A DNA stretch of 63,271 nt from a virus: IMG/VR virus record IMGVR_UViG_3300008459_009572, positions 1 through 63,271 of that record; one strand, 5' to 3'. The notes under the pieces were generated by a model. It was not told the DNA's origin, made no database searches, and worked only from the letters and a program-made list of their open reading frames with translations. Made by a program: the position numbers and the translations under genes. Positions 1 through 63,271 of the stretch are shown one piece after another. The first letter of the stretch is position 1; each line of letters opens with the position of its first letter.

Positions 1-1
1 T

Positions 2-265
2 GCAGCTATCAAGCGTATAATGGAGCATAAGAATTATCAATTTAAATTTGTTATATCCAATGAAGAAGATGTTCAAGAATTATTTCGTGACTTTGTTGTA
101 CCATTTAGCATACCGCTTAAAAATGTAGTTTGTATGCCTGGATTAGATGATGTTAAGGATTTTGAAGAACGTACTCAATTCTGTTTAGAAATGGCTAAAA
201 AATATAGATTTAGAGGATTAACTAGATTACATATTGCTGCTTGGAATAAAACATTAAATGTATAA
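2..265 (+). CDS. queE: QueE C-terminal part (7-carboxy-7-deazaguanine synthase), cut by the window edge
   Basis: The frame is open to the left edge, so this is the last 87 codons of a gene that begins upstream. QueE is a radical-SAM enzyme that converts 6-carboxytetrahydropterin to 7-carboxy-7-deazaguanine. The visible part matches the family's C-terminus: an FKFVIS strand followed by EED, a CMPG strand, and the terminal RLHIAAW-N motif. The catalytic cysteine cluster lies outside the window. The neighbouring folE supplies the first step of the same pathway, which supports the call. Confidence 0.72.
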   Translation, partial: AAIKRIMEHKNYQFKFVISNEEDVQELFRDFVVPFSIPLKNVVCMPGLDDVKDFEERTQFCLEMAKKYRFRGLTRLHIAAWNKTLNV

Positions 266-266
266 T

Positions 267-584
267 ATGAAAAAACTATTATTAATCTTATTATTTGTAC
301 CTTTATTTACTATAGGACAAGATAAAGTAAAATTTATAGCAGCAGGTGTAACTTGCTCAATGTGCTCTAATGCTATTCTTAAATCTATAACCACTGATAA
401 ATCAGTACAAAAAGTAGATCCTAATTTACAAACACAAGAATGGAATTTAGAATATCCTAAAGGTGAGTTTAAGTTAGAATTGCTAAAGAAAAGAGTTGAA
501 GATGCTGGCTTTAGTTTAGCTAAAGTATGGTTAAATAATGAGTTGATATTTGATAGTAAGAAAAAGAAACTTACTAAAAAGTGA
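267..584 (+). CDS. Exported heavy-metal-associated (HMA-like) domain protein
   Basis: A 105-residue protein with an N-terminal signal peptide (MKKLLLILLFVPLFTIG, then Gln) and a GVTCSMCSNAI motif, the CxxC metal-binding loop of the HMA/CopZ/MerP fold. The rest has the beta-alpha-beta pattern and a Lys-rich tail. It probably binds a soft metal such as copper outside the inner membrane; this is inferred from the motif. The ATG at 267 is preferred over the one at 258 because it gives a clean signal peptide and does not overlap queE. Confidence 0.6.
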   Translation: MKKLLLILLFVPLFTIGQDKVKFIAAGVTCSMCSNAILKSITTDKSVQKVDPNLQTQEWNLEYPKGEFKLELLKKRVEDAGFSLAKVWLNNELIFDSKKKKLTKK

Positions 585-688
585 GTATACTTTATCTTAT
601 ATTAGGATTAATAGTAACATTTGCTGTCCCTTTAGGTATGTTAAAGCTAGCTATTTGGTATTCTGATAAAATTAGTAAAAATAAATAA
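581..688 (+). CDS. Small single-pass membrane protein (35 aa)
   Basis: A GTG-started frame overlaps the stop of the previous gene (GTGA). It encodes one hydrophobic helix (ILYLILGLIVTFAVPLG) followed by a short basic tail ending SKNK. No family is recognised. The tight overlap and fit between flanking genes argue that it is translated, but its small size keeps this tentative. Confidence 0.5.
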   Translation: MSILYLILGLIVTFAVPLGMLKLAIWYSDKISKNK

Positions 689-694
689 TATAAT

Positions 695-943
695 ATGCCA
701 AAGTATAAAATAATGGGTGAACGTACTTTAGTTGAAGCATGGACCTATATTGTTACCGCTGACAGTGTTGATGAAGCAATTGAATTAGTTGAATATTGCC
801 CGGATGGAATGTGTGATGGAGTTCAACGCTTGCAAGATGATCAGTGTTATCAAGACGATACTGAATTTACATTATTAGAAGAAATTAAAGAACCAAAACC
901 AAAGAAAAAAGCAGTACCTAAAAAGAAATCTAAAAAGAAATAA
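695..943 (+). CDS. Small protein, DpnD/PcfM-like N-terminus with Lys-rich tail
   Basis: 82 residues. The N-terminal half (YIVTADSVDEAIELVE) has the strand-turn-helix pattern of small DpnD/PcfM-type domains, in which a beta strand is followed by an ESxxEA-like helix. The C-terminus is a run of Lys, Pro and Ser that could bind nucleic acid. A similar small domain is encoded at 61112. Function unknown. Confidence 0.55.
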   Translation: MPKYKIMGERTLVEAWTYIVTADSVDEAIELVEYCPDGMCDGVQRLQDDQCYQDDTEFTLLEEIKEPKPKKKAVPKKKSKKK

Positions 944-944
944 T

Positions 945-1049
945 ATGGAAATACTTAATTTTCAAGACTGGGGTAATCCTAAATCCTTTTGGAAAGGATT
1001 AATTTGGGGATTGATAACTTTTTTCTTATTTTTAATTATAATAAAATAA
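945..1049 (+). CDS. Small single-pass membrane protein (34 aa)
   Basis: An ATG directly after TAAT opens a frame with a Trp-rich N-terminus (GNPKSFWKGLIWG) and a hydrophobic helix ending IIIK. It fits exactly between the genes at 695 and 1053, with 1 and 3 bases between them. No family is recognised. Confidence 0.5.
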   Translation: MEILNFQDWGNPKSFWKGLIWGLITFFLFLIIIK

Positions 1050-1052
1050 AAT

Positions 1053-1685
1053 ATGGAATTATTAAAAAAATCAAATGGTAGTCTTGCTCGTACACCAGAA
1101 CAAATCGAGCAAATGATAGATAAAGCAGCTGAAGCATATGGACATTTTCTTAATGCTGTTGGATTTGATTATACAGCTGATAGACAAACAGTAGATACGC
1201 CTCGTCGTGTAGCTAAAGCGTGGTTAAAAGATCTCATTGTAGGATCAATTACAAATGAACCAAATATTACAGTATTCCCTAATGATGAAGGGTATAATGG
1301 ATTAGTAATCCAATCAGGCATTCCTATTGTTAGTATGTGTGCACATCATAATTTAGCATTTACAGGGTATGCTACTGTAGCTTATGTTCCTGGTGAGAAT
1401 GTAATTGGTTTAAGTAAATTAAATCGTATTGTTGAATGGTTCTCTCGTAGACCACAAATGCAAGAATCATTAACACAACAAATCCACGATTATCTTGCAA
1501 CTAAAATGGATTGCCCATCAGTAGCAGTTAGTGTTGCTTGTAAACATACCTGTTGCTCACACAGAGGTATTAAACATCCATCTGTAATGACTACAAATAA
1601 ATTTAGTGGTGTATTTATGGAAAAAGATAATTTAATTAGAGAAGAATTCTTACACGCAATTGAAGTAAATGGAACAAAATTTTAG
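1053..1685 (+). CDS. folE: GTP cyclohydrolase I
   Basis: 210 residues, normal length for FolE. It converts GTP to 7,8-dihydroneopterin triphosphate, the first step of both folate and 7-deazaguanine synthesis. Recognisable blocks are DTPRRVAKAW, the zinc/active-site CAHHNLAFTG, YVPGENVIGLSKLNRIVEWFSRRPQ, and the second zinc Cys region KHTCCSHRGIK. Lying next to queE, it most likely feeds preQ0-type base synthesis for DNA or tRNA modification rather than folate. The last 17 bases overlap the next gene. Confidence 0.93.
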   Translation: MELLKKSNGSLARTPEQIEQMIDKAAEAYGHFLNAVGFDYTADRQTVDTPRRVAKAWLKDLIVGSITNEPNITVFPNDEGYNGLVIQSGIPIVSMCAHHNLAFTGYATVAYVPGENVIGLSKLNRIVEWFSRRPQMQESLTQQIHDYLATKMDCPSVAVSVACKHTCCSHRGIKHPSVMTTNKFSGVFMEKDNLIREEFLHAIEVNGTKF

Positions 1686-2091
1686 TAAACGATTTTTAGA
1701 GTGGAGTGATATTGATAGAGCAGTCGAAAGACTTGCTCTTAATATTGAAGATAGTAAACAAAAAATAGGAGCTATAAAAGGAATTGCTCGTGGTGGTCTT
1801 ATTCCTGCTGTATTATTATCTCATAGATTAGGAATACCTTACATAACAGAAGATGATAATAGCACAGAAGACTATATTCTAGTAGTAGATGATATTTGTG
1901 ATACTGGAGAAACATTAAAAGAATATTCTAAATATGAATCAATTCTTATAGCAACTCTCCACTATAAAACATCAGCTATGATTGAACCAGATTTTTGGTG
2001 GAAAATAGCTCCTGAAAATGAATGGATAGTTTATCCATGGGAAAGAAAAGATTCAAAAATAATACCAGACTATGCAACAAAAAGAAAGTAA
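1669..2091 (+). CDS. Phosphoribosyltransferase family protein
   Basis: 140 residues with the two hallmarks of type I phosphoribosyltransferases: a GIARGGLIPA loop near residue 38 and the PRPP-binding motif YILVVDDICDTGET near residue 68. Family members move ribose-5-phosphate between PRPP and a purine base, such as xanthine or hypoxanthine-guanine. The substrate cannot be read from sequence. Overlap with folE suggests coupled expression and a role in guanine-derivative metabolism. Confidence 0.82.
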   Translation: MEQNFSKRFLEWSDIDRAVERLALNIEDSKQKIGAIKGIARGGLIPAVLLSHRLGIPYITEDDNSTEDYILVVDDICDTGETLKEYSKYESILIATLHYKTSAMIEPDFWWKIAPENEWIVYPWERKDSKIIPDYATKRK

Positions 2092-2233
2092 AACAAATTG
2101 GCATTTTTGGCTTAGTATGGTTAAGTCAGTTTTCAGAATATTTGCTGGCGTAGCGGTTGTATTTCAAGATTTTGAAATTGGAGGTTTTTTATTTATATTA
2201 GCTGAGGCAATTGGAATTGCCGAGGAATTTTAG
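2072..2233 (+). CDS. Small membrane protein (53 aa)
   Basis: The ATG at 2072 lies within the end of the phosphoribosyltransferase gene. The product has a Trp-containing N-terminus (NWHFWLSMVKSVFRI) and a hydrophobic stretch ending LFILAEAIGIAEEF. It resembles the very small helical membrane proteins common in T4-like phages of Bacteroidota and cyanobacteria. Function unknown. Confidence 0.55.
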   Translation: MQQKESKTNWHFWLSMVKSVFRIFAGVAVVFQDFEIGGFLFILAEAIGIAEEF

Positions 2234-2246
2234 TATATTTATCTAT

Positions 2247-2432
2247 ATGATTATAATAGATGCCAAAAGATGTAGTTCAATAGAACAAGCTTTAAAACAA
2301 TACAAAAATAAACATAATAAGCTTGGCATTATTAAAGAACTTCGCGAACGCCAAACATTTACAAAACCATCTGTAAAACGCAGAGGTGAAATATTAAAGG
2401 CACAATATATAGAATCTAAACGAGTAAAATAA
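2247..2432 (+). CDS. rpsU: Phage-encoded ribosomal protein bS21
   Basis: 61 residues with the family pattern from end to end: a short strand (MIIIDAKRC), SIEQALKQYKNKH, LGIIKELRERQ, FTKPSVKRR and EILKAQYIES. bS21 binds the 30S platform near the 3' end of 16S rRNA. In Bacteroidota it helps hold the anti-Shine-Dalgarno sequence out of reach. A phage copy could replace or compete with the host protein to favour phage mRNAs; that is inference. The ATG at 2247 is chosen because it gives the family N-terminus; an earlier in-frame ATG at 2211 lies inside the previous gene. Confidence 0.85.
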   Translation: MIIIDAKRCSSIEQALKQYKNKHNKLGIIKELRERQTFTKPSVKRRGEILKAQYIESKRVK

Positions 2433-2436
2433 AGTT

Positions 2437-2973
2437 ATGTTAAACGCAAAACAAATAGTTGATGAAGGTTTACTTCTACTAGAAGAAACCAAAGGCAAAC
2501 CAGCACAAGTTGGTTATGATTTATCACTTAAAGCAGTACAAAAAATAGGCAATAAGATAAATGGTGCCTATAATTTATCCTCTTTTAGTAGTAAAATTGG
2601 TAAAGTACTAAAAGATAAAACCGAATTAACCACCTACACTCCAGTTGATTCTATTAATTTAGATGGAGTAAGAGGTTGGCTATTACATGAAGGTGTATAT
2701 GATATTACTTTTAATGAAGGGTGTAAAATCCCAGACAATAGAGTAGCATTCATTAAACAACGTTCTTCCTTGTACCGCAATGGTGCAATAATTAACAGTC
2801 CTGTATTTGACCCCGGTTTTGAAACACAAAATATGGGTACATTACTTTATGTTCATGAAACAATATTTATTGAACAAGATGCTAGAGTAGCACAAATTTA
2901 TTTTCATGAATGTTTATCTGCTGAAAAATATAATGGACAGTGGCAAAATGATAAGCAACGTAGTTCGCTATAA
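2437..2973 (+). CDS. dCTP deaminase / dUTPase family protein
   Basis: 178 residues with the trimeric dUTPase-fold core: QVGYDLSL near the N-terminus, IKQRSSLYRNGA near residue 108, SPVFDPGFETQ and the strand region LLYVHETIFIEQDARVAQI. The RSSL-R motif and the D-G/D-P-G-F loop fit the dCTP deaminase branch, which produces dUMP or dUTP from dCTP. This would feed thymidylate synthesis by ThyA at 52030. Deaminase and dUTPase activities cannot be separated by eye. Confidence 0.8.
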   Translation: MLNAKQIVDEGLLLLEETKGKPAQVGYDLSLKAVQKIGNKINGAYNLSSFSSKIGKVLKDKTELTTYTPVDSINLDGVRGWLLHEGVYDITFNEGCKIPDNRVAFIKQRSSLYRNGAIINSPVFDPGFETQNMGTLLYVHETIFIEQDARVAQIYFHECLSAEKYNGQWQNDKQRSSL

Positions 2974-2984
2974 TATTTATAGGT

Positions 2985-3866
2985 ATGCCTATAACATTAT
3001 CAAATAATAGCGGAACGGGTAACTTTTTACTGATAAACAATACTAATAGTGGTAACTTTGCTTTGAATTTTAGTAGTAGTGTAGTCCCTCCTGTTAGTGG
3101 ATCTGTTTTTTCTCTTATAAATACTATTATACCTTATTTAAGAGCAAACAGTGGTAGTTTAAGAAATCCAAATTTCTTTACTTATTTCTTAGATGGTGGT
3201 CCTTATTCTATAGCAGATGGTGGAAATGATATGTATGATATTGGTAACTTTACCGCTCCTTGGTTGCGTAATAATACTAGCTACTTAAATAGTACTTCTA
3301 TTCCTACCCCAACCCCAGCTTTAAACTATAGTTCTCAATCATCTACTTTAACTGACACTAACTTTTATTATGCTTCATTTGGATATAGTCAATCAACTGG
3401 TTCCTTCCCAGCAGGTTCACAAAATGGAAGATTTCATCCACTAACAATAATTGGAGCTAGAAGTGGATCAGGACCAATTGGATTCCAAAAAGCAGGTAAT
3501 ATTGGAGCAGATGGTGGTGGATCTTTAACTACAGCAAGTATATATTCTGGATCAGTAGTAAATGGATTTACAACTTATGCATTCTACCGTCAAACATTTG
3601 GACAGTCAGCAGATCCAGCTGTATGTGATGTTTATATACTACTAGGTCACCCTAATTGGGGATCTACATTTGGTACAGTAATATCTGGTTCAAATGCTAG
3701 TACAGATAATAATGGTGGTACTCTATATGCTACTGGGTCATCAAGTGAATTACTTGCAATAACTACTTTATTAAGTAGAACAGGATCAATAGCAATTACA
3801 CTTAATGAAGTTAAAACTGTAGTTGATAATTATACTACTTTAATAAAAACAGTACTTAATTATTAA
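2985..3866 (+). CDS. Gly/Ser/Asn-rich protein, probably an extended virion or surface protein
   Basis: 293 residues, dominated by Gly, Ser, Thr, Asn and aromatic residues and almost free of Lys and Glu until the C-terminus. The N-terminus has a repeated GNFLLINN/GNFALNF pattern. There is no signal peptide and no membrane helix. The composition is that of tail-fibre or decoration proteins. It sits directly upstream of the hydroxylase/glycosyltransferase genes and contains a PTPTP stretch near residue 108, so it is a candidate substrate. No family recognised. Confidence 0.5.
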   Translation: MPITLSNNSGTGNFLLINNTNSGNFALNFSSSVVPPVSGSVFSLINTIIPYLRANSGSLRNPNFFTYFLDGGPYSIADGGNDMYDIGNFTAPWLRNNTSYLNSTSIPTPTPALNYSSQSSTLTDTNFYYASFGYSQSTGSFPAGSQNGRFHPLTIIGARSGSGPIGFQKAGNIGADGGGSLTTASIYSGSVVNGFTTYAFYRQTFGQSADPAVCDVYILLGHPNWGSTFGTVISGSNASTDNNGGTLYATGSSSELLAITTLLSRTGSIAITLNEVKTVVDNYTTLIKTVLNY

Positions 3867-3898
3867 TTTGACTTTGTCAAAATAATTTTACATATTTA
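3867..3898 (+). promoter_or_regulatory. Phage promoter with palindrome, upstream of the hydroxylase gene
   Basis: TTTG at 3867 is followed after exactly 20 bases by CATATTTA. The first element is part of a perfect palindrome, TTTGAC-TTT-GTCAAA. A nearly identical copy precedes the DNA polymerase gene (8557). A second TATATTTA follows at 3901. Confidence 0.6.
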
Positions 3899-3926
3899 GT
3901 TATATTTATAATAAATAAATCAGTTT

Positions 3927-5171
3927 ATGCAAAGAAATTACATTGAAAATAATAAAGATTTAACAATTTTTACAATTGACAATTTTATCTCAGATGAAGA
4001 TTGTAATTATCTATGTGATCTTATTGAAAAAAATAACTATAGGTCTCTAGTAACTGGAGAAGGCAACCAATATAGTGTTGCTAATGATAATAGAACTAGT
4101 TCAACTTCTACTTTAGAAAATACTGATTCTATAGTTAAAAAAATAAACGAAAATATTGCTAATGAACTTCAAGTTCCTACTAAAAATGGAGAAACTCTTC
4201 AAGGCCAATTATATGAGATTGGACAAGAATTTAAACATCACCATGATTATTTTTCAGGAGATGGATATATAAATCATTGTTTAGCTAGCGGACAAAGAAC
4301 ATGGACCTGTATGGCTTATCTAAATGATGTTGAAGAAGGAGGTGAAACTGATTTTCCTCAAATTGAGGTAAAATTTAAACCCAAAAAAGGAATGGCTGTA
4401 TTTTGGAGTCATTTTGATAGTAATGGTAAAGAAAATCCCGCTTCTCTTCATGCTGGTACTCCTGTTATTAAAGGTAAAAAAATAATTATAACAAAGTGGT
4501 TTAGAAAAAATGAATGGATAGCTGGGGCAGATAGTCAAGCCGCTCAAAAACATCATGATAATTTAAAACAACAACAATTGGAAAGTAAAACATTTAAAAA
4601 CCCTTTAGAACTTCCTAAATTAACTCCATTAGGTTTTAAAGTAGTAAAAGTACCTGCAGACACATGGCAATTAATTCAGGAATCTTATGGATTACTAAAA
4701 AATGTAATAAGACAAGAAAATTGGGAAGGCATTAAAAATATAATTCATGACAAAGATGGTAATGCCCCCGTTGAAATAATGTCAATGGATAACTGCCCTC
4801 GTATACGTCAGATCATCCATAATGAACTTAAACCAATTCATGAAGAATTTTCAGGGGAAAATTTAGAACCTACTTACATTTACGGGATAAGATCATATAA
4901 AAGAGGAGCTATTTTAGAATCCCATAAAGACAGGATAGCAACTCATCATATATCTGCTATTATTATAGTTGATAAACAAGTAGATAGAGATTGGCCACTT
5001 GATATTCAAGATCATGAAGGTAATTGGCACAAGATATATGCTGAAGTCGGGGATATGATTTTATACGAGTCTGCAATCTGTGAACATGGAAGAAAAGAAC
5101 CACTAGAAGGTGAATATTTTAGAAATTTCTTTGTACATTACAAACTAAAAGACTGGGTTTATAACGGATGA
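3927..5171 (+). CDS. Tandem prolyl-4-hydroxylase-type 2-oxoglutarate/Fe(II) dioxygenase
   Basis: 414 residues with two dioxygenase domains. Domain 1 (about 10-195) is prolyl-4-hydroxylase-like: iron ligands H105-x-D107 and H175 in SLHAGTPV, then the 2-oxoglutarate-binding KGKK and a terminal KWFR. Domain 2 (about 230-414) has its own complete set: H333-K-D335, H387 in CEHGR and R399 in YFRNFF. Both therefore look active. The expected reaction is hydroxylation of proline or another residue on a protein. The gene overlaps the next by ATGA, and the two following genes look like hydroxyproline glycosyltransferases, which points to a shared pathway. Confidence 0.8.
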   Translation: MQRNYIENNKDLTIFTIDNFISDEDCNYLCDLIEKNNYRSLVTGEGNQYSVANDNRTSSTSTLENTDSIVKKINENIANELQVPTKNGETLQGQLYEIGQEFKHHHDYFSGDGYINHCLASGQRTWTCMAYLNDVEEGGETDFPQIEVKFKPKKGMAVFWSHFDSNGKENPASLHAGTPVIKGKKIIITKWFRKNEWIAGADSQAAQKHHDNLKQQQLESKTFKNPLELPKLTPLGFKVVKVPADTWQLIQESYGLLKNVIRQENWEGIKNIIHDKDGNAPVEIMSMDNCPRIRQIIHNELKPIHEEFSGENLEPTYIYGIRSYKRGAILESHKDRIATHHISAIIIVDKQVDRDWPLDIQDHEGNWHKIYAEVGDMILYESAICEHGRKEPLEGEYFRNFFVHYKLKDWVYNG

Positions 5172-5995
5172 TTAGTATACCTGTAGCAGTTGCGACTCCT
5201 CATTTTAAATGGCAGATCTCTCTATTTGAATACCAGCATTTTAAAGTGTATGGGGAAGAAGCAGTAAATAAAGCCATTATTCCAATTGTTAAAAGAAATT
5301 TTAAAAACCAAGAAAAAATTGAAAATGTAGATTGGGGTATAAAACTTCCATATCGTATGGTAGAATCTGTATTAGATTTATATAATTTAGATGAAGAAAT
5401 TTATATTCCTTCTAATTGTTATGCCGCTATCAAACAAATAATACATGAAATTAATGATGAAGAATGTATTGAAATACTTGATGCTGATATGCCCCATATA
5501 AGACCATATAGTGGATATATTCCAAGTGATGATGAAATATTAGCAGATGATAGATATGAATCATGGCATATGTTTATATCAAAAGAAGATGGTATTAATA
5601 GAAATATTATACAGAAATATTTAAAACATAATGATAATCAATATATGAACGGTGGTTCTAATATAATTTGTAAAGCATCTACTATGAAAAAAATAATAGA
5701 TGAAGTTATTGAGGTTGGATTACAAATTGGATTAGAACATAAAGGTACAAAACATTCTTGGTGGCAATCTATGTATGCAATTAATGTAGCCTGTCATAAT
5801 AATAGAATAAAAATGATTTCAAGAGATGGATGTTATTTTCCAAACATAAATGAAATAGATTTATCTAAACACCATGTAGTACATTATAGTTGTGATCCTA
5901 TTTTTAATAAATCACAATTTCCTTTAATTAATATAAAAGATTTTCCCAATAATGCTTTTTATAATGCTGTTAAAAGTTGGATTTACGAAAAATAA
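5168..5995 (+). CDS. Glycosyltransferase resembling hydroxyproline O-arabinosyltransferases
   Basis: 275 residues. The N-terminus ATPHFKWQISLFEYQHFK resembles the xxYxxWQxRVMYYxFKK block of plant and algal hydroxyproline arabinosyltransferases (HPAT) and related peptidyl-serine galactosyltransferases. It is followed at a plausible distance by IEILDADMPHIRPY, a DxD metal site at residues 105-107, and WWQSMYA further on. The gene overlaps the dioxygenase gene by 4 bases and the next glycosyltransferase gene by 1. The family assignment is by eye; a general GT-A glycosyltransferase is the safer reading. Confidence 0.5.
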   Translation: MISIPVAVATPHFKWQISLFEYQHFKVYGEEAVNKAIIPIVKRNFKNQEKIENVDWGIKLPYRMVESVLDLYNLDEEIYIPSNCYAAIKQIIHEINDEECIEILDADMPHIRPYSGYIPSDDEILADDRYESWHMFISKEDGINRNIIQKYLKHNDNQYMNGGSNIICKASTMKKIIDEVIEVGLQIGLEHKGTKHSWWQSMYAINVACHNNRIKMISRDGCYFPNINEIDLSKHHVVHYSCDPIFNKSQFPLINIKDFPNNAFYNAVKSWIYEK

Positions 5996-6861
5996 TGGAA
6001 ACAATATTAGTACAAATAGCATGTAGATTAGATAAAGAAGTTAAAAAAACAATAATTGATTTATACAAAAAAGCAGATAATCCTGATGCAATTGAGATTA
6101 TTGTAATAAATCAAGATTTTGAAAATGATATGTGGAAACAGTCTGATTTTCCTGATAAGGTAACCCTTATTAATATTGAAGAAAGTAAAACTAGAAATTT
6201 AGCACACACTCGTTCCTTTTGTAAATTATATATAAAGCCATCTCATAAATATTTTATGAATATTGATGCTCATAGTAGATTTGATGAGCATTGGGATACT
6301 ACACTTATAACAGCATACGAAAATTATGGGAAAAAATGTATGATAAGTGTTTATCCAAAAGGATATCAAGTAAAACCAAATGGGGAAGATTTTTTAATCT
6401 TAGATAATTCATTTGCTATAAATTATTTTAATACGGTACCCACTGGTATTTTTAGAATTGAAGCTATACCTGTACCTGTTGTAACAAAAGAAAAATACTA
6501 TAGAAGTTTAGCTGCTGGGGGATTTCATTTTACAATAATTGATTGGGTATGGGAAGTTGGATATGATCCGTATTGTGAATGGAATGAACATGAACTAAGT
6601 ATTTCACTTAGAACTTATTGCCATGGGTATGATGTAATTAGTTATCATGTTAGACCTATATATCATTTATATGACCATACTCAACGAAAATCATTAAAAT
6701 CACCTACATTTAATTATGGTATTAACTCATCTGAAAGAATGAAATCATTGATAAAAAAAGAAAATAAAACTTTTTTAGAAAATGTGTATCCACTAGGTGA
6801 CAAAAGAACTTTAGAAGACTTTGAAAAAGAATATAATTTTGAAATAAGCAAACATATATGA
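5995..6861 (+). CDS. Glycosyltransferase of the GlcNAc (Skp1 hydroxyproline GlcNAc-transferase) type
   Basis: 288 residues. The order of motifs matches the GlcNAc glycosyltransferase family (PF11397), whose known member in Dictyostelium adds GlcNAc to hydroxyproline of Skp1: ILVQIACR at the N-terminus, TRNLAHTRSFCKLYI, FMNIDAHSRFDEHWD with a D-x-H metal motif at residues 91-93, then SVYPKGYQV and AAGGFHF. The start at 5995 (TAATG, shared with the previous stop) is preferred over an upstream TTG at 5977. It forms the third gene of the apparent hydroxylation/glycosylation unit. Confidence 0.72.
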   Translation: METILVQIACRLDKEVKKTIIDLYKKADNPDAIEIIVINQDFENDMWKQSDFPDKVTLINIEESKTRNLAHTRSFCKLYIKPSHKYFMNIDAHSRFDEHWDTTLITAYENYGKKCMISVYPKGYQVKPNGEDFLILDNSFAINYFNTVPTGIFRIEAIPVPVVTKEKYYRSLAAGGFHFTIIDWVWEVGYDPYCEWNEHELSISLRTYCHGYDVISYHVRPIYHLYDHTQRKSLKSPTFNYGINSSERMKSLIKKENKTFLENVYPLGDKRTLEDFEKEYNFEISKHI

Positions 6862-6865
6862 TGCT

Positions 6866-8056
6866 ATGAAAAATATTAATAAACCTATTCAATTATTTAA
6901 AGTACACATGAATTCTAATGCTAAAATAGAAGTAGGAAAAGTACTAGATAGTGGATATATAGGACAAGGTTCTAAAGTAGAAGAATTTGAAAAAAAACTA
7001 AACGAATATTTTAATTCAGACAGAATAGTAACAGTAAATTCAGGAACATCAGGATTACACTTGGCTTTACATTTACTAAAAAAACCTTCAAGCATAGTAT
7101 CTGCTGATGGTTACAGTAAATATGAAAAAAATTGGCCAGGTATACAAGAAAACGATGAAGTTTTAGCAACAGCACTAACATGTACTGCCTCAAATTGGCC
7201 TATACTAGCAAATGGGTTAAAAATTAAATGGGTTGATATTGATGAGAAAACTCTTAATATGGATTTAGATGATTTAGAAAGAAAAATAACATCAAAAACA
7301 AAAGCAATTATAGTAGTACATTGGGGAGGATATCCTTTAGATTTAGATAGGCTTAAAAAAATCCAAGATAAAGCATTTGAATTATACGGATTCAAACCAG
7401 CAATTATTGAGGATGGAGCCCACTCATTTGGTTCTGAATATAAAGGAAAAAAACTAGGTAATCATGGAAATATAGTCATGTATTCTTTACAAGCTATTAA
7501 ACATATAACCTCTATCGATGGTGGATTATTAGTACTACCCTATCAGGATCTTTATAATAGAGCAAAATTAATTCGTTGGTATGGGATTGATAGAAATAGT
7601 AATAAAAAAGATTTTCGTTGTGAGGCAGATATTACTGAATGGGGATTTAAGTTTCATATGAATGATGTTTGTGCAACAGTTGGAATTGAAAATTTAAAAG
7701 ATGCAGATGCAATTATATCTAAACATAGAGATAATGCAAAATTTTATGATGAAAATTTAAAAGGAATCAATAATATTACTTTATTAGAAAGACATAAAGA
7801 TCACAATTCTGCTTTTTGGATTTATAGTTTATTAGTTGAAAATAGAGACGGATTTTATAAACACATGAAAGACTGTGGAATTATAGTATCACAAGTACAT
7901 GAAAGAAATGATAAACACACTGCTGTGAAGGAATTTAGAACTCCTCTTCCTACATTAGATAAAATACTACCAAAAGTAGTTTCCATACCAGTTGGATGGT
8001 GGGTCACAGAAGAAGAAAGACAGTACATTGTTGATTGTATTAAAAGTGGTTGGTAA
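6866..8056 (+). CDS. DegT/DnrJ/EryC1/StrS sugar aminotransferase (PLP)
   Basis: 396 residues. It shows the family order: IGQGSKVEEFEKKL, VNSGTSGLHLALHL, the PLP-contacting IEDGAHSFGS, and the Schiff-base Lys K212 in SLQAIKHITSIDGG. Such enzymes aminate keto-deoxy sugars. GDP-4-keto-6-deoxymannose made by Gmd (35440) would be a possible substrate, giving perosamine, but the actual substrate is not evident. The next gene is a GNAT acetyltransferase 2 bases downstream, a common pairing for N-acylated amino sugars. Confidence 0.88.
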   Translation: MKNINKPIQLFKVHMNSNAKIEVGKVLDSGYIGQGSKVEEFEKKLNEYFNSDRIVTVNSGTSGLHLALHLLKKPSSIVSADGYSKYEKNWPGIQENDEVLATALTCTASNWPILANGLKIKWVDIDEKTLNMDLDDLERKITSKTKAIIVVHWGGYPLDLDRLKKIQDKAFELYGFKPAIIEDGAHSFGSEYKGKKLGNHGNIVMYSLQAIKHITSIDGGLLVLPYQDLYNRAKLIRWYGIDRNSNKKDFRCEADITEWGFKFHMNDVCATVGIENLKDADAIISKHRDNAKFYDENLKGINNITLLERHKDHNSAFWIYSLLVENRDGFYKHMKDCGIIVSQVHERNDKHTAVKEFRTPLPTLDKILPKVVSIPVGWWVTEEERQYIVDCIKSGW

Positions 8057-8058
8057 TA

Positions 8059-8556
8059 ATGAATTTAATTTTTACGAAGATAACAAAAGACGATTTGGTA
8101 TTTGTAAATAAAATTCGTAATGAATATGCTGTTGAATACTTACATAATAGTCAAACCTACTCATTAGAAGAAACACATGATTGGTTTAATAAGGCTAACC
8201 CTGATTTTTGGATTATATTAGATTCAGATTTGAAAATAAAAGTTGGATATTTTAGATTATCAAATTATTCAAAAGAAAATAAAAACATATATGTTGGGGC
8301 TGATATAGCACCTGAATATAAAGGGAAAGGATATGGTAGGAATGCTTACAAAATATTTATACCTTATTTGTTTGAACAATACGATTTACATAAAATAACA
8401 TTAGAAGTTCTTTCTACAAACATAATAGCTAAAAATCTATATGAAAGTTTAGGATTTACTTATGAAGGTAAAAAAAGAGAAGAAATTTATAAAAATGGAA
8501 AGTGGATTGATTCAATTATAATGTCACTACTAAAGTCAGAATACAAAAGTAAATAA
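8059..8556 (+). CDS. GNAT family N-acetyltransferase
   Basis: 165 residues of the RimJ/RimL-like type used in amino-sugar acylation. The core is visible: GYFRLSNY, IYVGADIAPEYKGKGYG with the acetyl-CoA pyrophosphate loop, then NLYESLGFTYEGKKREEIYKNGKW. It probably acetylates the product of the upstream aminotransferase. The ATG at 8059 is chosen over the TTG at 8050, which overlaps the upstream gene. Confidence 0.85.
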   Translation: MNLIFTKITKDDLVFVNKIRNEYAVEYLHNSQTYSLEETHDWFNKANPDFWIILDSDLKIKVGYFRLSNYSKENKNIYVGADIAPEYKGKGYGRNAYKIFIPYLFEQYDLHKITLEVLSTNIIAKNLYESLGFTYEGKKREEIYKNGKWIDSIIMSLLKSEYKSK

Positions 8557-8588
8557 TTTGACTTTGTCAAAATAAAATCTTATATTTA
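8557..8588 (+). promoter_or_regulatory. Phage promoter with palindrome, upstream of DNA polymerase
   Basis: TTTG at 8557, exactly 20 bases, then TATATTTA at 8581, with the start codon at 8595. The TTTG is the left end of a perfect TTTGAC-TTT-GTCAAA palindrome, as at 3867. The spacing matches the -33/-7 promoters of Bacteroidota. Confidence 0.68.
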
Positions 8589-8594
8589 AGGGTT

Positions 8595-11171
8595 ATGTAT
8601 CAAGCAATCTACTACGACGGGAAACCGAATTACAAATTTCATGTGCGCGATGATAAGAAGGGATGGAGTGAATTTCAATACACTATTCCTCGCTATCAAA
8701 TAGATGATAATGGTCAATTTCCAACCTTAGATGGTAAACGTGCAAAAGCAGTTACCAAATATGAATGGAATGATAATCATCTATATGAATCAGATATTGA
8801 TCGCTTAACAGCAGTATTAATTGATAAGTATAAAGATAGCGATGACACTCCTGAATGGCACAATATAGTTTACTTTGATATTGAGTGTGAAATTGGTGGT
8901 GCATTAACTGCTGAATACATCAAATCAGCACCGATGAAAATCACCTCTATCTCAGTTTATGATGCTACAGGTAAAAAATATTACTGTTTAATATTAGATG
9001 AAAAAAAACAATTACAAGCAGTAAATGAAGCTGATAAGCAGGTAGTACCTTGCTCTAATGAAGAGGAATTATTATCATTGTTCCTTACATTATGGGAAAC
9101 AATTGATCCAACTATTATTACAGGATGGAATAGTGGATTCTTTGACGTTCCTTATCTATATTATAGGTTATGTAATGTATTAGGATCAAGTGAGGCAGCT
9201 CGTTTATCTCCACTTCGTAAATTTAAATTTACTGAATGGGATACAGCTCAGCCAATTGAAATAGCAGGTATTAATCATCTTGATTATTTACTATTATATA
9301 AAAAATACAATCCTAAAAACGAACCATCTTATAAACTAGGTGATATAGGAACCAAATACGTTAAATTAGGTAAGATAGAATATGAAGGTAATTTAGATCG
9401 TTTATTTAAAGAGGATGTAAGTAAGTATATTGAGTATAACCTTCGTGACGTAGAGATTATTATTGAATTAGAAAAGAAATTTAAATTTATTGAATTAACA
9501 GTTGCTATCTGTCATTTGTGTCATGTGCCTTATGAAATGATTTATTTATCAACTGTATTAAACGATGGAGCTATATTAACTTACCTAAAACGCAATAATA
9601 TAGTTTCACCAAATAAACCTACAACTACAAACCCATCACTTAAAGAAGCACATGAAGAATATGCTGGTGGTTATCTTAAAGATCCTGTTCCTGGGTTGTA
9701 TGAGTGGGTTATTGATTTAGACTTTACCTCACTATATCCTTCAATTATTAGATCACTTAATATTGGAATTGAAACATTTGTAGGTCGTGTTGTAAATAAA
9801 GATAAATATGATAATAATTGGACATTAGATGATTTAAAGCAAATGGATCCTAATGATACAATTACTATTGAAAAACTAACTGAAAAACGTACTACACAAC
9901 AAGCAGTAGTAAAAGTAGGAACATTAATTGCTCTTATTGAAGATAACAATTGGATGATTGCTGCTTCGGGTGCTATGTTTAGAACAGACCGCACCTCAGT
10001 AGTATGTGATGTATTAACTGATTGGTTTAATAAACGTGTTGAATATAAAAACCTGATGAAAAAAGCATACAAATCAGGTGATGCTGTTAAAGGTGAATTC
10101 TATAATCGTAGACAACATGCTTATAAAATTAAACTAAATGACGTTTATGGTTGTTATGCTATTAATGGTTGGAGATATACTGATGGACATAAAATGCTAT
10201 CTAAAGCAATCACATTAACAGGCCAACGATTAGACCAAGAATCAATTAAGTTTGTTAATAGATGGATGAATGAACAACTTAGTACCGAAGATAAAGATTA
10301 TGTTGTAACAGCAGATACTGATTCTCTTTTTATTCACGTTAAAGACCTAGTATTACAACGCCACCCAGAAACCAAAACTAAAGATGAATATATTAAAGCA
10401 GTATTAGAAATTGCTACTGAAATACAAAAAGCAGCAAATGATTACATTGATAACTTTACTAAAACTGCTTTTAATGTTAAAGAACGTTCTCATTACTTTG
10501 AATTAAAGCAAGAGGTAATTATTGAAAGGGGCTACTTTGCAGGTAAAAGACGTTATGCAATGTATATTGTAAATAAAGAAGGTGTTACTGTTGAAGAGCT
10601 AGATATGAAAGGACTAGATTTGATGAAATCAAATATGACTCCAATGTATTCTAAATTTGGAGAAAAATTACTTCAAGACATTATGTTTGGTAAATCTAAA
10701 GTAGAAATTGATCAACAAATAATTGATTTTAAGAAGCATATTAAAAATATTCCTATTGAAGAGGTAGCTAAACCAACAGGAGTAAAAAACATAGAATCAT
10801 ATATTGAACGTGCTCCTAAAGCAGGTGAAATATTTAGTACATTAAAATTAAAATGTCCTATTAATACTAAAGCAGCTATCTACTACAATGATCTACTTAA
10901 ATTTAGAAAGGTGGATAAGCAATATCCTCGTTTTACCGTCGGGGATAAAATGAAGTATATTCAATTAAAAACAAACCCATATGGAATTGATGTAATTGGA
11001 TTTACAGGTAATGATCCTGATTTTATAGTTAAGTTGATTGATGAATTTGCTGATAGAGAAGAGGGATTCGAATCAACACTACTAAATAAATTAAAAGGTA
11101 TTTATGAGGATTTAGGATGGAATTTTCCCTCATTAAATGATAAAGTTAATAAATTTTTTAAATTCGTATAA
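8595..11171 (+). CDS. Family B DNA polymerase (T4 gp43-like)
   Basis: 858 residues, full length for the family. The 3'-5' exonuclease motifs are D95-x-E97 in VYFDIECEI, TGWNSGFFDVPY and YNLRDVEIII. Polymerase motifs follow: motif A DLDFTSLYPSII near residue 376, motif B KIKLNDVYG, motif C ADTDSLF near residue 573, and a late GKRRYAMYI. It replicates the phage genome with the clamp at 11511 and the clamp loader at 14728 and 16113. It has its own promoter. Confidence 0.96.
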   Translation: MYQAIYYDGKPNYKFHVRDDKKGWSEFQYTIPRYQIDDNGQFPTLDGKRAKAVTKYEWNDNHLYESDIDRLTAVLIDKYKDSDDTPEWHNIVYFDIECEIGGALTAEYIKSAPMKITSISVYDATGKKYYCLILDEKKQLQAVNEADKQVVPCSNEEELLSLFLTLWETIDPTIITGWNSGFFDVPYLYYRLCNVLGSSEAARLSPLRKFKFTEWDTAQPIEIAGINHLDYLLLYKKYNPKNEPSYKLGDIGTKYVKLGKIEYEGNLDRLFKEDVSKYIEYNLRDVEIIIELEKKFKFIELTVAICHLCHVPYEMIYLSTVLNDGAILTYLKRNNIVSPNKPTTTNPSLKEAHEEYAGGYLKDPVPGLYEWVIDLDFTSLYPSIIRSLNIGIETFVGRVVNKDKYDNNWTLDDLKQMDPNDTITIEKLTEKRTTQQAVVKVGTLIALIEDNNWMIAASGAMFRTDRTSVVCDVLTDWFNKRVEYKNLMKKAYKSGDAVKGEFYNRRQHAYKIKLNDVYGCYAINGWRYTDGHKMLSKAITLTGQRLDQESIKFVNRWMNEQLSTEDKDYVVTADTDSLFIHVKDLVLQRHPETKTKDEYIKAVLEIATEIQKAANDYIDNFTKTAFNVKERSHYFELKQEVIIERGYFAGKRRYAMYIVNKEGVTVEELDMKGLDLMKSNMTPMYSKFGEKLLQDIMFGKSKVEIDQQIIDFKKHIKNIPIEEVAKPTGVKNIESYIERAPKAGEIFSTLKLKCPINTKAAIYYNDLLKFRKVDKQYPRFTVGDKMKYIQLKTNPYGIDVIGFTGNDPDFIVKLIDEFADREEGFESTLLNKLKGIYEDLGWNFPSLNDKVNKFFKFV

Positions 11172-11509
11172 TGTATATATTAAAAGGTTTTATATTTGGT
11201 TTACTTGCTCAAATACTTACATTTCTTCAACTACAAGGACAAATGAAGTATGAATGGTTTAAAAACAATACTCTTATAATAGCATGTTTAGGAATACCAA
11301 TATCATTACTATTCATGTATTCAGTAAAAAATCTTGTATTAGCATATGATGGTGCTATATGGCCATCTCGCTTAATTGGATTTGGAATAGGAGTAGTAAC
11401 ATTTGCTCTTATGTCACATTTTATGTTTAGAGAACCTATAACAACTAAAACTCTTATTTGTTTGGGCTTAGGAGTTTGCATAATTTTAGTACAACTATTT
11501 TGGAAATAA
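11171..11509 (+). CDS. Four-helix membrane protein, DMT/EamA-like
   Basis: 112 residues with about four hydrophobic helices. The C-terminal half (MSHFMFREPITTKTLICLGLG) resembles one half of drug/metabolite transporters or small multidrug resistance proteins. It starts on the last base of the polymerase gene (TAATG) and ends 1 base before the clamp gene. Why it lies in a replication operon is unknown; transport is not demonstrated. Confidence 0.6.
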   Translation: MYILKGFIFGLLAQILTFLQLQGQMKYEWFKNNTLIIACLGIPISLLFMYSVKNLVLAYDGAIWPSRLIGFGIGVVTFALMSHFMFREPITTKTLICLGLGVCIILVQLFWK

Positions 11510-11510
11510 T

Positions 11511-12242
11511 ATGGAAAAACAATTATTAGTATCAGTTATTGAAAAGTATTACCTAAACGGAATACACGAGAAAGTAAAATGGACAATTAAAGATAAAAAA
11601 GTACAGATACTGTTTACATCTGCAACTAAAGATCTAGCAGGATCGGTTGAAGCAGATAATTTTGATCTTGAAGATTGTACATTGGGAATTTATGATACAA
11701 ATAAACTCCTTAAATTAATCGGTATTACAAATCAATTCGTTCAATTAAATGTTGAAACTAAAAATGGTACTTCAACTAAATTGAATATTGCTGATCAAGA
11801 ATATGATTTGACTTATCACCTTGCTGATTTGAGAATGATGCCTATGGAAACAATGGTGTTAGATGAATCTCAAATTACATTTAATTATTCATTCAATATT
11901 GATTCTGAATTTATTGAGCGATATAATAAAGCAAAGAAAGCATTAGGTAGTGATGAGGTAAGAATACAAGCATTATTTAATGATGAAGGTGATAAAGGTA
12001 TTTATTTTACATTAGGTGGTAAAACATCACATGATGATAAAATTAGTTTCCAAACACCAAATGCTGAAATGGAATTACCATCCCAAGAATATCAATATAA
12101 TGCTAATTACTTATTTGAGATATTTACAGAAAATAAGGGAGCAGAAGGAGTAGGTTATTTTGATGAGAATGGTATTTTAAAATTAGAATTCAACACAGAA
12201 GATTCTATCAAAAGCTTATATTATCTCCCACCGAAAAATTAA
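11511..12242 (+). CDS. Sliding clamp (T4 gp45-like)
   Basis: 243 residues, close to T4 gp45 in length. The pattern of two repeated domains is visible, with a central FNYSFNIDSEFIERYNKA helix region and a C-terminal LEFNTEDSIKSLYYLPPKN that matches the clamp ending. It forms a ring that tethers the polymerase. Its position between the polymerase and clamp loader genes supports the call. Confidence 0.82.
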   Translation: MEKQLLVSVIEKYYLNGIHEKVKWTIKDKKVQILFTSATKDLAGSVEADNFDLEDCTLGIYDTNKLLKLIGITNQFVQLNVETKNGTSTKLNIADQEYDLTYHLADLRMMPMETMVLDESQITFNYSFNIDSEFIERYNKAKKALGSDEVRIQALFNDEGDKGIYFTLGGKTSHDDKISFQTPNAEMELPSQEYQYNANYLFEIFTENKGAEGVGYFDENGILKLEFNTEDSIKSLYYLPPKN

Positions 12243-12259
12243 TCCGTATATATTTATGG

Positions 12260-12284
12260 TTGAAGATACATGACAGGTCTTCAA
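12260..12284. repeat. Inverted-repeat element upstream of hsp20 (copy 1)
   Basis: A 25-base element whose reverse complement recurs at 12756-12779 with one mismatch and one missing base. It also has an internal dyad, GAAGA-N11-TCTTC. It lies just downstream of a TATATTTA box at 12249, so it could be an operator or a transcript hairpin controlling the chaperone genes. Confidence 0.65.
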
Positions 12285-12331
12285 ATTATTAATTAACCCG
12301 CTTACCTTCGGGAAGCACAAAAGTGAACATT

Positions 12332-12745
12332 ATGACACAATTAGCACATTGGGGCATTGATCCCTTCGACATTGTTTGGAAAAACTTTTTAAATTCCAAC
12401 TCAACATTTAACACATTCCAAGAAAAAATCAACTATCCAGTTGATATTTATGAAACAGAAACAGGTTTACGATTTGAACTTGCAGTAGTAGGACTTGACA
12501 AATCAGATATAGATATTTTAGTAGAGTCCGATGTATTAAGAATTACCCACGATAAACAAATAACAGAAGAAACAGAAAAGTCTTACCTACAAAGAGGTAT
12601 TGCTCGTCGTTCTTTTGATTTAGCATGGAAAATAGCTTCTAAATTTAATTTATCTAAATTAGATGCTAGATTAGATAAAGGCTTGCTTATTATAGATATT
12701 CCTTATGCAGAGGAAAAAGCACCAAAAAAAGTTACGATTAAATAA
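12332..12745 (+). CDS. Small heat-shock protein (Hsp20, alpha-crystallin domain)
   Basis: 137 residues. The alpha-crystallin core spans about residues 33-130: YPVDIYETETGLRFELAVVGLDKSDIDI, RITHDKQ, YLQRGIARRSFDLAWKI and LDKGLLIIDIPYAEE. It binds unfolding proteins and hands them to chaperonins, which are encoded directly downstream. The ATG at 12332 is preferred over a GTG at 12323. The gene is bracketed by the inverted-repeat elements at 12260 and 12756. A weak hairpin at 12300-12316 lies in its leader. Confidence 0.9.
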   Translation: MTQLAHWGIDPFDIVWKNFLNSNSTFNTFQEKINYPVDIYETETGLRFELAVVGLDKSDIDILVESDVLRITHDKQITEETEKSYLQRGIARRSFDLAWKIASKFNLSKLDARLDKGLLIIDIPYAEEKAPKKVTIK

Positions 12746-12755
12746 GTTTTGAAAA

Positions 12756-12779
12756 TCGAAGACCTGTCATTATCTTCAA
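12756..12779. repeat. Inverted-repeat element upstream of groES (copy 2)
   Basis: Reverse-complement partner of the element at 12260-12284. It has the dyad GAAGA-N10-TCTTC and ends 23 bases before the GroES start. Copies thus lie in front of both hsp20 and groES, as expected for a shared operator; pairing of the two copies in RNA around the hsp20 message is also possible. Confidence 0.65.
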
Positions 12780-12802
12780 TTTTTAAATTTTAAAATTATA
12801 AT

Positions 12803-13093
12803 ATGAAGATAAAACCACTGCACAACCACGTTGTGATTAAACAACAAGACGAAACTGAAACAATGTATGGAAACATTGTAGTACCTGATATGGGTAAAGA
12901 AAAACCACTTATGGGAGAAGTAGTAGCTGTAGGACCTGGATTTTATTCGGTTACAGGAACCTTTATTGAAAATAAAATTCAAGTAGGTGAAACAGTAGTA
13001 TTTCCTGCCTTTGGTGGAACTAAAATGACTATTGATGGAGAAGAATATGTTGTAATGAAAGAATCTGATTTGTTGGCAATTTTAGAAAAATAA
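12803..13093 (+). CDS. groES: Co-chaperonin GroES
   Basis: 96 residues, typical for GroES. The N-terminus KIKPLHNHVVIKQ, the mobile-loop region TMYGNIVVPD, GEVVAVGPG, the GETVVFPAFGGTKM block and the C-terminal EEYVVMKESDLLAIL all fit. It caps the GroEL ring encoded 3 bases downstream. It is closer to bacterial GroES than to T4 gp31. Confidence 0.94.
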   Translation: MKIKPLHNHVVIKQQDETETMYGNIVVPDMGKEKPLMGEVVAVGPGFYSVTGTFIENKIQVGETVVFPAFGGTKMTIDGEEYVVMKESDLLAILEK

Positions 13094-13096
13094 ACT

Positions 13097-14707
13097 ATGA
13101 GTAAAATAATAAAATTTGATCGCGACGCGAAAGAAAAATTACAAGTCGGTATTAAAAAAGTACACGATGCTGTAACAGTAACAATGGGTCCTTTTGGACG
13201 CAATGTACTAATTGAAAAAGAACATGGGCAAGTAGCATCAACCAAGGATGGTGTTACAGTTGCTAAAACTATCACATTAGAAGATCCAATTGAAAATATG
13301 GCTGCAACCGTAATTAAACAAGCAGCTCAAAAAACAGTTGATCAAGCAGGTGATGGTACAACAACCTCTACTTTGTTAGCATATAGTATTGCTAATCAAG
13401 CACTTGAGTTAACCTCTAAACCATCAGTTAATGTTACTCAAGTAAAAAAAGGTATTGAAGAAGCAGTTAAAAATGTAGTTGCTGAATTAAAATCAATGTC
13501 TGTAGATATTACTGATGAAAAGCAAATTAAACAAATTGCTACTCTATCAGCTAATGGTGATGAGGAAATTGGAGAATTAGTTGCTACAGCAATTGATAAA
13601 GTAGGAAGAGACGGAATTGTAACAGTAGAAGAATCACGTTCAGGTGAAACTGAACTTGAGGTAGTAGAAGGTCTTCAATTTGATCGTGGTTATAAATCAC
13701 CTTATATGGTGACAGATAACAACACAATGCAAGCTATTTTAAATGATGCCTTTGTATTATTGTATGATGGTCGTTTAAGTGCAGTAAAGGATTTACTTCC
13801 TGTACTTGAGCGTGTATCCTCTGATAATAAAGCATTATTAGTTGTAGCTGAAGATATTGATGGTGAGGCACTATCTACTCTTATTGTAAATAAAATGAGA
13901 GGTATCTTAAAAGTAGCTGCTGTTAAAGCACCTGATTTTGGTGATCGTAGAACATTAATTTTAGAAGACATTGCTACAGTTACAGGTGGTACTGTAATTT
14001 CACCTACTAAAGGAATGAAATTAGAACGCTTTAATATGGAGTGGTTAGGTAAAGCTAGAACAATTACTGTAGGTAAAGATACAACTACAATTGTAGATGG
14101 TAAAGGCAGTGAAGATAAAATTAATGATCGTATTTTAGAGCTCAAATCTCAGATTGAACAAGCAACTTCACCATATGAAATTGAACGTTTACAAGACCGT
14201 TTAGCTAAGATTGTTGGTGGTGTAGCTATTATTAATGTAGGTGGGGGAACTGAGGTTGAGATGAAAGAAAAGAAAGATCGCATTGATGATGCTTTACAAG
14301 CAACAAAAGCAGCACTTGAAGAAGGTATTCTACCAGGTGCTGGTATGGCTTTATTTAGAGCTAAAAATGCAATTAATGATAGAGATAATAGTGATACTGG
14401 ATTAGGAGGACAAATTGTATTTAAAGCTTGTTCAACCCCACTTAATAAAATCTTAACCAATGCTGGCGAAGATTATCATGAATGGTCTTCTATTCTAAAG
14501 GATAAAAATGCAGTTCCTGATATTAAAGGAGATAGAACAGTAGATGCTTTTAAATCAGGTATTATTGATCCAACTAAAGTAGTACGTTGTGCACTTGAAA
14601 ATGCGGCTCATGCTGCTGTTACACTTCTAATGACTGAATGTGTAATACATGATAAACCAACTGAAAAAAAGAAAGATGAGGTTGATTTGTCACAATTTGG
14701 AATGTAA
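13097..14707 (+). CDS. groEL: Chaperonin GroEL
   Basis: 536 residues, full length. The ATP site is intact (VTVTMGPFGRNVLIEK and QAGDGTTTSTLLA), as are the apical-domain block EVVEGLQFDRGYKSPYMVTD and the equatorial DALQATKAALEEGILPGAGMAL. The C-terminus ends DLSQFGM and lacks the Gly-Gly-Met tail of host GroEL. A second chaperonin can fold phage proteins that the host system handles poorly. It forms an operon with groES. Confidence 0.97.
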   Translation: MSKIIKFDRDAKEKLQVGIKKVHDAVTVTMGPFGRNVLIEKEHGQVASTKDGVTVAKTITLEDPIENMAATVIKQAAQKTVDQAGDGTTTSTLLAYSIANQALELTSKPSVNVTQVKKGIEEAVKNVVAELKSMSVDITDEKQIKQIATLSANGDEEIGELVATAIDKVGRDGIVTVEESRSGETELEVVEGLQFDRGYKSPYMVTDNNTMQAILNDAFVLLYDGRLSAVKDLLPVLERVSSDNKALLVVAEDIDGEALSTLIVNKMRGILKVAAVKAPDFGDRRTLILEDIATVTGGTVISPTKGMKLERFNMEWLGKARTITVGKDTTTIVDGKGSEDKINDRILELKSQIEQATSPYEIERLQDRLAKIVGGVAIINVGGGTEVEMKEKKDRIDDALQATKAALEEGILPGAGMALFRAKNAINDRDNSDTGLGGQIVFKACSTPLNKILTNAGEDYHEWSSILKDKNAVPDIKGDRTVDAFKSGIIDPTKVVRCALENAAHAAVTLLMTECVIHDKPTEKKKDEVDLSQFGM

Positions 14708-14727
14708 TTTGATACAAAATAATAGTT

Positions 14728-15648
14728 ATGAAGCAACACTCACTTTGGATCGAGAAATATAGATCACAAACATTAGAACAATACATAGGTAACGATGCGG
14801 TTAAAGACCGCATCGCTACTTGTATTGCATCAAACGATATACCCCATTTCTTATTTGCTGGCACTGCAGGCACCGGAAAGACTACCCTCGCGAAACTAAT
14901 TGTAAAGAACATCAAATGTGATTATCTTTACATTAATGCCAGCGATGAGAATGGGATTGATATTATCAGAGATAAAGTAAAAGGATTTGCATCTACATCA
15001 ACATTCCAACCTCTTAAGGTTGTTATTTTAGATGAGGCTGATTTTTTAACCCAACCAGCACAAGCAGCACTTCGTAATTTGATTGAGGAGTATTCAATTA
15101 CAACTCGATTTATACTTACTTGTAATTATATCGAGCGTTTAATTGATCCAATTCAATCACGTTGTGAAGTACATATTTTAAAACCACCATCTAAAGGTGA
15201 TGTAGCAAGACATATTTGCACTAGTATTTTAGATGTTGAAGGTGTAAAATATGATATGAAAGATATTGCTCAAGTAGTTAATAGTTTTTACCCTGATGTT
15301 AGATCAATTATAAAAACATTACAACAAAATACTAAGAGTAATGAATTAATAATTACTACTTTAGATGATAATTGGTGTAAACAATTAATCCAAATACTAA
15401 AAAAACGCGATAAAGACGCTTGGTATCAAGTTCGCCAACTTGTAGCAGACGCTCAAGTAGATGATTTTCAAGTAGCTTATAAGTATATGTTTGAGCAACT
15501 ACCTGAATTTAGCTACGGACACGATGCCGAATTATCAGTTGTACTAGATGAACATATTTGGAGAGCAGGTGTAGTGCCAGATAAAGAAATTAACTTTGCA
15601 GCTGCAATAGCAAAAATATTAGAAACAACTAAAAAACAAGTAATATGA
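14728..15648 (+). CDS. Clamp loader large subunit (T4 gp44-like AAA+ ATPase)
   Basis: 306 residues. Walker A is GTAGTGKTT at residues 45-53, Walker B is VVILDEAD near residue 98, sensor 1 is FILTCNY and the SRC motif with the arginine finger is in IDPIQSRCEVH. Together with the gp62-like protein at 16113 it would load the sliding clamp. The stop overlaps the next start (ATGA). Confidence 0.92.
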   Translation: MKQHSLWIEKYRSQTLEQYIGNDAVKDRIATCIASNDIPHFLFAGTAGTGKTTLAKLIVKNIKCDYLYINASDENGIDIIRDKVKGFASTSTFQPLKVVILDEADFLTQPAQAALRNLIEEYSITTRFILTCNYIERLIDPIQSRCEVHILKPPSKGDVARHICTSILDVEGVKYDMKDIAQVVNSFYPDVRSIIKTLQQNTKSNELIITTLDDNWCKQLIQILKKRDKDAWYQVRQLVADAQVDDFQVAYKYMFEQLPEFSYGHDAELSVVLDEHIWRAGVVPDKEINFAAAIAKILETTKKQVI

Positions 15649-15884
15649 GTCAAGAACAAATGAATTTAAATATCACATTAGACAAAACTACAGCTGTAAT
15701 TTGTAGTGGGTGTGAAGGAGAAGTATTCACAGATAGTGTTATGCTTAGAAAAGCATCCCGTTTTATTACAGGTACAGCCCAAGATGCCCTTATCCCTATC
15801 CAGGTATTTTCTTGTGTTAAATGTGGTCATGTAAATGAAGAATTTCTTCCTTCCCAATTAAGAAACAATGCTGAAAATATTTAA
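15645..15884 (+). CDS. Small zinc-ribbon protein
   Basis: 79 residues with two Cys pairs, CSGC near residue 20 and CVKC near residue 56, spaced as in a zinc ribbon. The position between the two clamp loader subunit genes suggests a role in replication or late transcription, but no family is recognised. Confidence 0.65.
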   Translation: MSQEQMNLNITLDKTTAVICSGCEGEVFTDSVMLRKASRFITGTAQDALIPIQVFSCVKCGHVNEEFLPSQLRNNAENI

Positions 15885-16113
15885 TCGATATAAAATGAAA
15901 TCACAAGAACTACAAGCTGAAAATGATGCTTTAAAAGCACAAGTAATGGGTTTAGCATTTAATCTTAAAGTAGCAGAGGAAAAACTACAGGCTGCACAAA
16001 TGCAAATACAAAATCTAGCTGCTAAAAACGACAGTTTGGCTAGCGAAGTAAGACATCTTAATATGTTGGCTATGACTTCTAATAATAATAAAAACGACTC
16101 AAGATATTACTAA
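15868..16113 (+). CDS. Short coiled-coil protein
   Basis: 81 residues, almost entirely heptad-like helix (SQELQAENDALKAQVMG, then AEEKLQAAQMQIQNLAAK) ending in an Asn/Lys/Ser-rich tail. It overlaps the zinc-ribbon gene by 17 bases; an internal ATG at 15895 is an alternative start that would avoid the overlap. Function unknown. Confidence 0.6.
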   Translation: MLKIFNRYKMKSQELQAENDALKAQVMGLAFNLKVAEEKLQAAQMQIQNLAAKNDSLASEVRHLNMLAMTSNNNKNDSRYY

Positions 16114-16484
16114 TGAATATATTTGATCATCTTAAAAATATTACTACTAATAAGGGATCATACTTAGGAGATGAAGGATGGAACAACTGGATGATTAATC
16201 GTTATCTTAGTATGGATCCTGATTATTGTGAAGTAGTTAATTATGTTCAAAAGAATACTTGGCAAATGAAAGGAGAGTATTTATATAACCTATATAAGGA
16301 TCTTATTCCTAAACAATATAAATTTCTTAAATACATTAAAGCTAAGAATAAAAAGGAATATAAAGTTGATCAAGTAGAAGCAGTAGCTACTTATTTTGAA
16401 ATTAGTAAAAAGGAAGCTAAACAGTATATTGATATGCTTTCTAAAGATGAATTAGAAAATATAATACTACAAATCAATGGATAA
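16113..16484 (+). CDS. Clamp loader small subunit (T4 gp62-like)
   Basis: 123 residues. The sequence WNNWMINRYLSMDPDYCEVV, followed by YNLYKDLIPKQYKFLKYIK and a C-terminal EYKVDQVEAVATYFEISKKEAKQYID helix pair, follows the gp62 pattern. gp62 lacks ATPase motifs and completes the pentameric loader with four gp44 subunits. The gene lies in the expected replication context. Confidence 0.8.
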   Translation: MNIFDHLKNITTNKGSYLGDEGWNNWMINRYLSMDPDYCEVVNYVQKNTWQMKGEYLYNLYKDLIPKQYKFLKYIKAKNKKEYKVDQVEAVATYFEISKKEAKQYIDMLSKDELENIILQING

Positions 16485-16698
16485 AAAATTAGATTCAATA
16501 GTAACTTCAATCATTAGACAGTTTGAAGAACGTTCTGCTAAAGGTAAAGCAAAATATGGTGTTGATTTAGATCGTACTGATTTAGATTTACTAGATTGGA
16601 TTGAGCATGCTAAACAAGAACATATGGATGCTATTTTATATTTAGAAAAAATTAAACAAGAATATATAGCAAGTGGCAGCCAAGAAAAAATTATCTGA
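16477..16698 (+). CDS. MazG-like helical protein
   Basis: 73 residues, short even for the family. The core ERSAKGKAKYGVDLDR followed by WIEHAKQEHMDAILYLEKI fits small phage proteins related to all-alpha NTP pyrophosphohydrolases. It may clean nucleotide pools or be a structural relic of such an enzyme. It overlaps both neighbours. Confidence 0.55.
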   Translation: MDKKLDSIVTSIIRQFEERSAKGKAKYGVDLDRTDLDLLDWIEHAKQEHMDAILYLEKIKQEYIASGSQEKII

Positions 16699-17620
16699 TA
16701 TTGAGTTAAAAATTAAAAACTATCAGCCTCCCGAAATAAATCATGCTTTTCAAAGAAGCATTTCTTATTCTCAATATTCAATGTGGGCATCTTGTCCTCA
16801 TAAGTGGTATCTTACTTATGTAGAGAATAAACAACCATATCAAGCTAGTATTCATACTGTGTTTGGTACTGCATTTCATGAAACACTACAATCATATATT
16901 ACTACAATGTATGAAGAAAGTGGAGCAGCAGCTGATAAAATGGATTTAGAAGTATTATTTCAATCCAAATTCTCAGAAATATATTCTAAAGAATACAAAG
17001 CAGCAGGTGCACATTTTAGTAATGCTGAGGAATTAGGTGGATTTTTTGATGATGGAATCGCTATACTAAATTGGATAAAGAAAAATCGTAATAAAATCTT
17101 TACCATACGTAGGATGCGCTTATTAGGGATAGAATTGCCCCTATTATTAAAAGTACAAAATAATTTATTCTACAAAGCATTCATTGATTTTGCTTTATAT
17201 GATGAAGACCTAGATAAAATTTATATATATGACATCAAAACATCAACCAGAGGTTGGACAGACAATGACAAAAGAGACGATGCTAAAATTGCTCAAGTCT
17301 TGTTATACAAGCAGTACTTTGCGAACCAATTTAATGTTGACGTGGAAAAGATCGAAGTTGAATTCTTCATTGTTAAACGTAAAATCTACGAACAATCAGA
17401 ATATCCAATCCCAAGAGTTCAATCCTTCAAACCAGCAAGTGGAAAAAATAAACGAAAACAAGTAATAGATAGCTTTCAAGCTTTTATTAGTGATTGTTTT
17501 GATGATATTGGTAAGCCAAAAATAAAGTCGTATCTTAAAAATGTAGGTGAAAAATCATGCAAATGGTGTCCCTACAACGAAAAACAAGATCTTTGTAATA
17601 AAATGCATTCTTCTATATAA
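16673..17620 (+). CDS. PD-(D/E)XK nuclease family protein
   Basis: 315 residues starting with GTG; no ATG is available near the N-terminus. It has the Cas4/AddB-like PD-(D/E)XK layout: SYSQYSMWASCPHKWYLTYV at the start, FGTAFHETLQ, the catalytic IYIYDIKTSTRGW (D...D-x-K) and a C-terminal cysteine cluster (C-x-x-C ... C in KSCKWCPYNEKQDLC). The Cys set could hold an Fe-S cluster as in Cas4 and AddB. It likely acts in recombination or end processing. Confidence 0.8.
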   Translation: MAAKKKLSDIELKIKNYQPPEINHAFQRSISYSQYSMWASCPHKWYLTYVENKQPYQASIHTVFGTAFHETLQSYITTMYEESGAAADKMDLEVLFQSKFSEIYSKEYKAAGAHFSNAEELGGFFDDGIAILNWIKKNRNKIFTIRRMRLLGIELPLLLKVQNNLFYKAFIDFALYDEDLDKIYIYDIKTSTRGWTDNDKRDDAKIAQVLLYKQYFANQFNVDVEKIEVEFFIVKRKIYEQSEYPIPRVQSFKPASGKNKRKQVIDSFQAFISDCFDDIGKPKIKSYLKNVGEKSCKWCPYNEKQDLCNKMHSSI

Positions 17621-17650
17621 TCGTATATATTTATATTCAAATATATTATT

Positions 17651-17845
17651 ATGGGAAACAAAATGCAATTAACAAGCGTGAAAGTTCCTGAAGATTTGTT
17701 TGAGCAATTTAAAATTGCTTGTGTTAAATATAAATTTAGTGTTCAAAAATTAACAGAGCGCTCTATGTACTTATATTTAACTAGCGAAGAATTCAGAAAA
17801 AATATTCACAATCAATTAGACACACAATTTACAGGAAGTATTTAA
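17651..17845 (+). CDS. Ribbon-helix-helix-like DNA-binding protein
   Basis: 64 residues. TSVKVPEDLFEQFKIACVKYKFSVQKLTERSM has a strand followed by two helices as in Arc/MetJ-type regulators. A TATATTTA box lies at 17626, 25 bases upstream of the start. It stands alone before the glycan gene cluster and may regulate it; this is inference. Confidence 0.6.
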   Translation: MGNKMQLTSVKVPEDLFEQFKIACVKYKFSVQKLTERSMYLYLTSEEFRKNIHNQLDTQFTGSI

Positions 17846-17855
17846 AAACAGTTAC

Positions 17856-19316
17856 ATGAAAGAAGGTTATATTCCGCAAGCTCAACGCAAAAAGATTCTT
17901 TTACTTTGTGACGATATCCGAATGACAAGTGGTATTTCTACTATGGCTAGAGAAATTGTTATCGGTACTGCCCATCATTATAATTGGGTAAATGTAGGGG
18001 GCGCTATTAGCCATCCTGATAAAGGCAAAAGATTTGATCTAAGTGCAGATACAGGAAACAATGCTGGTATTGATGATGCTAGTGTATTTCTTTATCCTAC
18101 TGATGGGTATGGTTCTCCTGAACTGATTCGACAACTTATTCAAATAGAAACCCCAGATGCAATTATGTTTTTTACAGATCCAAGATATTGGGTTTGGTTG
18201 TTTCAAATAGAACATGAGATTAGGAAAAAAATACCAATGATTTATCTTAATATTTGGGATGATTTGCCTTATCCAATGTATAACAAATCATTTTATGAAT
18301 CATGTGATACATTATTTGCTATTTCTAAACAAACAGAAAACATTAATAGAGTAGTATTAGGACCAGAAATAGCAGCTGAAAAAGTAATTAAATATGTTCC
18401 ACATGGAATTAATGAAAAATTCTTTTTTCCTATTAAACCAGAGCATCCTGAATATTTAACATTACAAGAATATAAAAAGCATCTTTATGGTGAAAAAGAG
18501 TATGATTTTAATTTATTATACAATGCTAGAAATATTCGCCGTAAATCGGTTCCTGATTTAATGTTGGCTTGGAAAATATTCATTGATACACTACCAGTAG
18601 AAAAAGCTAAAAAATGTGTATTTACACTTCATACTCAACCAATTGATGAAAATGGAACTGATTTGCTTGCTGTAAAGGATATGTTATTTGGAAGAAATCC
18701 TCAATATAACATCGTATTTTCTCAAGCAAGAAATCCATCAAACATCATGAATCTACTCTATAACACAGCAGATGTTGTAGCTTTAATTAGTAGTAACGAA
18801 GGATGGGGATTATCTCTTACAGAAGCAATGATTTGTGGAAAACCAATTATAGCTACAGTAACAGGTGGTATGCAAGATCAAATGCGTTTTGAAGATGAAA
18901 ATGGTAATTGGATTAAATTTATAGAAGAATTTGGTTCAAATCATAAAGGAAAATATAAAAAGCATGGAAAATGGGCTTTTCCCGTATTTCCATCAAATCA
19001 AAGTATTGTAGGTTCTGTTCCAACACCTTATATATTTGATGATAGAGCCCAACCAGAACATGTAGCTGAACAAATTGGAAAAATATATGATATTAAGACA
19101 AATCAACCTGAATACTATGCTGAAATTAGTCAAGCCGCTCATGATTGGGTCCATTCAGATGAAGCAATGATGACAGCTAGAATGATGTCTAAAAACATAA
19201 TTGATGGTATTGATGAAACTTTTAATAAGTGGGAACCAAGACATGCTTTTGAAATGATTAAAGTAGAACCACTTGAACAACCAAAACATTTTGTAAAACA
19301 CGTTATCGCTAAATAA
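17856..19316 (+). CDS. GT4-type glycosyltransferase
   Basis: 486 residues with a GT-B fold. The C-terminal donor-binding region is clear: ALISSNEGWGLSLTEAMICG, KPIIATVTGGMQDQM (E-x7-E). The N-terminal half has RKKILLLCDDIRMTSGISTMAREI, typical of GT4 acceptor domains. It opens the 20-kb glycan cluster and is followed 1 base later by another GT4 gene. Confidence 0.85.
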   Translation: MKEGYIPQAQRKKILLLCDDIRMTSGISTMAREIVIGTAHHYNWVNVGGAISHPDKGKRFDLSADTGNNAGIDDASVFLYPTDGYGSPELIRQLIQIETPDAIMFFTDPRYWVWLFQIEHEIRKKIPMIYLNIWDDLPYPMYNKSFYESCDTLFAISKQTENINRVVLGPEIAAEKVIKYVPHGINEKFFFPIKPEHPEYLTLQEYKKHLYGEKEYDFNLLYNARNIRRKSVPDLMLAWKIFIDTLPVEKAKKCVFTLHTQPIDENGTDLLAVKDMLFGRNPQYNIVFSQARNPSNIMNLLYNTADVVALISSNEGWGLSLTEAMICGKPIIATVTGGMQDQMRFEDENGNWIKFIEEFGSNHKGKYKKHGKWAFPVFPSNQSIVGSVPTPYIFDDRAQPEHVAEQIGKIYDIKTNQPEYYAEISQAAHDWVHSDEAMMTARMMSKNIIDGIDETFNKWEPRHAFEMIKVEPLEQPKHFVKHVIAK

Positions 19317-19317
19317 T

Positions 19318-20616
19318 ATGAAACCTTTAGTTTTTATAAGTTGCCCTATTGATACATTTTCTGGTTATGGTGCTAGGTCTAGAGATGTTGCTTTGTCTAT
19401 TATTAAATCTGGAAAGTATGAGGTAAAAATACTACCTCAAAGATGGGGAGCTACCCCCTTTGGATTTCTACAGCCAGATAATCCTGATCATAAATTAATG
19501 ATAGAATGTATATGGCCTAACCCCCAACTTCCTAAACAACCAGACTGCTGGATTCAGATTACTGTACCAAATGAATTCCAACCTATAGGAAAATTTAACA
19601 TTGGTATTACAGCAGGTATTGAAACTACATTATGTGCTTCTTCTTGGATTGAAGGAATTAATAGAATGAATTTAACACTTGTATCTTCAAATCATGCTAA
19701 AACTGTATTTGAAAATAGTAAATATGAAAAGCGAGATCAAAATACAAATCAGATATTAGAAAATATAGAAGTAAAATCACCTATAGAAGTATTATTTGAA
19801 GGTGTAAATAATGATATTTACAAAAAATTAGATGCTTTTAATGGAGAAGTAAATGATACTTTAGAAGATTTAGTAAAAGAAGATTTTAATTTCTTGTTTG
19901 TAGGTCATTGGTTACAAGGAGAAATTGGACAAGATAGAAAAGATGTTGGAATGCTTATAAAAACTTTTCTTGAAACATTTAAAGACAAAAAACAAAAACC
20001 AGGACTTATTCTTAAAGTATCATGTGGTAACTATTCTATAATGGATAGAGATGAAATATTAGATAGAATTAGACGAATTGAAGAAAGTATAGAAGGCGAT
20101 CTACCTAGTATTTACTTACTTCATGGTGAATTAAGTGATGATGAAATAAATGAGCTATACAATCATTCTAAAGTAAAAGCACACGTATCATTTACCAAAG
20201 GAGAAGGATTTGGAAGACCATTATTAGAAGCCTCCATTAGCCAAAAACCAGTAATTGCTTCAAATTATAGTGGGCATTTAGATTTTCTTGATTCTGAACT
20301 ATCAATTTTACTCCCAGGAGAAATAAAACAAATTCACCCCTCAGCAGCCGTACAAGATATGCTCATTCCAGAATCTGGATGGTTTACTGTTGATTATAAA
20401 AAAGCTTCTGAGATATTTGAAGATGTTTATAAAAATTATAAAAAGTATGTTGATAGAGCAAAGAAACAATCTTACCGTTCACGTACTGAATTTAGTTTAG
20501 AAAAAATGTCTGAAAAATTAGTAGGAATACTAGATGAAAAGATACCTAAACCCGTAGAACTTAAACTTCCTCAATTGAAAAAAATTGAATTACCTAAACT
20601 TAAAAAAGTAGACTAA
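19318..20616 (+). CDS. GT4-type glycosyltransferase
   Basis: 432 residues. The acceptor domain starts with SCPIDTFSGYGARSRDVALS, and the donor site is SFTKGEGFGRPLLEASISQKPVIAS. Its tail is a Lys/Leu/Pro repeat (ELKLPQLKKIELPKLKKVD), unusual for the family. It pairs with the upstream GT4 gene. Confidence 0.85.
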   Translation: MKPLVFISCPIDTFSGYGARSRDVALSIIKSGKYEVKILPQRWGATPFGFLQPDNPDHKLMIECIWPNPQLPKQPDCWIQITVPNEFQPIGKFNIGITAGIETTLCASSWIEGINRMNLTLVSSNHAKTVFENSKYEKRDQNTNQILENIEVKSPIEVLFEGVNNDIYKKLDAFNGEVNDTLEDLVKEDFNFLFVGHWLQGEIGQDRKDVGMLIKTFLETFKDKKQKPGLILKVSCGNYSIMDRDEILDRIRRIEESIEGDLPSIYLLHGELSDDEINELYNHSKVKAHVSFTKGEGFGRPLLEASISQKPVIASNYSGHLDFLDSELSILLPGEIKQIHPSAAVQDMLIPESGWFTVDYKKASEIFEDVYKNYKKYVDRAKKQSYRSRTEFSLEKMSEKLVGILDEKIPKPVELKLPQLKKIELPKLKKVD

Positions 20617-21011
20617 TGCAAGAATCACTTATAATATGTTCTAGGTGTGGGGGTAATGCTTGTCATGAAGCATCTAACGGTCAACTTACTATTTGGAGTT
20701 GTTTTGGGTGTGGATTTACAACTAATTCTACTTTAACAGATGATAAATTAGAAGAAGTAGAAGTAGTAATTCCTCAATTATATAAAGATCTTAAATTTAA
20801 AGATGAAAATGGATTATACTGGTATCCAAATAGTGTAATGTTAGAAGATAGATCAATGGTGTTTGCTGATGGTAAATCTATTGATGAATGGAAGTGGGCA
20901 GGAGTTAAATCTGATGGTGAAAAAGCAGATATGACAACAATAAAACATTTTGAAGAAAAAGACTTTATGGAAGCCCTTGATTATATAGGCTTCTTTGAAA
21001 AACAAAAATAA
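20616..21011 (+). CDS. Zinc-ribbon protein of unknown function
   Basis: 131 residues. Two Cys pairs (CSRCGGNAC and CFGCGF) form an N-terminal zinc ribbon, followed by an acidic domain containing LYWYPNSVMLEDRSMVFADG. The start shares one base with the previous stop. It resembles small phage proteins of unknown role embedded in glycan clusters. Confidence 0.6.
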   Translation: MQESLIICSRCGGNACHEASNGQLTIWSCFGCGFTTNSTLTDDKLEEVEVVIPQLYKDLKFKDENGLYWYPNSVMLEDRSMVFADGKSIDEWKWAGVKSDGEKADMTTIKHFEEKDFMEALDYIGFFEKQK

Positions 21012-21015
21012 CGTT

Positions 21016-21636
21016 ATGTTAAGAATTAGTTATGCTATTACTGCTTGGAATGAACACCAAGAATTGGATCGCTTACTTGAAATGCTAACAAACAACATTC
21101 GTCCTGAAGATGAAATAGTAGTTCAATTAGATAAAACAGCGACTGCAGAAGTTAGATCTGTTTGTTTTGATTTTGGTAGACCTAATCTTAGGGTAGTTGA
21201 ATTTCCTTTAAATAATGATTTTGCTACTTTTAAAAATAATCTAAAAAAAGAATGCCTTAAAGAATTTATATTTCAGATTGATGCTGACGAATATCCTCAT
21301 CCTCATTTATTAGCTTCATTACCTTCAATTTTAGATTATAATTACAATATAGATGTATTTTTAGTTCCCAGAATAAACACTGTAGAAGGATTAACTGAAC
21401 AACATATTCAACAGTGGGGATGGAATGTAAATGATAAAGGATGGGTTAACTTTCCTGATTACCAATGGCGTATTTGGAAAAATAGTTCTAAAATTAAATG
21501 GATAAATAAAGTACATGAGCGTTTAGATGGATTTAATGAATATTCAGCCTTTCCACAAATGGAAGAATATTGTTTATTTCATCCTAAAGATATTAAAAGA
21601 CAAGAAAAACAAAACCAATTTTATAATACATTATGA
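21016..21636 (+). CDS. GT2-like glycosyltransferase
   Basis: 206 residues. It has a GT-A start (ISYAITAWNEHQELDRLLEML), a metal site in FIFQIDADEYP (DxD) and an acceptor region with FPDYQWRIWKNSSKIKWINKVHERL. It is shorter than most GT2 enzymes. The ATG at 21016 is preferred over a TTG at 20995. Confidence 0.82.
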   Translation: MLRISYAITAWNEHQELDRLLEMLTNNIRPEDEIVVQLDKTATAEVRSVCFDFGRPNLRVVEFPLNNDFATFKNNLKKECLKEFIFQIDADEYPHPHLLASLPSILDYNYNIDVFLVPRINTVEGLTEQHIQQWGWNVNDKGWVNFPDYQWRIWKNSSKIKWINKVHERLDGFNEYSAFPQMEEYCLFHPKDIKRQEKQNQFYNTL

Positions 21637-22037
21637 GTGACAGAAAATATCTACCAACATTAAGTGAATTAATAGATAGACTATCAATTGTACAGCTAAA
21701 AGAAGTATTCATCCCAGAACATAAAAATGAATATGCTAAAGAAATAGCTGACATAGTTCATGATATTCAATTATATTTAAAAGAAAGTAAAGAACCAATT
21801 ACGGCTGATACAATTAGAGCAATTGTTGTTCTTTCACAAATGAATTTACATATTTGGCATAATGAATCTAATTATCGTAAGGGTATTAAAGATGGAAATA
21901 ATTTAGAATTAACTCATGGATTAAATGGTATTCGCAATGTAGCTAAAAATAAAATCCAGGAAATTATGGGTGGTAGAAAAGATTATAAAATTGACTGCTT
22001 AGCAGCTGAATTTAAAGATTGGGATATATCATGGTAA
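21633..22037 (+). CDS. DUF4254-like protein
   Basis: 134 residues, mainly helical. LSELIDRLSIVQLKEVF near the N-terminus and VVLSQMNLHIWHNESNYRKG near residue 70 fit DUF4254, a family often found in glycan loci. Function unknown. It overlaps both neighbours (ATGA upstream; 7 bases with the next gene). Confidence 0.5.
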   Translation: MSDRKYLPTLSELIDRLSIVQLKEVFIPEHKNEYAKEIADIVHDIQLYLKESKEPITADTIRAIVVLSQMNLHIWHNESNYRKGIKDGNNLELTHGLNGIRNVAKNKIQEIMGGRKDYKIDCLAAEFKDWDISW

Positions 22038-22435
22038 AAAAAGTATGGGTAAATGGCGCTTTTGATATCCTTCATATAGGACATCTTAGACTACTTGAAT
22101 ATGCTGCTTTATTTGGCAGTGTTCGAGTTGGTATTGATACTGATAATCGCATTAAAGAAAAAAAAGGAGCTGATCGTCCATACAATACTTTAGAAGATAG
22201 AGTAGAATTTCTATATGGGATTAAATATGTAACAGATGTTGTTACATTTGGATCAAATGAGGAGCTAGTTGAAAGTATTAGAGAATATGACCCTGATTTA
22301 ATGGTTATAGGAGATGATTACAATTATCATACTATTATTGGAATTGAATATATTCCTCAAGTTAAATTCTTTGAGAAAATACCTGGTAAATCAACAACTA
22401 AAATTTTAAATTATGGAAAAACCAATAGTTTGTGA
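22031..22435 (+). CDS. HldE/TagD-type nucleotidyltransferase
   Basis: 134 residues with the cytidylyltransferase-like motifs VNGAFDILHIGHLRLLEYA (HxGH), RVEFLYGI and the late GKSTTKIL. This is the size of the HldE adenylyltransferase domain, which makes ADP-heptose, or of glycerol-3-phosphate cytidylyltransferase. A separate HldE-like kinase lies at 36447, which favours the heptose reading. The ATG at 22031 is preferred over a TTG at 22019. Confidence 0.8.
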   Translation: MVKKVWVNGAFDILHIGHLRLLEYAALFGSVRVGIDTDNRIKEKKGADRPYNTLEDRVEFLYGIKYVTDVVTFGSNEELVESIREYDPDLMVIGDDYNYHTIIGIEYIPQVKFFEKIPGKSTTKILNYGKTNSL

Positions 22436-22784
22436 GGGTTGTAAAGTACCTAAAGGTTGGGGTGAAGAATTAATTATTGAAAATAATGATAAATACTGTG
22501 GCAAGCTCCTTATATTTAAAGCAGGTTGTAAATTCAGTATGCATTATCATATGATTAAAGATGAAACATGGTATGTTGATAAAGGAGAATTCATATATAG
22601 ATGGATTGACACTGAAACAGCTGAAATACATGAAGAATACCTTAAACCAGGAAACGTAGTAAGACAAAGACCAGGCCAACCTCATCAGTTGGAAGCTAAA
22701 ACAGAAGGTATTATATTTGAAGTATCAACAACTCACTTTGATTCTGACTCATATCGTGTTTGGAAAGGTGATTCACAAAAATAA
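22413..22784 (+). CDS. Cupin-type sugar isomerase-like protein
   Basis: 123 residues, one cupin barrel. The metal site is visible as HYH (SMHYHMIKDETWYV), a Glu, and a later His in RPGQPHQLEA. Related proteins include D-lyxose isomerase-like and mannose-6-phosphate isomerase-like cupins. It overlaps the nucleotidyltransferase gene by 23 bases. Confidence 0.7.
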   Translation: MEKPIVCEGCKVPKGWGEELIIENNDKYCGKLLIFKAGCKFSMHYHMIKDETWYVDKGEFIYRWIDTETAEIHEEYLKPGNVVRQRPGQPHQLEAKTEGIIFEVSTTHFDSDSYRVWKGDSQK

Positions 22785-22788
22785 AAAT

Positions 22789-23718
22789 ATGAAAAAAGTT
22801 TTAATTATAGGAGGTAATGGATATGTAGGTAGTAGACTATATAAAGATTACTCTACAGAATATAAAGTTACAATAGTAGATGGATGTTGGTTTGATAAAC
22901 CACTAGTTCCAACAATAGAAAGAGATATTACTGAATTAACAGTTGATTTCTTATCTTCGTTTGATGTTGTTATTTTATTAGCTGCCCATTCAAGTGTTAA
23001 AATGTGTGAAGGGCCTTTATTAAGTGCCTATGACAATAATATTAGAAATTTCGTTCAGCTAGCATCTAAGTTAAAACCGCATCAGAAATTTATATATGCT
23101 AGCTCATCTAGTGTTTATGGTAATGCTGGTGAATTAGTAGTGGATGAAACCTATAACGGGTTTGTACCTCATAATCATTATGATATTACAAAACATGTTA
23201 TTGACCTATATGCTCCTAAATTCGATACTCAGTATTATGGTTTAAGATTTGGTACTGTAAATGGTTATTCTCCTATTGTTAGAAATGATGTTATGATTAA
23301 CTCAATGGTTTATAATGCTGTTAAAAACGGAGAAATAAAACTATACATTAAAGATATTCTTAGACCAATTTTAGGTATAAGTGATTTAAGTCGTGCTATA
23401 AAAGCTATTATTGATGTAGAAGGTGATCATAGAGGAATTTATAATTTAGCTTCATTCAATAGCACAGCTGAGGAGATAGCTTATGGTGTTAGCAAAGTAG
23501 TAGGTGTTAAAGTAACTGAGTACGAAACAGATCCTAATAATATTGTTAATTCAAAATTACAAACTAAAAGTTATAATTTTTCTATTGATTGTACTAAATT
23601 TAAAAATACATTTGGATTTGAATTTAAAGAAACAGTAGAGAGTATTACAAAAGGATTAGTAGACAATTTTGATAATATAATTTTCACATCAAGAAATCAA
23701 TTTAAGGAATATGAATAA
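22789..23718 (+). CDS. NAD-dependent sugar epimerase/dehydratase (SDR)
   Basis: 309 residues. It has the Rossmann start KKVLIIGGNGYVGSRLY, a catalytic Ser region YASSSSVYG and Y-x-x-x-K in NHYDITKH, then LRFGTVNGYSP. It acts on a nucleotide sugar; specificity is unknown. The ATG at 22789 gives the standard N-terminus; an earlier frame start at 22717 lies inside the cupin gene. Confidence 0.88.
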   Translation: MKKVLIIGGNGYVGSRLYKDYSTEYKVTIVDGCWFDKPLVPTIERDITELTVDFLSSFDVVILLAAHSSVKMCEGPLLSAYDNNIRNFVQLASKLKPHQKFIYASSSSVYGNAGELVVDETYNGFVPHNHYDITKHVIDLYAPKFDTQYYGLRFGTVNGYSPIVRNDVMINSMVYNAVKNGEIKLYIKDILRPILGISDLSRAIKAIIDVEGDHRGIYNLASFNSTAEEIAYGVSKVVGVKVTEYETDPNNIVNSKLQTKSYNFSIDCTKFKNTFGFEFKETVESITKGLVDNFDNIIFTSRNQFKEYE

Positions 23719-24940
23719 TGAATTTCAAATATCACACATTGAAAATAAAAAATGTTTTTGTTGTGGTAATAATAATTTAAAAACAGTATTGGATTTAGGT
23801 AATCAACCCTTAGCAAATGATTATCATAATAATTTAGTGTTACAAGAAGAATATCCGTTAAAATTAAATTTATGTGATAAATGTTTCCATTTACAACTAA
23901 GTCATACAGTTAATCCTGATTTAATGTTTAAACATTATCTTTATGTAAGTGGTACAACACAAACCTTAAGGGATTATTTTGATGTATTTGCTAAAAAAAC
24001 ACTAGAATATAATCCTAAAGCTAAAAATATATTAGACATTGCTTCTAATGACGGAACTCAACTTGATTCTTATAAAAAACTAGGACTAAATACCTATGGA
24101 ATAGACCCAGCGGAGAATTTGTATGGTGATGCTGTAACTAAAGGTCATAATATAGTATGTGATTATTTCAATATTAATACTATTGATAAATTTGGTGATA
24201 CTAAGTTTGATATCATTACTGCTCAAAATGTATTTGCCCATAACAAGTATACTGTTGATTTTCTTTTATCCTGTAATGAATTAATGACCGATCAATCAGT
24301 ATTATTTATTCAAACATCACAAGCAAATATGGTATTAAATAACGAATTTGATACTATTTACCATGAGCATTTATCTTTCTTTAATACTAAATCAATGAAA
24401 ACGTTAGTTGAAAGATGTGGTTTAGTATTAAGTGACGTATTTAAAACAGACATTCATGGTACTAGTTATGTGTTTGTAATTACTAAAAAAGATTTAGGAT
24501 TAAAAGGAACACAAGAAATGCTTGATTTTGAAGAAAGTAAAGGTTTGTATGATGTTTTAACTTATCCTGAATATGCTTTAAAATGTTATAAGGCAACTTA
24601 CGATTTAAAAAATAAATTAGAACAACTTAAAAAAGAAGGATATACTTTAGTTGGATATGGAGCTGCTGCTAAAGGTAATACATTACTTAATTTTGGAAAA
24701 ATTAAATTAGATATTATTATAGATGATAATCCTTTAAAACAAAATCTATTCACTCCTGGAATGAATATCCCAATTTATAGTTCTGATTATATATCAAACA
24801 TGCTTAAGGATAAAGTAGTTTTCATACCTTTAGCTTGGAATTTCTATACTGAAATTAAATCACGTATTAAAGCAAAAAGAGATAATCCAAATAATTTATT
24901 TATTAAATATTTCCCAACATTAGAAATAAATGAAGGTTAA
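23711..24940 (+). CDS. Sugar C-methyltransferase (TylCIII/NovU-like)
   Basis: 409 residues with the three-part layout of sugar C-methyltransferases: an N-terminal zinc site (CFCCGN ... CDKC), a SAM-binding middle (ILDIASNDGTQLDSYKKLG, YGIDPAENL) with HEHLSFF, and a C-terminal Rossmann-like part with VGYGAAAKGNTLLNF. The family adds a methyl to a keto-sugar carbon, making branched deoxy sugars. This fits the deoxy-sugar genes at 32-36 kb. Confidence 0.88.
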   Translation: MNNEFQISHIENKKCFCCGNNNLKTVLDLGNQPLANDYHNNLVLQEEYPLKLNLCDKCFHLQLSHTVNPDLMFKHYLYVSGTTQTLRDYFDVFAKKTLEYNPKAKNILDIASNDGTQLDSYKKLGLNTYGIDPAENLYGDAVTKGHNIVCDYFNINTIDKFGDTKFDIITAQNVFAHNKYTVDFLLSCNELMTDQSVLFIQTSQANMVLNNEFDTIYHEHLSFFNTKSMKTLVERCGLVLSDVFKTDIHGTSYVFVITKKDLGLKGTQEMLDFEESKGLYDVLTYPEYALKCYKATYDLKNKLEQLKKEGYTLVGYGAAAKGNTLLNFGKIKLDIIIDDNPLKQNLFTPGMNIPIYSSDYISNMLKDKVVFIPLAWNFYTEIKSRIKAKRDNPNNLFIKYFPTLEINEG

Positions 24941-25847
24941 AATATCATATCATATAATGCCATATGAAATAGACTATGCTTTATTATCATATACTCAATT
25001 AAAAAAATCTAGATATCACATTCCTGATAATATAGATATTGAAATTGATACGGTAATGAATTGTTCTAATTATTTAATTGATTGGGACAAAACTATTTTA
25101 CCTAAACAGTTCTTCATCCAAAAATTTAATGATTTAAGTATATTACTAAAAGATTATACTGTTAACTCTAAAATATATGAAGGAGATGAATGTTACGGTC
25201 TTCTAGATATCCAACGAGAATCCTACTGTGGAGCTGATTATTACATTAATATCACCCCAGATATGTACTTTAGTGAACATCTATTAGCATTAATGCTTGA
25301 ATCAACTAAAGTAATTAAAAATGAATATTATGTAGTTACTCCTGAAATTCATAAAATGTGGGATTATACTTGGGATGAAATTACTAATCAAAGGTATATG
25401 GATGTTCCTTATGAAAAATGGAATGATACAGATGTATTTGATATTAGACATAATATGAAAATGGATAACGATGAAGTAAGATTAGAGCCAACAACAAGAA
25501 GTAAATGGGCTTGGTGGTTAGATTTATATAACAGAGCATTTTATGAAGATTTTGCCCCTGTACAAGATGATTGGTATGGATACGGACCTTGGGATTGGTG
25601 GTCGTTAATGTTAACAGAATATGCTAAAAATCAAGGTGCTGATTTTCAAGAGTATGTTTTAAGAGGACAAACTATATTTGAATATCCTATTGGTTCTTTA
25701 AAAGGTAAGGGATTTGTTTCCTATCATAAAGACTTTATGCATATGAGAGGAAATGCCCCTCAACAAAGACAACGATTTGAAGCAAACATGCAATTATATC
25801 TAGAAAGAGGAATCAAACATTTAAAACAAAAAGGAATTATAAAATGA
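24930..25847 (+). CDS. Putative GT-A glycosyltransferase
   Basis: 305 residues. YYINITPDMYFSEHLL resembles a metal-site/acceptor region and WDYTWDEITNQ is distinctive; Trp and Tyr are frequent. No family is securely recognised. Position between a sugar methyltransferase and another methyltransferase, with overlaps at both ends, suggests a glycan function. Confidence 0.5.
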   Translation: MKVKISYHIMPYEIDYALLSYTQLKKSRYHIPDNIDIEIDTVMNCSNYLIDWDKTILPKQFFIQKFNDLSILLKDYTVNSKIYEGDECYGLLDIQRESYCGADYYINITPDMYFSEHLLALMLESTKVIKNEYYVVTPEIHKMWDYTWDEITNQRYMDVPYEKWNDTDVFDIRHNMKMDNDEVRLEPTTRSKWAWWLDLYNRAFYEDFAPVQDDWYGYGPWDWWSLMLTEYAKNQGADFQEYVLRGQTIFEYPIGSLKGKGFVSYHKDFMHMRGNAPQQRQRFEANMQLYLERGIKHLKQKGIIK

Positions 25848-26761
25848 AAATAACAGTACAAGATATTGAACAAGTAGTTGGATTTTCAATTAGTAATAGT
25901 TGTAAAACATTAATTGATGAATTTGATCTTACTTATAGAGAATTAACAAAACAAGAACGTGATGATGTTATACTTAACATTATTAATACTTTAAATGATG
26001 ATATTGAATATGTAGGTAAGCATAGATTAGAAAAGTGGGAAAAGGGATGGTATGAGAATTTAGAATTATTAAAGCAAGAGAAGAAAGTAAATAGTTTAGT
26101 TCCTAAATATTTTGGTAAATATGATGTTGCTCGTTGGAAGGGTGATTTTATTAAATGTGAAACTGAATATTTTGATTACAAACTTCATATTATACTAGTT
26201 GATGCTATATTACATCAATATGTAGGTAGTAATTATTCTAATTTATATGAATTTGGTTGTGGTCCCGCTTATCATTTATTACGTTTTGGAAATTTTAACT
26301 CTAATATTAACTTAATAGGTCTAGATTGGGCCGAAGCCTCTCAGAATATTATTAAAGAAATAAACAAATTAAAAATTAATAATAAAATAACAGGATATAA
26401 TTTTGATTATTTTAACCCAAATTACAACATAGATATAGCAGAAAATTCAGCTATATTTACTTGTGCTTCATTAGAACAAATTGGGGAAAATTATAAAGAA
26501 TTCGTAGATTATCTAATCTCAAAACAACCTGATCTTTGTATTCATTTTGAACCTTCTTCAGAGTTGTTAAATGAAAATAGTTTGGTAGATAAACTTTCTA
26601 TATTATATTTCAATAAAAGAAAATATTTGAAAGGATATTTAACTTATTTAAGACAACTAGAACAAGAAAATAAAATTGAAATTATAAATACTCAACGATT
26701 ACAAGGTGGTTCTTATTTTATAGAAGGATATCCTGTAATTGTTTGGAAAATAAAAAAATAA
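25844..26761 (+). CDS. Class I SAM-dependent methyltransferase
   Basis: 305 residues. The SAM motif LYEFGCGPAYHLLRFG near residue 130 is followed by NLIGLDWAEASQNII and FTCASLEQIGENY. The N-terminal 110 residues are helical and not recognised. The substrate is probably a sugar or glycolipid, judged only by the neighbours. Confidence 0.75.
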   Translation: MKITVQDIEQVVGFSISNSCKTLIDEFDLTYRELTKQERDDVILNIINTLNDDIEYVGKHRLEKWEKGWYENLELLKQEKKVNSLVPKYFGKYDVARWKGDFIKCETEYFDYKLHIILVDAILHQYVGSNYSNLYEFGCGPAYHLLRFGNFNSNINLIGLDWAEASQNIIKEINKLKINNKITGYNFDYFNPNYNIDIAENSAIFTCASLEQIGENYKEFVDYLISKQPDLCIHFEPSSELLNENSLVDKLSILYFNKRKYLKGYLTYLRQLEQENKIEIINTQRLQGGSYFIEGYPVIVWKIKK

Positions 26762-26765
26762 ACAC

Positions 26766-27647
26766 ATGAATAACTTAATTGAAACAAGAAAAAAAGTATA
26801 CAAAAATTTCCCTGCAGAAAACCTAAATGCTGATTCTTCGGGTATTGTTTTATTTTATGATATTAATAATGATGATTATAATACTTTAATTAAAGCAACA
26901 CAAAATTTTATATGTAAGTCTTTGTCTTTAGTACATGAAAAAGAATTTACCTGGACTAATAGTTTCTTAGAAGATAATGATGAATTAATTCAAAAACTAC
27001 CAAATAAAACACCAAACGGTGTCTTAAATCCTAAAAAAGAAACAACAGCTGAATTTGTAGAAATTCAAAAAGCGGTAAATAAAATATTTGAAAATTTAGG
27101 GGTATATAAACATATTAAAAAACTAGCAGTACCAAATATTAGATATAAAAGCACACTCGAACCAGATGGAGCTAAAGATCGTCCCTACTACACTAGTAAA
27201 ATCCATTCAGATGCTTGGGTTGGTCATAAAGGTGATTCTATATTTTTAATTGGTATTTTAGGTGATATTAATAATAATACTGTTGAGTTTAACGAACCAA
27301 TTAATCCACACGACAACTATTTACACAAAGCTGATAACTTTGATGAAGGTAACACCAGATATGAATCATTAAAATATTTAGGTCAATTATCAAAACAAAT
27401 TTTAGGAGTAATGGATCATGCTTGTGCTCATAGAACTCTAGTTAAAGCAGGAAGTGGTCCTAGAGTATCATTAGATATAGCTGTTTTAGTTGATAGTGAA
27501 TATTCTCATTCTAATGATGAAGGATTTGACGAAACAGCATATGCTTATTATGATGCTGATACAATTAAATCAATTGGTGTATCTAAAAAATATGAAGTTG
27601 ATGAATCAATATTTAATTCAACAACAACTAAAATAAAAATTGCCTAA
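26766..27647 (+). CDS. Putative 2-oxoglutarate/Fe(II) dioxygenase
   Basis: 293 residues. A possible facial triad is visible: H-S-D in TSKIHSDAWVGH, a distal His in VMDHACAHRTL, and Arg in GPRVSLDIAVL. The order and spacing fit non-heme dioxygenases. If correct, it could hydroxylate a sugar or nucleotide sugar. No close family is recognised. Confidence 0.55.
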   Translation: MNNLIETRKKVYKNFPAENLNADSSGIVLFYDINNDDYNTLIKATQNFICKSLSLVHEKEFTWTNSFLEDNDELIQKLPNKTPNGVLNPKKETTAEFVEIQKAVNKIFENLGVYKHIKKLAVPNIRYKSTLEPDGAKDRPYYTSKIHSDAWVGHKGDSIFLIGILGDINNNTVEFNEPINPHDNYLHKADNFDEGNTRYESLKYLGQLSKQILGVMDHACAHRTLVKAGSGPRVSLDIAVLVDSEYSHSNDEGFDETAYAYYDADTIKSIGVSKKYEVDESIFNSTTTKIKIA

Positions 27648-28540
27648 TGCCTTTACAAATATTTTCTAATTTTAGAGATCCAAAGACAGATCCTTTATTT
27701 GAGTATTTAAGAGAAAAATACAGTGATAAGCCTATTAGCATTCATTATGAATATTTTCCTTCTTTACAAGAAATAAACATAAATCCTTATAATTTTTCAA
27801 TTATAATGGAACCAAATGAGTTCTTTAGATACCATGATATAGCTGTGGAGAGACATCATATATTTACTGCTATATTAACTTGGAGTCCTATAATATTAGA
27901 TAAATGTCCTAATGCTGTTAGTTTTACTTTTAATGGTAGAGTATTAGATAAAGACTTTTGTCAAGAAATAGAAAACAGAGAAAAGAAATTTGAAGTATCT
28001 TTTTTATGTGGAGATAAAAATTTAGTAGAAGGACATAAATTAAGACATGAAGTTCATAAATTAGAAAATAATATTAAAATACCTAAAAAATGGTATTACG
28101 TTTTAGAAGATTATGATTTAGAAAATAAAGTACGTCCTGGTTATTCTACATATTCTAAAGACTTATCTCATATTCCTAAAAATGTAGATATTATAGGTTA
28201 TGGAAAACGAATATTATTTGAAGAATCTATGTTTAATGTTGTTATAGAAAATGTTAAATATAAAAATTGGTACAATAAAATAGGAGACAATTTTTTATCT
28301 AAAACAGTTCCTATTTACTGGGGATGTGATAACATTGAGGAATTTGGATATGATGAAAGGGGAATTATTAGGTTTAACAACGAAAAAGATTTATTAGAAA
28401 TAATAAATTCATTGACACCCGAACTATACTATCAGATGAAACCCTACATAGATTACAATTGTGAGGTAGCTAAACTAGATGATCTAGAAGACAGATTAAG
28501 TGAAGTACTTGACCAATTTATACAACTAAACAATATATGA
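27647..28540 (+). CDS. GT10-like (fucosyltransferase-type) glycosyltransferase
   Basis: 297 residues. The C-terminal donor-binding block LFEESMFNVVIENVKYKNW, then GDNFLSKTVPIYWG, is the hallmark of GT10 alpha-1,3-fucosyltransferases, which use GDP-fucose. This is consistent with GDP-deoxysugar genes (Gmd) in the same cluster. The N-terminal half is divergent. Confidence 0.75.
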   Translation: MPLQIFSNFRDPKTDPLFEYLREKYSDKPISIHYEYFPSLQEININPYNFSIIMEPNEFFRYHDIAVERHHIFTAILTWSPIILDKCPNAVSFTFNGRVLDKDFCQEIENREKKFEVSFLCGDKNLVEGHKLRHEVHKLENNIKIPKKWYYVLEDYDLENKVRPGYSTYSKDLSHIPKNVDIIGYGKRILFEESMFNVVIENVKYKNWYNKIGDNFLSKTVPIYWGCDNIEEFGYDERGIIRFNNEKDLLEIINSLTPELYYQMKPYIDYNCEVAKLDDLEDRLSEVLDQFIQLNNI

Positions 28541-29013
28541 TATTTCCAGAAGTAAAAATATTCCAACCAGATTCATTTGAAGATTTTAGGGGAGAACTAT
28601 ATACATTGTTTAAACAAGAAGAACATGAATTAGTTTTTAATCATGATAAAGTATCTGTTTCTAGACAAAATGTTTTAAGAGGATTACACGGTGATTCTAA
28701 ATCATGGAAATTGATTACTTGTTTAAGCGGTGTTATATACCTTGTTGTTGTAGATAATAGACCTGAATCTCCAAATTATTTAAAGTGGGATAGTGTAGTT
28801 TTAAGTGAAACTAATAGAAAACAAGTATTAGTACCCCCTATGTTTGCCAATGGTCATTTAATATTAAGTAATACAGGAGTATTCTTTTATAAATGGTCAT
28901 ATCCAGGCGAATACCCAGATGTTAAAGATCAATTTACATTAAAATGGAATGATCCTAAAATCAATATACATTGGCCTGTAGATAACCCTATATTATCTAG
29001 ACGTGATAAATAG
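28537..29013 (+). CDS. RmlC-like dTDP-sugar 3,5-epimerase
   Basis: 158 residues, slightly shorter than RmlC. FRGELYTLFKQEE, the catalytic His in NVLRGLHGDSKSWKLITC, VYLVVVDNR-type strand and VLVPPMFANGHLILS correspond to the epimerase core. Homologues convert 4-keto-6-deoxyglucose to the 4-keto-rhamnose form; other 3- or 5-epimerases share the fold. Confidence 0.85.
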   Translation: MIFPEVKIFQPDSFEDFRGELYTLFKQEEHELVFNHDKVSVSRQNVLRGLHGDSKSWKLITCLSGVIYLVVVDNRPESPNYLKWDSVVLSETNRKQVLVPPMFANGHLILSNTGVFFYKWSYPGEYPDVKDQFTLKWNDPKINIHWPVDNPILSRRDK

Positions 29014-29045
29014 TTTGGATATTCAAAATAATTTAATTATATTTA
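29014..29045 (+). promoter_or_regulatory. Phage promoter inside the glycan cluster
   Basis: TTTG at 29014, 20 bases, then TATATTTA at 29038; the next start codon is at 29058. It marks an internal transcription start that divides the glycan cluster. Confidence 0.62.
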
Positions 29046-29057
29046 CAAAAACAAGAT

Positions 29058-29615
29058 ATGAAAAAAGCAAAAGCACTTATTATTACTTGGGAAAAATTCC
29101 AAGACCATGAATTAATTTACCCTTACTATAGTTTAAAAGAAAATGGTTACGAGGTAACTCTAATGGCTAACAAAGTAGGTAAAATTTGGGGTTCATTAGG
29201 TACCCATATGCCTTGTGATGTTGAAACTTCAATATTTGAAGATGAAACAACAAGACAACAATATCTAAATGAATATGAAATTCTATTAGTACCGGGAGGT
29301 GTTAAAGCACTTGAAAAAGTAAGACAAGAAAAAGGAGTACTTAAATTTATTCAAGAATGGAATACTGCTAATAAAACAATATTCTCAGTATGTAATGGAG
29401 CTCAATTATTAATATCTGCTAAAATATTACAAGGACGAACAATTTCTGGCTATTATTCAATTGATGTTGATATTGAAAATGCAGGAGCAACTTATGATAG
29501 AGGCCCTGTAGTAGTAGATGGTAATATTATATCTTGTCCCCATTATGATTTTATGGGTGATTGGATGAGAATAGCTTACGAAGTACATGAAAAAAGAGAA
29601 AATGAGCAATTATAA
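29058..29615 (+). CDS. DJ-1/PfpI family protein
   Basis: 185 residues. It has the class I glutamine-amidotransferase-like fold with the nucleophile elbow FSVCNGAQLLISA (Cys near residue 114) and the preceding LLVPGGVKALEKV. Members are proteases, chaperones or glyoxalase-like deglycases. Its job inside a sugar cluster is unknown; protection against reactive carbonyls is possible. Confidence 0.8.
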   Translation: MKKAKALIITWEKFQDHELIYPYYSLKENGYEVTLMANKVGKIWGSLGTHMPCDVETSIFEDETTRQQYLNEYEILLVPGGVKALEKVRQEKGVLKFIQEWNTANKTIFSVCNGAQLLISAKILQGRTISGYYSIDVDIENAGATYDRGPVVVDGNIISCPHYDFMGDWMRIAYEVHEKRENEQL

Positions 29616-30270
29616 TAATAATATAGTTAGGAAACCATGGGGGTATGAATATTTAGCATACCAAAATAAAGATGTAGCCTTATGGTTTCTTTATATAGCT
29701 CCTAAACAAAGAACCTCATTACATTGTCATCCTAATAAAACAACAGGATTGATATTATTAGATGGTGAGGCTGAAGTATCGTTTTTAAATAATAAAACTA
29801 AACTTAGCCCTACTAATAAAGTAATGATCCGTAAAGGATTATTTCATTCTACAGAAGCAATAAGTGAAAAAGGAGCTTATGTGTTTGAAATTGAAACCCC
29901 TGTTGATAAACAAGATTTAGTTCGCTTTAAAGACAGTTATGGTAGAGAAGGTAAACCTTACGAAGATGAAAGCTTTGAGATACCTAAAGCAGAAGATTGT
30001 TTATGGATATATGAACCAAAACTAAATGAATCTAAATCATATAATTTTGTTGATTGCTTGCTTGAAGTAAAAAGTATTATTAACATAGATAAATTTAATG
30101 ATATAGATGATTCATTAAATATAATGTTTTTAAAAGGTGGTATATTAGCCGAATATGGTCAAAAAGTGGCAGGACCCGGAGATATAGTAATAGCAAGTAC
30201 TATTAAGCAACTAATTGAAGTATTTCCTAAAGTAGATCCTGAAACAATAATAATGATTTTTAAAAAATAA
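29602..30270 (+). CDS. Two-domain cupin, sugar-phosphate isomerase/epimerase-like
   Basis: 222 residues with two cupin barrels. The first has KPWGYEYLAY and SLHCHPNKTTGLILLDGEAEV, close to the mannose-6-phosphate isomerase type. The second (GGILAEYGQKVAGPGDIVIAS) lacks the obvious His ligands. The ATG at 29602 is chosen; one at 29587 would add 5 residues and more overlap. Confidence 0.7.
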   Translation: MSNYNNNIVRKPWGYEYLAYQNKDVALWFLYIAPKQRTSLHCHPNKTTGLILLDGEAEVSFLNNKTKLSPTNKVMIRKGLFHSTEAISEKGAYVFEIETPVDKQDLVRFKDSYGREGKPYEDESFEIPKAEDCLWIYEPKLNESKSYNFVDCLLEVKSIINIDKFNDIDDSLNIMFLKGGILAEYGQKVAGPGDIVIASTIKQLIEVFPKVDPETIIMIFKK

Positions 30271-30273
30271 ATA

Positions 30274-30660
30274 ATGGCTAATTTTTATCCTCCTGGATTT
30301 GAAAGTAAAAGAAAATGTGTTGCTATTGACTTTGATGGTGTAATACATAATGCTTATCAAGGATGGGGAGATGGTACTTGCTATGGAGATCCTTTACCTG
30401 GTTCTATAGATTCAATTAAAAAACTAGCTGAAAAATATGATATTGTTATCTTTACAGCTAAAGCAAAACCAGATCGTCCTTTAGTAGATGGAAAAACAGG
30501 ACCTACATTAGTAAGAGAATGGTTTGTAAAACATGGTATTGATGAATATATTAAAGATATTACTAGTGAAAAACCAAGAGCAGAATTATATATCGATGAT
30601 AATGGTTATCGTTTTAAAAATTGGGATGATACTTTAAAATTTGTAGAAAATGAGTTATAG
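30274..30660 (+). CDS. HAD-superfamily phosphatase-like protein
   Basis: 128 residues. Motif I is CVAIDFDGVIH (DxD), motif II is IVIFTAK, and motif IV is the late AELYIDDNGYRF. The cap is minimal. It probably removes phosphate from a small sugar phosphate or nucleotide. It might supply the phosphatase step of heptose synthesis, but it does not show the GmhB signature. Confidence 0.75.
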   Translation: MANFYPPGFESKRKCVAIDFDGVIHNAYQGWGDGTCYGDPLPGSIDSIKKLAEKYDIVIFTAKAKPDRPLVDGKTGPTLVREWFVKHGIDEYIKDITSEKPRAELYIDDNGYRFKNWDDTLKFVENEL

Positions 30661-31480
30661 ATTAAACGTTTTTAAAAAAGCATCGTTTTGTAGACACTTT
30701 GAAAATGCCGTTTACAAAAATGTACAAGATAAAAATATTAAGTTTCCTGTTTATCTATCTGCAGGTCAAGAATATATTCCTGCAAGCATATCAACTATGG
30801 TAGAAGATAAAAATATTGAACCTAATATATTCATTCAACATAGAGGACATTCAACTTATCTCTCATTTGGAGCAGATCCAATTGCTTTAATTGATGAATT
30901 GCTAGGTAGAAAAACAGGATGCGCTAATGGAATGGGAGGATCAGCTTCAATTCAATCATTAGAAAAAAATATATACGGACATGATGGTTTAATGGGTAGT
31001 CAAGTCCCTATTGCTGTAGGCCACTGTTATGCTACTCGTAAACCAACTATCGTAACAATGGGAGATGCATCAGCAGAAGAAGATTATGTATTAGGAGCTA
31101 TGGGTTGGGCATCAACTAAAAATTTACCTATTTTGTTTGTAGTTGAAGATAATAACTTATCTATACTAACAGAGAAAAAAGTAAGACGCAATTGGGAAAT
31201 GGACAGTGTAGCAAAAGCCTTTAATATGGAAGCTCATAACATAAATGATAATCCTATTTCTATTTGGACTACATTATGTAACTATAATTTTGACAGACCA
31301 ATGCTTCTAAATATAAACACTACTAGAAAATATTGGCATTCAGGAGCAGGACAAGATGGAGATAATTTTGATCAGTATGAAAGTGAAATGAAATTATTAG
31401 GAGAAGAAGCAATTCAAATAGATATTGAAAATAAACAATTAGTAGAAAAGTTATGGCAACAACAGTTAGAGAAACAATAA
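30650..31480 (+). CDS. Thiamine-dependent E1 alpha-like subunit
   Basis: 276 residues, resembling the alpha chain of pyruvate/acetoin-type dehydrogenase E1. Visible parts are GQEYIPASIS, QHRGHSTYLSFGADP, NGMGGSASIQ and a modified thiamine diphosphate motif GDASAEEDYVLGAMGWAS ... VVEDNN. It overlaps the beta-like subunit gene by 28 bases. In a sugar cluster, such a pair may move a two-carbon unit to a keto sugar; this is inference. Confidence 0.78.
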   Translation: MSYRLNVFKKASFCRHFENAVYKNVQDKNIKFPVYLSAGQEYIPASISTMVEDKNIEPNIFIQHRGHSTYLSFGADPIALIDELLGRKTGCANGMGGSASIQSLEKNIYGHDGLMGSQVPIAVGHCYATRKPTIVTMGDASAEEDYVLGAMGWASTKNLPILFVVEDNNLSILTEKKVRRNWEMDSVAKAFNMEAHNINDNPISIWTTLCNYNFDRPMLLNINTTRKYWHSGAGQDGDNFDQYESEMKLLGEEAIQIDIENKQLVEKLWQQQLEKQ

Positions 31481-32382
31481 AAGAAATAACTCGTAAACAT
31501 CTTACTGAAGGCAAAGGTAAATGTTATGGACAGTGTCTTACAGCTGTTGGGTGGGTAGGTGGTACTTTACCTGAGTTATATGAAAAAGATGGAATGGTAG
31601 AATTATCTATGGCTGATGTGGCTGGAGGAGCAATAGTAACAGGAGCTGCTTTATCAGGCGAAAGATCAATTTATGTAGTTCGCTACCAAGGATTTCAATG
31701 GTATAATGCTGCATCAGTAGTTAATTATGCTGCTAAATCAAAAGAAATATGGGGTAGACCTTGTCCTATACTTGTAAGAAGCATAGCAATGGAAGGAGGA
31801 ATAGGACCTGTAGCTGGTTCGTCTCATCATTCTCTAATTCAGCGTATGCCTGGTATTAAGGTATTATCACCGATGACTCCAAAAGAATATCAACTAGCCT
31901 ATGATCTGTATATGGCTGATGATGATCCATACTACATCTCAGAACATAGAAAATCATATGACAATACTGAAGAACTAAATGATATAATTAGTAAAGATGA
32001 AGTTGATTTTACAATATTTCCTATTTCAATTACTCGTTTAGAAATGGATAAACTATTAAAATTAGCTGAACAAGAAGGAATTAAATTAAATATAGCTCAT
32101 CAGTTGTGGATTAGACCTTTCTATGTAATGGATAATTGGATTACATCTTTACAAAATTCTAAATATGGTGGTTTAGTAACAGATGATGATTATGTAGAAG
32201 GTGTAGCTAGTAGTATAGCTAATGAATTAAGTGTGGCTACTGGAAAAATAGTTCGTACATTAGGCTTAGAATCAAGAACAGCTGGATTCCATCCATCTGT
32301 AGATAATCTACCCCCAACAGCCGAAAAAATACTTGAAAAACTAAAACAAATAAAAAATGAGTTTCAGTTGGCCTCTAATTAA
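31453..32382 (+). CDS. Thiamine-dependent E1 beta-like / transketolase-type subunit
   Basis: 309 residues, resembling the transketolase C-terminal/E1 beta fold. The motifs are VELSMADVAGGAIVTGAALSG, YVVRYQGFQWYNAAS, LVRSIAMEGGIGPVAGSSHHS and IKVLSPMTPKEYQLAYDLYM. It forms the active site together with the upstream alpha-like protein. No E2 or E3 genes are near, arguing against an ordinary dehydrogenase complex. Confidence 0.78.
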   Translation: MATTVRETIKEITRKHLTEGKGKCYGQCLTAVGWVGGTLPELYEKDGMVELSMADVAGGAIVTGAALSGERSIYVVRYQGFQWYNAASVVNYAAKSKEIWGRPCPILVRSIAMEGGIGPVAGSSHHSLIQRMPGIKVLSPMTPKEYQLAYDLYMADDDPYYISEHRKSYDNTEELNDIISKDEVDFTIFPISITRLEMDKLLKLAEQEGIKLNIAHQLWIRPFYVMDNWITSLQNSKYGGLVTDDDYVEGVASSIANELSVATGKIVRTLGLESRTAGFHPSVDNLPPTAEKILEKLKQIKNEFQLASN

Positions 32383-33520
32383 TGATAATATTACTCAACA
32401 TGATAGAGAAGTATTAGCCGATTTCTGTTTAAATGGAAAACGCTTTACTAATGGTGAAAAAGTAAAAGAATTTGAAAAAGTATGGTCTGAATGGCTTGGA
32501 GTTAAACACTCAGTAATGGTTAATTCAGGAGCATCTGCTAATTTTATTTCCATTGCAATGGTAAAGGAATTAAAAGGAATAGGAGAAATAATTGTTCCTC
32601 CAATTGGATGGGTTTCAGACATATCTTCAGTAGCACAGTTAGGAATGAAACCAGTATTTGTAGATATTAATATGAAAGATTTTAATATCACTGCTGAAAA
32701 TATTAAACGTGCTATTACTAAAGATACTAAAGCAATTGTACTAGTTCATACGTTAGGATTTAATGCTATGACTGATGAAATTGTTAAAATAGCAAAAGAA
32801 AATAATCTTATATTAATTGAAGACTGTTGTGAAGCACATGGTGCTACATTTGAAGATAAGAAGGTAGGATCAATAGGTGATATTAGTTTATTCTCATTTT
32901 ATTTCGGACATCACATTACTACAATTGAAGGAGGTACTGTATGTGTTAATGATGATAAATTATATGACCTAGCTAAGTTATTCCGTTCGCATGGTATGAC
33001 TAGAGAAGCATCTTCTGAACTACAAGAAAGATATAAACTAACAAATCCAGATTTAAATCCATTATTTACATTTGCTGTAGCTGGGTTTAATATGAGATCA
33101 ACTGAATTGAATGCTGTATTAGGTTTAGAACAGATGAAACGTTTAGATTATAATATTGAGTGTCGTAGAAATAATCTTGATACTTGGTTGAAAAATCTTG
33201 ATCCATCTAAATTTATTACTGGTTTTAAAACACAAGGTAATAGTAACTTTGCTTTACCTCTTGTAATGCAAGGTGCTACTAGAGATAAATTAAAAGATGT
33301 ATGTAATGTATTAGCTGAAAACAGGGTTGAATATAGATTAGGAACAGCTGGAGGAGGAAATCAAGCCCGTCAACCTTATCTTAAAAACTTTTCTTACGAA
33401 GTAAGTGGAGTGTTAGCTCAAGCTGATTATATTCACGAAAATGCTCTTTATATAGGTAATCATCCTGAATTAACAGAGGAACAGATTATTAATCTTTGCA
33501 AAAAATTAAATAATGTTTAA
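32357..33520 (+). CDS. ColD/E1-type PLP-dependent 3-dehydratase (Lys replaced by His)
   Basis: 387 residues of the DegT fold. The PLP site is normal up to IEDCCEAHGA, but the position of the Schiff-base Lys holds His (FGHHITTIEGG, H185 by alignment with K212 of the protein at 6866). This exchange is characteristic of sugar 3-dehydratases such as ColD, which makes the 3-deoxy precursor of GDP-colitose, and of the CDP-sugar E1 enzymes. It therefore probably removes the 3-hydroxyl of a 4-keto-6-deoxy sugar rather than transferring an amino group. Confidence 0.85.
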   Translation: MSFSWPLINDNITQHDREVLADFCLNGKRFTNGEKVKEFEKVWSEWLGVKHSVMVNSGASANFISIAMVKELKGIGEIIVPPIGWVSDISSVAQLGMKPVFVDINMKDFNITAENIKRAITKDTKAIVLVHTLGFNAMTDEIVKIAKENNLILIEDCCEAHGATFEDKKVGSIGDISLFSFYFGHHITTIEGGTVCVNDDKLYDLAKLFRSHGMTREASSELQERYKLTNPDLNPLFTFAVAGFNMRSTELNAVLGLEQMKRLDYNIECRRNNLDTWLKNLDPSKFITGFKTQGNSNFALPLVMQGATRDKLKDVCNVLAENRVEYRLGTAGGGNQARQPYLKNFSYEVSGVLAQADYIHENALYIGNHPELTEEQIINLCKKLNNV

Positions 33521-34478
33521 AAATCAAAACGTACTAGTAACAGGTGGTAGTGGAATGATAGGCCGCCAATTGGTAGATCTACTACTTAAAGAAGAAGCTA
33601 TAGTATATGTAGCTGATCTTAACGAACCTGTTAACATGCCTAAAGAAATTAAATTTATAAGAATAGATTTAAGAAACTTTAATGCATGCAAAATGGCTTG
33701 CCAAGATATGGATTATGTATTTAATCTAGTTGGCATTAAAGCATCTCCTAAAGTAACCTTGGAACAACCATTTGATATTATAGGTCCGATGCTTCAATTT
33801 AATACTAATATGATTGAAGCTGCTTTAACAACCCCAAGTGTAAAGTGGTTCCTATATACTAGTACAGTAGGAGTTTATCCTCCTGCTGAGGTATTTTACG
33901 AAGATGATGTTTGGAACGGCTTTCCATCTAGAAATGATTGGTATGGTGGTTGGGCTAAAAGAATGGGTGAGTTACAATGTGAAGCCTATGAAAAACAATT
34001 TGGCGAAGGTAAATGCTCAATTATTAGACCAGCTAATGTTTATGGTCCTTATGATAATTTTGATCCTAAAAACTCAATGGTAGTTCCTTCATTAATTAGA
34101 AAGGCAGTTGAGAATGATATTATTGAAGTTTGGGGAGATGGATCATCTATTAGAGACTTTGTTCATGCTAAAGATGTAGCTCGTGGAATGATGTTTGCTG
34201 TTAAAAATCAAATAACTAAACCTCTTAATATTGGAAGTGGAACAGGAGTTACTATTAAACAATTAGCAGAAATAGTATCTGAATACTTTAACAAACCAAT
34301 TAAATGGCTAACAGACAAACCCTCAGGAGATGCTAAACGTATCTTTAGTATGGAAAGAGCTAGTTCATACGGTTTTGAAAATGAAGTATCACTTAAAGAA
34401 GGAGTAATAGATGCTATCGAATGGTTTATAGCAAATAAAGATATAGTAGATAAAAGATTTAATATTTTAAATAAATAA
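33513..34478 (+). CDS. SDR sugar reductase/epimerase, GDP-fucose/colitose synthase-like
   Basis: 321 residues. Rossmann start NVLVTGGSGMIGRQLVDLLL, catalytic region YTSTVGVYPP, Y-x-x-x-K in WYGGWAKRMGE and RPANVYGPYDNFDPKNSMVVPSLIRKA. The layout resembles GDP-L-fucose synthase and ColC. Located directly after the ColD-like gene, it could perform the reduction and epimerisation of the dideoxy sugar. Confidence 0.85.
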   Translation: MFKNQNVLVTGGSGMIGRQLVDLLLKEEAIVYVADLNEPVNMPKEIKFIRIDLRNFNACKMACQDMDYVFNLVGIKASPKVTLEQPFDIIGPMLQFNTNMIEAALTTPSVKWFLYTSTVGVYPPAEVFYEDDVWNGFPSRNDWYGGWAKRMGELQCEAYEKQFGEGKCSIIRPANVYGPYDNFDPKNSMVVPSLIRKAVENDIIEVWGDGSSIRDFVHAKDVARGMMFAVKNQITKPLNIGSGTGVTIKQLAEIVSEYFNKPIKWLTDKPSGDAKRIFSMERASSYGFENEVSLKEGVIDAIEWFIANKDIVDKRFNILNK

Positions 34479-34480
34479 AA

Positions 34481-35440
34481 ATGGGATTTTATACTGGTAA
34501 AAATGTATTAGTAACAGGTGCGGCCGGAATTACAGGACACGCTGCTGTTAAAAGATTATTAGCTGAAGGAGCTAATGTTAGAGCTACAGTTTATAGCAAC
34601 AGAGCATTAAAAATTGATCCACATCAAAATCTTGAAGTAGTTAAATGCGATCTTATGAAACATGAAGATTGTATGGATGTGTTAAAAGGTATTGATGTAG
34701 TATTTAACTTTGTAGCATTTATTAGAGGTGCTAAAGGTCAAACTGAATATGGAAATGCTTTAGACTTGGTAAGGAATAACTTATTTACTTCAATTAATAT
34801 GATTGATGCTGCTGTTAGAAGTAAAACCCCATTATTTGGATTTATTGGCAGCTCAACTATGTACCCAGATGTTTCTCACCCAGTAAATGAAGATGAAGCA
34901 TATGACTCTGAACCTCATAAACTATATAGAGGTGTAGGTTGGATGAAACGATATGTAGAACAAGTAATTCGCTACTATCAAGACATTTCAGAAACTAAAT
35001 TTGGAGTTGTTCGTACAACAGCAATCTATGGTCCACACGATGCATTTAACGAAAACGGACATGCTATTCCTCAATTAATTCTAAAAGCAGATTCAGGAAT
35101 GAATCCATTTGAAGTATGGGGTGATGGAAGTCAAACACGTGATTTCATTTATGTAGATGATGTTGTTGATGCTGTTATGACTGTAGTTGAAAAAGTACCT
35201 ACTGGAAGACCATATAATGCTTCTACAGGTAAAGGAACAACTGTAACTGAATTAGTAGAAACTATCACTGACATTTATGGTTATAAACCTAAATTTAACT
35301 ACGATATAACCAAACCAACTATGATACCAGTACGTTTAGTAGATGTATCTAGAATTAAAAATGAAGTTGGATGGGAAGCTAAAACATCATTAAGAGAAGG
35401 ATTAGAAAAAACTATTGAGTGGTATAAAAATAATAAATAA
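34481..35440 (+). CDS. SDR sugar epimerase/reductase
   Basis: 319 residues, a second GDP-fucose-synthase-like SDR. It has NVLVTGAAGITGHAAVKRLL, FIGSSTMYPD, Y-x-x-x-K in LYRGVGWMKRYVE and TAIYGPHDAFNENGHAIPQLI. It is a paralogue of the preceding gene by motif layout, with a different substrate-binding part. Confidence 0.85.
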   Translation: MGFYTGKNVLVTGAAGITGHAAVKRLLAEGANVRATVYSNRALKIDPHQNLEVVKCDLMKHEDCMDVLKGIDVVFNFVAFIRGAKGQTEYGNALDLVRNNLFTSINMIDAAVRSKTPLFGFIGSSTMYPDVSHPVNEDEAYDSEPHKLYRGVGWMKRYVEQVIRYYQDISETKFGVVRTTAIYGPHDAFNENGHAIPQLILKADSGMNPFEVWGDGSQTRDFIYVDDVVDAVMTVVEKVPTGRPYNASTGKGTTVTELVETITDIYGYKPKFNYDITKPTMIPVRLVDVSRIKNEVGWEAKTSLREGLEKTIEWYKNNK

Positions 35441-36450
35441 TGACTAATGTTCTTATTACAGGCATTACAGGAATGGTAGGTTCTCATTTAGCCGATTTTC
35501 TATTGGCTAATACGGATTGGAAAATATATGGTTTAGCTCGTTGGAATGATTCATTAGAAAATATTGAGCATCTGTCTTCTGAAATTAATAGTAAAGAACG
35601 TATTGAACTTATATATGGTGACTTAAATGATCTAGCTTCATTATTAGTTGCTGTAGACAAATCAAAACCAAATTATGTATTTCATTTAGCTGCTCAATCT
35701 TATCCTCAAACTAGTTTTGATGCTCCTATTGAAACACTTCAAACTAACATTCTAGGAACAGCCAATCTACTTGAAGCATTAAGACGCTCAGAATATAAAA
35801 ATGCTATTATTCATATTTGTGCTTCAAGTGAAGTATTTGGACGTGTACCTAAAGATAAACTTCCAATTAACGAAGAATGTTCTTTCCACCCAGCTTCACC
35901 TTATGCAATATCTAAAGTTGGAACTGATTTAGTAGGTCGTTATTACGCTGAAGCATACGGAATGACAATTATGACTACACGTATGTTTACTCATACTGGT
36001 CCTAGACGTGGAGATGTATTTTCAGAATCAACATTTGCTAAACAAATAGCAATGATTGAAGCCGGATTACAAGAACCAAAAATATACGTTGGTAATTTAG
36101 AATCACTTAGAACGTATGCTGATGTTAGAGATGCTGTTAAAGCATATTATATGCTTACAACAATTAATCCTCAACCAGGAGCTTATTATAACATTGGGGG
36201 TACTTATACTTGTAAGATTGCTGATATGCTAAATTACCTAATAAGTAAATCAACAGTACCTAACATTGAAATTATAACCGATCCTGAACGTTTAAGACCA
36301 ATTGATGCTGATTTACAAGTACCAGATACAACTAAGTTCCAAAAGCATACAGGATGGAAACCAGAAATACCATTTGAAAAAACAATGGACGATTTATTAG
36401 AATATTGGAGAAATAAAGTTAAATCTGGACGTAAATTTTTAAGGCGATGA
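35440..36450 (+). CDS. gmd: GDP-mannose 4,6-dehydratase-like
   Basis: 336 residues. The motifs are NVLITGITGMVGSHLADFLL, YGDLNDLASL, HLAAQSYPQTSFDAPIET, the catalytic ASSEVFGRVPK and SPYAISKVGTDLVGRYYAEAYGM, and RMFTHTGPRRGDVF. The SSEVFG and HTGPRRG blocks are typical of Gmd and relatives. It would make GDP-4-keto-6-deoxymannose, the substrate for the ColD-like and aminotransferase enzymes. Confidence 0.87.
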   Translation: MTNVLITGITGMVGSHLADFLLANTDWKIYGLARWNDSLENIEHLSSEINSKERIELIYGDLNDLASLLVAVDKSKPNYVFHLAAQSYPQTSFDAPIETLQTNILGTANLLEALRRSEYKNAIIHICASSEVFGRVPKDKLPINEECSFHPASPYAISKVGTDLVGRYYAEAYGMTIMTTRMFTHTGPRRGDVFSESTFAKQIAMIEAGLQEPKIYVGNLESLRTYADVRDAVKAYYMLTTINPQPGAYYNIGGTYTCKIADMLNYLISKSTVPNIEIITDPERLRPIDADLQVPDTTKFQKHTGWKPEIPFEKTMDDLLEYWRNKVKSGRKFLRR

Positions 36451-37175
36451 AAATACTAGTAATAGGGGATAGCTGTACTGATATATTCAGATACGGTAAA
36501 GTAGAAAGACTAGCACCTGAAGCACCTGTTCCTGTTATTGTCCCTGAAAGAGAAGAATCAACACCAGGTATGGCAGGGAATGTAGTTAGGAATCTTGAAG
36601 TATTAGGAGCTAAAGTTGAATTTATTACTAATATAGCTGAAATTAAAAAAATAAGATATATTTGTTCTAAATATAACCATTTACTTTTAAGAGTAGATGA
36701 AAATGATAAATGTGAAAGAATAGTACTAGGAAATATACATTGGAATGAATTTGATGCTGTTGTAATTAGTGATTATAATAAAGGATTCTTAGATGAATTA
36801 GACATAAAATACATCTCAGAACAACATCCATTAGTATTTTTAGATACTAAAAAAATATTAGGAAAATGGGCTCATAAAATTAGTTATATTAAAATTAACT
36901 ATCAAGAATATTTAAATAACCGCTCAGTATTAGAATATGATTCTATTCTAAATAATAAAACAATAGTAACAAGAGGTAAATATGGATGTGATTTTAAAGG
37001 AATAAATTATCCAACTAAAGAAGTACCTGTAAAAGATGTTTCAGGAGCTGGAGATACATTCTTAGCTGGTTTAGTAGTGGAATGTTTAAGAACAAAAGAT
37101 TATAAAAAAGCAATTGCATTTGCTCAAGAATGTACAACAATAGTAGTTCAAAAATCAGGAGTATCAACAATATAA
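36447..37175 (+). CDS. HldE-like heptose kinase domain (PfkB family), shortened
   Basis: 242 residues against about 315 for the usual HldE kinase domain. The N-terminal signature GDSCTDIFRYGKVERLAPEAPVPV, PGMAGNVVRNLEVLGA and the C-terminal anion-hole motif VSGAGDTFLAGLVVE with catalytic Asp are intact. Roughly 50 residues are missing between FITN and IRYICSKYN, the region that covers the sugar. With the nucleotidyltransferase at 22031 it would give both halves of ADP-heptose synthesis, 14 kb apart. Confidence 0.83.
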   Translation: MKILVIGDSCTDIFRYGKVERLAPEAPVPVIVPEREESTPGMAGNVVRNLEVLGAKVEFITNIAEIKKIRYICSKYNHLLLRVDENDKCERIVLGNIHWNEFDAVVISDYNKGFLDELDIKYISEQHPLVFLDTKKILGKWAHKISYIKINYQEYLNNRSVLEYDSILNNKTIVTRGKYGCDFKGINYPTKEVPVKDVSGAGDTFLAGLVVECLRTKDYKKAIAFAQECTTIVVQKSGVSTI

Positions 37176-37176
37176 T

Positions 37177-38031
37177 ATGGAAACAAAAGGAGTAGTTTTA
37201 GGTTGTAGAAATGATGGATATAAGGAAGATGAGAGAATAATAGCTTGTCTTAATTCAATGGTGGATACATTTGATGAAGTTTGGTTTTGTGATTGGAACT
37301 CACCAAAAGAAAATGGTCCGTTGTTATGGAGATTAAAAGATAAAATTACTAAAGTAGGTAAAATTAGACATTTTATTATTTCTGAAGATGTAGTTGAAGT
37401 AATAACAGGTGGAGACCCTAAGATTAGTCCTTATGCTTTTATATTAGCTCAAAATATACTATTAAGAAGATGCCAAACAGATTGGATTACTAGTACGGCA
37501 ATGGACATTATAGCACCTAAGAAAGAATACTTAGATGAATTTATATCTAAGGCAGATAAAAATACATTTTATTCTATCTCAAGAAGAGATGTAGAATATT
37601 CTGAATTAGAAACCAGAAACTTTGATTGGAAGAAACTCAGAGATGACATGGATAAAATAAGTGAACCTAGACGTTTCCCAGCTAAAGTAACTCCTAATGA
37701 TGAATATAGTTTAATTAATTGTTGTGGTGATTTTCAAACAACAACTAAAGAAATTTGGCATAATATAAAAGGATTTGAAGAACAAATGCTTTATGCTTGC
37801 TTTGGAGATACTAATGTACAGAAAAAAGCAGTACTGAATGGATATAAATTAGAAGCATATTATGATCTACCACTATATCATTTGTCACATAGAGGAATGG
37901 GAAATGATGGTTCATCACCTTCTAAACAATATTATAATGATGCCTGGGATTGGGTAGAATGGTTTACTGAATCAAATAACACCAGTTCATGGGGATTTGG
38001 GGATACAGAGATTGAATTCGAAATTTTCTAA
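37177..38031 (+). CDS. GT-A glycosyltransferase-like protein
   Basis: 284 residues. GVVLGCRNDGYKEDERIIACL resembles a GT2 start; WITSTAMDIIAPK may be the metal-site strand; CCGDFQTTTKEIWHNIKGFEE and YHLSHRG near the end resemble acceptor and terminal motifs of N-terminal galactosyltransferase-type enzymes. It closes the glycan cluster. Confidence 0.65.
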   Translation: METKGVVLGCRNDGYKEDERIIACLNSMVDTFDEVWFCDWNSPKENGPLLWRLKDKITKVGKIRHFIISEDVVEVITGGDPKISPYAFILAQNILLRRCQTDWITSTAMDIIAPKKEYLDEFISKADKNTFYSISRRDVEYSELETRNFDWKKLRDDMDKISEPRRFPAKVTPNDEYSLINCCGDFQTTTKEIWHNIKGFEEQMLYACFGDTNVQKKAVLNGYKLEAYYDLPLYHLSHRGMGNDGSSPSKQYYNDAWDWVEWFTESNNTSSWGFGDTEIEFEIF

Positions 38032-38058
38032 CTTATATTTATAGGAAATTTTCAGTTT

Positions 38059-38598
38059 ATGATGAAGACTCGTCGCTCTAAATTAGATCCACTTAGCCGA
38101 ATAATAACACTAGGATACATTGATGATGAATCAGTAAACGAAATTATTCAACTAATATATGAGGTTAATGATGAGGACGCTAAAAAAACGCAAGTAGAGC
38201 CAATTAAACTAATAATTAATTCATTTGGAGGAGAAGTATATAGTGGATTAGCTTTAATTGATGTAATTGATAATTCATTAGTTCCTATTCATACTATATG
38301 TCATGGCACAGCAATGTCCATGGGTTTGATAGTATACGCTTCGGGGCACCACAGAATGGCAAGTAAATATGCTACATTTATGTACCATGAAGCTCATTAT
38401 GAATTAAATGGTAAAGTAGCAACCCATAAACAAGAAATAGAAGAAGTAGATCGTACTGAAAAAATATGTGATGATTATATATTATCCAAAACAAAACTCA
38501 CCAGGAAAATATTAAAAGGTGTTAAAGATAAACAAAAAGAATGGTATTTTGATGTAAAAACAGCACATCAATATGGAATAGTAGATGAAATTTTATAA
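38059..38598 (+). CDS. clpP: ClpP-like serine protease
   Basis: 179 residues. The Ser-protease core is present: LIINSFGGEVYSGLAL, nucleophile S87 in HGTAMSMGLIV and H110 in TFMYHEAH. The expected third residue (Asp in the RDRF motif of host ClpP) appears as Glu in KEWYF, residue 161. ClpP forms a barrel that degrades proteins fed by Clp ATPases. A phage copy 3 kb from a phage tmRNA suggests degradation of tagged proteins. A TATATTTA box lies at 38034. Confidence 0.85.
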   Translation: MMKTRRSKLDPLSRIITLGYIDDESVNEIIQLIYEVNDEDAKKTQVEPIKLIINSFGGEVYSGLALIDVIDNSLVPIHTICHGTAMSMGLIVYASGHHRMASKYATFMYHEAHYELNGKVATHKQEIEEVDRTEKICDDYILSKTKLTRKILKGVKDKQKEWYFDVKTAHQYGIVDEIL

Positions 38599-38620
38599 TA
38601 TTTATACATAAACGAATATA

Positions 38621-38917
38621 ATGGCTGAAGTAAAACCTAAATTAAGAGTAGATGTAAACCATAATCCAACTAAAAAAGGAATTAAGGTACAGTTTGTATT
38701 GCCACAAGCAATTGAAGGTGATGCTAAAGCAGAAGCTACTCAAAAATTACAAACTAAATTAAATCAAGGATTATCTCAATATAATTTAACTGTATCCCAA
38801 GACACAGATGTACCTTATTCTAATGTTATTGGATTCTTAATCCCTATAGCTGATTTTAAGCTGTTCATTAAGAACGCAATCGGCGGAGGAGGATCAGAAA
38901 CACCCCCACAAGTTTAA
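38621..38917 (+). CDS. Unknown phage protein
   Basis: 98 residues. It has an N-terminal strand (KLRVDVNHN), a helical middle with EATQKLQTKLNQGL and a C-terminal Gly-rich tail (GGGGSETPPQV). No signal peptide or known motif. It is preceded by an ATATTTATA box at 38600. Confidence 0.5.
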   Translation: MAEVKPKLRVDVNHNPTKKGIKVQFVLPQAIEGDAKAEATQKLQTKLNQGLSQYNLTVSQDTDVPYSNVIGFLIPIADFKLFIKNAIGGGGSETPPQV

Positions 38918-38926
38918 ATTTAATAA

Positions 38927-39226
38927 ATGAAGAGAAAAGTACCTGTATTTAGAGTAAGTATAAAACCGGGTGCTTCATTCCGTCCACTTACGGAAATACC
39001 CGAGGTAAAAGAAGTAGTAATAGAAGAAACAATAGTTGCGATTAAAGAAGGGATTAAAAAAAAGAAAAAATCAATCTCTTTATTTGAAATAGCAGGTTCT
39101 GATTATTACGTAGAATTAGAAAAAGATAATTGGAAATTATCTCTTGAAAATGCTATTGAATATTATTTAGAGAAAGAAGACTATAATAAATGTATTGAGT
39201 GTAGAGATTTAATTTGTAAGTTATGA
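38927..39226 (+). CDS. Unknown protein with UvrB/UvrC-like C-terminal helix pair
   Basis: 99 residues. A basic stretch (KEGIKKKKKSISL) precedes a C-terminal helical hairpin, SLENAIEYYLEKEDYNKCIECRD, resembling the UVR motif by which UvrB/UvrC and Clp-associated proteins bind partners. A similar C-terminal pattern occurs in the protein at 41424. Function unknown. Confidence 0.5.
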   Translation: MKRKVPVFRVSIKPGASFRPLTEIPEVKEVVIEETIVAIKEGIKKKKKSISLFEIAGSDYYVELEKDNWKLSLENAIEYYLEKEDYNKCIECRDLICKL

Positions 39227-39645
39227 GTGAAGAACACACACAAGGTATAAAACAATCGATTGAAGACATAATTGGAACTGATACAGTTTTAAGACGTAAA
39301 CGCAAAACAGAAGAAGATATTAGTAGAGAATCATTTGAAAAAATAATACTACTAATGGACGAAATTCAAGTTAGATCAGCTTTACTACATTCTGAATTAG
39401 GATTAGACTATTCTAATTATGATGAAAAATTCTTTGAAATAATAGATAGAATGTTTACTCTTCATTTTGGAAGAGAAGCAGCTGAAATTATTTTCTTTTA
39501 TGTGTATGAAAGAATAAACCCAGATGGCTCTGTAAACGAGTTAATAGATCAAAATAATGAAACAGTTCCGATTAATAGTCCATCTGATTTGTGGTATTTA
39601 GTTAACCACATTAAAAATAAGACTAAGAAGATAGTTAAAAAATAA
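39223..39645 (+). CDS. Unknown helical phage protein
   Basis: 140 residues, mainly helical, with a basic patch (RRKRKTEE) near residue 25 and a basic C-terminus (KNKTKKIVKK). It begins by ATGA overlap with the previous gene. No family recognised. Confidence 0.5.
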   Translation: MSEEHTQGIKQSIEDIIGTDTVLRRKRKTEEDISRESFEKIILLMDEIQVRSALLHSELGLDYSNYDEKFFEIIDRMFTLHFGREAAEIIFFYVYERINPDGSVNELIDQNNETVPINSPSDLWYLVNHIKNKTKKIVKK

Positions 39646-39648
39646 GTT

Positions 39649-40251
39649 ATGCCTGCTGCTAAAATATATAGTAAGGAAGATATCCTACGTGCGATGCGCT
39701 TCACAAAATCAAATCGTGCTGCTGCTCGTTATTTAGGATGTTCCTATCAACATTATAAACCATATGCTAAATTATTTAGAATAGATGAATCAGACCCAAC
39801 TTCTCCTACTCTATTTGATGCTCACAAAAACCAAAGCGGAAAAGGAATCCCAAAATTCCTCCCTAACAGAAGAAAAGAACCAAATGTCAAAAACATTGTT
39901 GAAAACGGAACAGGATGGGAATCCTTCACCCCAGACAAAATCAAAACAAGATTAATTGCTGAAGGTTATTTAAAGGATGAATGTTATCATTGCGGGTTTT
40001 GTGAACGTAGAGTAACTGATTATAAAATACCTTTACTATTACATTTTAAAGATGGAAATAAATTTAATTATCTTATTGATAACCTTGAGTTACTTTGTTA
40101 TAATGACTACTTCCTATTGGTTGCAGACCCACTTACCCCTGATCAAATCAGACATATTGAGGATAGCTCTACTGTTAAGGCAGTTTCCCACGATTGGGAT
40201 TTAGATGAGACTCATCTTGAAAATATGAAAGCATTGGGACTTTTGGATTAG
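39649..40251 (+). CDS. HNH-like protein with N-terminal helix-turn-helix
   Basis: 200 residues. The first 40 (YSKEDILRAMRFTKSNRAAARYLGCSYQ) look like a helix-turn-helix. Near residue 108 a CYHCGFCERR zinc site is followed by PLLLHFKDGNKFNYLIDNLELLC, which has the spacing of an HNH core. The final CxxC/H is replaced by CYNDYF, so nuclease activity is doubtful. It may be a homing-type nuclease relative turned DNA-binding protein. Confidence 0.6.
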   Translation: MPAAKIYSKEDILRAMRFTKSNRAAARYLGCSYQHYKPYAKLFRIDESDPTSPTLFDAHKNQSGKGIPKFLPNRRKEPNVKNIVENGTGWESFTPDKIKTRLIAEGYLKDECYHCGFCERRVTDYKIPLLLHFKDGNKFNYLIDNLELLCYNDYFLLVADPLTPDQIRHIEDSSTVKAVSHDWDLDETHLENMKALGLLD

Positions 40252-40273
40252 GCAAAATAAGGTTGTATATTCA
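40242..40273 (+). promoter_or_regulatory. Phage promoter at the end of the HNH-like gene
   Basis: TTTG at 40242, 20 bases, then TATATTCA at 40266; the next start codon is at 40290. The box differs by one base from TATATTTA. A very similar box precedes the gene at 61112. Confidence 0.55.
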
Positions 40274-40289
40274 ATTATAAATAAAGATT

Positions 40290-40583
40290 ATGATAAACAG
40301 ACCAGAATTAGCACAACAATTTGCTGAGTTTAATTTGCCTGCAGAGATAAAACAAGCTTGGAAAGCAGGAATGCAGTTAATAGGTTCACTCGGATTTACT
40401 AAAATGATGATGTTTGCAAATGAAGTTCAATTAACTAATGATGATATTGATTATTTTGTAAGTTGCCCTCCACGTAGAATGGAAGATGAATCTTTTGAAG
40501 ATATGAAATTAAGAACAGCATTTACTAAAAAACTAAACAAATACAGAGCACATCTGTATGATTATTCAGTATATAATAAATAA
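40290..40583 (+). CDS. Unknown phage protein
   Basis: 97 residues. Acidic and helical, with LAQQFAEFNLPAEIKQAWKAG, a Met-rich strand (TKMMMFANEV) and CPPRRMEDESFEDMKLR. No family recognised. It has a promoter of the phage type. Confidence 0.5.
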   Translation: MINRPELAQQFAEFNLPAEIKQAWKAGMQLIGSLGFTKMMMFANEVQLTNDDIDYFVSCPPRRMEDESFEDMKLRTAFTKKLNKYRAHLYDYSVYNK

Positions 40584-40588
40584 ATAAT

Positions 40589-40810
40589 ATGGCACAATAT
40601 TTTCAAGTTAAAGTACAATTCACAGTAGAAGTGAACGGCAAACTAAAAAAGCAAAGCGTAAATTATCTAGTAGACGCAATGTCAGTTACTGAAGCAGAAG
40701 CTAAAACAGTAGAATATCTTACCGCTCAAGGTGAGAATGAATTTGAAGTTAAAGCAGCTTCTGAATCTAAAATTGCAGGGATAATTCTTCAAGAAGAAGT
40801 AGCAGAATAA
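40589..40810 (+). CDS. DUF4494-like small protein
   Basis: 73 residues. FQVKVQFTVEVNGKLKKQS, then NYLVDAMSVTEAEAKTVEYL, fits DUF4494, a small family known from Bacteroidota and their phages. This supports the host assignment. Function unknown. Confidence 0.62.
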   Translation: MAQYFQVKVQFTVEVNGKLKKQSVNYLVDAMSVTEAEAKTVEYLTAQGENEFEVKAASESKIAGIILQEEVAE

Positions 40811-40839
40811 AAATTATATATTTAAAACAAAAATAAGTT

Positions 40840-41061
40840 ATGATTTGGTACATTTACATTGTTAGCGTTATTTACTGCATTTGGAGAATGACTAGAGGTT
40901 ATAAAAGAACTTTTGGTTCTGGCAATCCAATAGGTCCAACTCCAGGATTGGAAACTATATTCATTATAGTGTTTGCTCCCGTACTTGCAGTAGTAGATAT
41001 CACTTTAACCTGGATTAGAAAGGTTAAAGAAGCTAACAACGATAATGAATCAATCATTTAA
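40840..41061 (+). CDS. Small two-helix membrane protein
   Basis: 73 residues with an N-terminal hydrophobic helix (MIWYIYIVSVIYCIWRM), a loop containing FGSGNPIGPTPG and a second helix (IFIIVFAPVLAVVDITL), then a basic/acidic tail. A TATATTTA box is at 40817. It ends 1 base before the tRNA-like RNA. Confidence 0.55.
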   Translation: MIWYIYIVSVIYCIWRMTRGYKRTFGSGNPIGPTPGLETIFIIVFAPVLAVVDITLTWIRKVKEANNDNESII

Positions 41062-41062
41062 T

Positions 41063-41219
41063 TGTCAGGTGGTGAAAGAGCCTAGGCTATGGCATACACA
41101 CCCACTCGTCTCGTGGGCGCTGAGTTCGAAATAGGTAATTGGATATGGGTTGACCACAAAGCCGGCTATTTTGTTCATTACCGAATCGCAGCATGGAGGT
41201 TCAAATCCTCCCCTGACAG
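41063..41219 (+). ncRNA. tRNA-like RNA with expanded D-loop and variable arm (157 nt)
   Basis: Both ends fold as a tRNA: a perfect 7-bp acceptor stem (TGTCAGG with CCTGACA) and a perfect 5-bp T stem around a TTCAAAT loop (41195-41211). The 5' part TG-GTG-AAAG...TGGCATA-CAC matches the D-arm of the neighbouring tRNA-Leu but with about 11 extra bases. A CCCAC/GTGGG stem sits where the anticodon arm should be, with loop TCGTCTC, which has C instead of T at position 33. About 75 bases follow in place of the variable arm and can fold as a long hairpin (GCTG...CAGC, GGTAAT...ATTACC). It is probably a remodelled tRNA-Leu relative and not a normal tRNA. Confidence 0.45.
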
Positions 41220-41300
41220 CGGAGTAAGCAGCTCGCTCCCACATGGCATCCAGTCCGTTAAGCTGGAGAATCTGCTTGACAGCTCGGAAAGACGGGCTAT
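41220..41300. other. Spacer between the tRNA-like RNA and tRNA-Leu, possibly structured
   Basis: No convincing gene. Short stems are visible (AGCAG with CTGCT, and a 5-bp stem around loop CCGTTAA), but no T-arm or acceptor stem, so it is not called as a tRNA. It has a higher GC content than the surrounding genes, like the RNAs on each side. Confidence 0.3.
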
Positions 41301-41387
41301 GCCCTTGTGGTGAAATTGGTAGACACGCAGGACTTAAAATCCTGTTCGCCGAAAAAGCGAGTGCGGGTTCAAGTCCCGCTGGGGGCA
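41301..41387 (+). tRNA. tRNA-Leu (UAA)
   Basis: 87 nt, type II. Acceptor stem GCCCTTG pairs with TGGGGGC (with G-T pairs). The D-arm is GTG/CAC with AAATTGGTAGA. The anticodon stem CAGGA/TCCTG closes loop CTTAAAA, anticodon TAA. The variable arm is CGC/GCG and the T-arm is GCGGG-TTCAAGT-CCCGC. The discriminator is A; CCA is not encoded. Confidence 0.93.
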
Positions 41388-41423
41388 CAGATAGTTATAT
41401 GTATGGCATGCCATTATTTATCA

Positions 41424-41729
41424 ATGAAAAACAGTGATGAGTTCTACCTCAAATTAAAAGGTAGAGACCCAGATATTGTTTTAAAAATGGTGAAATGCGT
41501 TTTAAGTGCTTATAAAAGAGGTAAAGATCAAATTGATATATTTGATATTACTTTTAAAAATATGGATCAACTTACATTTACTATTGATAAATCACAATAT
41601 AAAGAATTACTCAGTAATTGTATGAATGATTTGATTGGAATGGAAGAATATGAGTTGTGTGCTGAGATAAAAAAGATATTAGAGGGGAAAAAAAAACGAG
41701 GCAGAAAACCAAAAGAAGAAGTTCTTTAA
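41424..41729 (+). CDS. Unknown protein with AT-hook-like tail
   Basis: 101 residues starting MKNSDEFYLKLKGRDPD. The C-terminal helical hairpin (LIGMEEYELCAEIKKIL) resembles that of the protein at 38927, followed by a KKKRGRKPKEE tail like an AT-hook. An ATG at 41403 is an alternative start. The longer frame running back into the tRNA is not used. Confidence 0.55.
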   Translation: MKNSDEFYLKLKGRDPDIVLKMVKCVLSAYKRGKDQIDIFDITFKNMDQLTFTIDKSQYKELLSNCMNDLIGMEEYELCAEIKKILEGKKKRGRKPKEEVL

Positions 41730-41734
41730 CATAT

Positions 41735-42192
41735 GGGGCATACCGGTATCGATTCGGATGATGAGGTAATACTACATGCAGGCGTTTGGTAGAGTCGCCT
41801 TAGAAAACTGCAAACAATAACTGACGAAATGTCAACTATGACCTTCGACGACCTTATGGCGTTCGTAGGCGCCGACTACGCTTTAGCAGCCTAGTCCGCA
41901 AACAGGTGGGTAACCTAGGAACAGAACTACTCCGAGCGCTCACGATCGACTCGTTAAATAAGGACCGTGTGGTAGTCTCTTAACGGGGCCAAGTTTCCTG
42001 ATGTCATAAAATCAGGTGGTGGAAACGACCATAAAGGTCAGTCCCTTACAGTACAGAGTTGGTCGCAAGACTGATGGAGCAAAGAAGAGATAAAAGCTAC
42101 TACCCACATCTCTTACAACTTAGTACTAAGCATGTGAGACGTTAGTATTATTGTCACTTTCGAAGACCTGGGTTCGAATCCCAGATGCTCCA
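41735..42192 (+). ncRNA. ssrA: Transfer-messenger RNA (tmRNA)
   Basis: 458 nt, one-piece form. The tRNA-like ends are clear: GGGGCAT pairs with ATGCTCC, and the T-arm CTGGG-TTCGAAT-CCCAG is next to it. The resume region GCAAACAATAACT matches the conserved sequence upstream of the tag in other tmRNAs, and the tag frame ends in codons for DYALAA and a stop. CCA is not encoded. tmRNA frees stalled ribosomes and adds a degradation tag. A strong terminator follows at 42228. Confidence 0.92.
41823..41894 (+). other. tmRNA tag reading frame, 23 residues
   Basis: Starting at GAC after the conserved resume sequence, the frame encodes DEMSTMTFDD, then LMAFVGADYALAA, and stops at TAG. The end is the normal protease-recognised ALAA, but the tag is about twice as long as the common 8-15 residues. 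The alternative frame from GCA (41810) stops after four codons. Confidence 0.8.
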
Positions 42193-42227
42193 CAATTTCT
42201 CTATATTTATAGATGTAGAAAAAATAA

Positions 42228-42256
42228 GGTTGTATATGAAGATATACAGCCTTTTT
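42228..42256 (+). terminator. Terminator after tmRNA
   Basis: A 10-bp stem (GGTTGTATAT with ATATACAGCC, one G-T pair) and loop GAAG, followed by TTTTT. The stem sequence resembles that of the terminator at 50678. Confidence 0.85.
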
Positions 42257-42275
42257 CTATTTAAAAATTAAAAGT

Positions 42276-42917
42276 ATGAAATCATTATTGGTTAGTGCAA
42301 AGGAAAGATTACTGCTTGTTTTTCTTTATTTAGTAGGAATTTTAGTTACGTGTGCTTTAGCCACACAACTTTTCTTTGTATTTCTAGATATGACTGGTAA
42401 AAGTGAGTATGCTACTCAATTAGCAAGAGAATTTAGTTGGAAGTTTGATGATGCATTTAAAAATCATCCTAACAATATAAATTATGTTGCTGAAGATCAT
42501 ATTTATGTTCAAAGTGTAACTAATCTAGTTAAAGTAGGCAAATTAGCAGGTAATCGCAATTTAGAATTTGGTGTTAAAAATGTCTTAGAAGAATTTCTTC
42601 AAGAAAAAGGATATGATTTAACACCAACAGCATCTTATTATTTAGATGTTGATATTATTTATTTAGATGTATTAACAACTAAAAAAAGTTTATCCGTATT
42701 CAGTAAAACTGAAAACGAAGTAGTTATAAGACTAAAAGGTACTCTCTACAACGAAGGAAAAAAAGAAAAAGAGGTGTTAGTAGAGGAATCATCGTCTGAA
42801 ATTTCAATGGCTACCCTCATAGTAGATACTGGGGGTAAGTTTAATCAGGCCTCTTTAAGTTCTGCGCTTAAAAAGGGTTGTGACAAACTTATCACCAAAT
42901 TATTTACTAAAGAATGA
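42276..42917 (+). CDS. Membrane-anchored protein, distant CsgG-like fold possible
   Basis: 213 residues. One N-terminal membrane helix (LLLVFLYLVGILVTCALATQLFFVF) is followed by an exported or periplasmic domain. The C-terminal part (VVIRLKGTLYNEGKKEKEV, then FNQASLSSALKKGCDKLITKL) parallels the end of the CsgG-like protein at 48266. Function unknown. It opens the exported-protein block; an ATATTTATA box lies at 42203 before the terminator. Confidence 0.5.
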   Translation: MKSLLVSAKERLLLVFLYLVGILVTCALATQLFFVFLDMTGKSEYATQLAREFSWKFDDAFKNHPNNINYVAEDHIYVQSVTNLVKVGKLAGNRNLEFGVKNVLEEFLQEKGYDLTPTASYYLDVDIIYLDVLTTKKSLSVFSKTENEVVIRLKGTLYNEGKKEKEVLVEESSSEISMATLIVDTGGKFNQASLSSALKKGCDKLITKLFTKE

Positions 42918-44545
42918 AAAAATTAATTATTGTTTTAGGGATATTATTAGTATCTTTAACCTCATTAGGACAATTAACAATTAGTCAATCACTTACACCA
43001 ACAACTGGATTAAAAGTTGGTGATACAATTACTGTTAAGTATAATCTAACAAAAGGACAGGTAATTAAAAACCCTCGATATCTCTGGTTTAGATATCAGT
43101 ATAATAACAAAGCATTTAGCCATATTTCTACTGAATTCAATCAGGGAAGCTCTGCACAAATATTTTACACAAATTGGAATAACTATAAGTTTATTCCAAA
43201 CGGTGGTGCAAGTGATAATGATTTAAATGTTCAATATGGATTAAGTCCTTGGAATTATTCCGTAAATGCAGATTGGAATGTTGGACAATTAACAGTTCAA
43301 AGAGCAGATCAATCTATTAATGGGCTAATAGCAACACAAAAATATTTACTAAAAGATTTAACAGATTACTCAAACATTTTTAAAATAGATTTAGCGACTG
43401 GTACTGACACAACGGGTGCAAATGTTGGAACTATATATGGTGGTGGTTGGTCATCTTTACAAGGTGTATTAGGTAATATATCACAATTCAAAGTAAAAGT
43501 TTTATTTCCACAAGGATATGCAATAAATAATCATAGTGTTCAATTAATGCGATTGAAACCAGATAATTCAATTGATTGGACACAACAACCTATTGCACAA
43601 TTACCATTAGACGCAAGTGGTGAAGCACTATTTACAACTCAAATTAGACAACGTGACTCCGTTGGTGTTTTTATTACACCTGCATCACAAAAAAGTTGGA
43701 TGAACAATATATTAACAGTGTCAGATGCTTATAAAGCATTTTTAGGACACTCACAAACTAATATTGGTGGAACTCCAAGCTTCTTTACATATCCTAATTT
43801 AGAAACTAAAATTGGTAATGTATCAAAAAATGACAATATATTTGATGAAACAGATTCATACTACTTACTTTCACATGTAATTGGCCAAAATGTATCATCA
43901 GTTGCATATATACCTTCTGATACCGCAACATCATTTAGATGGCAAAGTGGATTATTGAATCAAAGTTGGTTAGATGGTGTACCTAAAAATAAAGTAGTAA
44001 TCACACAAGCAAATCAAGAAGTTTATGCAGTATTTGCTTGGGGTGGTGATTTAGATTGGTCACACTCATCAGACCCATCAGTTATTGCTAGTAGAATAGC
44101 TAGTGGAATGTTTACAAATTCAGTAAATAATAAGATGGTAGCCTCTTCAAAATCAATGTCGTACACACAATCTCAATTAGAAAAAGCAACATTAGGTATA
44201 ACATCCACGTTAGAAAATGGTAAAGTAATTTTAACAGCAAAATTAACAAAAGAGGGATTAGCTGGGTTACAAGTAATAATGAATTATGATGATAGCAAAT
44301 TAGTATTAGATAATGTAATATTTGATACAGGAAGTTCAATGACAAACTTTTCAACACATAAAGATGGTAGATTAACATTTGGTTCTATTGACCAACTTAA
44401 AACTGCAAGAATAAAAACAGGTACACCTTATAAGTTAATATTTACTCCTAAAGAAACTTTAAACAATACTGCTGGATTATTCTACTTTGTTCTTTCAGAT
44501 GCAGTTGATGCAGCCGGTAACAAAGTTAACTTAATAATTGAGTAA
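42914..44545 (+). CDS. Secreted protein with dockerin-like and cohesin-like regions
   Basis: 543 residues with a signal peptide (LIIVLGILLVSLTSLG, then Gln). The N-terminal 250 residues are beta-rich. Near residue 310 NDNIFDETDSYYLLSHVIG resembles a dockerin calcium loop plus helix. The last 110 residues (LAGLQVIMNYDDSKLVLDNV ... FVLSDAVDAAGNKVNL) resemble a cohesin-type beta domain. The next gene shares the last two regions. It is probably exported to the cell surface or part of the virion; the role is unknown. Confidence 0.6.
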   Translation: MKKLIIVLGILLVSLTSLGQLTISQSLTPTTGLKVGDTITVKYNLTKGQVIKNPRYLWFRYQYNNKAFSHISTEFNQGSSAQIFYTNWNNYKFIPNGGASDNDLNVQYGLSPWNYSVNADWNVGQLTVQRADQSINGLIATQKYLLKDLTDYSNIFKIDLATGTDTTGANVGTIYGGGWSSLQGVLGNISQFKVKVLFPQGYAINNHSVQLMRLKPDNSIDWTQQPIAQLPLDASGEALFTTQIRQRDSVGVFITPASQKSWMNNILTVSDAYKAFLGHSQTNIGGTPSFFTYPNLETKIGNVSKNDNIFDETDSYYLLSHVIGQNVSSVAYIPSDTATSFRWQSGLLNQSWLDGVPKNKVVITQANQEVYAVFAWGGDLDWSHSSDPSVIASRIASGMFTNSVNNKMVASSKSMSYTQSQLEKATLGITSTLENGKVILTAKLTKEGLAGLQVIMNYDDSKLVLDNVIFDTGSSMTNFSTHKDGRLTFGSIDQLKTARIKTGTPYKLIFTPKETLNNTAGLFYFVLSDAVDAAGNKVNLIIE

Positions 44546-46428
44546 TGAAAAAATTAGTTACGTTTTTATTTATCCTAATATATAATATATCTCTGGCTCA
44601 ATCGGGTTGGGGATATATTAATTATACGTCATATAAAACTCACAACGGAAATGGAAGCCAAACCCAATACGGGCAATTTGCAAACACGGCAGCTGAGTTT
44701 GATAATATGCTGAATACGGCAAACTCCAACACAACAATAACACATACAGGTGAAGTTCCAATTTCCTATTTATATAATGGATCATCACAAGTTCCACGTT
44801 GGTCAAATGATTACTTTGCTTATAAGTTTGAGTTTTGGTTCGTACCACAACAAACTGGAACATATTATTTTGGAACTAATTCAGATGATGCGTCAGATAT
44901 TTTTATAGATGGTATAGCAATAGCAACTTATTATGGTGGACATGGTGCTAGTGGATATCAAACTGGAAGTATTAGTATGGTTGCAGGAAAACGATATAGA
45001 GTGGTTTATAGAGGACAGGAATTTGGTGGAGGTGAAGCTTTCTATTTTCAATGGTATAGACCTGTTGGTGGTTGGGGATATTGGGCAAACGAAGTAACAA
45101 ATATAAATAGTGAACCAACTAAAAAAGTTATGATGAATTTTAATTTTGGAAACACATTAAACAAAACAACATTTTCAGTAGGTTCTACTTTAAGTTCAAC
45201 GGGTTGGGTGGATATAACAAATTTATTAGATAGTGTTAAAATAGCCAGTGGTAATAAAGTAATTTTAAATGGTGGACAAGTTGAATATGCTTATGTAACA
45301 AATTATACTGGTGGGAATATGTTACTAAATATAGATTTAAGAACATTTGGAAATGTAACACCATCATCTATAAATAATATTAAATTATTAGATGTTTATG
45401 AAGGTCCTATTACATATGTAAATAGTAATGCTTATTGGGCAGTTTATACAATTCCTACACAAACATATACTCCTGGAACCTATATTAGAGATATGGGGTC
45501 AGGTAGTTATGCTTTTAAATGTGATGTAACGTATGCTGAAAATATGGTTTATAAACCTCAGTCTGTGACAATGACAACAACTAATACATTATCTACATTA
45601 TATAATAGTATTATTACTGTAACAGATGTTTATTTGGCATTTAAAGAATTTAATAATAGGGGAATATTAAGTAATCAAAGTGGAAATGAATTTGGATATG
45701 GTATCCAATATAAAAATGCTGATATAGATGATAATAATATATTTGATGAATCTGATTGTTTTAGATTATTACAGCATTTAACTGGTGTTAAAAATATAGT
45801 AGATACATTCAATTTAAATAAAACAATAAAATTAATTCCACAAGCTATATATAATACAATTGGAAAATCAAATTGGAATACCTTTTCATCTTATTTAGGT
45901 AATACCTATAATTTTAATATTAATACAAGTAAAGCAACAGATACATTTTATATATCAGCAACTTGGAAAGGTGATATTAACTTATCACATTCATCAATTC
46001 CACCTTCAAACGGTATAACTAACACCAGTGTAGTAAAATTAGGGGTTAAATCTATATCAAATACAATTAATGCTTCAATTATTACTGAGTTAGATAATAA
46101 AGTGTATGCTTATATTACCTTAGATCCACTACAACAAGAATTAGTTGGAACCCAATTTCAATTAAATTACGACAACACAGTATTAAAATTTGAATCAGTA
46201 GAATTTAAAACTAAAGGTAATCCAATAAATTATAGTACAAATAAAAGTAATTATATAAATTTAGGTTCATTAATTAATAATGGTAATACCACATTAGATA
46301 ATACTACTGAATATAAAGTAATATTTACACCAATTATAAATCTAGATAATGTATTAGGTTTAATATCAATAGGTTCTACTGATGCTGTAAATAAAGCAGG
46401 TGTACAATTAAAATTTAAAATAAACTAA
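44545..46428 (+). CDS. Secreted PA14-domain protein with dockerin- and cohesin-like regions
   Basis: 627 residues with a signal peptide ending SLA-Q. Residues about 30-170 form a PA14-like carbohydrate-binding domain (YFAYKFEFWFVPQQTGTYYF, then TNSDDASDIFIDG). Later NADIDDNNIFDESDCFRLLQHL is a dockerin-like loop, and the end (LVGTQFQLNYDNTVLKFESV ... IGSTDAVNKAGVQL) parallels the preceding protein. It likely binds sugars outside the cell. Confidence 0.68.
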   Translation: MKKLVTFLFILIYNISLAQSGWGYINYTSYKTHNGNGSQTQYGQFANTAAEFDNMLNTANSNTTITHTGEVPISYLYNGSSQVPRWSNDYFAYKFEFWFVPQQTGTYYFGTNSDDASDIFIDGIAIATYYGGHGASGYQTGSISMVAGKRYRVVYRGQEFGGGEAFYFQWYRPVGGWGYWANEVTNINSEPTKKVMMNFNFGNTLNKTTFSVGSTLSSTGWVDITNLLDSVKIASGNKVILNGGQVEYAYVTNYTGGNMLLNIDLRTFGNVTPSSINNIKLLDVYEGPITYVNSNAYWAVYTIPTQTYTPGTYIRDMGSGSYAFKCDVTYAENMVYKPQSVTMTTTNTLSTLYNSIITVTDVYLAFKEFNNRGILSNQSGNEFGYGIQYKNADIDDNNIFDESDCFRLLQHLTGVKNIVDTFNLNKTIKLIPQAIYNTIGKSNWNTFSSYLGNTYNFNINTSKATDTFYISATWKGDINLSHSSIPPSNGITNTSVVKLGVKSISNTINASIITELDNKVYAYITLDPLQQELVGTQFQLNYDNTVLKFESVEFKTKGNPINYSTNKSNYINLGSLINNGNTTLDNTTEYKVIFTPIINLDNVLGLISIGSTDAVNKAGVQLKFKIN

Positions 46429-46757
46429 TGAAAAAATTACTTCTAATATTATTTTTAATTGGATGTAAAAAATCAGATATACCACCACCACAAGTTGTAG
46501 ATATATTTAACATTACTCAATCAACAGTTACTAATAATAGCAATTTAGAATTTAAATTAGATAAAGCAGGAGTATATACAATTAAATTAATTGATAAAAA
46601 TACAGAACAGGTCATAACTAGAGAGAGAATTAATGGCAAAGTTGGTGTAAATATTATAAAAATTTATACTAGGACATTACCTGTTAAATATTTATATCTG
46701 GTTTTAGATGATGAAAGTGGCAACCAAGTCAATAAAACAACCATTATAATAAATTAA
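46428..46757 (+). CDS. Small lipoprotein with sorting-domain-like beta fold (1)
   Basis: 109 residues. The lipobox is LFLIGC at residue 13, followed by KKSD. The mature part (AGVYTIKLIDKNTEQVITRE, then NIIKIYTRTLPVKYLYLVL) follows the strand order of type IX secretion C-terminal domains but makes up the whole protein. The next gene is a paralogue. Confidence 0.6.
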   Translation: MKKLLLILFLIGCKKSDIPPPQVVDIFNITQSTVTNNSNLEFKLDKAGVYTIKLIDKNTEQVITRERINGKVGVNIIKIYTRTLPVKYLYLVLDDESGNQVNKTTIIIN

Positions 46758-46760
46758 AAG

Positions 46761-47135
46761 ATGAAAAAAACACTATTAGTATTATTAGGAATAATATTAT
46801 TATTCGCTTGTCGTAAATTCGACACCCCAATTCCTTCACAACCAACCGTAATTGATGAAAGCCTACAAATAAAAAATTCAGTAGGAATTAAATTACAAAG
46901 TCCTTTTGTAACTAATGAAGTATTAATGAATGTAAAATTAGAAACAGCAGGTACAATTACAATTAAAATATTTGATATCTCTAATAGAGTAGTATCTAAA
47001 GAAACTGTAAGTGTAGTTGAAGGCGATAATATATTAAAAGTATATACAACTGCTCTACCTCAATCAGCTTATAGAATTGCTTTATTCAATGCAAATAACA
47101 TCCAATTAGGGATAACCGATTTTAATAAATTATAA
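46761..47135 (+). CDS. Small lipoprotein with sorting-domain-like beta fold (2)
   Basis: 124 residues. The lipobox is ILLFAC near residue 17. The strand pattern AGTITIKIFDISNRVVSKE, then NILKVYTTALPQSAYRIALF, matches the preceding lipoprotein and recalls type IX sorting domains. The two genes probably arose by duplication. Function unknown. Confidence 0.6.
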   Translation: MKKTLLVLLGIILLFACRKFDTPIPSQPTVIDESLQIKNSVGIKLQSPFVTNEVLMNVKLETAGTITIKIFDISNRVVSKETVSVVEGDNILKVYTTALPQSAYRIALFNANNIQLGITDFNKL

Positions 47136-47146
47136 AAATTAAAAAT

Positions 47147-47446
47147 ATGTCAGAAGAACAACAAGAACAATCAACAGGTGGTTCAATTAAGAATATTCTT
47201 ATTGGACTTGTATCTACAATTACCCTCGGTGTAGGTGGTTGGGTTACTACTAAATTAACTGGTGGAGACAAAGAAGAAGATAAACCAGCAGCTACAACTC
47301 CAATTATTATCAACAATAATAATCAACAACAACAAGCAGTAGGTGGTAAAACTGTGATTGTAAAAGAAAAAACAGTAGAAAAACCAGCAGCTCCAGTTAA
47401 GAAAAAAGAAGGTGATGAATTTAAAGAAAAAGAACCAGTATGGTAA
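47147..47446 (+). CDS. Single-pass membrane protein with Lys/Pro tail
   Basis: 99 residues. A hydrophobic helix (IKNILIGLVSTITLGVGGWV) is followed by a long polar tail with an Asn/Gln run and Lys/Glu/Pro-rich segments. It starts the group of membrane proteins before the endolysin; it could take part in lysis, but this is inference. Confidence 0.55.
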   Translation: MSEEQQEQSTGGSIKNILIGLVSTITLGVGGWVTTKLTGGDKEEDKPAATTPIIINNNNQQQQAVGGKTVIVKEKTVEKPAAPVKKKEGDEFKEKEPVW

Positions 47447-48000
47447 ATAATAATCAACCAAGTGGATTTAAAGATCTACTAAATAAAATGATGGCTAGAC
47501 GCTGGTATATTACAGCGTTAGTATTGGGTGGCTTTATATTAATAATAGGGGGTATATTTGCTTCCATTACAGGTAATGTTGTTATTAGAGGTGAATGGAA
47601 AGAACTATTAATGTTATTATTAGGAGCCTTTATTGGTAGCTATGGTAAAATTATAGATTATTGGTTTAGTGATACTGATAAGGATAAAATGTTAGTTCAA
47701 AAAATGGATGAAGAAGATGGTGTTAGTATGGGTAGTGTAAATGATATAAAAGAATCCAATAAACCAGTAACACCACTTATCCCAGATGCCTTTGTAACAG
47801 CAGCAGCTCATGCTCATCAAATTAATTTAGCTGAAAATCAGCAAGAATTTGAACTAAGAAAAGATCAACAAGAACATGAGCAAGAAATGGAAAAATTAGA
47901 ATTTGAATATCAAACTCATCGTCAATGCGAACATGTTTGGGTTGATAGTGATTATGATGGTGATTTAGAATGTGATAAGTGTGGTAAAATAAAAGATTAA
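47440..48000 (+). CDS. Two-helix membrane protein with coiled coil and zinc site
   Basis: 186 residues. Two membrane helices (WYITALVLGGFILIIGGIFA and LLMLLLGAFIGSYGKII) are followed by a coiled coil rich in Gln/Glu (ENQQEFELRKDQQEHEQEME) and a C-terminal Cys/His site (CEHVW ... CDKCGKI). The N-terminal hairpin is holin-like. Confidence 0.58.
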   Translation: MVNNNQPSGFKDLLNKMMARRWYITALVLGGFILIIGGIFASITGNVVIRGEWKELLMLLLGAFIGSYGKIIDYWFSDTDKDKMLVQKMDEEDGVSMGSVNDIKESNKPVTPLIPDAFVTAAAHAHQINLAENQQEFELRKDQQEHEQEMEKLEFEYQTHRQCEHVWVDSDYDGDLECDKCGKIKD

Positions 48001-48018
48001 TAATTAAAAACTAAAAGT

Positions 48019-48258
48019 ATGAAATGGTTAAAATCGCTATTTGATGATAGCAACACAGTCAATGAAAAATCAGTAGTTGGATTTACAGCTTTCTTAATGA
48101 TGGTAGTAACATTAATTGCTGATATTGCAACTGGTGTAATGGGTAAAACAATGCCTATTCACGAGTTTGTATTTGACGGCTTTATGGTGATTGTTTTAGG
48201 TGCATTCGGTATTGCATCTGTAGATAAGTTTATTAATAAGAGAAAAGGTAACGAATAA
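48019..48258 (+). CDS. Putative holin
   Basis: 79 residues with two hydrophobic helices (VVGFTAFLMMVVTLIADIATG and FDGFMVIVLGAFGIASV), a short turn and a charged C-terminus (KFINKRKGNE). Size and layout fit a class II holin, which makes pores for the endolysin encoded 2.5 kb downstream. There is no sequence motif that proves this. Confidence 0.6.
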   Translation: MKWLKSLFDDSNTVNEKSVVGFTAFLMMVVTLIADIATGVMGKTMPIHEFVFDGFMVIVLGAFGIASVDKFINKRKGNE

Positions 48259-48265
48259 ATAATGT

Positions 48266-48985
48266 ATGAAAAATTTATTCATATTATTAAGTTGCTTTTT
48301 ATTAAGCAACATAGTGACTGCTCAAACTATTGGCAGCACAAAAACCGAACAGTACAAAGCGTCTTTCGAAACCAAAGTTGATATATCTCAATTCTTAGAC
48401 TATGACGGTCCAACTATCCCAATACAAATTCTCAAATGCGGTATTGGTGATGAAGTTTATGACCAATATCCTGAACTCAAAGAAAAGAAAGTGGGTTTGG
48501 GTGTGGCTAACATCACGTTGGAATATCTTGAAAATCTTAATCGATTTACATTTACAGAAGACAAAACTGAGATCAAAAACAGAATGGTTAAACAGTTCCA
48601 AGCATCTCAAGCTGGCATTAGTCAAGATAAACTTGATGGTCGTGGTAAAATACGCCTTGCTCACTATTTTGTGGAAATTGAGGTATATGACTGGAGTGTA
48701 AGTGACGATGAAGAAGTAAATTTAAAAGACGGAGTTAAAAATACAATGGTAACTCGTTTAGGATTACAAGTACGCTTTACAAATGCTGAAACAGGAGAAA
48801 TAATAGCAGCTTCAGGTTTAGGTGAAGCTAAAACAACTCGTGAATTAACTCTATTATCAGATGCAACTGTTGATCCTGTTAAATTTAATCAATCAACTGT
48901 ATCAATCGCTACTAAAAAAGCACTCGATATAGCTTGTGCTCGTATCTTAAAACGTATGGTTAGTAAAGGAGTATTTACTAAGTAA
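48266..48985 (+). CDS. CsgG-like exported protein
   Basis: 239 residues with a signal peptide (FILLSCFLLSNIVTA, then Gln). LGVANITLEYLENLNRFTF, VEIEVYDWSVSDD and LQVRFTNAETGEIIAASG follow the order of the CsgG curli-secretion family. There is no lipid-anchor Cys at the cleavage site, unlike CsgG itself. It overlaps the next, outer-membrane-type gene by one base (TAATG), suggesting they act together. Confidence 0.62.
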   Translation: MKNLFILLSCFLLSNIVTAQTIGSTKTEQYKASFETKVDISQFLDYDGPTIPIQILKCGIGDEVYDQYPELKEKKVGLGVANITLEYLENLNRFTFTEDKTEIKNRMVKQFQASQAGISQDKLDGRGKIRLAHYFVEIEVYDWSVSDDEEVNLKDGVKNTMVTRLGLQVRFTNAETGEIIAASGLGEAKTTRELTLLSDATVDPVKFNQSTVSIATKKALDIACARILKRMVSKGVFTK

Positions 48986-50403
48986 TGAAATGGCTATTAG
49001 TATTATTAGTAACATTATTGTTAGCTACTAGTGCTAATAGCCAAACTTATACTCAAACCTTCACTGATAGATGTACTGGGGAAATTAGAGTTGCAACCAC
49101 AACAATTATAAATGGTAATGCAACTGTATCATTCTATAACCAAGTCAAAACATTTACCCCTGTAGAAGTACAAAGTGGAGCTGTTCAAACGTGGCTACAA
49201 ACAACATATGCCACTTACAATTCATTAGCATGTCCAACAAATACAGCCGTACAACAAGCAGTAACCAATACTGTAAGTCAAGCAGCAGCCCAAGCAGCAT
49301 CAGCGGCCGCAAACGCAGCCTCATCCGCTGCTTCAAGTGCAGCAAGTTCTGCAGCGTCATCAGCAGCGTCAAGTGCAAGCTCAAGCGCTTCATCAGCAGC
49401 GTCATCAGCAGCGTCAAGTGCAAGCTCAAGCGCTTCAACTCCTACTTCGAGTACCTCAACTTCACCACCATCATCATCTTCTTCATCATCATCCTCTTCC
49501 TCCCAATCGTCATCCTCTTCTGGATCTTCCTCTTCATCAGGATCAAGCTCGGAGAGCAAACCAGAAAGTTCAAGTTCAAGCAGCGAGCAAAAATCAGAAC
49601 AAAAATCAGAGCAGAAATCGGAACAAAAACAAGAAGAAAAAAAAGAGGAAAGTAAATCTGAGTCTAAAGAAGAAAAAAAAGAGGAGAAGAAAGAAGAAAA
49701 AAAATCAGATAAAAAAGACGATAAAAAGAAAGATGAAAAAAAACAATTAAGATTAAATCCAATATTAATCAACTCAGATTTAACTACAGCACAAACACCA
49801 AATGGTAAATTTGTACCTATTATTTCATTAGGTATGTCTCAATCCTCAGCTACAGGTGAATCAAGTTGGGGCGCTAACACTATGATATTTGCTGATTTAA
49901 AATCATTTGCTCTATCAGCTAATAAAAGTAATTTAGTACTTAAAAACGGACAATTAAAGGCTATTAAAGCATATTCACATACTTATGCTTGGATGAATGG
50001 TATTCCAATGATATTTAGTGGTTATACTTATGTTAAACCCCATCCACAATATGGGACAATTGGATATAATTTATCATTAATTACTATTAAATTAAAAAGT
50101 GAAAATAAAAGCTACTCATACCAATTAGCATCCTCGATAACTACATTTTGGACTAAACCATATAAAATCACCCCAAGATCAAATATATCACCAGGTGTAT
50201 TTTTAATGGCTTCTCCTTATTCATATAATAATAAAAATGGTAGCACCTGGAGTTATAATATAGGTGGGTTAGTAGGAGCAGGGTATAATTATCAGATATC
50301 AAAACGATTCGCATTTGCAATTGATTATAAATTAAATGCATCAACTGCTAAGGGAGCTCCATTATTAAATTTTGTAATGATTGGAGCAAAATCTATGTTT
50401 TAA
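48985..50403 (+). CDS. Outer-membrane-type protein with Ala/Ser and Lys/Glu repeats
   Basis: 472 residues. A signal peptide ends ANS-Q. After a small N-terminal domain, residues about 95-150 are Ala/Ser repeats, about 150-195 are nearly pure Ser/Pro/Thr, and about 195-255 are Lys/Glu/Ser/Asp. The last 200 residues have alternating aromatic/polar strands and an end typical of a small beta barrel (YQISKRFAFAIDYKLNAS ... IGAKSMF). It may sit in the outer membrane with a long periplasmic spacer crossing the cell wall; that is inference. Confidence 0.6.
   Translation: MKWLLVLLVTLLLATSANSQTYTQTFTDRCTGEIRVATTTIINGNATVSFYNQVKTFTPVEVQSGAVQTWLQTTYATYNSLACPTNTAVQQAVTNTVSQAAAQAASAAANAASSAASSAASSAASSAASSASSSASSAASSAASSASSSASTPTSSTSTSPPSSSSSSSSSSSQSSSSSGSSSSSGSSSESKPESSSSSSEQKSEQKSEQKSEQKQEEKKEESKSESKEEKKEEKKEEKKSDKKDDKKKDEKKQLRLNPILINSDLTTAQTPNGKFVPIISLGMSQSSATGESSWGANTMIFADLKSFALSANKSNLVLKNGQLKAIKAYSHTYAWMNGIPMIFSGYTYVKPHPQYGTIGYNLSLITIKLKSENKSYSYQLASSITTFWTKPYKITPRSNISPGVFLMASPYSYNNKNGSTWSYNIGGLVGAGYNYQISKRFAFAIDYKLNASTAKGAPLLNFVMIGAKSMF
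49351..49437. repeat. Tandem 42-bp exact repeat in the Ala/Ser region
   Basis: Positions 49351-49392 and 49396-49437 are identical over 42 bases with a period of 45, keeping the reading frame. This points to a recent tandem duplication that lengthened the spacer of the surrounding gene. Confidence 0.85.
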
Positions 50404-50404
50404 A

Positions 50405-50436
50405 CTTGGTTTGGTCAAAATGTTATCTTATATTTA
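50405..50436 (+). promoter_or_regulatory. Phage promoter before the small lipoprotein
   Basis: CTTG at 50405, 20 bases, then TATATTTA at 50429. The whole 32 bases align closely with the promoter at 8557, including GTCAAAAT and ATCT before the box. Confidence 0.58.
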
Positions 50437-50457
50437 AGTAAATAAATAAATAAAAAT

Positions 50458-50646
50458 ATGAAAAAAGTAATTTTTACATTTGCACTAGGTTTAGTTCTAG
50501 CGTCTTGCGGTTCAAACAACACAACTGTAATCAATACATCTGATTCTACAGTTATTGATAGTACTGCTGTTGCTGATTCAGCTGTTACTGCTGTTGATTC
50601 AAGTGTAGCTGAAATTAAGGCTGCTGGAGACTCTGTAGCAAAGTAA
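50458..50646 (+). CDS. Very small lipoprotein
   Basis: 62 residues. The lipobox LASC follows an 16-residue hydrophobic signal. The mature part is Ser/Thr/Val/Asp-rich with repeated DST/DSA units. It has its own promoter and terminator and lies just before the endolysin, so an outer-membrane lysis (spanin-like) role is conceivable but not shown. Confidence 0.65.
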   Translation: MKKVIFTFALGLVLASCGSNNTTVINTSDSTVIDSTAVADSAVTAVDSSVAEIKAAGDSVAK

Positions 50647-50677
50647 GTCTAGCAATATTTATTGCTGTAAAAAATTC

Positions 50678-50711
50678 AAGGTTGTATATGTAAAGGTATA
50701 CAACCTTTTTT
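50678..50711 (+). terminator. Terminator after the small lipoprotein
   Basis: A perfect 11-bp stem (AAGGTTGTATA with TATACAACCTT), loop of 8, followed by TTTT. A smaller hairpin, AGCAAT-ATTT-ATTGCT, lies just upstream at 50651. Confidence 0.85.
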
Positions 50712-50738
50712 ATACATGTTAATAAATAAAATCTAAAT

Positions 50739-51332
50739 ATGGACTTAAACAAATTAAAAGGACACATCCCAGATGGTGTAATTGCACAAATTCCTGATGT
50801 AATGAAAACATTCGGAATTGACACAGCAGTTGAATTATCTCATTTTTTATCTCAATGTGGTCATGAATCTGCTGGTTTTAAAGTTGTAAATGAAAACCTA
50901 AATTACAGTGCTAAGGGTTTATTAGGTATATTTAAAAAATACTTCCCAACCCAAGCATTAGCCGAGTCATATCAACGCAAACCAGAAAAGATTGCAAATA
51001 AAGTATATGCATCTAGAATGGGTAATGGTGATGAGGCATCAGGTGAGGGTTTTAAATATCGTGGACGTGGTTATATTCAATTAACAGGTAAATCAAATTA
51101 TACTGCTTTTGGTAAAGCAATTGGTGTTGATATAGCTGCTAATCCTGATTTAGTAGCGACTAAATATCCTTTACTATCTGCTGCTTGGTTCTTTTCTAAA
51201 AATTGTTTACCTAAATGTAAAGATGCTTCTGACGCTACTGTAACAGCTGTTACTAAATGTGTTAATGGTGGTACAATTGGTTTACCGGACCGCCTTAAGC
51301 ATTTTAAAGAATATTATAATTTACTTAAGTAA
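50739..51332 (+). CDS. GH19-type endolysin
   Basis: 197 residues, a single chitinase/GH19-like domain. E43 in CGHESAGF is the likely catalytic acid; GNGDEASGEGFKYRGRGYIQLTG contains the second Glu and the family signature. AAWFFSKN and VTKCVNGG follow. Phage proteins of this type cut peptidoglycan glycan strands at lysis. No signal peptide, so a holin is needed for export. Confidence 0.9.
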   Translation: MDLNKLKGHIPDGVIAQIPDVMKTFGIDTAVELSHFLSQCGHESAGFKVVNENLNYSAKGLLGIFKKYFPTQALAESYQRKPEKIANKVYASRMGNGDEASGEGFKYRGRGYIQLTGKSNYTAFGKAIGVDIAANPDLVATKYPLLSAAWFFSKNCLPKCKDASDATVTAVTKCVNGGTIGLPDRLKHFKEYYNLLK

Positions 51333-51364
51333 TTTGGTTATCAAAATAATAAGTTTTATATTTA
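51333..51364 (+). promoter_or_regulatory. Phage promoter after the endolysin
   Basis: TTTG at 51333, 20 bases, then TATATTTA at 51357, with the start codon at 51371 preceded by GGTT. Confidence 0.62.
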
Positions 51365-51370
51365 ATGGTT

Positions 51371-51733
51371 ATGTGGAGAATAAAAAAATTTTTTAAAGGC
51401 ATTAATAATTTAATAAGGTGGTTCCCAATTATCTGGAAAGATAGAGATTGGGACCACTATTATATTTTTGAGATACTCAAATATAAACTCATATTCATGT
51501 CTAATCATATTCGCAAAAATGGCAATCATGTTTCAGCTGAGTATGATGCTAATAAAATGATGTTGTGTGTTAGATTAATTGATAAGATTCAAAATGAAAA
51601 GTATATGGAAGATCTTATCAACAAAGAAAAATTAACAATGGAAGATCTGAATAAAGGAATAGCTAAACAGAATAAAGCAAGAAAATTATTATTTAAATCA
51701 TTAGAACAAAATATAGAAAGATGGTGGGATTAA
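51371..51733 (+). CDS. Unknown basic phage protein
   Basis: 120 residues, basic and Trp-rich at both ends (FPIIWKDRDWDHYYIFEILKY and ERWWD). Mainly helical. The pattern resembles small T4-like phage proteins of unknown role located near thyA. The ATG at 51371 is preferred over 51365 because GGTT-ATG is common here. Confidence 0.55.
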   Translation: MWRIKKFFKGINNLIRWFPIIWKDRDWDHYYIFEILKYKLIFMSNHIRKNGNHVSAEYDANKMMLCVRLIDKIQNEKYMEDLINKEKLTMEDLNKGIAKQNKARKLLFKSLEQNIERWWD

Positions 51734-51879
51734 TTTTACTTATGATAGCAATAACAGCTACAATTTCCTGGTTATGGGCGGGAGGTATTACTTATATGCA
51801 TAAACATCATAAAGATTATAAAGGTGAAGATTTCCTAAATTGGAAAACAGACAAAGAAGATGAAGAACAAGTACTTTGA
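51721..51879 (+). CDS. Small membrane protein (52 aa)
   Basis: One membrane helix (MVGLILLMIAITATISWLWA) followed by a His/Lys/Asp/Glu tail. It overlaps the upstream gene by 13 bases and the downstream gene by 20. Unknown function. Confidence 0.55.
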   Translation: MVGLILLMIAITATISWLWAGGITYMHKHHKDYKGEDFLNWKTDKEDEEQVL

Positions 51880-52033
51880 TCCTCGAATTAGTAGAATAAT
51901 CCAATTAGAATTAATCATTACAGAAGCATTATCTAAAGGTCATAAAGCTAAAGATGATGATGAATTTGAGGAGTATAGAAAGGAATTAAAGCAATTAAGA
52001 AAAGAATTAGATATAAAACGCCAAGCCCAATGA
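51860..52033 (+). CDS. Small coiled-coil protein (57 aa)
   Basis: Mostly charged helix: LELIITEALSKGHKA, then EYRKELKQLRKELDIKRQ. It overlaps the start of thyA by ATGA. Unknown function. Confidence 0.55.
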   Translation: MKNKYFDPRISRIIQLELIITEALSKGHKAKDDDEFEEYRKELKQLRKELDIKRQAQ

Positions 52034-53031
52034 ATAATATAGATCGCCAATATAAAGAATTACTACTTCAGATTATACATTTTGGAGTAGAAAAGAAAGA
52101 TCGTACAGGAACAGGAACTAAATCAATCTTCGGTTGGCAAATCAGACATAATATGAAGGAAGGATTTCCATTGCTCACAACAAAGAAGATGGCTTGGAAA
52201 TCAATTGTAACAGAATTGTTATGGTTCTTAAGAGGTGATACTAATATTAAATTTTTACATGACAATAATTGCCATATATGGGATGGTGATTATGCTAAAT
52301 CAGGTAGAACAGATGGTGAATTAGGACCAATATATGGTAAGCAATGGAGAAAATGGAAAACAGACAAAACATGGAAGGAACATACAGATTTGGGACCAGG
52401 ATATTTAATTACGACTGAACATCCTATCTATATAGATCAAATCCAAAACCTAATCAACGAACTCAAAACAAACCCCGATAGTAGAAGATTAATGGTTAGT
52501 GCTTGGAATGTAGGTGAATTAGATCAAATGGTATTACCACCTTGTCATTATGGATTTCAAGTTTATACAAGAGAGCTAACAACCAAAGAAAGACTAGCCT
52601 ACTATCCAGCAAACAATGCTGCACCGACTAGAGCAATCTCTTTAATGTGGAATCAACGCTCAGTAGATACATTTTTAGGATTACCATTCAATATTGCTTC
52701 ATACGCTTTATTACTTGAAATAATAGCTAAAACAGTAAATATGGTACCTGATGAATTGATTGGTAACTTAGGTGATGTTCATTTATATAATAATCATTTA
52801 GAACAAGCAGCCGAGCAATGTTCAAGACATCCTTATGAATTACCTAAATTAAATATTAATACTGAATTTTGGCCTACTGAAGGTGGTTCATGTGGAGAAG
52901 GACCCTTAGATGCTACTGCAATATTTGAATCATTTAAGAATGATCGTTTTTGTAAATGCCTATTAGAAGATGATATACAATTAGAAAACTACCAGTCACA
53001 TCCATCTATTAAGGCACCACTTTCAAACTAA
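52030..53031 (+). CDS. thyA: Thymidylate synthase
   Basis: 333 residues. It converts dUMP to dTMP using methylene-tetrahydrofolate. Motifs: DRTGTGTKSIFG at the N-terminus, LLWFLRGDTN, the catalytic Cys in LPPCHYGFQVY, RSVDTFLGLPFNIASYA, and DVHLYNNHLEQ. The insert with TDKTWKEHTDLGPGYL is longer than in E. coli ThyA. It works with the dCTP deaminase at 2437 in supplying dTTP. Confidence 0.96.
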   Translation: MNNIDRQYKELLLQIIHFGVEKKDRTGTGTKSIFGWQIRHNMKEGFPLLTTKKMAWKSIVTELLWFLRGDTNIKFLHDNNCHIWDGDYAKSGRTDGELGPIYGKQWRKWKTDKTWKEHTDLGPGYLITTEHPIYIDQIQNLINELKTNPDSRRLMVSAWNVGELDQMVLPPCHYGFQVYTRELTTKERLAYYPANNAAPTRAISLMWNQRSVDTFLGLPFNIASYALLLEIIAKTVNMVPDELIGNLGDVHLYNNHLEQAAEQCSRHPYELPKLNINTEFWPTEGGSCGEGPLDATAIFESFKNDRFCKCLLEDDIQLENYQSHPSIKAPLSN

Positions 53032-53045
53032 ATATATTTATAAAC

Positions 53046-53270
53046 ATGATACGTACAGTCTTCGTAAAAGGAAAAGAATATCATGTTATAACAACATCCA
53101 TTGAAGCAAATGGTATTGTAGCTCCTGTACAAATTCATGTTAACGTTAGTGGTTTAGAGTATTCTGAGAAGTTATTAATTCAAAAACATGCTAATTTGTT
53201 GATGAATAAGGTATTTAAAATGCCTAAACCAAAACAACAACCAAAAAAAGCATGGTATAAATTTTGGTAG
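53046..53270 (+). CDS. Unknown small protein with aromatic-basic tail
   Basis: 74 residues, beta-rich, ending KPKQQPKKAWYKFW. The Trp/Phe/Lys tail is like that of the protein at 57663 and may bind membrane or a partner. A TATATTTA box at 53033 precedes it. Confidence 0.5.
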   Translation: MIRTVFVKGKEYHVITTSIEANGIVAPVQIHVNVSGLEYSEKLLIQKHANLLMNKVFKMPKPKQQPKKAWYKFW

Positions 53271-53293
53271 GCATAAAATAATAACTTAAATTT

Positions 53294-53560
53294 ATGACAG
53301 TTAAGGAATTAATTGAACAACTACAAGCGTTAGATCCTGAATCTAGAGTATTTGTTCGTGGATATGAAGCAGGTTATGATGATATTAATATGGTTAAACC
53401 AAATAAAATGGTTTTGAATGTTAATAATGTTTGGTATTATGGTAAACATGATACATTAGAAAGAGAACATAAACGAGATAAGATATTAAATAAAGATACA
53501 ACCCGAGAATCAATTGACGGGGTAATAATAGGTTATGATGAAGACACTAATATTAGGTGA
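53294..53560 (+). CDS. Unknown small protein
   Basis: 88 residues. The N-terminus TVKELIEQLQALDPESRVFVRG is a frequent start of small phage and bacterial proteins of unknown function. It overlaps the metallophosphoesterase gene by 26 bases. Confidence 0.55.
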   Translation: MTVKELIEQLQALDPESRVFVRGYEAGYDDINMVKPNKMVLNVNNVWYYGKHDTLEREHKRDKILNKDTTRESIDGVIIGYDEDTNIR

Positions 53561-54275
53561 TACACACGGTCGCTCTAACTGGAAATTAGCAATATATCAA
53601 GAACAACCTGACAGAATTATTTTTATAGGTGATTACTTTGACTCATTTGAAATATCAGGTATAGAACAAATTGATAATTTCAAACAAATTATTCAGTATA
53701 AAAACGATAACCCACAAGTTGAAGTTGTATTATTAATTGGTAATCATGATCATCATTATTTTCCTGAAGTTGGTTATACTGGAACTAGTGGTTATCAAGC
53801 AGGAGTTGGTCATTCAATTACTCAAGTCATAGATGAAAATAGGCATCATCTACAAATGGCTTATGGTTTTGGTGAATATCTATTTACTCATGCTGGTGTA
53901 AGTCCCGTTTGGATGGATAAAGTATTTGGGCCTGATGGTTGGAGTAAAGACACTGTTGTAGTTGATTTAAATGAATTGTTTAGATATAAACCTAAAATAT
54001 TTGAGTTTACTGGATTAGAACCAACAGGAGATAATGCAATTCAAACTCCTATATGGATTAGACCTAGATCATTAATGTATGCTAACAAGAAACATGAGAA
54101 AGGATTAAAAAATGATTATATCCAAATTGTAGGCCATACTGTAATGAAAAAACTTAATCTAGAAGGATCAGATAAAAACACAGGTGGCAGATACTATTTT
54201 ATTGACACAATGGAAACATCAGGAGAATATTTGGTTATTCAAAATAATAATCTTACCGTTAACTCAGTAAAATAA
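53535..54275 (+). CDS. Calcineurin-like metallophosphoesterase
   Basis: 246 residues with a full set of metal motifs: GDTHGRSN, GDYFDSFE, GNHDHHYF, THAGVSP and a late VGHT. Such enzymes act as protein phosphatases, nucleotide hydrolases or nucleases. The order resembles phage Ser/Thr phosphatases. An ATG at 53538 would shorten it by one residue. Confidence 0.87.
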   Translation: MMKTLILGDTHGRSNWKLAIYQEQPDRIIFIGDYFDSFEISGIEQIDNFKQIIQYKNDNPQVEVVLLIGNHDHHYFPEVGYTGTSGYQAGVGHSITQVIDENRHHLQMAYGFGEYLFTHAGVSPVWMDKVFGPDGWSKDTVVVDLNELFRYKPKIFEFTGLEPTGDNAIQTPIWIRPRSLMYANKKHEKGLKNDYIQIVGHTVMKKLNLEGSDKNTGGRYYFIDTMETSGEYLVIQNNNLTVNSVK

Positions 54276-54280
54276 AAGTT

Positions 54281-54514
54281 ATGAAAGCAACATTAAAATT
54301 TAACTTACCCGATGATGATCAGGAATTTGTATTAGCAACTAATGCATCTAATTTTTGGAGTGTTCTTTGGGAATTAGATCAAGATTTAAGAGCAAAAACC
54401 AAATATGCTTCCGATGATCTTCCTCAAGACAAATATGATGCATACCAAGAAGTTAGAGATAAACTTTATGAACTAATGTCGGAAAGTAATATTAGTTTTG
54501 ATATGGTCAGATAA
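54281..54514 (+). CDS. Unknown small acidic protein
   Basis: 77 residues. A short beta N-terminus (KATLKFNLPDDDQEF), then helix with NFWSVLWELDQDLRAKTKY and EVRDKLYELMSE. This is a recurrent phage protein type, but no function is known. Confidence 0.6.
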   Translation: MKATLKFNLPDDDQEFVLATNASNFWSVLWELDQDLRAKTKYASDDLPQDKYDAYQEVRDKLYELMSESNISFDMVR

Positions 54515-54521
54515 ATGGTTG

Positions 54522-54731
54522 ATGAAGAAAAAAAGAGCACAACAAACTAAACGTGAGTGGTTTATTGTTATGAACTCACAATTAGAATACTTTAGTGGAA
54601 TGATGTACGGTGGTGAACTAGTATGGTGTAATGACTATAACGAAGCTAAACCATTAGATGATGAACGTAAATTTAAAATGTTACAATCTCTTTGCTATGG
54701 CGAAGAATTAGTCTTAGATTATATTTCATGA
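54522..54731 (+). CDS. Unknown small protein
   Basis: 69 residues, basic N-terminus (KKKRAQQTKREWFIVM) and aromatic middle. The ATG at 54522 is preferred over TTG at 54498. It overlaps the next gene by ATGA. Confidence 0.5.
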   Translation: MKKKRAQQTKREWFIVMNSQLEYFSGMMYGGELVWCNDYNEAKPLDDERKFKMLQSLCYGEELVLDYIS

Positions 54732-54934
54732 GAACAGAAGAAGAACGTTTAGCGCATTATAGAGAATTATTTCTTGAAAAAGTAAAAAAATGGAAATGGG
54801 ATGACTATGAGGAGTGTGTCTACAAAAAACGTGGTCGTAAAGCAAAACAAACTGAACGTATTGAATCTAAACCACGTACAGCAGGTGAACGTAAAGTAGC
54901 ACTTAAACAATCTAAATATAATTGGATAAAATAA
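54728..54934 (+). CDS. Unknown basic protein, C-terminus altered by an insertion
   Basis: 68 residues, basic (KKRGRKAKQTERIESK). The last codons, QSKYNWIK, lie in direct-repeat copy 1. In copy 2 the same frame reads QSKYNWL and then TGA, which overlaps the start at 55530. The original gene therefore probably ended NWL before the methyltransferase gene was inserted. Confidence 0.6.
   Translation: MRTEEERLAHYRELFLEKVKKWKWDDYEECVYKKRGRKAKQTERIESKPRTAGERKVALKQSKYNWIK
54900..54925. repeat. 26-bp direct repeat, copy 1
   Basis: Identical to 55502-55527. It lies in the last codons of the gene at 54728 and marks the left side of the inserted FkbM-like gene. Confidence 0.92.
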
Positions 54935-54939
54935 ATAGT

Positions 54940-55500
54940 ATGGAAAATTTAATCAGAATAATAGAAGGGTGGGATTACTCAACTGTTGATAATAGATGTT
55001 TTGAAAACGAAGGGTGTATTGTTGATTTAGGATGTAGAGGTTGGGATTGGTCAAAAATATTTATTGGTAAAAAAAGAGTTATTGGGGTTGATCCTTTTGA
55101 AAAACAAATTCCTAATACTGAATTTTTTAAAGGTATTATAGATACATATGATGGACAAACTAAATTGTTAGATGTAGGTTTTGGTACTAATAGTAAATTT
55201 AATTCTTCTGGGGAAATTGTAGAAGTAAAGACATGGAATACTTTTATTAAGGAATATAATATAGATAAAATAGCAGTATTAAAGCTTAATATTGAAGGAA
55301 CTGAATACGATATAATTGATAATTTTAATGACAATGATTTTAATAATATAGATCAAATTGCAGTAAGTTTTCATGAAAATATAGTACCTGAGCTAAAAGG
55401 GAGAACAGAAAAAACTTTAAAACTTTTAGAATCAAAAAACTATAAAATAATAAAAATTAATGAAGCATGGAATTGGTATCTAGCGATAAAAAATAAATAA
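54940..55500 (+). CDS. FkbM-like SAM methyltransferase, recently inserted
   Basis: 186 residues. GCIVDLGCRGWDWSKIFIG is a SAM-binding start, followed by RVIGVDPFEKQ and later IAVLKLNIEGTEYDIIDNF, the pattern of FkbM methyltransferases. FkbM enzymes often methylate sugars or glycolipids. The gene is bracketed by perfect 26-bp direct repeats, and its Ile/Lys/Asn-rich composition differs from the basic small genes around it. The ATG at 54940 is preferred over TTG at 54922. Confidence 0.75.
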   Translation: MENLIRIIEGWDYSTVDNRCFENEGCIVDLGCRGWDWSKIFIGKKRVIGVDPFEKQIPNTEFFKGIIDTYDGQTKLLDVGFGTNSKFNSSGEIVEVKTWNTFIKEYNIDKIAVLKLNIEGTEYDIIDNFNDNDFNNIDQIAVSFHENIVPELKGRTEKTLKLLESKNYKIIKINEAWNWYLAIKNK

Positions 55501-55501
55501 A

Positions 55502-55527
55502 CACTTAAACAATCTAAATATAATTGG
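55502..55527. repeat. 26-bp direct repeat, copy 2
   Basis: Identical to 54900-54925. It lies just 2 bases before the ATG of the gene at 55530 and marks the right side of the insertion. Confidence 0.92.
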
Positions 55528-55529
55528 TT

Positions 55530-55733
55530 ATGATAAACAACAAGTACGAAGCATTAGGTAGTAATTTATTTGGTTTTGAATTATTTGAAGAAGTATTTAA
55601 AGTAATTAACGAACGTGGTTACTCAAATGAGGATAATATGTTTAAAGCAGGTGTAGCAAGTGCTGAGGCTGCTGTTAGACGTTTGAGGGAAGAATATTAT
55701 GAAGCCATATCTAAGATGGCGAATGATGAGTAG
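55530..55733 (+). CDS. Unknown small protein
   Basis: 67 residues, helical (ASAEAAVRRLREEYYEAISKM). It now lacks the translational overlap it probably had with the gene at 54728. No family recognised. Confidence 0.55.
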   Translation: MINNKYEALGSNLFGFELFEEVFKVINERGYSNEDNMFKAGVASAEAAVRRLREEYYEAISKMANDE

Positions 55734-55747
55734 TGATATTTATAGGT

Positions 55748-56374
55748 ATGAAATACCTATTATTCCTTCTTATGTTCATTACTGTTACGACTTATAGTCA
55801 AGATACAGTTACATTACATCATAAAGCATATTCAACTACATTTAGTAAGTCTAAACATTATCCTGTAAAGGTAGAATGGTGGGTTACTAAAGCATCACTA
55901 AATTGTCCTGTTAAAGTAAAACGTGGAGATAAATTCATCCCTGATCCTAAATTAGCAACTGAAACAGATTTACAGGCAGCCTATACAGGACAAGGATTTG
56001 ATCGTGGTCATAATTTCCCAGCAGCAGATGCTGCTTGTGATCAAGTAGCAAACGACGAATCATTTTACTTCAGTAATATGACAGCTCAATACCCAGCATT
56101 AAATAGGGGTGATTGGAAGGTATTAGAAATAATGATACGTGATGAAGCACTTAAATATGATTCAATTCACGTTTGGTGTGGTTCAGTTGGTGAAATTAAA
56201 AAAATAGGTAAAGTATCTATTCCTTCCCAATGTTGGAAGGTAACTTACAATAAACATAAAAATGAATGGGATGCTTTTCTATTTGACAATAATACAAGCA
56301 AAGCAGATGGACTTAAAAACAATCAAGTTGATGTAAAGTTGATTGAGCAAATTACAGGTTTTAAATTTAAATAA
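55748..56374 (+). CDS. Secreted DNA/RNA non-specific endonuclease
   Basis: 208 residues with a signal peptide (KYLLFLLMFITVTTYS, then Gln). The catalytic motif of NucA-type nucleases is present: FDRGHNFPAADAACD, with the metal-binding Asn in FSNMTAQYPALNRGDWKVLE. The mature enzyme should act in the periplasm or outside, where it could degrade incoming DNA or free DNA. The ATG at 55748 gives a clean signal peptide; an ATATTTATAGG box precedes it. Confidence 0.87.
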   Translation: MKYLLFLLMFITVTTYSQDTVTLHHKAYSTTFSKSKHYPVKVEWWVTKASLNCPVKVKRGDKFIPDPKLATETDLQAAYTGQGFDRGHNFPAADAACDQVANDESFYFSNMTAQYPALNRGDWKVLEIMIRDEALKYDSIHVWCGSVGEIKKIGKVSIPSQCWKVTYNKHKNEWDAFLFDNNTSKADGLKNNQVDVKLIEQITGFKFK

Positions 56375-56385
56375 ATAAATAACAA

Positions 56386-56580
56386 ATGCCAATTATCACA
56401 AAAGATCAATCCCAAGACAAAGCGAGTAGAAAATTAGATAAAGCATTACACAAGAAAACAAAACGAAAACCATTACACGAAGAAACTTGGAGTGAATTAA
56501 ATCAAAGAGGAGCAAGTTTGGCTGATCAATTTGAATGGATTAAATTGAAGAAACAACAAAAAGATAGATATGGCAACTAA
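56386..56580 (+). CDS. Unknown small basic protein
   Basis: 64 residues, rich in Lys, Arg and Gln. TWSELNQRGASLADQFEWIKLKKQ is likely helical. It overlaps the next gene by 11 bases. Confidence 0.5.
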   Translation: MPIITKDQSQDKASRKLDKALHKKTKRKPLHEETWSELNQRGASLADQFEWIKLKKQQKDRYGN

Positions 56581-56764
56581 TGCTGAGATGTATCAAAAAT
56601 GTATGGAAATTGAAGCTATGATTACCACAATGGTAATATGTGGTATTACAGATAATCGCAAATTAGTAGAAGCAGTAAATGCCAAATATCCCCCAGCAAC
56701 AGAATGGGAACAAGAGATATATAGTGAAGCTATTATCTATGCTAAACACGCAGTCCTAAATTAG
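56570..56764 (+). CDS. Unknown small helical protein
   Basis: 64 residues, helical, starting MATNAEMYQKCMEIEAM and ending with a helix containing EWEQEIYSEAIIYAKHAVL. Unknown. Confidence 0.5.
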   Translation: MATNAEMYQKCMEIEAMITTMVICGITDNRKLVEAVNAKYPPATEWEQEIYSEAIIYAKHAVLN

Positions 56765-56807
56765 GATGGGCAAAATAGTAAGTGTAAATTCAATCATTAA
56801 ATAATTA

Positions 56808-56822
56808 AAATCAAAGGTTATG
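56808..56822 (+). promoter_or_regulatory. Conserved leader before the DUF932 gene
   Basis: AAATCAAAGGTT directly before ATG. The same leader stands before the genes at 57993, 60400 and 62022. It contains AAAGG but too close to the ATG to be a normal Shine-Dalgarno site. Confidence 0.6.
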
Positions 56823-57605
56823 TCAAACGAATTAAACACAAACTCAATGATGACCAATGTAAGTTACACATTGGATCAAATCAAACAAATGGCTCCATCA
56901 GTATTTACAACTGATAAAGCACCTCACCTAACAGATAAATATATTCAAACTCCAACATCACGTGTTGTAGAGGATTTGATGAGTTTAGGTTGGGAAGTAA
57001 CTAAAGCACAAGAAGTTAAATCCCGTAAGTACAAAGGATTTCAAAAACACATGGTTGTGTTTCGTAACCCAAATATTACCATTAAGGGTAAAGATGGTGA
57101 TGATGCATTTCCACAAATCCTACTTACCAATTCACATGATGGTAAAGCAGCATTCAATTTTAGAGTAGGTATCTTTAGGTTAGTATGTAGTAATGGATTA
57201 GTAGTTGCAGATGCTGATTTTAATAATGTATCAATTAGGCATACTAATTATACGTTTGAATCACTACAAACCAAAATTCAGGAAATCATTGCCAAACTAC
57301 CTAATCTAGTTCAGAAGATTAATTTGTTTAAATCAACTGAATTAACTGAAACTCAAATGCAAGATTTCGCTACTAAAGCAATGCAATTGAGAACTAAACA
57401 GAGAGTAAACATTATGGATGTACTTACTGCTGATCGTCCTCAAGATGCAGGTAACGATTTGTGGGTTGTGTTTAATAGAATACAAGAGAAATTAATTGGT
57501 GGTTCATATAGAGCTGGTACTCGTAAAGCACGCTCAGTTAAGAACTTCCAAAAAGATATAGAGTTGAATGAACAACTATTTGAACTCGCTGAGTCATACC
57601 TTTGA
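56820..57605 (+). CDS. DUF932 family protein
   Basis: 261 residues. It matches the DUF932 plasmid/phage family: TPTSRVVEDLMSLGWEV, MVVFRNPNI, LLTNSHDGKAAFNFRVGIFRLVCSNGLVV, and a helical C-terminal half. Many phages and plasmids carry it as an early gene; its function is unknown. It has the conserved leader and a terminator. Confidence 0.82.
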   Translation: MSNELNTNSMMTNVSYTLDQIKQMAPSVFTTDKAPHLTDKYIQTPTSRVVEDLMSLGWEVTKAQEVKSRKYKGFQKHMVVFRNPNITIKGKDGDDAFPQILLTNSHDGKAAFNFRVGIFRLVCSNGLVVADADFNNVSIRHTNYTFESLQTKIQEIIAKLPNLVQKINLFKSTELTETQMQDFATKAMQLRTKQRVNIMDVLTADRPQDAGNDLWVVFNRIQEKLIGGSYRAGTRKARSVKNFQKDIELNEQLFELAESYL

Positions 57606-57617
57606 TTAAAGTAAAGT

Positions 57618-57642
57618 TGGGGGTGTCAAAGCCCCCATTTTA
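57618..57642 (+). terminator. Terminator after the DUF932 gene
   Basis: A 6-bp GC-rich stem (TGGGGG with CCCCCA) and 8-base loop, followed by TTTTA. Confidence 0.75.
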
Positions 57643-57662
57643 CATTCATTTAAATTAAAGAT

Positions 57663-57962
57663 ATGAAGAAAAAGCAACCACAACAAGAATTACTTATAGG
57701 TTACGGTACACATATAAATGTACAAACAGCTCAATTAGTAACATTACTTGATACTCTAACAGTAATGGATGGAAATACTCCTATAGAATTAAATATTAAG
57801 ATAGAAGCTGATTTTACTGACATCCCTGAAAAATATCATGAGATATTCTTTAATGTAATGTCATCCAGATATTATGGAAAAGTAGCATTTACAAATAATC
57901 CATTTTCAGAGTGCGTTCCTCCATCAAAGAAACGTTGGTGGCAATTTTGGAAGTCAAAGTAG
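57663..57962 (+). CDS. Unknown protein with aromatic-basic tail
   Basis: 99 residues. After a mixed N-terminal domain, the C-terminus is PPSKKRWWQFWKSK, similar to the tail of the protein at 53046. Such tails may attach to a membrane. Unknown. Confidence 0.52.
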   Translation: MKKKQPQQELLIGYGTHINVQTAQLVTLLDTLTVMDGNTPIELNIKIEADFTDIPEKYHEIFFNVMSSRYYGKVAFTNNPFSECVPPSKKRWWQFWKSK

Positions 57963-57980
57963 TAATCGTATCTTTATTTC

Positions 57981-57995
57981 AAATCAAAGGTTATG
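57981..57995 (+). promoter_or_regulatory. Conserved leader before the SWIM-finger gene
   Basis: AAATCAAAGGTT-ATG, identical to the leaders at 56808, 60388 and 62010. Confidence 0.6.
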
Positions 57996-58355
57996 TCAGT
58001 TATTATTGGTGGAGACAAATTAATTATTCACAGTTGGCGAGCGCCCGTATTATTCGATTCAATTCAGGAACCCGGTAAAAAATATGCTATTACATCTGAA
58101 GATGGATGGGTTGAGGTTCCAAATCATTTCACATATAAAAACCTTATATGGTTTAGAAAAGGAGATAGAAATGGTAAAAATGAAGCGTTTAAAATTCAAC
58201 CTGAATGGGAAGTAGATGGTTCTAAAGGTAAAAAATACATTGTAAAAGTAGATAATGATACTTGGAGTTGTAGTTGTCCCGCTTATGGATGGTCAGGTAA
58301 TTCTAGAACTTGCAAACACATTCAGCAAGTTAAAACTGAAAACGGATGGAATTAA
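57993..58355 (+). CDS. SWIM zinc-finger protein
   Basis: 120 residues. The C-terminal WSCSCPAYGWSGNSRTCKHIQQV has the C-x-C...C-x-H spacing of SWIM fingers, which bind DNA or protein partners. The rest is beta-rich. It overlaps the next gene by 10 bases. Confidence 0.75.
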   Translation: MSVIIGGDKLIIHSWRAPVLFDSIQEPGKKYAITSEDGWVEVPNHFTYKNLIWFRKGDRNGKNEAFKIQPEWEVDGSKGKKYIVKVDNDTWSCSCPAYGWSGNSRTCKHIQQVKTENGWN

Positions 58356-58795
58356 AAGAACGAATAGAAACTTATCAAAAACAGAATTATAATCCTTACT
58401 ATTGGTGGAGGCGTTTTAAAAGCAGAAGTATGCTTCATAAATACCAACCACTTGAAGCCAAAGTTAAAAATGGTGATTTTGAAGTAAGTGATTATCATTG
58501 GTGGATACTTTGGGAAAATAAATTAGAAGAAAAAGCATTAGCTGATATATCTGAACCTGATAAACAACATGAGACAAGGTGTTTATTTGGAGAACGTAGA
58601 CGTAGATTAACAGCTGACTTTGAAAAGGATGAAGCTAAAATATTAGAGGCAATGTATAAGGATTTCTGGGTTGAGTTTAGAATGAATCAAACAGAAGTAG
58701 AAGACGAAATGCTTCAGTTTGATGGTACGCTTTCAGAATTCTATTATTATATTTATAACAAAAAGAAAAACAATGGAAATCAAAGACATTCTTAG
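58346..58795 (+). CDS. Unknown protein rich in Trp and Tyr
   Basis: 149 residues. The N-terminus is basic/aromatic (YYWWRRFKSRSMLHKY) and the middle helical with EAKILEAMYKDFWVEFRMN. No family recognised. It overlaps the next gene by 23 bases. Confidence 0.52.
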   Translation: MELKERIETYQKQNYNPYYWWRRFKSRSMLHKYQPLEAKVKNGDFEVSDYHWWILWENKLEEKALADISEPDKQHETRCLFGERRRRLTADFEKDEAKILEAMYKDFWVEFRMNQTEVEDEMLQFDGTLSEFYYYIYNKKKNNGNQRHS

Positions 58796-58970
58796 TGAAT
58801 TAATTACAGTAGCAACCAATGTATTAAATGAAAAGGGTCAACCTGATAATTTTGATTTGGAAGATTTTATTTCAAATATGGAAAGTTACTATGAAGAATT
58901 AGATGATTTGGGTGAGTTTTATTTTGAATCTGATGAATATGATTTTGATGATGATGAAGATGATTATTAA
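58773..58970 (+). CDS. Small, very acidic protein
   Basis: 65 residues. The C-terminus is almost entirely Asp/Glu/Tyr/Phe (FESDEYDFDDDEDDY), which may mimic DNA. The ATG at 58773 is preferred over the upstream ATG at 58719, which lies deep in the previous gene. Its role, such as inhibition of a DNA-binding protein, is speculative. Confidence 0.6.
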   Translation: MEIKDILSELITVATNVLNEKGQPDNFDLEDFISNMESYYEELDDLGEFYFESDEYDFDDDEDDY

Positions 58971-59010
58971 TTGTCAAAGTTAAGGTATTATATTTATTTA
59001 AATAAAGGTT

Positions 59011-59274
59011 ATGAATAGAAATCACAAACGCGTATTAAGCGAAGATCAAATTGAAAGTATTTCAAAACAAGTAGCACTTGATTTGATGGAATATGCTCAA
59101 GAAACAGCAGATACATTAGTTGATCATTACCTTCGTGATGATGCTGAGGGGTTAATGGTATTAGTTAGTAGTTGGATTGAATCAGCAGAAGACACAATAA
59201 TTGATCAATTGAATCATGACTTAAACGAAGATTCATTTAATAATGATCAGTTCATTCCTCATTACGGATTTTAA
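59011..59274 (+). CDS. Unknown small acidic helical protein
   Basis: 87 residues, helical (EDQIESISKQVALDLMEYAQETADTLVDHYL) and acidic. A TATATTTA box at 58989 precedes it. Unknown. Confidence 0.52.
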   Translation: MNRNHKRVLSEDQIESISKQVALDLMEYAQETADTLVDHYLRDDAEGLMVLVSSWIESAEDTIIDQLNHDLNEDSFNNDQFIPHYGF

Positions 59275-59283
59275 AATTAAGTT

Positions 59284-59817
59284 ATGAGAACATTAGTAAT
59301 ACACCCACACGATAAGTCAACACATTTTTTAAGACCAATATATGAGAAGATACCTCATAAAACAGTTGTTACTGGTGGTTTGTCTATTGCTGAAGTGGAA
59401 AATCTAATATTAATGCATAATCGAATTATAATGTTAGGTCATGGTTCACCTTATGGTTTATTTGGTATTAATTTTAATCGCAGTCATGTTATAGATGAGA
59501 GTGTAGTAAATTTACTTAAATATAAAGAATGTATATTCATCTGGTGTCATGCTGATCAATTTGTAAAGAAACATAGCTTAAAAGGATTCCACAGTGGTAT
59601 GTTTATAAGTGAAGTAGGTGAAGCATTATTTTATGGTTTAAAGGATGATAAACAATTAATAAATGAATCCAATGACGCGTTTGCTGAGATATTAGGTGAA
59701 GCAGCTGATAAGCCACTAAACGAATTACATGAATATGTTACTTCAAATTACAGTTGGTACACAGAAACAAATGAAATAGCTAAATATAATTATGAAAGAT
59801 TAGCTTTGGCAGAGTAA
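59284..59817 (+). CDS. Unknown protein, possible caspase-like (clan CD) fold
   Basis: 177 residues. RIIMLGHGSPYGLFGINF contains a His-Gly after a strand, and ECIFIWCHADQF contains a Cys after a second strand. This arrangement recalls the His/Cys pair of clan CD cysteine peptidases such as caspases and CHAT. The fold and activity are uncertain; no known family is recognised with confidence. Confidence 0.5.
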   Translation: MRTLVIHPHDKSTHFLRPIYEKIPHKTVVTGGLSIAEVENLILMHNRIIMLGHGSPYGLFGINFNRSHVIDESVVNLLKYKECIFIWCHADQFVKKHSLKGFHSGMFISEVGEALFYGLKDDKQLINESNDAFAEILGEAADKPLNELHEYVTSNYSWYTETNEIAKYNYERLALAE

Positions 59818-59851
59818 TATTCATATATTTAGTTAAATAAAAATAAAAGTT

Positions 59852-60040
59852 ATGAGAATTAAAGTAGAAAGAGAAACAAAATGGCAGGACAACGAAATGA
59901 AAACATGCTACTACATTTGGGTAGATGGTAAATGTACTGCACTAACACACAGCTTTGATAAGGCTATGGGTATAGTAAAGCAAATCGAAACAAGTGAAGA
60001 AAAAATTGGTACAGAAATAGTTTATGAAAACGAAATCTAA
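59852..60040 (+). CDS. Unknown small protein
   Basis: 62 residues, beta-rich (CYYIWVDGKCTALTHSFDKAM). A TATATTTA box at 59824 lies upstream, with TTTG 15 bases before it. Unknown. Confidence 0.5.
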   Translation: MRIKVERETKWQDNEMKTCYYIWVDGKCTALTHSFDKAMGIVKQIETSEEKIGTEIVYENEI

Positions 60041-60051
60041 AATAAACAAAT

Positions 60052-60333
60052 ATGGCAAAAGCAAAATCAACTCCAGTAGTTAAAAAAGAAAAACCAATTA
60101 CACTTACTAAAGAACAATATAGTAAGTTGTGTGAAATTAAAGATTCTATAGATAATGTTACAGATTATCTTAAAGAGATAGCAGATGATACAGATAAGGA
60201 AGACACTATTAAAATTGGATTCCTAATAGGTAGAGCATATAATGTAGCTATAAATAGTTGGGATGATTTGAAAGATATAGTATGGAATATACAACCCGAC
60301 AATGACGATAATGAAGATGAATTTGAATTTTAA
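60052..60333 (+). CDS. Unknown small acidic protein
   Basis: 93 residues, helical and acidic, with an Asp/Glu C-terminus (DNDDNEDEFEF). A hairpin terminator follows. Unknown. Confidence 0.52.
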   Translation: MAKAKSTPVVKKEKPITLTKEQYSKLCEIKDSIDNVTDYLKEIADDTDKEDTIKIGFLIGRAYNVAINSWDDLKDIVWNIQPDNDDNEDEFEF

Positions 60334-60340
60334 ATTAGGA

Positions 60341-60363
60341 TGGGCAGGGTAACCTGCCTATCT
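60341..60363 (+). terminator. Terminator hairpin
   Basis: A 6-bp stem GGCAGG/CCTGCC with loop GTAA, extended by G-T and T-A pairs, followed by a T-rich stretch. Confidence 0.75.
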
Positions 60364-60387
60364 TTAATTCATTAATAATAAAAATAA

Positions 60388-60402
60388 AAATCAAAGGTTA
60401 TG
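60388..60402 (+). promoter_or_regulatory. Conserved leader
   Basis: AAATCAAAGGTT-ATG, identical to the leaders at 56808, 57981 and 62010. Confidence 0.6.
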
Positions 60403-60780
60403 ACAAAAACAACACTTACAGCAGCATTCAGCCAAATGGTACACACAGTAGACAAAGCATTTCCTTCATTATTCACTAAGGAAGATGTAATTGTAGTCCT
60501 TAAAGATCTTGAAGAGCAACTTGAAGCAGCAATGAATGGTAATGAAGAAGAAACCACAACTAAAATCAGCATTACTGAAGATCAGATTAAAGAAATAGCA
60601 GATAACGCAGCATCATCTGTTTCATCTGAAGGAGTAGATTTAGTTGATGATTATGATCTGACTATGAATTATAGAGAAGTAGAGTTAGATAGTATTACAT
60701 TAGATGAAAGTAAAATTTCTAGTGAAATAGAAAGAGCCATTGTTGATTGGTTTGAAAGTAATGGAATAGAAATTAACTAA
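60400..60780 (+). CDS. Unknown acidic protein
   Basis: 126 residues, acidic throughout, helical N-terminus (TAAFSQMVHTVDKAFPSLF) and an Asp/Glu-rich C-terminal half. It is framed by the conserved leader and a strong terminator, so it is probably a separate early transcription unit. Unknown. Confidence 0.55.
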   Translation: MTKTTLTAAFSQMVHTVDKAFPSLFTKEDVIVVLKDLEEQLEAAMNGNEEETTTKISITEDQIKEIADNAASSVSSEGVDLVDDYDLTMNYREVELDSITLDESKISSEIERAIVDWFESNGIEIN

Positions 60781-60790
60781 ATTAAATTAG

Positions 60791-60817
60791 GGTAGGCGAC
60801 GCAAGTCGCCTACCTTT
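60791..60817 (+). terminator. Strong terminator
   Basis: A perfect 10-bp stem (GGTAGGCGAC with GTCGCCTACC) capped by a GCAA tetraloop, followed by a short T-rich stretch. Confidence 0.88.
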
Positions 60818-60840
60818 ACTTTACAATTAACAAATTACAT

Positions 60841-61026
60841 ATGGATATTAGTAGAAACAATACAGAACAAATGTATGATATACTAACTGTATTCGGTAGT
60901 ACAGTAGTTAAGGAAGTATTAGATATGATTAGGTGTTGTGATATTATGGTTATACGTGATACATTAGTTGATATGAATATGAATGATCATGTTGAATGTA
61001 TCGATGCCTTATTAAATATCAAATAG
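60841..61026 (+). CDS. Unknown small protein
   Basis: 61 residues, helical, Met- and Asp-rich (MIRCCDIMVIRDTLVDMNM). Unknown. The 85 bases after it contain GTATAT boxes and no further gene. Confidence 0.5.
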   Translation: MDISRNNTEQMYDILTVFGSTVVKEVLDMIRCCDIMVIRDTLVDMNMNDHVECIDALLNIK

Positions 61027-61111
61027 CTTGTGGCTCACACACCACCCCACTTAATCCGTATATACGTTTAGTGGCAGAATTTAGGTCGTATATTCATCAA
61101 AATTAAAAAAT

Positions 61112-61291
61112 ATGCAATACAGAATCATTGAGTCACGTCCAGCAACTTATTATTGGGAGTTCATTGTTGAAGCGGAAAGCGAAACCGAAGCGCTAAACAA
61201 AGTATTAGAAGGTGAACTTGAAGCCGAGGAAACGTGGGTGGAAGAGAGTGAGGATGAAGAAAGTGATTACGAAATTGAACAAGTTGATTAA
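61112..61291 (+). CDS. DpnD/PcfM-like small acidic protein (59 aa)
   Basis: The sequence QYRIIESRPATYYWEFIVEAESETEALNKV has the strand-helix arrangement of DpnD/PcfM-type proteins, followed by an acidic tail (EESEDEESDYEIE). It resembles the N-terminal part of the protein at 695. A TATATTCA box at 61089 precedes it. Confidence 0.6.
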   Translation: MQYRIIESRPATYYWEFIVEAESETEALNKVLEGELEAEETWVEESEDEESDYEIEQVD

Positions 61292-61292
61292 T

Positions 61293-61433
61293 ATGAGGAA
61301 AATAACATTAGCGTTATTGGTTATGGTACTGTTCAGTAGTTGTTATACATCAGTAGTAACAGTAGGTAATTGTAAGTATTATTATAGAAGACCAATTGGA
61401 TCACTTCACCGCGTAAATGCACCAAGATTTTAA
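61293..61433 (+). CDS. Very small lipoprotein (46 aa)
   Basis: A signal peptide with lipobox LFSSC (RKITLALLVMVLFSSCY) and a short basic/aromatic mature part ending VNAPRF. The ATG follows the previous stop directly (TAATATG). An upstream in-frame start at 61212 lies inside the previous gene and is rejected. Confidence 0.65.
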   Translation: MRKITLALLVMVLFSSCYTSVVTVGNCKYYYRRPIGSLHRVNAPRF

Positions 61434-61435
61434 TT

Positions 61436-61651
61436 ATGGCACAATCAGCAGTAGAATGGTTGAGAAAGAATTTAAAAGATTTCCCTCATATAAAGCATTC
61501 TCAGCATTTTAAAGATCTAATAGAGCAAGCAATGCAAATCGAAATGGAGAAATGCATTAGTGATTATAATGCGGGTTATGATGATGCGAAATGCAATCAT
61601 ATTAACGATGCGGAAAATTACGCTAATGAGATTAGATACAATTTAGATTAG
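61436..61651 (+). CDS. Unknown small helical protein
   Basis: 71 residues, helical, starting MAQSAVEWLRKNLKDFPH, with a later NAGYDDAKCNH. Short proteins with this type of start are common in phages. Unknown. Confidence 0.55.
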   Translation: MAQSAVEWLRKNLKDFPHIKHSQHFKDLIEQAMQIEMEKCISDYNAGYDDAKCNHINDAENYANEIRYNLD

Positions 61652-61696
61652 GTAATTGTCAGAGTTAGAGTCGTACATTCATACAAATAAAAAGTT

Positions 61697-61990
61697 ATGA
61701 CGTACAAACAAAAATTACAGACAGTTATTGGTTGGAGAGAACAAATTAAACAAGCAGTACCCGATTTAAAGTATAAACGTGTATATACACGTAAAACCAA
61801 AGATGGCGAATGCGAAACCACATATTGGGGAATAAGTAGGAATAGTTGGAATAAAGTAAGTGAATTTGTCGTTGGTGATGATTTTAAACATGATGGTGTT
61901 AGATTAGGTAAATTTAGACGTATCAAGAATACCCCAGCAGGAATGAGGTATTTAGGTAAGTTAAGTGTAACTTTGGCAACATTTAGTTAG
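61697..61990 (+). CDS. Unknown basic protein
   Basis: 97 residues, strongly basic (KYKRVYTRKTKDG and RLGKFRRIKN), likely nucleic-acid binding. No family recognised. Confidence 0.52.
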   Translation: MTYKQKLQTVIGWREQIKQAVPDLKYKRVYTRKTKDGECETTYWGISRNSWNKVSEFVVGDDFKHDGVRLGKFRRIKNTPAGMRYLGKLSVTLATFS

Positions 61991-62009
61991 TATATTTAAT
62001 CAAATAAAA

Positions 62010-62024
62010 AAATCAAAGGTTATG
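62010..62024 (+). promoter_or_regulatory. Conserved leader
   Basis: AAATCAAAGGTT-ATG, the fourth copy of this leader. A TATATTTA box lies 12 bases upstream at 61991. Confidence 0.6.
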
Positions 62025-62309
62025 AAATTATTCGAAAAAAATTACCCATTCGGGTTTGAAGTCAACAAGTACGAAGGAGACAGAAGTTACACTATCACAG
62101 GTAATCTTACAAGAGAGTATTGCTTTAAAAAGTATAGTAGCAACTATGACGTTGAGGAGCATATACAGGAACATGTTAACTGTGATGGAATTAAGTTTGA
62201 TTCAGAATATAGTCAATTCTTCGCTCATGCTGATACCGAAGAGAGAGCAGTACAGTTCTGTGAGGATATACAGGCTTGGTTCAATAACATAAAGGAATTA
62301 GTAGGTTAA
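62022..62309 (+). CDS. Unknown small acidic protein
   Basis: 95 residues. Aromatic and acidic (YPFGFEVNKYEGDRSYTI, then FFAHADTEERAVQFCEDIQAW). Unknown. Confidence 0.52.
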   Translation: MKLFEKNYPFGFEVNKYEGDRSYTITGNLTREYCFKKYSSNYDVEEHIQEHVNCDGIKFDSEYSQFFAHADTEERAVQFCEDIQAWFNNIKELVG

Positions 62310-62335
62310 TTTATAAAGAAACTAAATAAATAATC

Positions 62336-62581
62336 ATGGCAGACTTCAGCAAACAATGGTGTGAAATAAACGATCCGGAAATGCCTCATGACTTTGACAT
62401 CATGGAGGAACACAGCAAATTGAAACCGGGACACTACGTTCCGTATATTTGTGAGGGTTTTGGATTCATTGCAATAGGAAAATCGGATGATCAAAATGAA
62501 GAGTGTATGTTAGCAATGCCGATTGAAGGTGAAGGATATGGAGTAGTAATGTGGAAACCATATAATGAAGTAGTAAAATGA
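62336..62581 (+). CDS. Unknown small acidic protein
   Basis: 81 residues, starting MADFSKQWCEINDPEMPHD, with YVPYICEGFGFIAIGK in the middle. Overlaps the next gene by ATGA. Unknown. Confidence 0.52.
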   Translation: MADFSKQWCEINDPEMPHDFDIMEEHSKLKPGHYVPYICEGFGFIAIGKSDDQNEECMLAMPIEGEGYGVVMWKPYNEVVK

Positions 62582-62784
62582 TGACAGTGAATATTGGTGA
62601 TATAATAGAAACAAAGGTGGGTGGGCCATATAAAGTCATTAGCGTTAAGGATAATTTAATAACGTTTCAAATGAAATTAGGTATTGGAATGACACTGTTA
62701 GAATATGTAACTAATGTGATTAGTAAAGCAGTAGATACGTGTGAGTATAGTGGATTACCATCAGTTAAATCATATGACAAATAA
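62578..62784 (+). CDS. Unknown small beta-rich protein
   Basis: 68 residues. VNIGDIIETKVGGPYKVISVKD suggests a small SH3-like barrel. ATG at 62581 is an alternative start. Unknown. Confidence 0.52.
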   Translation: MMTVNIGDIIETKVGGPYKVISVKDNLITFQMKLGIGMTLLEYVTNVISKAVDTCEYSGLPSVKSYDK

Positions 62785-62790
62785 TTAAAC

Positions 62791-62994
62791 ATGGATCAAT
62801 TAGATAAAATATTTGAATTGTGTGCTCGCATCGAAACCAAAATCAACGAGATACACGATGAGTTAGATAAACTGGGTGTACCCAAGGTAGATAGAGAGAC
62901 GGGTGAAGATATAGATAAGGATGATAAGGATAGTAACTCAGGTGATAACACGAATGTAACGTACGACGTGGAAGTAAAATATGATACTAAATAA
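62791..62994 (+). CDS. Unknown small coiled-coil protein
   Basis: 67 residues. The N-terminal helix FELCARIETKINEIHDELDKLG is heptad-like and the rest is Asp/Lys-rich. Unknown. Confidence 0.52.
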   Translation: MDQLDKIFELCARIETKINEIHDELDKLGVPKVDRETGEDIDKDDKDSNSGDNTNVTYDVEVKYDTK

Positions 62995-62995
62995 T

Positions 62996-63109
62996 ATGAA
63001 CAAATATAACGATAAGGAAACTTTTGCAGTAGCAGTGGCGTTCGGTATATTGTGTATAACGTTAGGATTAATGGCTATTTTGTTTAAAATAGTTATGAGT
63101 ATAGGGTAA
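62996..63109 (+). CDS. Small membrane protein (37 aa)
   Basis: The ATG overlaps the previous stop (TAATATG arrangement). After a polar start (NKYNDKE) the protein is one long hydrophobic helix containing VAVAFGILCITLGLMAILF. Unknown. Confidence 0.55.
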   Translation: MNKYNDKETFAVAVAFGILCITLGLMAILFKIVMSIG

Positions 63110-63114
63110 TTTTT

Positions 63115-63147
63115 GCGCGAGAAAAGCGCGGTGGTGCGCGTTTTTTT
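63115..63147 (+). terminator. GC-rich terminator
   Basis: GCGC/CGCG hairpins, the last being CGCG-GTGGTG-CGCG, followed directly by seven T. It ends the small-gene array. Confidence 0.7.
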
Positions 63148-63206
63148 ATATAGACATGAAACGATTTTTTTCTAAGTAGGTGTGGAAAACAAATACGACA
63201 TGTCAA

Positions 63207-63246
63207 AACGGAACTCTACAGCGATGTAGGGTTTCGTTCTTTTTTT
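63207..63246 (+). terminator. Strong terminator
   Basis: A 14-bp stem with two G-T pairs around a GCGA tetraloop, followed by CTTTTTTT. The 60 bases between it and the preceding terminator hold no visible gene; a small RNA ending here is possible but there is no clear promoter. Confidence 0.85.
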
Positions 63247-63271
63247 GTTAATGTATGTGGAATGAAGTGGT

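Follow-up and report, generated by a model that had tools for sequence, protein, structure and literature searches.

The window, i.e., the whole stretch of 63,271 nucleotides analyzed here, is a 63-kb linear fragment from an IMG/VR-type virus record, and its DNA polymerase B is kin to the polymerases of T4-like and cyanobacterial phages. It harbors a core of five head-to-tail genes, encoding a dioxygenase, an HPAT-like transferase, a GT60-like transferase, a DegT aminotransferase and a GNAT acetyltransferase (Table 1). The first three had been described in a first-pass annotation as overlapping reading frames, and they are indeed present at the positions given there: the hydroxylase and HPAT-like genes share 4 nt (ATGA), the HPAT-like and GT60-like genes a single nucleotide (TAATG). 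To judge by these overlaps, translation of the three genes may be coupled.

Table 1. Genes of the cassette and its immediate surroundings, in window coordinates.
Feature	Coordinates	Strand	Basis
Gly/Ser-rich 293-aa protein with SIPTPTPAL, candidate substrate	2985..3866	+	ORF; position statistics
Tandem two-domain 2OG-Fe(II) dioxygenase, 414 aa	3927..5171	+	Pfam, PHROGs, PDB sequence matches, AlphaFold, Foldseek, residue conservation
HPAT-like (PF23452, GT95-type) glycosyltransferase, 275 aa, invariant DxD	5168..5995	+	Pfam, alignment
PF11397/GT60-type polypeptide alpha-GlcNAc-transferase-like protein, D-x-H motif, 288 aa from ATG	5995..6861	+	Pfam, alignment
DegT-type sugar aminotransferase, nearest curated model PseC (under cut-off)	6866..8056	+	PF01041 1.5e-71
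GNAT acetyltransferase, nearest curated model PseH (under cut-off)	8056..8556	+	GNAT 2.8e-16

Hydroxylase queries returned 204 candidate stretches encoding a relative, 80 of which were kept; together with loci from other searches these give 83 phage loci with both dioxygenase domains, which fall into 32 clusters at 85% identity (pairwise identity between clusters, 40-83%). In the window enzyme, domain 1 spans approximately residues 11-196 and domain 2 approximately residues 263-409, with an HxD...H motif of its own. Domain 1 matches 2OG-FeII_Oxy_3 (PF13640, 7.7e-17) in a Pfam search and, among PDB sequences, the prolyl 4-hydroxylase (P4H) of B. anthracis (5iax/3itq, 1.8e-40) and Chlamydomonas Cr-P4H-1 (2jig/3gze, 1.6e-30). 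Its AlphaFold model (mean pLDDT 78) has the 2OG double-stranded β-helix fold; the best Foldseek match is 3gze (E 9.4e-17, TMt 0.79), the algal Cr-P4H crystallized with (Ser-Pro)5, and by both PDB sequence and Foldseek the nearest relatives are P4H enzymes. The iron ligands H105, D107 and H175 and the 2OG lysine K185 (+10) are invariant in 32/32 clusters. The same is true of R56, S58, E89, R124 and W191, which a sequence alignment to the PDB places on Cr-P4H R93, S95, E127, R161 and W243; of these, R93, S95 and W243 presumably line the substrate pocket. The remaining two, E127 and R161, are substrate-positioning residues (PMC5684110). Tyr140 of Cr-P4H, whose construct begins at V29, is described as a contact of the substrate proline rather than a ligand of iron or 2OG, and is highly conserved in P4H (PMC9676403). 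Here all of the phage enzymes depart from P4H: the equivalent residue is Phe (F102) in all 32. Domain 2 looks catalytic as well, since H333-x-D335...H387 is kept in 32/32 clusters and R399, an Arg, in 29/32; the complete iron-ligand sets noted in both domains on first reading hold across the clusters. By sequence and model, domain 1 is clearly of the prolyl 4-hydroxylase type, and 4-hydroxylation of peptidyl-proline is its predicted reaction.

The second gene product had been likened to hydroxyproline arabinosyltransferases, a resemblance that passes the curated cut-off in several relatives but falls one bit short of it for the window copy itself (PF23452, 6.5e-5, 22.9 bits, against a curated cut-off of 23.9). 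Among the transferases (TRANSFERASES), the HPAT-like family was enlarged to 17 sequences, ten of which match PF23452 at E values up to 1. Five of the relatives that were scored one by one lie above the curated cut-off (L006, 30.7; L345, 31.6; L360, 33.3; L378, 31.2; L333, 47.0 bits), the best of these matches, at 47 bits, having an E value of 3e-12. In view of these scores the window protein is treated as a divergent member of the superfamily and not as a proven arabinosyltransferase. The DxD reported earlier (D105, D107) is invariant across the 17 homologs, as are the Y-E-x-W-H, G-G, W-W-x-x-M and H-Y-S-x-D positions. On reading the sequence, no Golgi type II membrane anchor like that of plant HPATs is seen, and the catalytic region MISIPVAVATPHFKW begins the protein directly. 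AlphaFold, given six sequences, produced a model of low quality (pLDDT 49), for which Foldseek found only weak GT-A matches, to the GTA/GTB blood-group transferases (best E 0.74); for both reasons it was set aside as evidence. HMM searches of the PDB with the HPAT and GT60 alignments gave no meaningful relative, and the HPAT queries had no match in 50,697 cultured-phage records.

The third product is firmly placed by its sequence in the PF11397/GT60 family, matching the GlcNAc model PF11397 at 1.6e-28 and 100.6 bits (cut-off 21), which bears out its proposed likeness to the Skp1-type GlcNAc-transferase. Its D-x-H motif, also picked out at first reading, is D-A-H (D91-H93) and invariant within its own alignment; the GT60 query had no match in the genome contigs collection. 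The profile search placed neither transferase in an unrelated sugar-polymer family; such a placement would have counted against the first annotation. In some phages the two are joined in one protein. A 634-aa chain at locus L380 carries the GT60 and then the HPAT domain, and its gene has a tail sheath gene on one side and the gene of a (PT)n protein on the other; this fusion provides independent evidence that both transferases act on one substrate. Elsewhere an HPAT-like stretch is fused to O-FucT and GT60 (L304/L305, L310, L313), or O-FucT to a carbamoyltransferase (L308, L352).

The two genes that follow may provide the sugar. The curated models closest to the DegT and GNAT proteins, PseC and PseH, both score below cut-off, and in a crAss-like relative (L006) a DegT and then a GNAT gene, 50% and 30% identical to those of the window, come directly after HPAT. 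The nearness to PseC and PseH and the recurrence of the same genes after HPAT point to an N-acetylated amino-sugar donor, which the two enzymes likely make jointly. Arabinose finds no support and is unlikely as the donor sugar.

All eight viral loci found with the HPAT queries carry the two-domain hydroxylase directly upstream, and since this gene order recurs in every one of them it is not due to chance. Starting from the hydroxylase instead, a transferase of the HPAT, O-FucT or GT32 type occupies position +1 in 27/32 clusters, is found by +2 in 30/32 and by +3 in every cluster; some clusters additionally carry GT60 among the downstream transferases. The pairing is shared by dozens of uncultured phages. 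On the other side, the gene at -1 is proline-rich in 22/32 clusters, as compared with 5/143 distant genes of the same loci, taken from position -3 or farther upstream and from +5 or farther downstream (p 7.5e-16). The ten clusters with no proline-rich gene at -1 include the closest hydroxylase relatives of the window, in whose records, possibly fragments, no (PT)n coding is seen. Tracts of the form (P[ST])4 occur in 13/32 representative loci and in 1/116 control loci picked by a Gly-Ser pattern (p 2.8e-9). These tracts, together with the per-position internal controls, replaced a measure of proline density (at least 7 P in 20 aa), which was dropped because it picked out 70 of the 116 Gly-Ser controls as well, (Gly-Ser)n encoding Pro when read in antisense frames. 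The association also appears in the reverse direction: a hydroxylase or GT60 gene is present in 6/73 loci whose sole selection criterion was a (P[STA])5 tract coded in frame, and in 0/163 controls (p 7.6e-4). The idea of (PT)n as a constant companion of the cassette was rejected, as no (PT)n coding occurs in G003-G005, although these records (90-122 kb for G003 and G005) may be fragments.

The proline-rich proteins at -1 often contain (Pro-Ser/Thr)n tracts and are encoded among tail genes. At locus L002, the gene of a (PSPT)n protein comes after that of an S74 tail fiber, the (PT)n protein of L006 has a crAss muzzle C-terminal domain (PF25729, 2.4e-18), and that of L380 is encoded near the tail sheath gene. 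The repeats of G001 and G002 use varying synonymous codons, which suggests selection on the protein as opposed to recent expansion of a DNA repeat. In the window the -1 position is taken by the gene at 2985, which had been proposed to encode the substrate. The protein exists as described, Gly/Ser-rich and with SIPTPTPAL, and its gene is where a substrate gene would be expected; on the other hand, the product is not proline-rich, has a single PTPTP, gives no family match in Pfam or PHROGs and has no homolog in the phage records searched. Its role as the substrate is thus weakly supported. No (PT)n protein is coded in the 63-kb fragment, and the substrate gene of this phage may lie outside it.

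Taken together, the cassette probably specifies a phage pathway of protein modification in which prolines of a proline-rich virion protein are hydroxylated and the tract is then glycosylated. The enzyme families, their intact catalytic residues, the operon layout and the co-occurrence of hydroxylase, transferase and proline-rich genes are observed; which reaction comes first, which residue accepts the sugar, what the sugar is and which protein is modified in the window phage are inferred. During the same infection, domain 1 would hydroxylate prolines in a (Pro-Ser/Thr)-type stretch of a tail-region virion protein, and the HPAT-like and GT60-like enzymes would then add sugars to the hydroxylated tract. 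The acceptor of the HPAT-like enzyme is most likely hydroxyproline itself, that of the GT60-like enzyme either hydroxyproline or a neighboring Thr/Ser, and the DegT and GNAT enzymes (6866-8556) would probably provide a UDP-linked N-acetylated amino-sugar. The resulting segment of the tail would resemble an extensin or a mucin in being stiff, protease-resistant and coated with sugar. The first-pass annotation had likewise proposed that the phage hydroxylates a proline and adds sugar to it; what is supported of this is a protein-prolyl hydroxylase acting with O-glycosyltransferases of both named families in one pathway, while hydroxyproline as the acceptor is the part that does not carry over with the same strength.

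It is at this point that the strongest alternative diverges, one that we consider unlikely but well ahead of the others. The prolines would be hydroxylated, with the sugars placed on Ser/Thr of the same tracts: GT60 would be a mucin-type polypeptide alpha-GlcNAc-transferase and the HPAT-like protein a Ser transferase related to SGT1/GT96, yielding a proline-rich virion glycoprotein whose sugars are not linked to hydroxyproline. Besides the hydroxyproline enzyme acting on Skp1, GT60 includes mucin-type Ser/Thr enzymes from protists (PMC6939170, PMC8724618), and the HPAT family GT95 has a relative in the Ser galactosyltransferase family GT96 (PMC8012813). Moreover, in the phages G006, G009, G010 and XacN1, GT60 occurs together with (PT)n proteins and no hydroxylase was detected. 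The HPAT-like gene, by contrast, never occurs without the hydroxylase in the loci from the HPAT queries, as would be expected if it needed the product of that enzyme; a requirement for hydroxyproline beside the acceptor Ser would explain this linkage equally well. A second alternative, already improbable, is that the hydroxylase targets a host or cytoplasmic protein, like EF-Tu of B. anthracis or amoebal Skp1, which the sugar step would regulate. The nearest bacterial prolyl 4-hydroxylase structures in Foldseek include 5v7y, of an EF-Tu-modifying enzyme, and the neighbors of the cassette in several lineages are genes of nucleotide metabolism, not tail genes; however, the proline-rich tail-region gene upstream in 22 of the 32 clusters points to a phage substrate.

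There is very little likelihood that the transferases build or alter a host surface polysaccharide or lipopolysaccharide beside an unrelated oxygenase: a large island of sugar-nucleotide genes is present in the window phage (17856-37175), but both transferases match families of protein O-glycosyltransferases rather than polymer families, and the pairing with the hydroxylase is kept in 32/32 clusters. In other phages, cassettes of 2OG dioxygenase and glycosyltransferase genes hypermodify DNA, and the TAGT family is named for this activity. The least credible reading, in which a TET/JBP-type dioxygenase would act on a DNA base that the transferases glycosylate, can draw on these cassettes and on a weak TAGT match of the fused L313 protein (22.2 bits, under the cut-off), but it is disfavored by a domain 1 that is P4H by sequence, structure and pocket residues, by the lack of a Tet_JBP (PF12851) match for the window dioxygenase in the Pfam search, by transferases from protein-glycosylation families and by the linkage to proline-rich genes, which it leaves unexplained.

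The preferred reading, hydroxylation and glycosylation of a proline-rich virion protein, can be extended to a broader proposal, for and against which we hold the balance to be even: that crAss-like, T4-like and other lineages of bacterial viruses use hydroxyproline-O-glycosylation, with enzymes homologous to those of plants and protists, to build extensin-like glycoprotein stalks on their tails. The two-domain prolyl hydroxylase would be the shared element, followed by HPAT, O-FucT, GT32 and GT60 modules that are exchanged and fused with one another. By the usual teaching, glycosylation linked to hydroxyproline belongs to eukaryotes, namely plants, algae and some protists, and the phage cassette would extend its range to bacterial viruses. 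If true, this prompts one to ask how the eukaryotic families arose, gives a function to the common and unexplained 2OG oxygenases and proline-rich tail proteins of phages, and suggests compact soluble enzymes for producing hydroxyproline glycoproteins in bacteria. Each of the enzyme families is known, as is phage virion glycosylation; their combination in bacterial viruses, and any report of phage hydroxyproline glycosylation, was not found in the open-licence literature.

Several known systems share parts of this arrangement. In plants and green algae, extensins and (Ser-Pro)n proteins are modified by P4H and then by HPAT/GT95 or GT96. The order of enzyme families, a Cr-P4H-type P4H followed by an HPAT family member, is the same in the phages, and the apparent substrate is again of the (Pro-Ser/Thr)n type. 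The phage enzymes differ in being cytoplasmic, with no membrane anchor seen, in the two domains of the hydroxylase and in the remote homology to HPAT; the donor is unlikely to be arabinose, and the apparent substrates are tail-region proteins. The Skp1 pathway of Dictyostelium and Toxoplasma (PhyA and Gnt1, a GT60 enzyme) resembles the phage cassette in pairing a cytoplasmic prolyl hydroxylase with GT60. It modifies a single site on a folded protein, in contrast to the apparent repetitive proline-rich tracts of the phages, where an HPAT-type enzyme is added and GT60 may act on Thr/Ser. Among viruses, vCPH of Paramecium bursaria Chlorella virus (5C5T) is likewise a prolyl 4-hydroxylase encoded by a virus, and its fold is the same by Foldseek, but it belongs to a virus of a eukaryote and has a single domain, unlike the phage hydroxylase. 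Mycobacteriophage capsid and tail tube proteins are glycosylated by phage transferases (cited in PMC12619734), and virion proteins are thus decorated by phage-encoded transferases as proposed here; the passage of that source dealing with them mentions no prolyl hydroxylation step, and the sugar is on other proteins. The cyanophage Synechococcus phage S-SCSM1, cultured on the laboratory host WH7803, offers a split-gene parallel, with genes in the order 2OG oxygenase, O-FucT, 2OG oxygenase, carbamoyltransferase and GDP-fucose. Here the 2OG oxygenase genes flank the O-FucT-family gene and the downstream one is homologous to domain 2. In contrast to the window, O-FucT takes the place of HPAT and GT60, and the genes are annotated singly and not as a pathway. 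Proline-rich virion proteins are also encoded in the S-SCSM1 genome, where two genes annotated as virion proteins contain proline-rich tracts.

Two phage loci compared with the window, L308 and L352, each carry, directly 3' of the two-domain hydroxylase, a gene in which a protein-O-fucosyltransferase (O-FucT) domain is fused to a carbamoyltransferase, hinting at carbamoylated sugars. The multidomain transferase of locus L313 (1206 aa) comprises, in order, a weak HPAT domain, an O-FucT domain and two GT60 domains, a series resembling an assembly line. In locus L008, tandem paralogues begin with MIKLIDLLENKILVPRRS (LLDILEN in one) and consist of repeats resembling ITSLPQGLTVGG. Because a putative QueC-like gene lies close to the cassette, deazaguanine DNA or queuosine metabolism is suggested for this lineage.

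In the window, an extended island holds sugar-nucleotide and glycosyltransferase genes. Inspection of the sequence suggests that a pair of neighbouring genes encodes the two parts of a phage thiamine-diphosphate enzyme of the transketolase type; putative phage-borne chaperone genes are also present.

Features of the window and compared loci
Feature	Locus	Position	Remark
Putative chaperone genes	window	12323-14707	
Putative Hsp20-like protein	window	12323	by reading
Putative GroEL-like chaperonin, full	window	13097	by reading
Sugar-nucleotide island	window	17856-37175	
GT2-type transferase	window	20995	in island
Transketolase-like pair	window	30650-32382	by reading
Second DegT	window	32357	in island
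GDP-fucose-synthase-like (two)	window	33513, 34481	in island
GDP-mannose-dehydratase-like	window	35440	in island
Heptose-kinase-like	window	36447	in island
O-FucT/carbamoyltransferase	L308	1481-4042	
O-FucT/carbamoyltransferase	L352	2517-5138	
Multidomain transferase	L313	7482-11102	
Putative QueC-like	L008	10903-11760	by reading
Five tandem paralogues	L008	11930-15506	

The single 229-kb genome of Synechococcus phage S-SCSM1 (MK867354.2) contains 13 matches to the 2OG-oxygenase family PF13640, nine above the family cut-off. No PF13640 hydroxylase was found in Xanthomonas phage XacN1 (AP018399.1; L384), where a GT60-like gene is followed by a carbamoyltransferase. With the numerous (PT)n-type pattern matches of the XacN1 genome, this arrangement possibly represents a Thr/Ser-glycosylating version.
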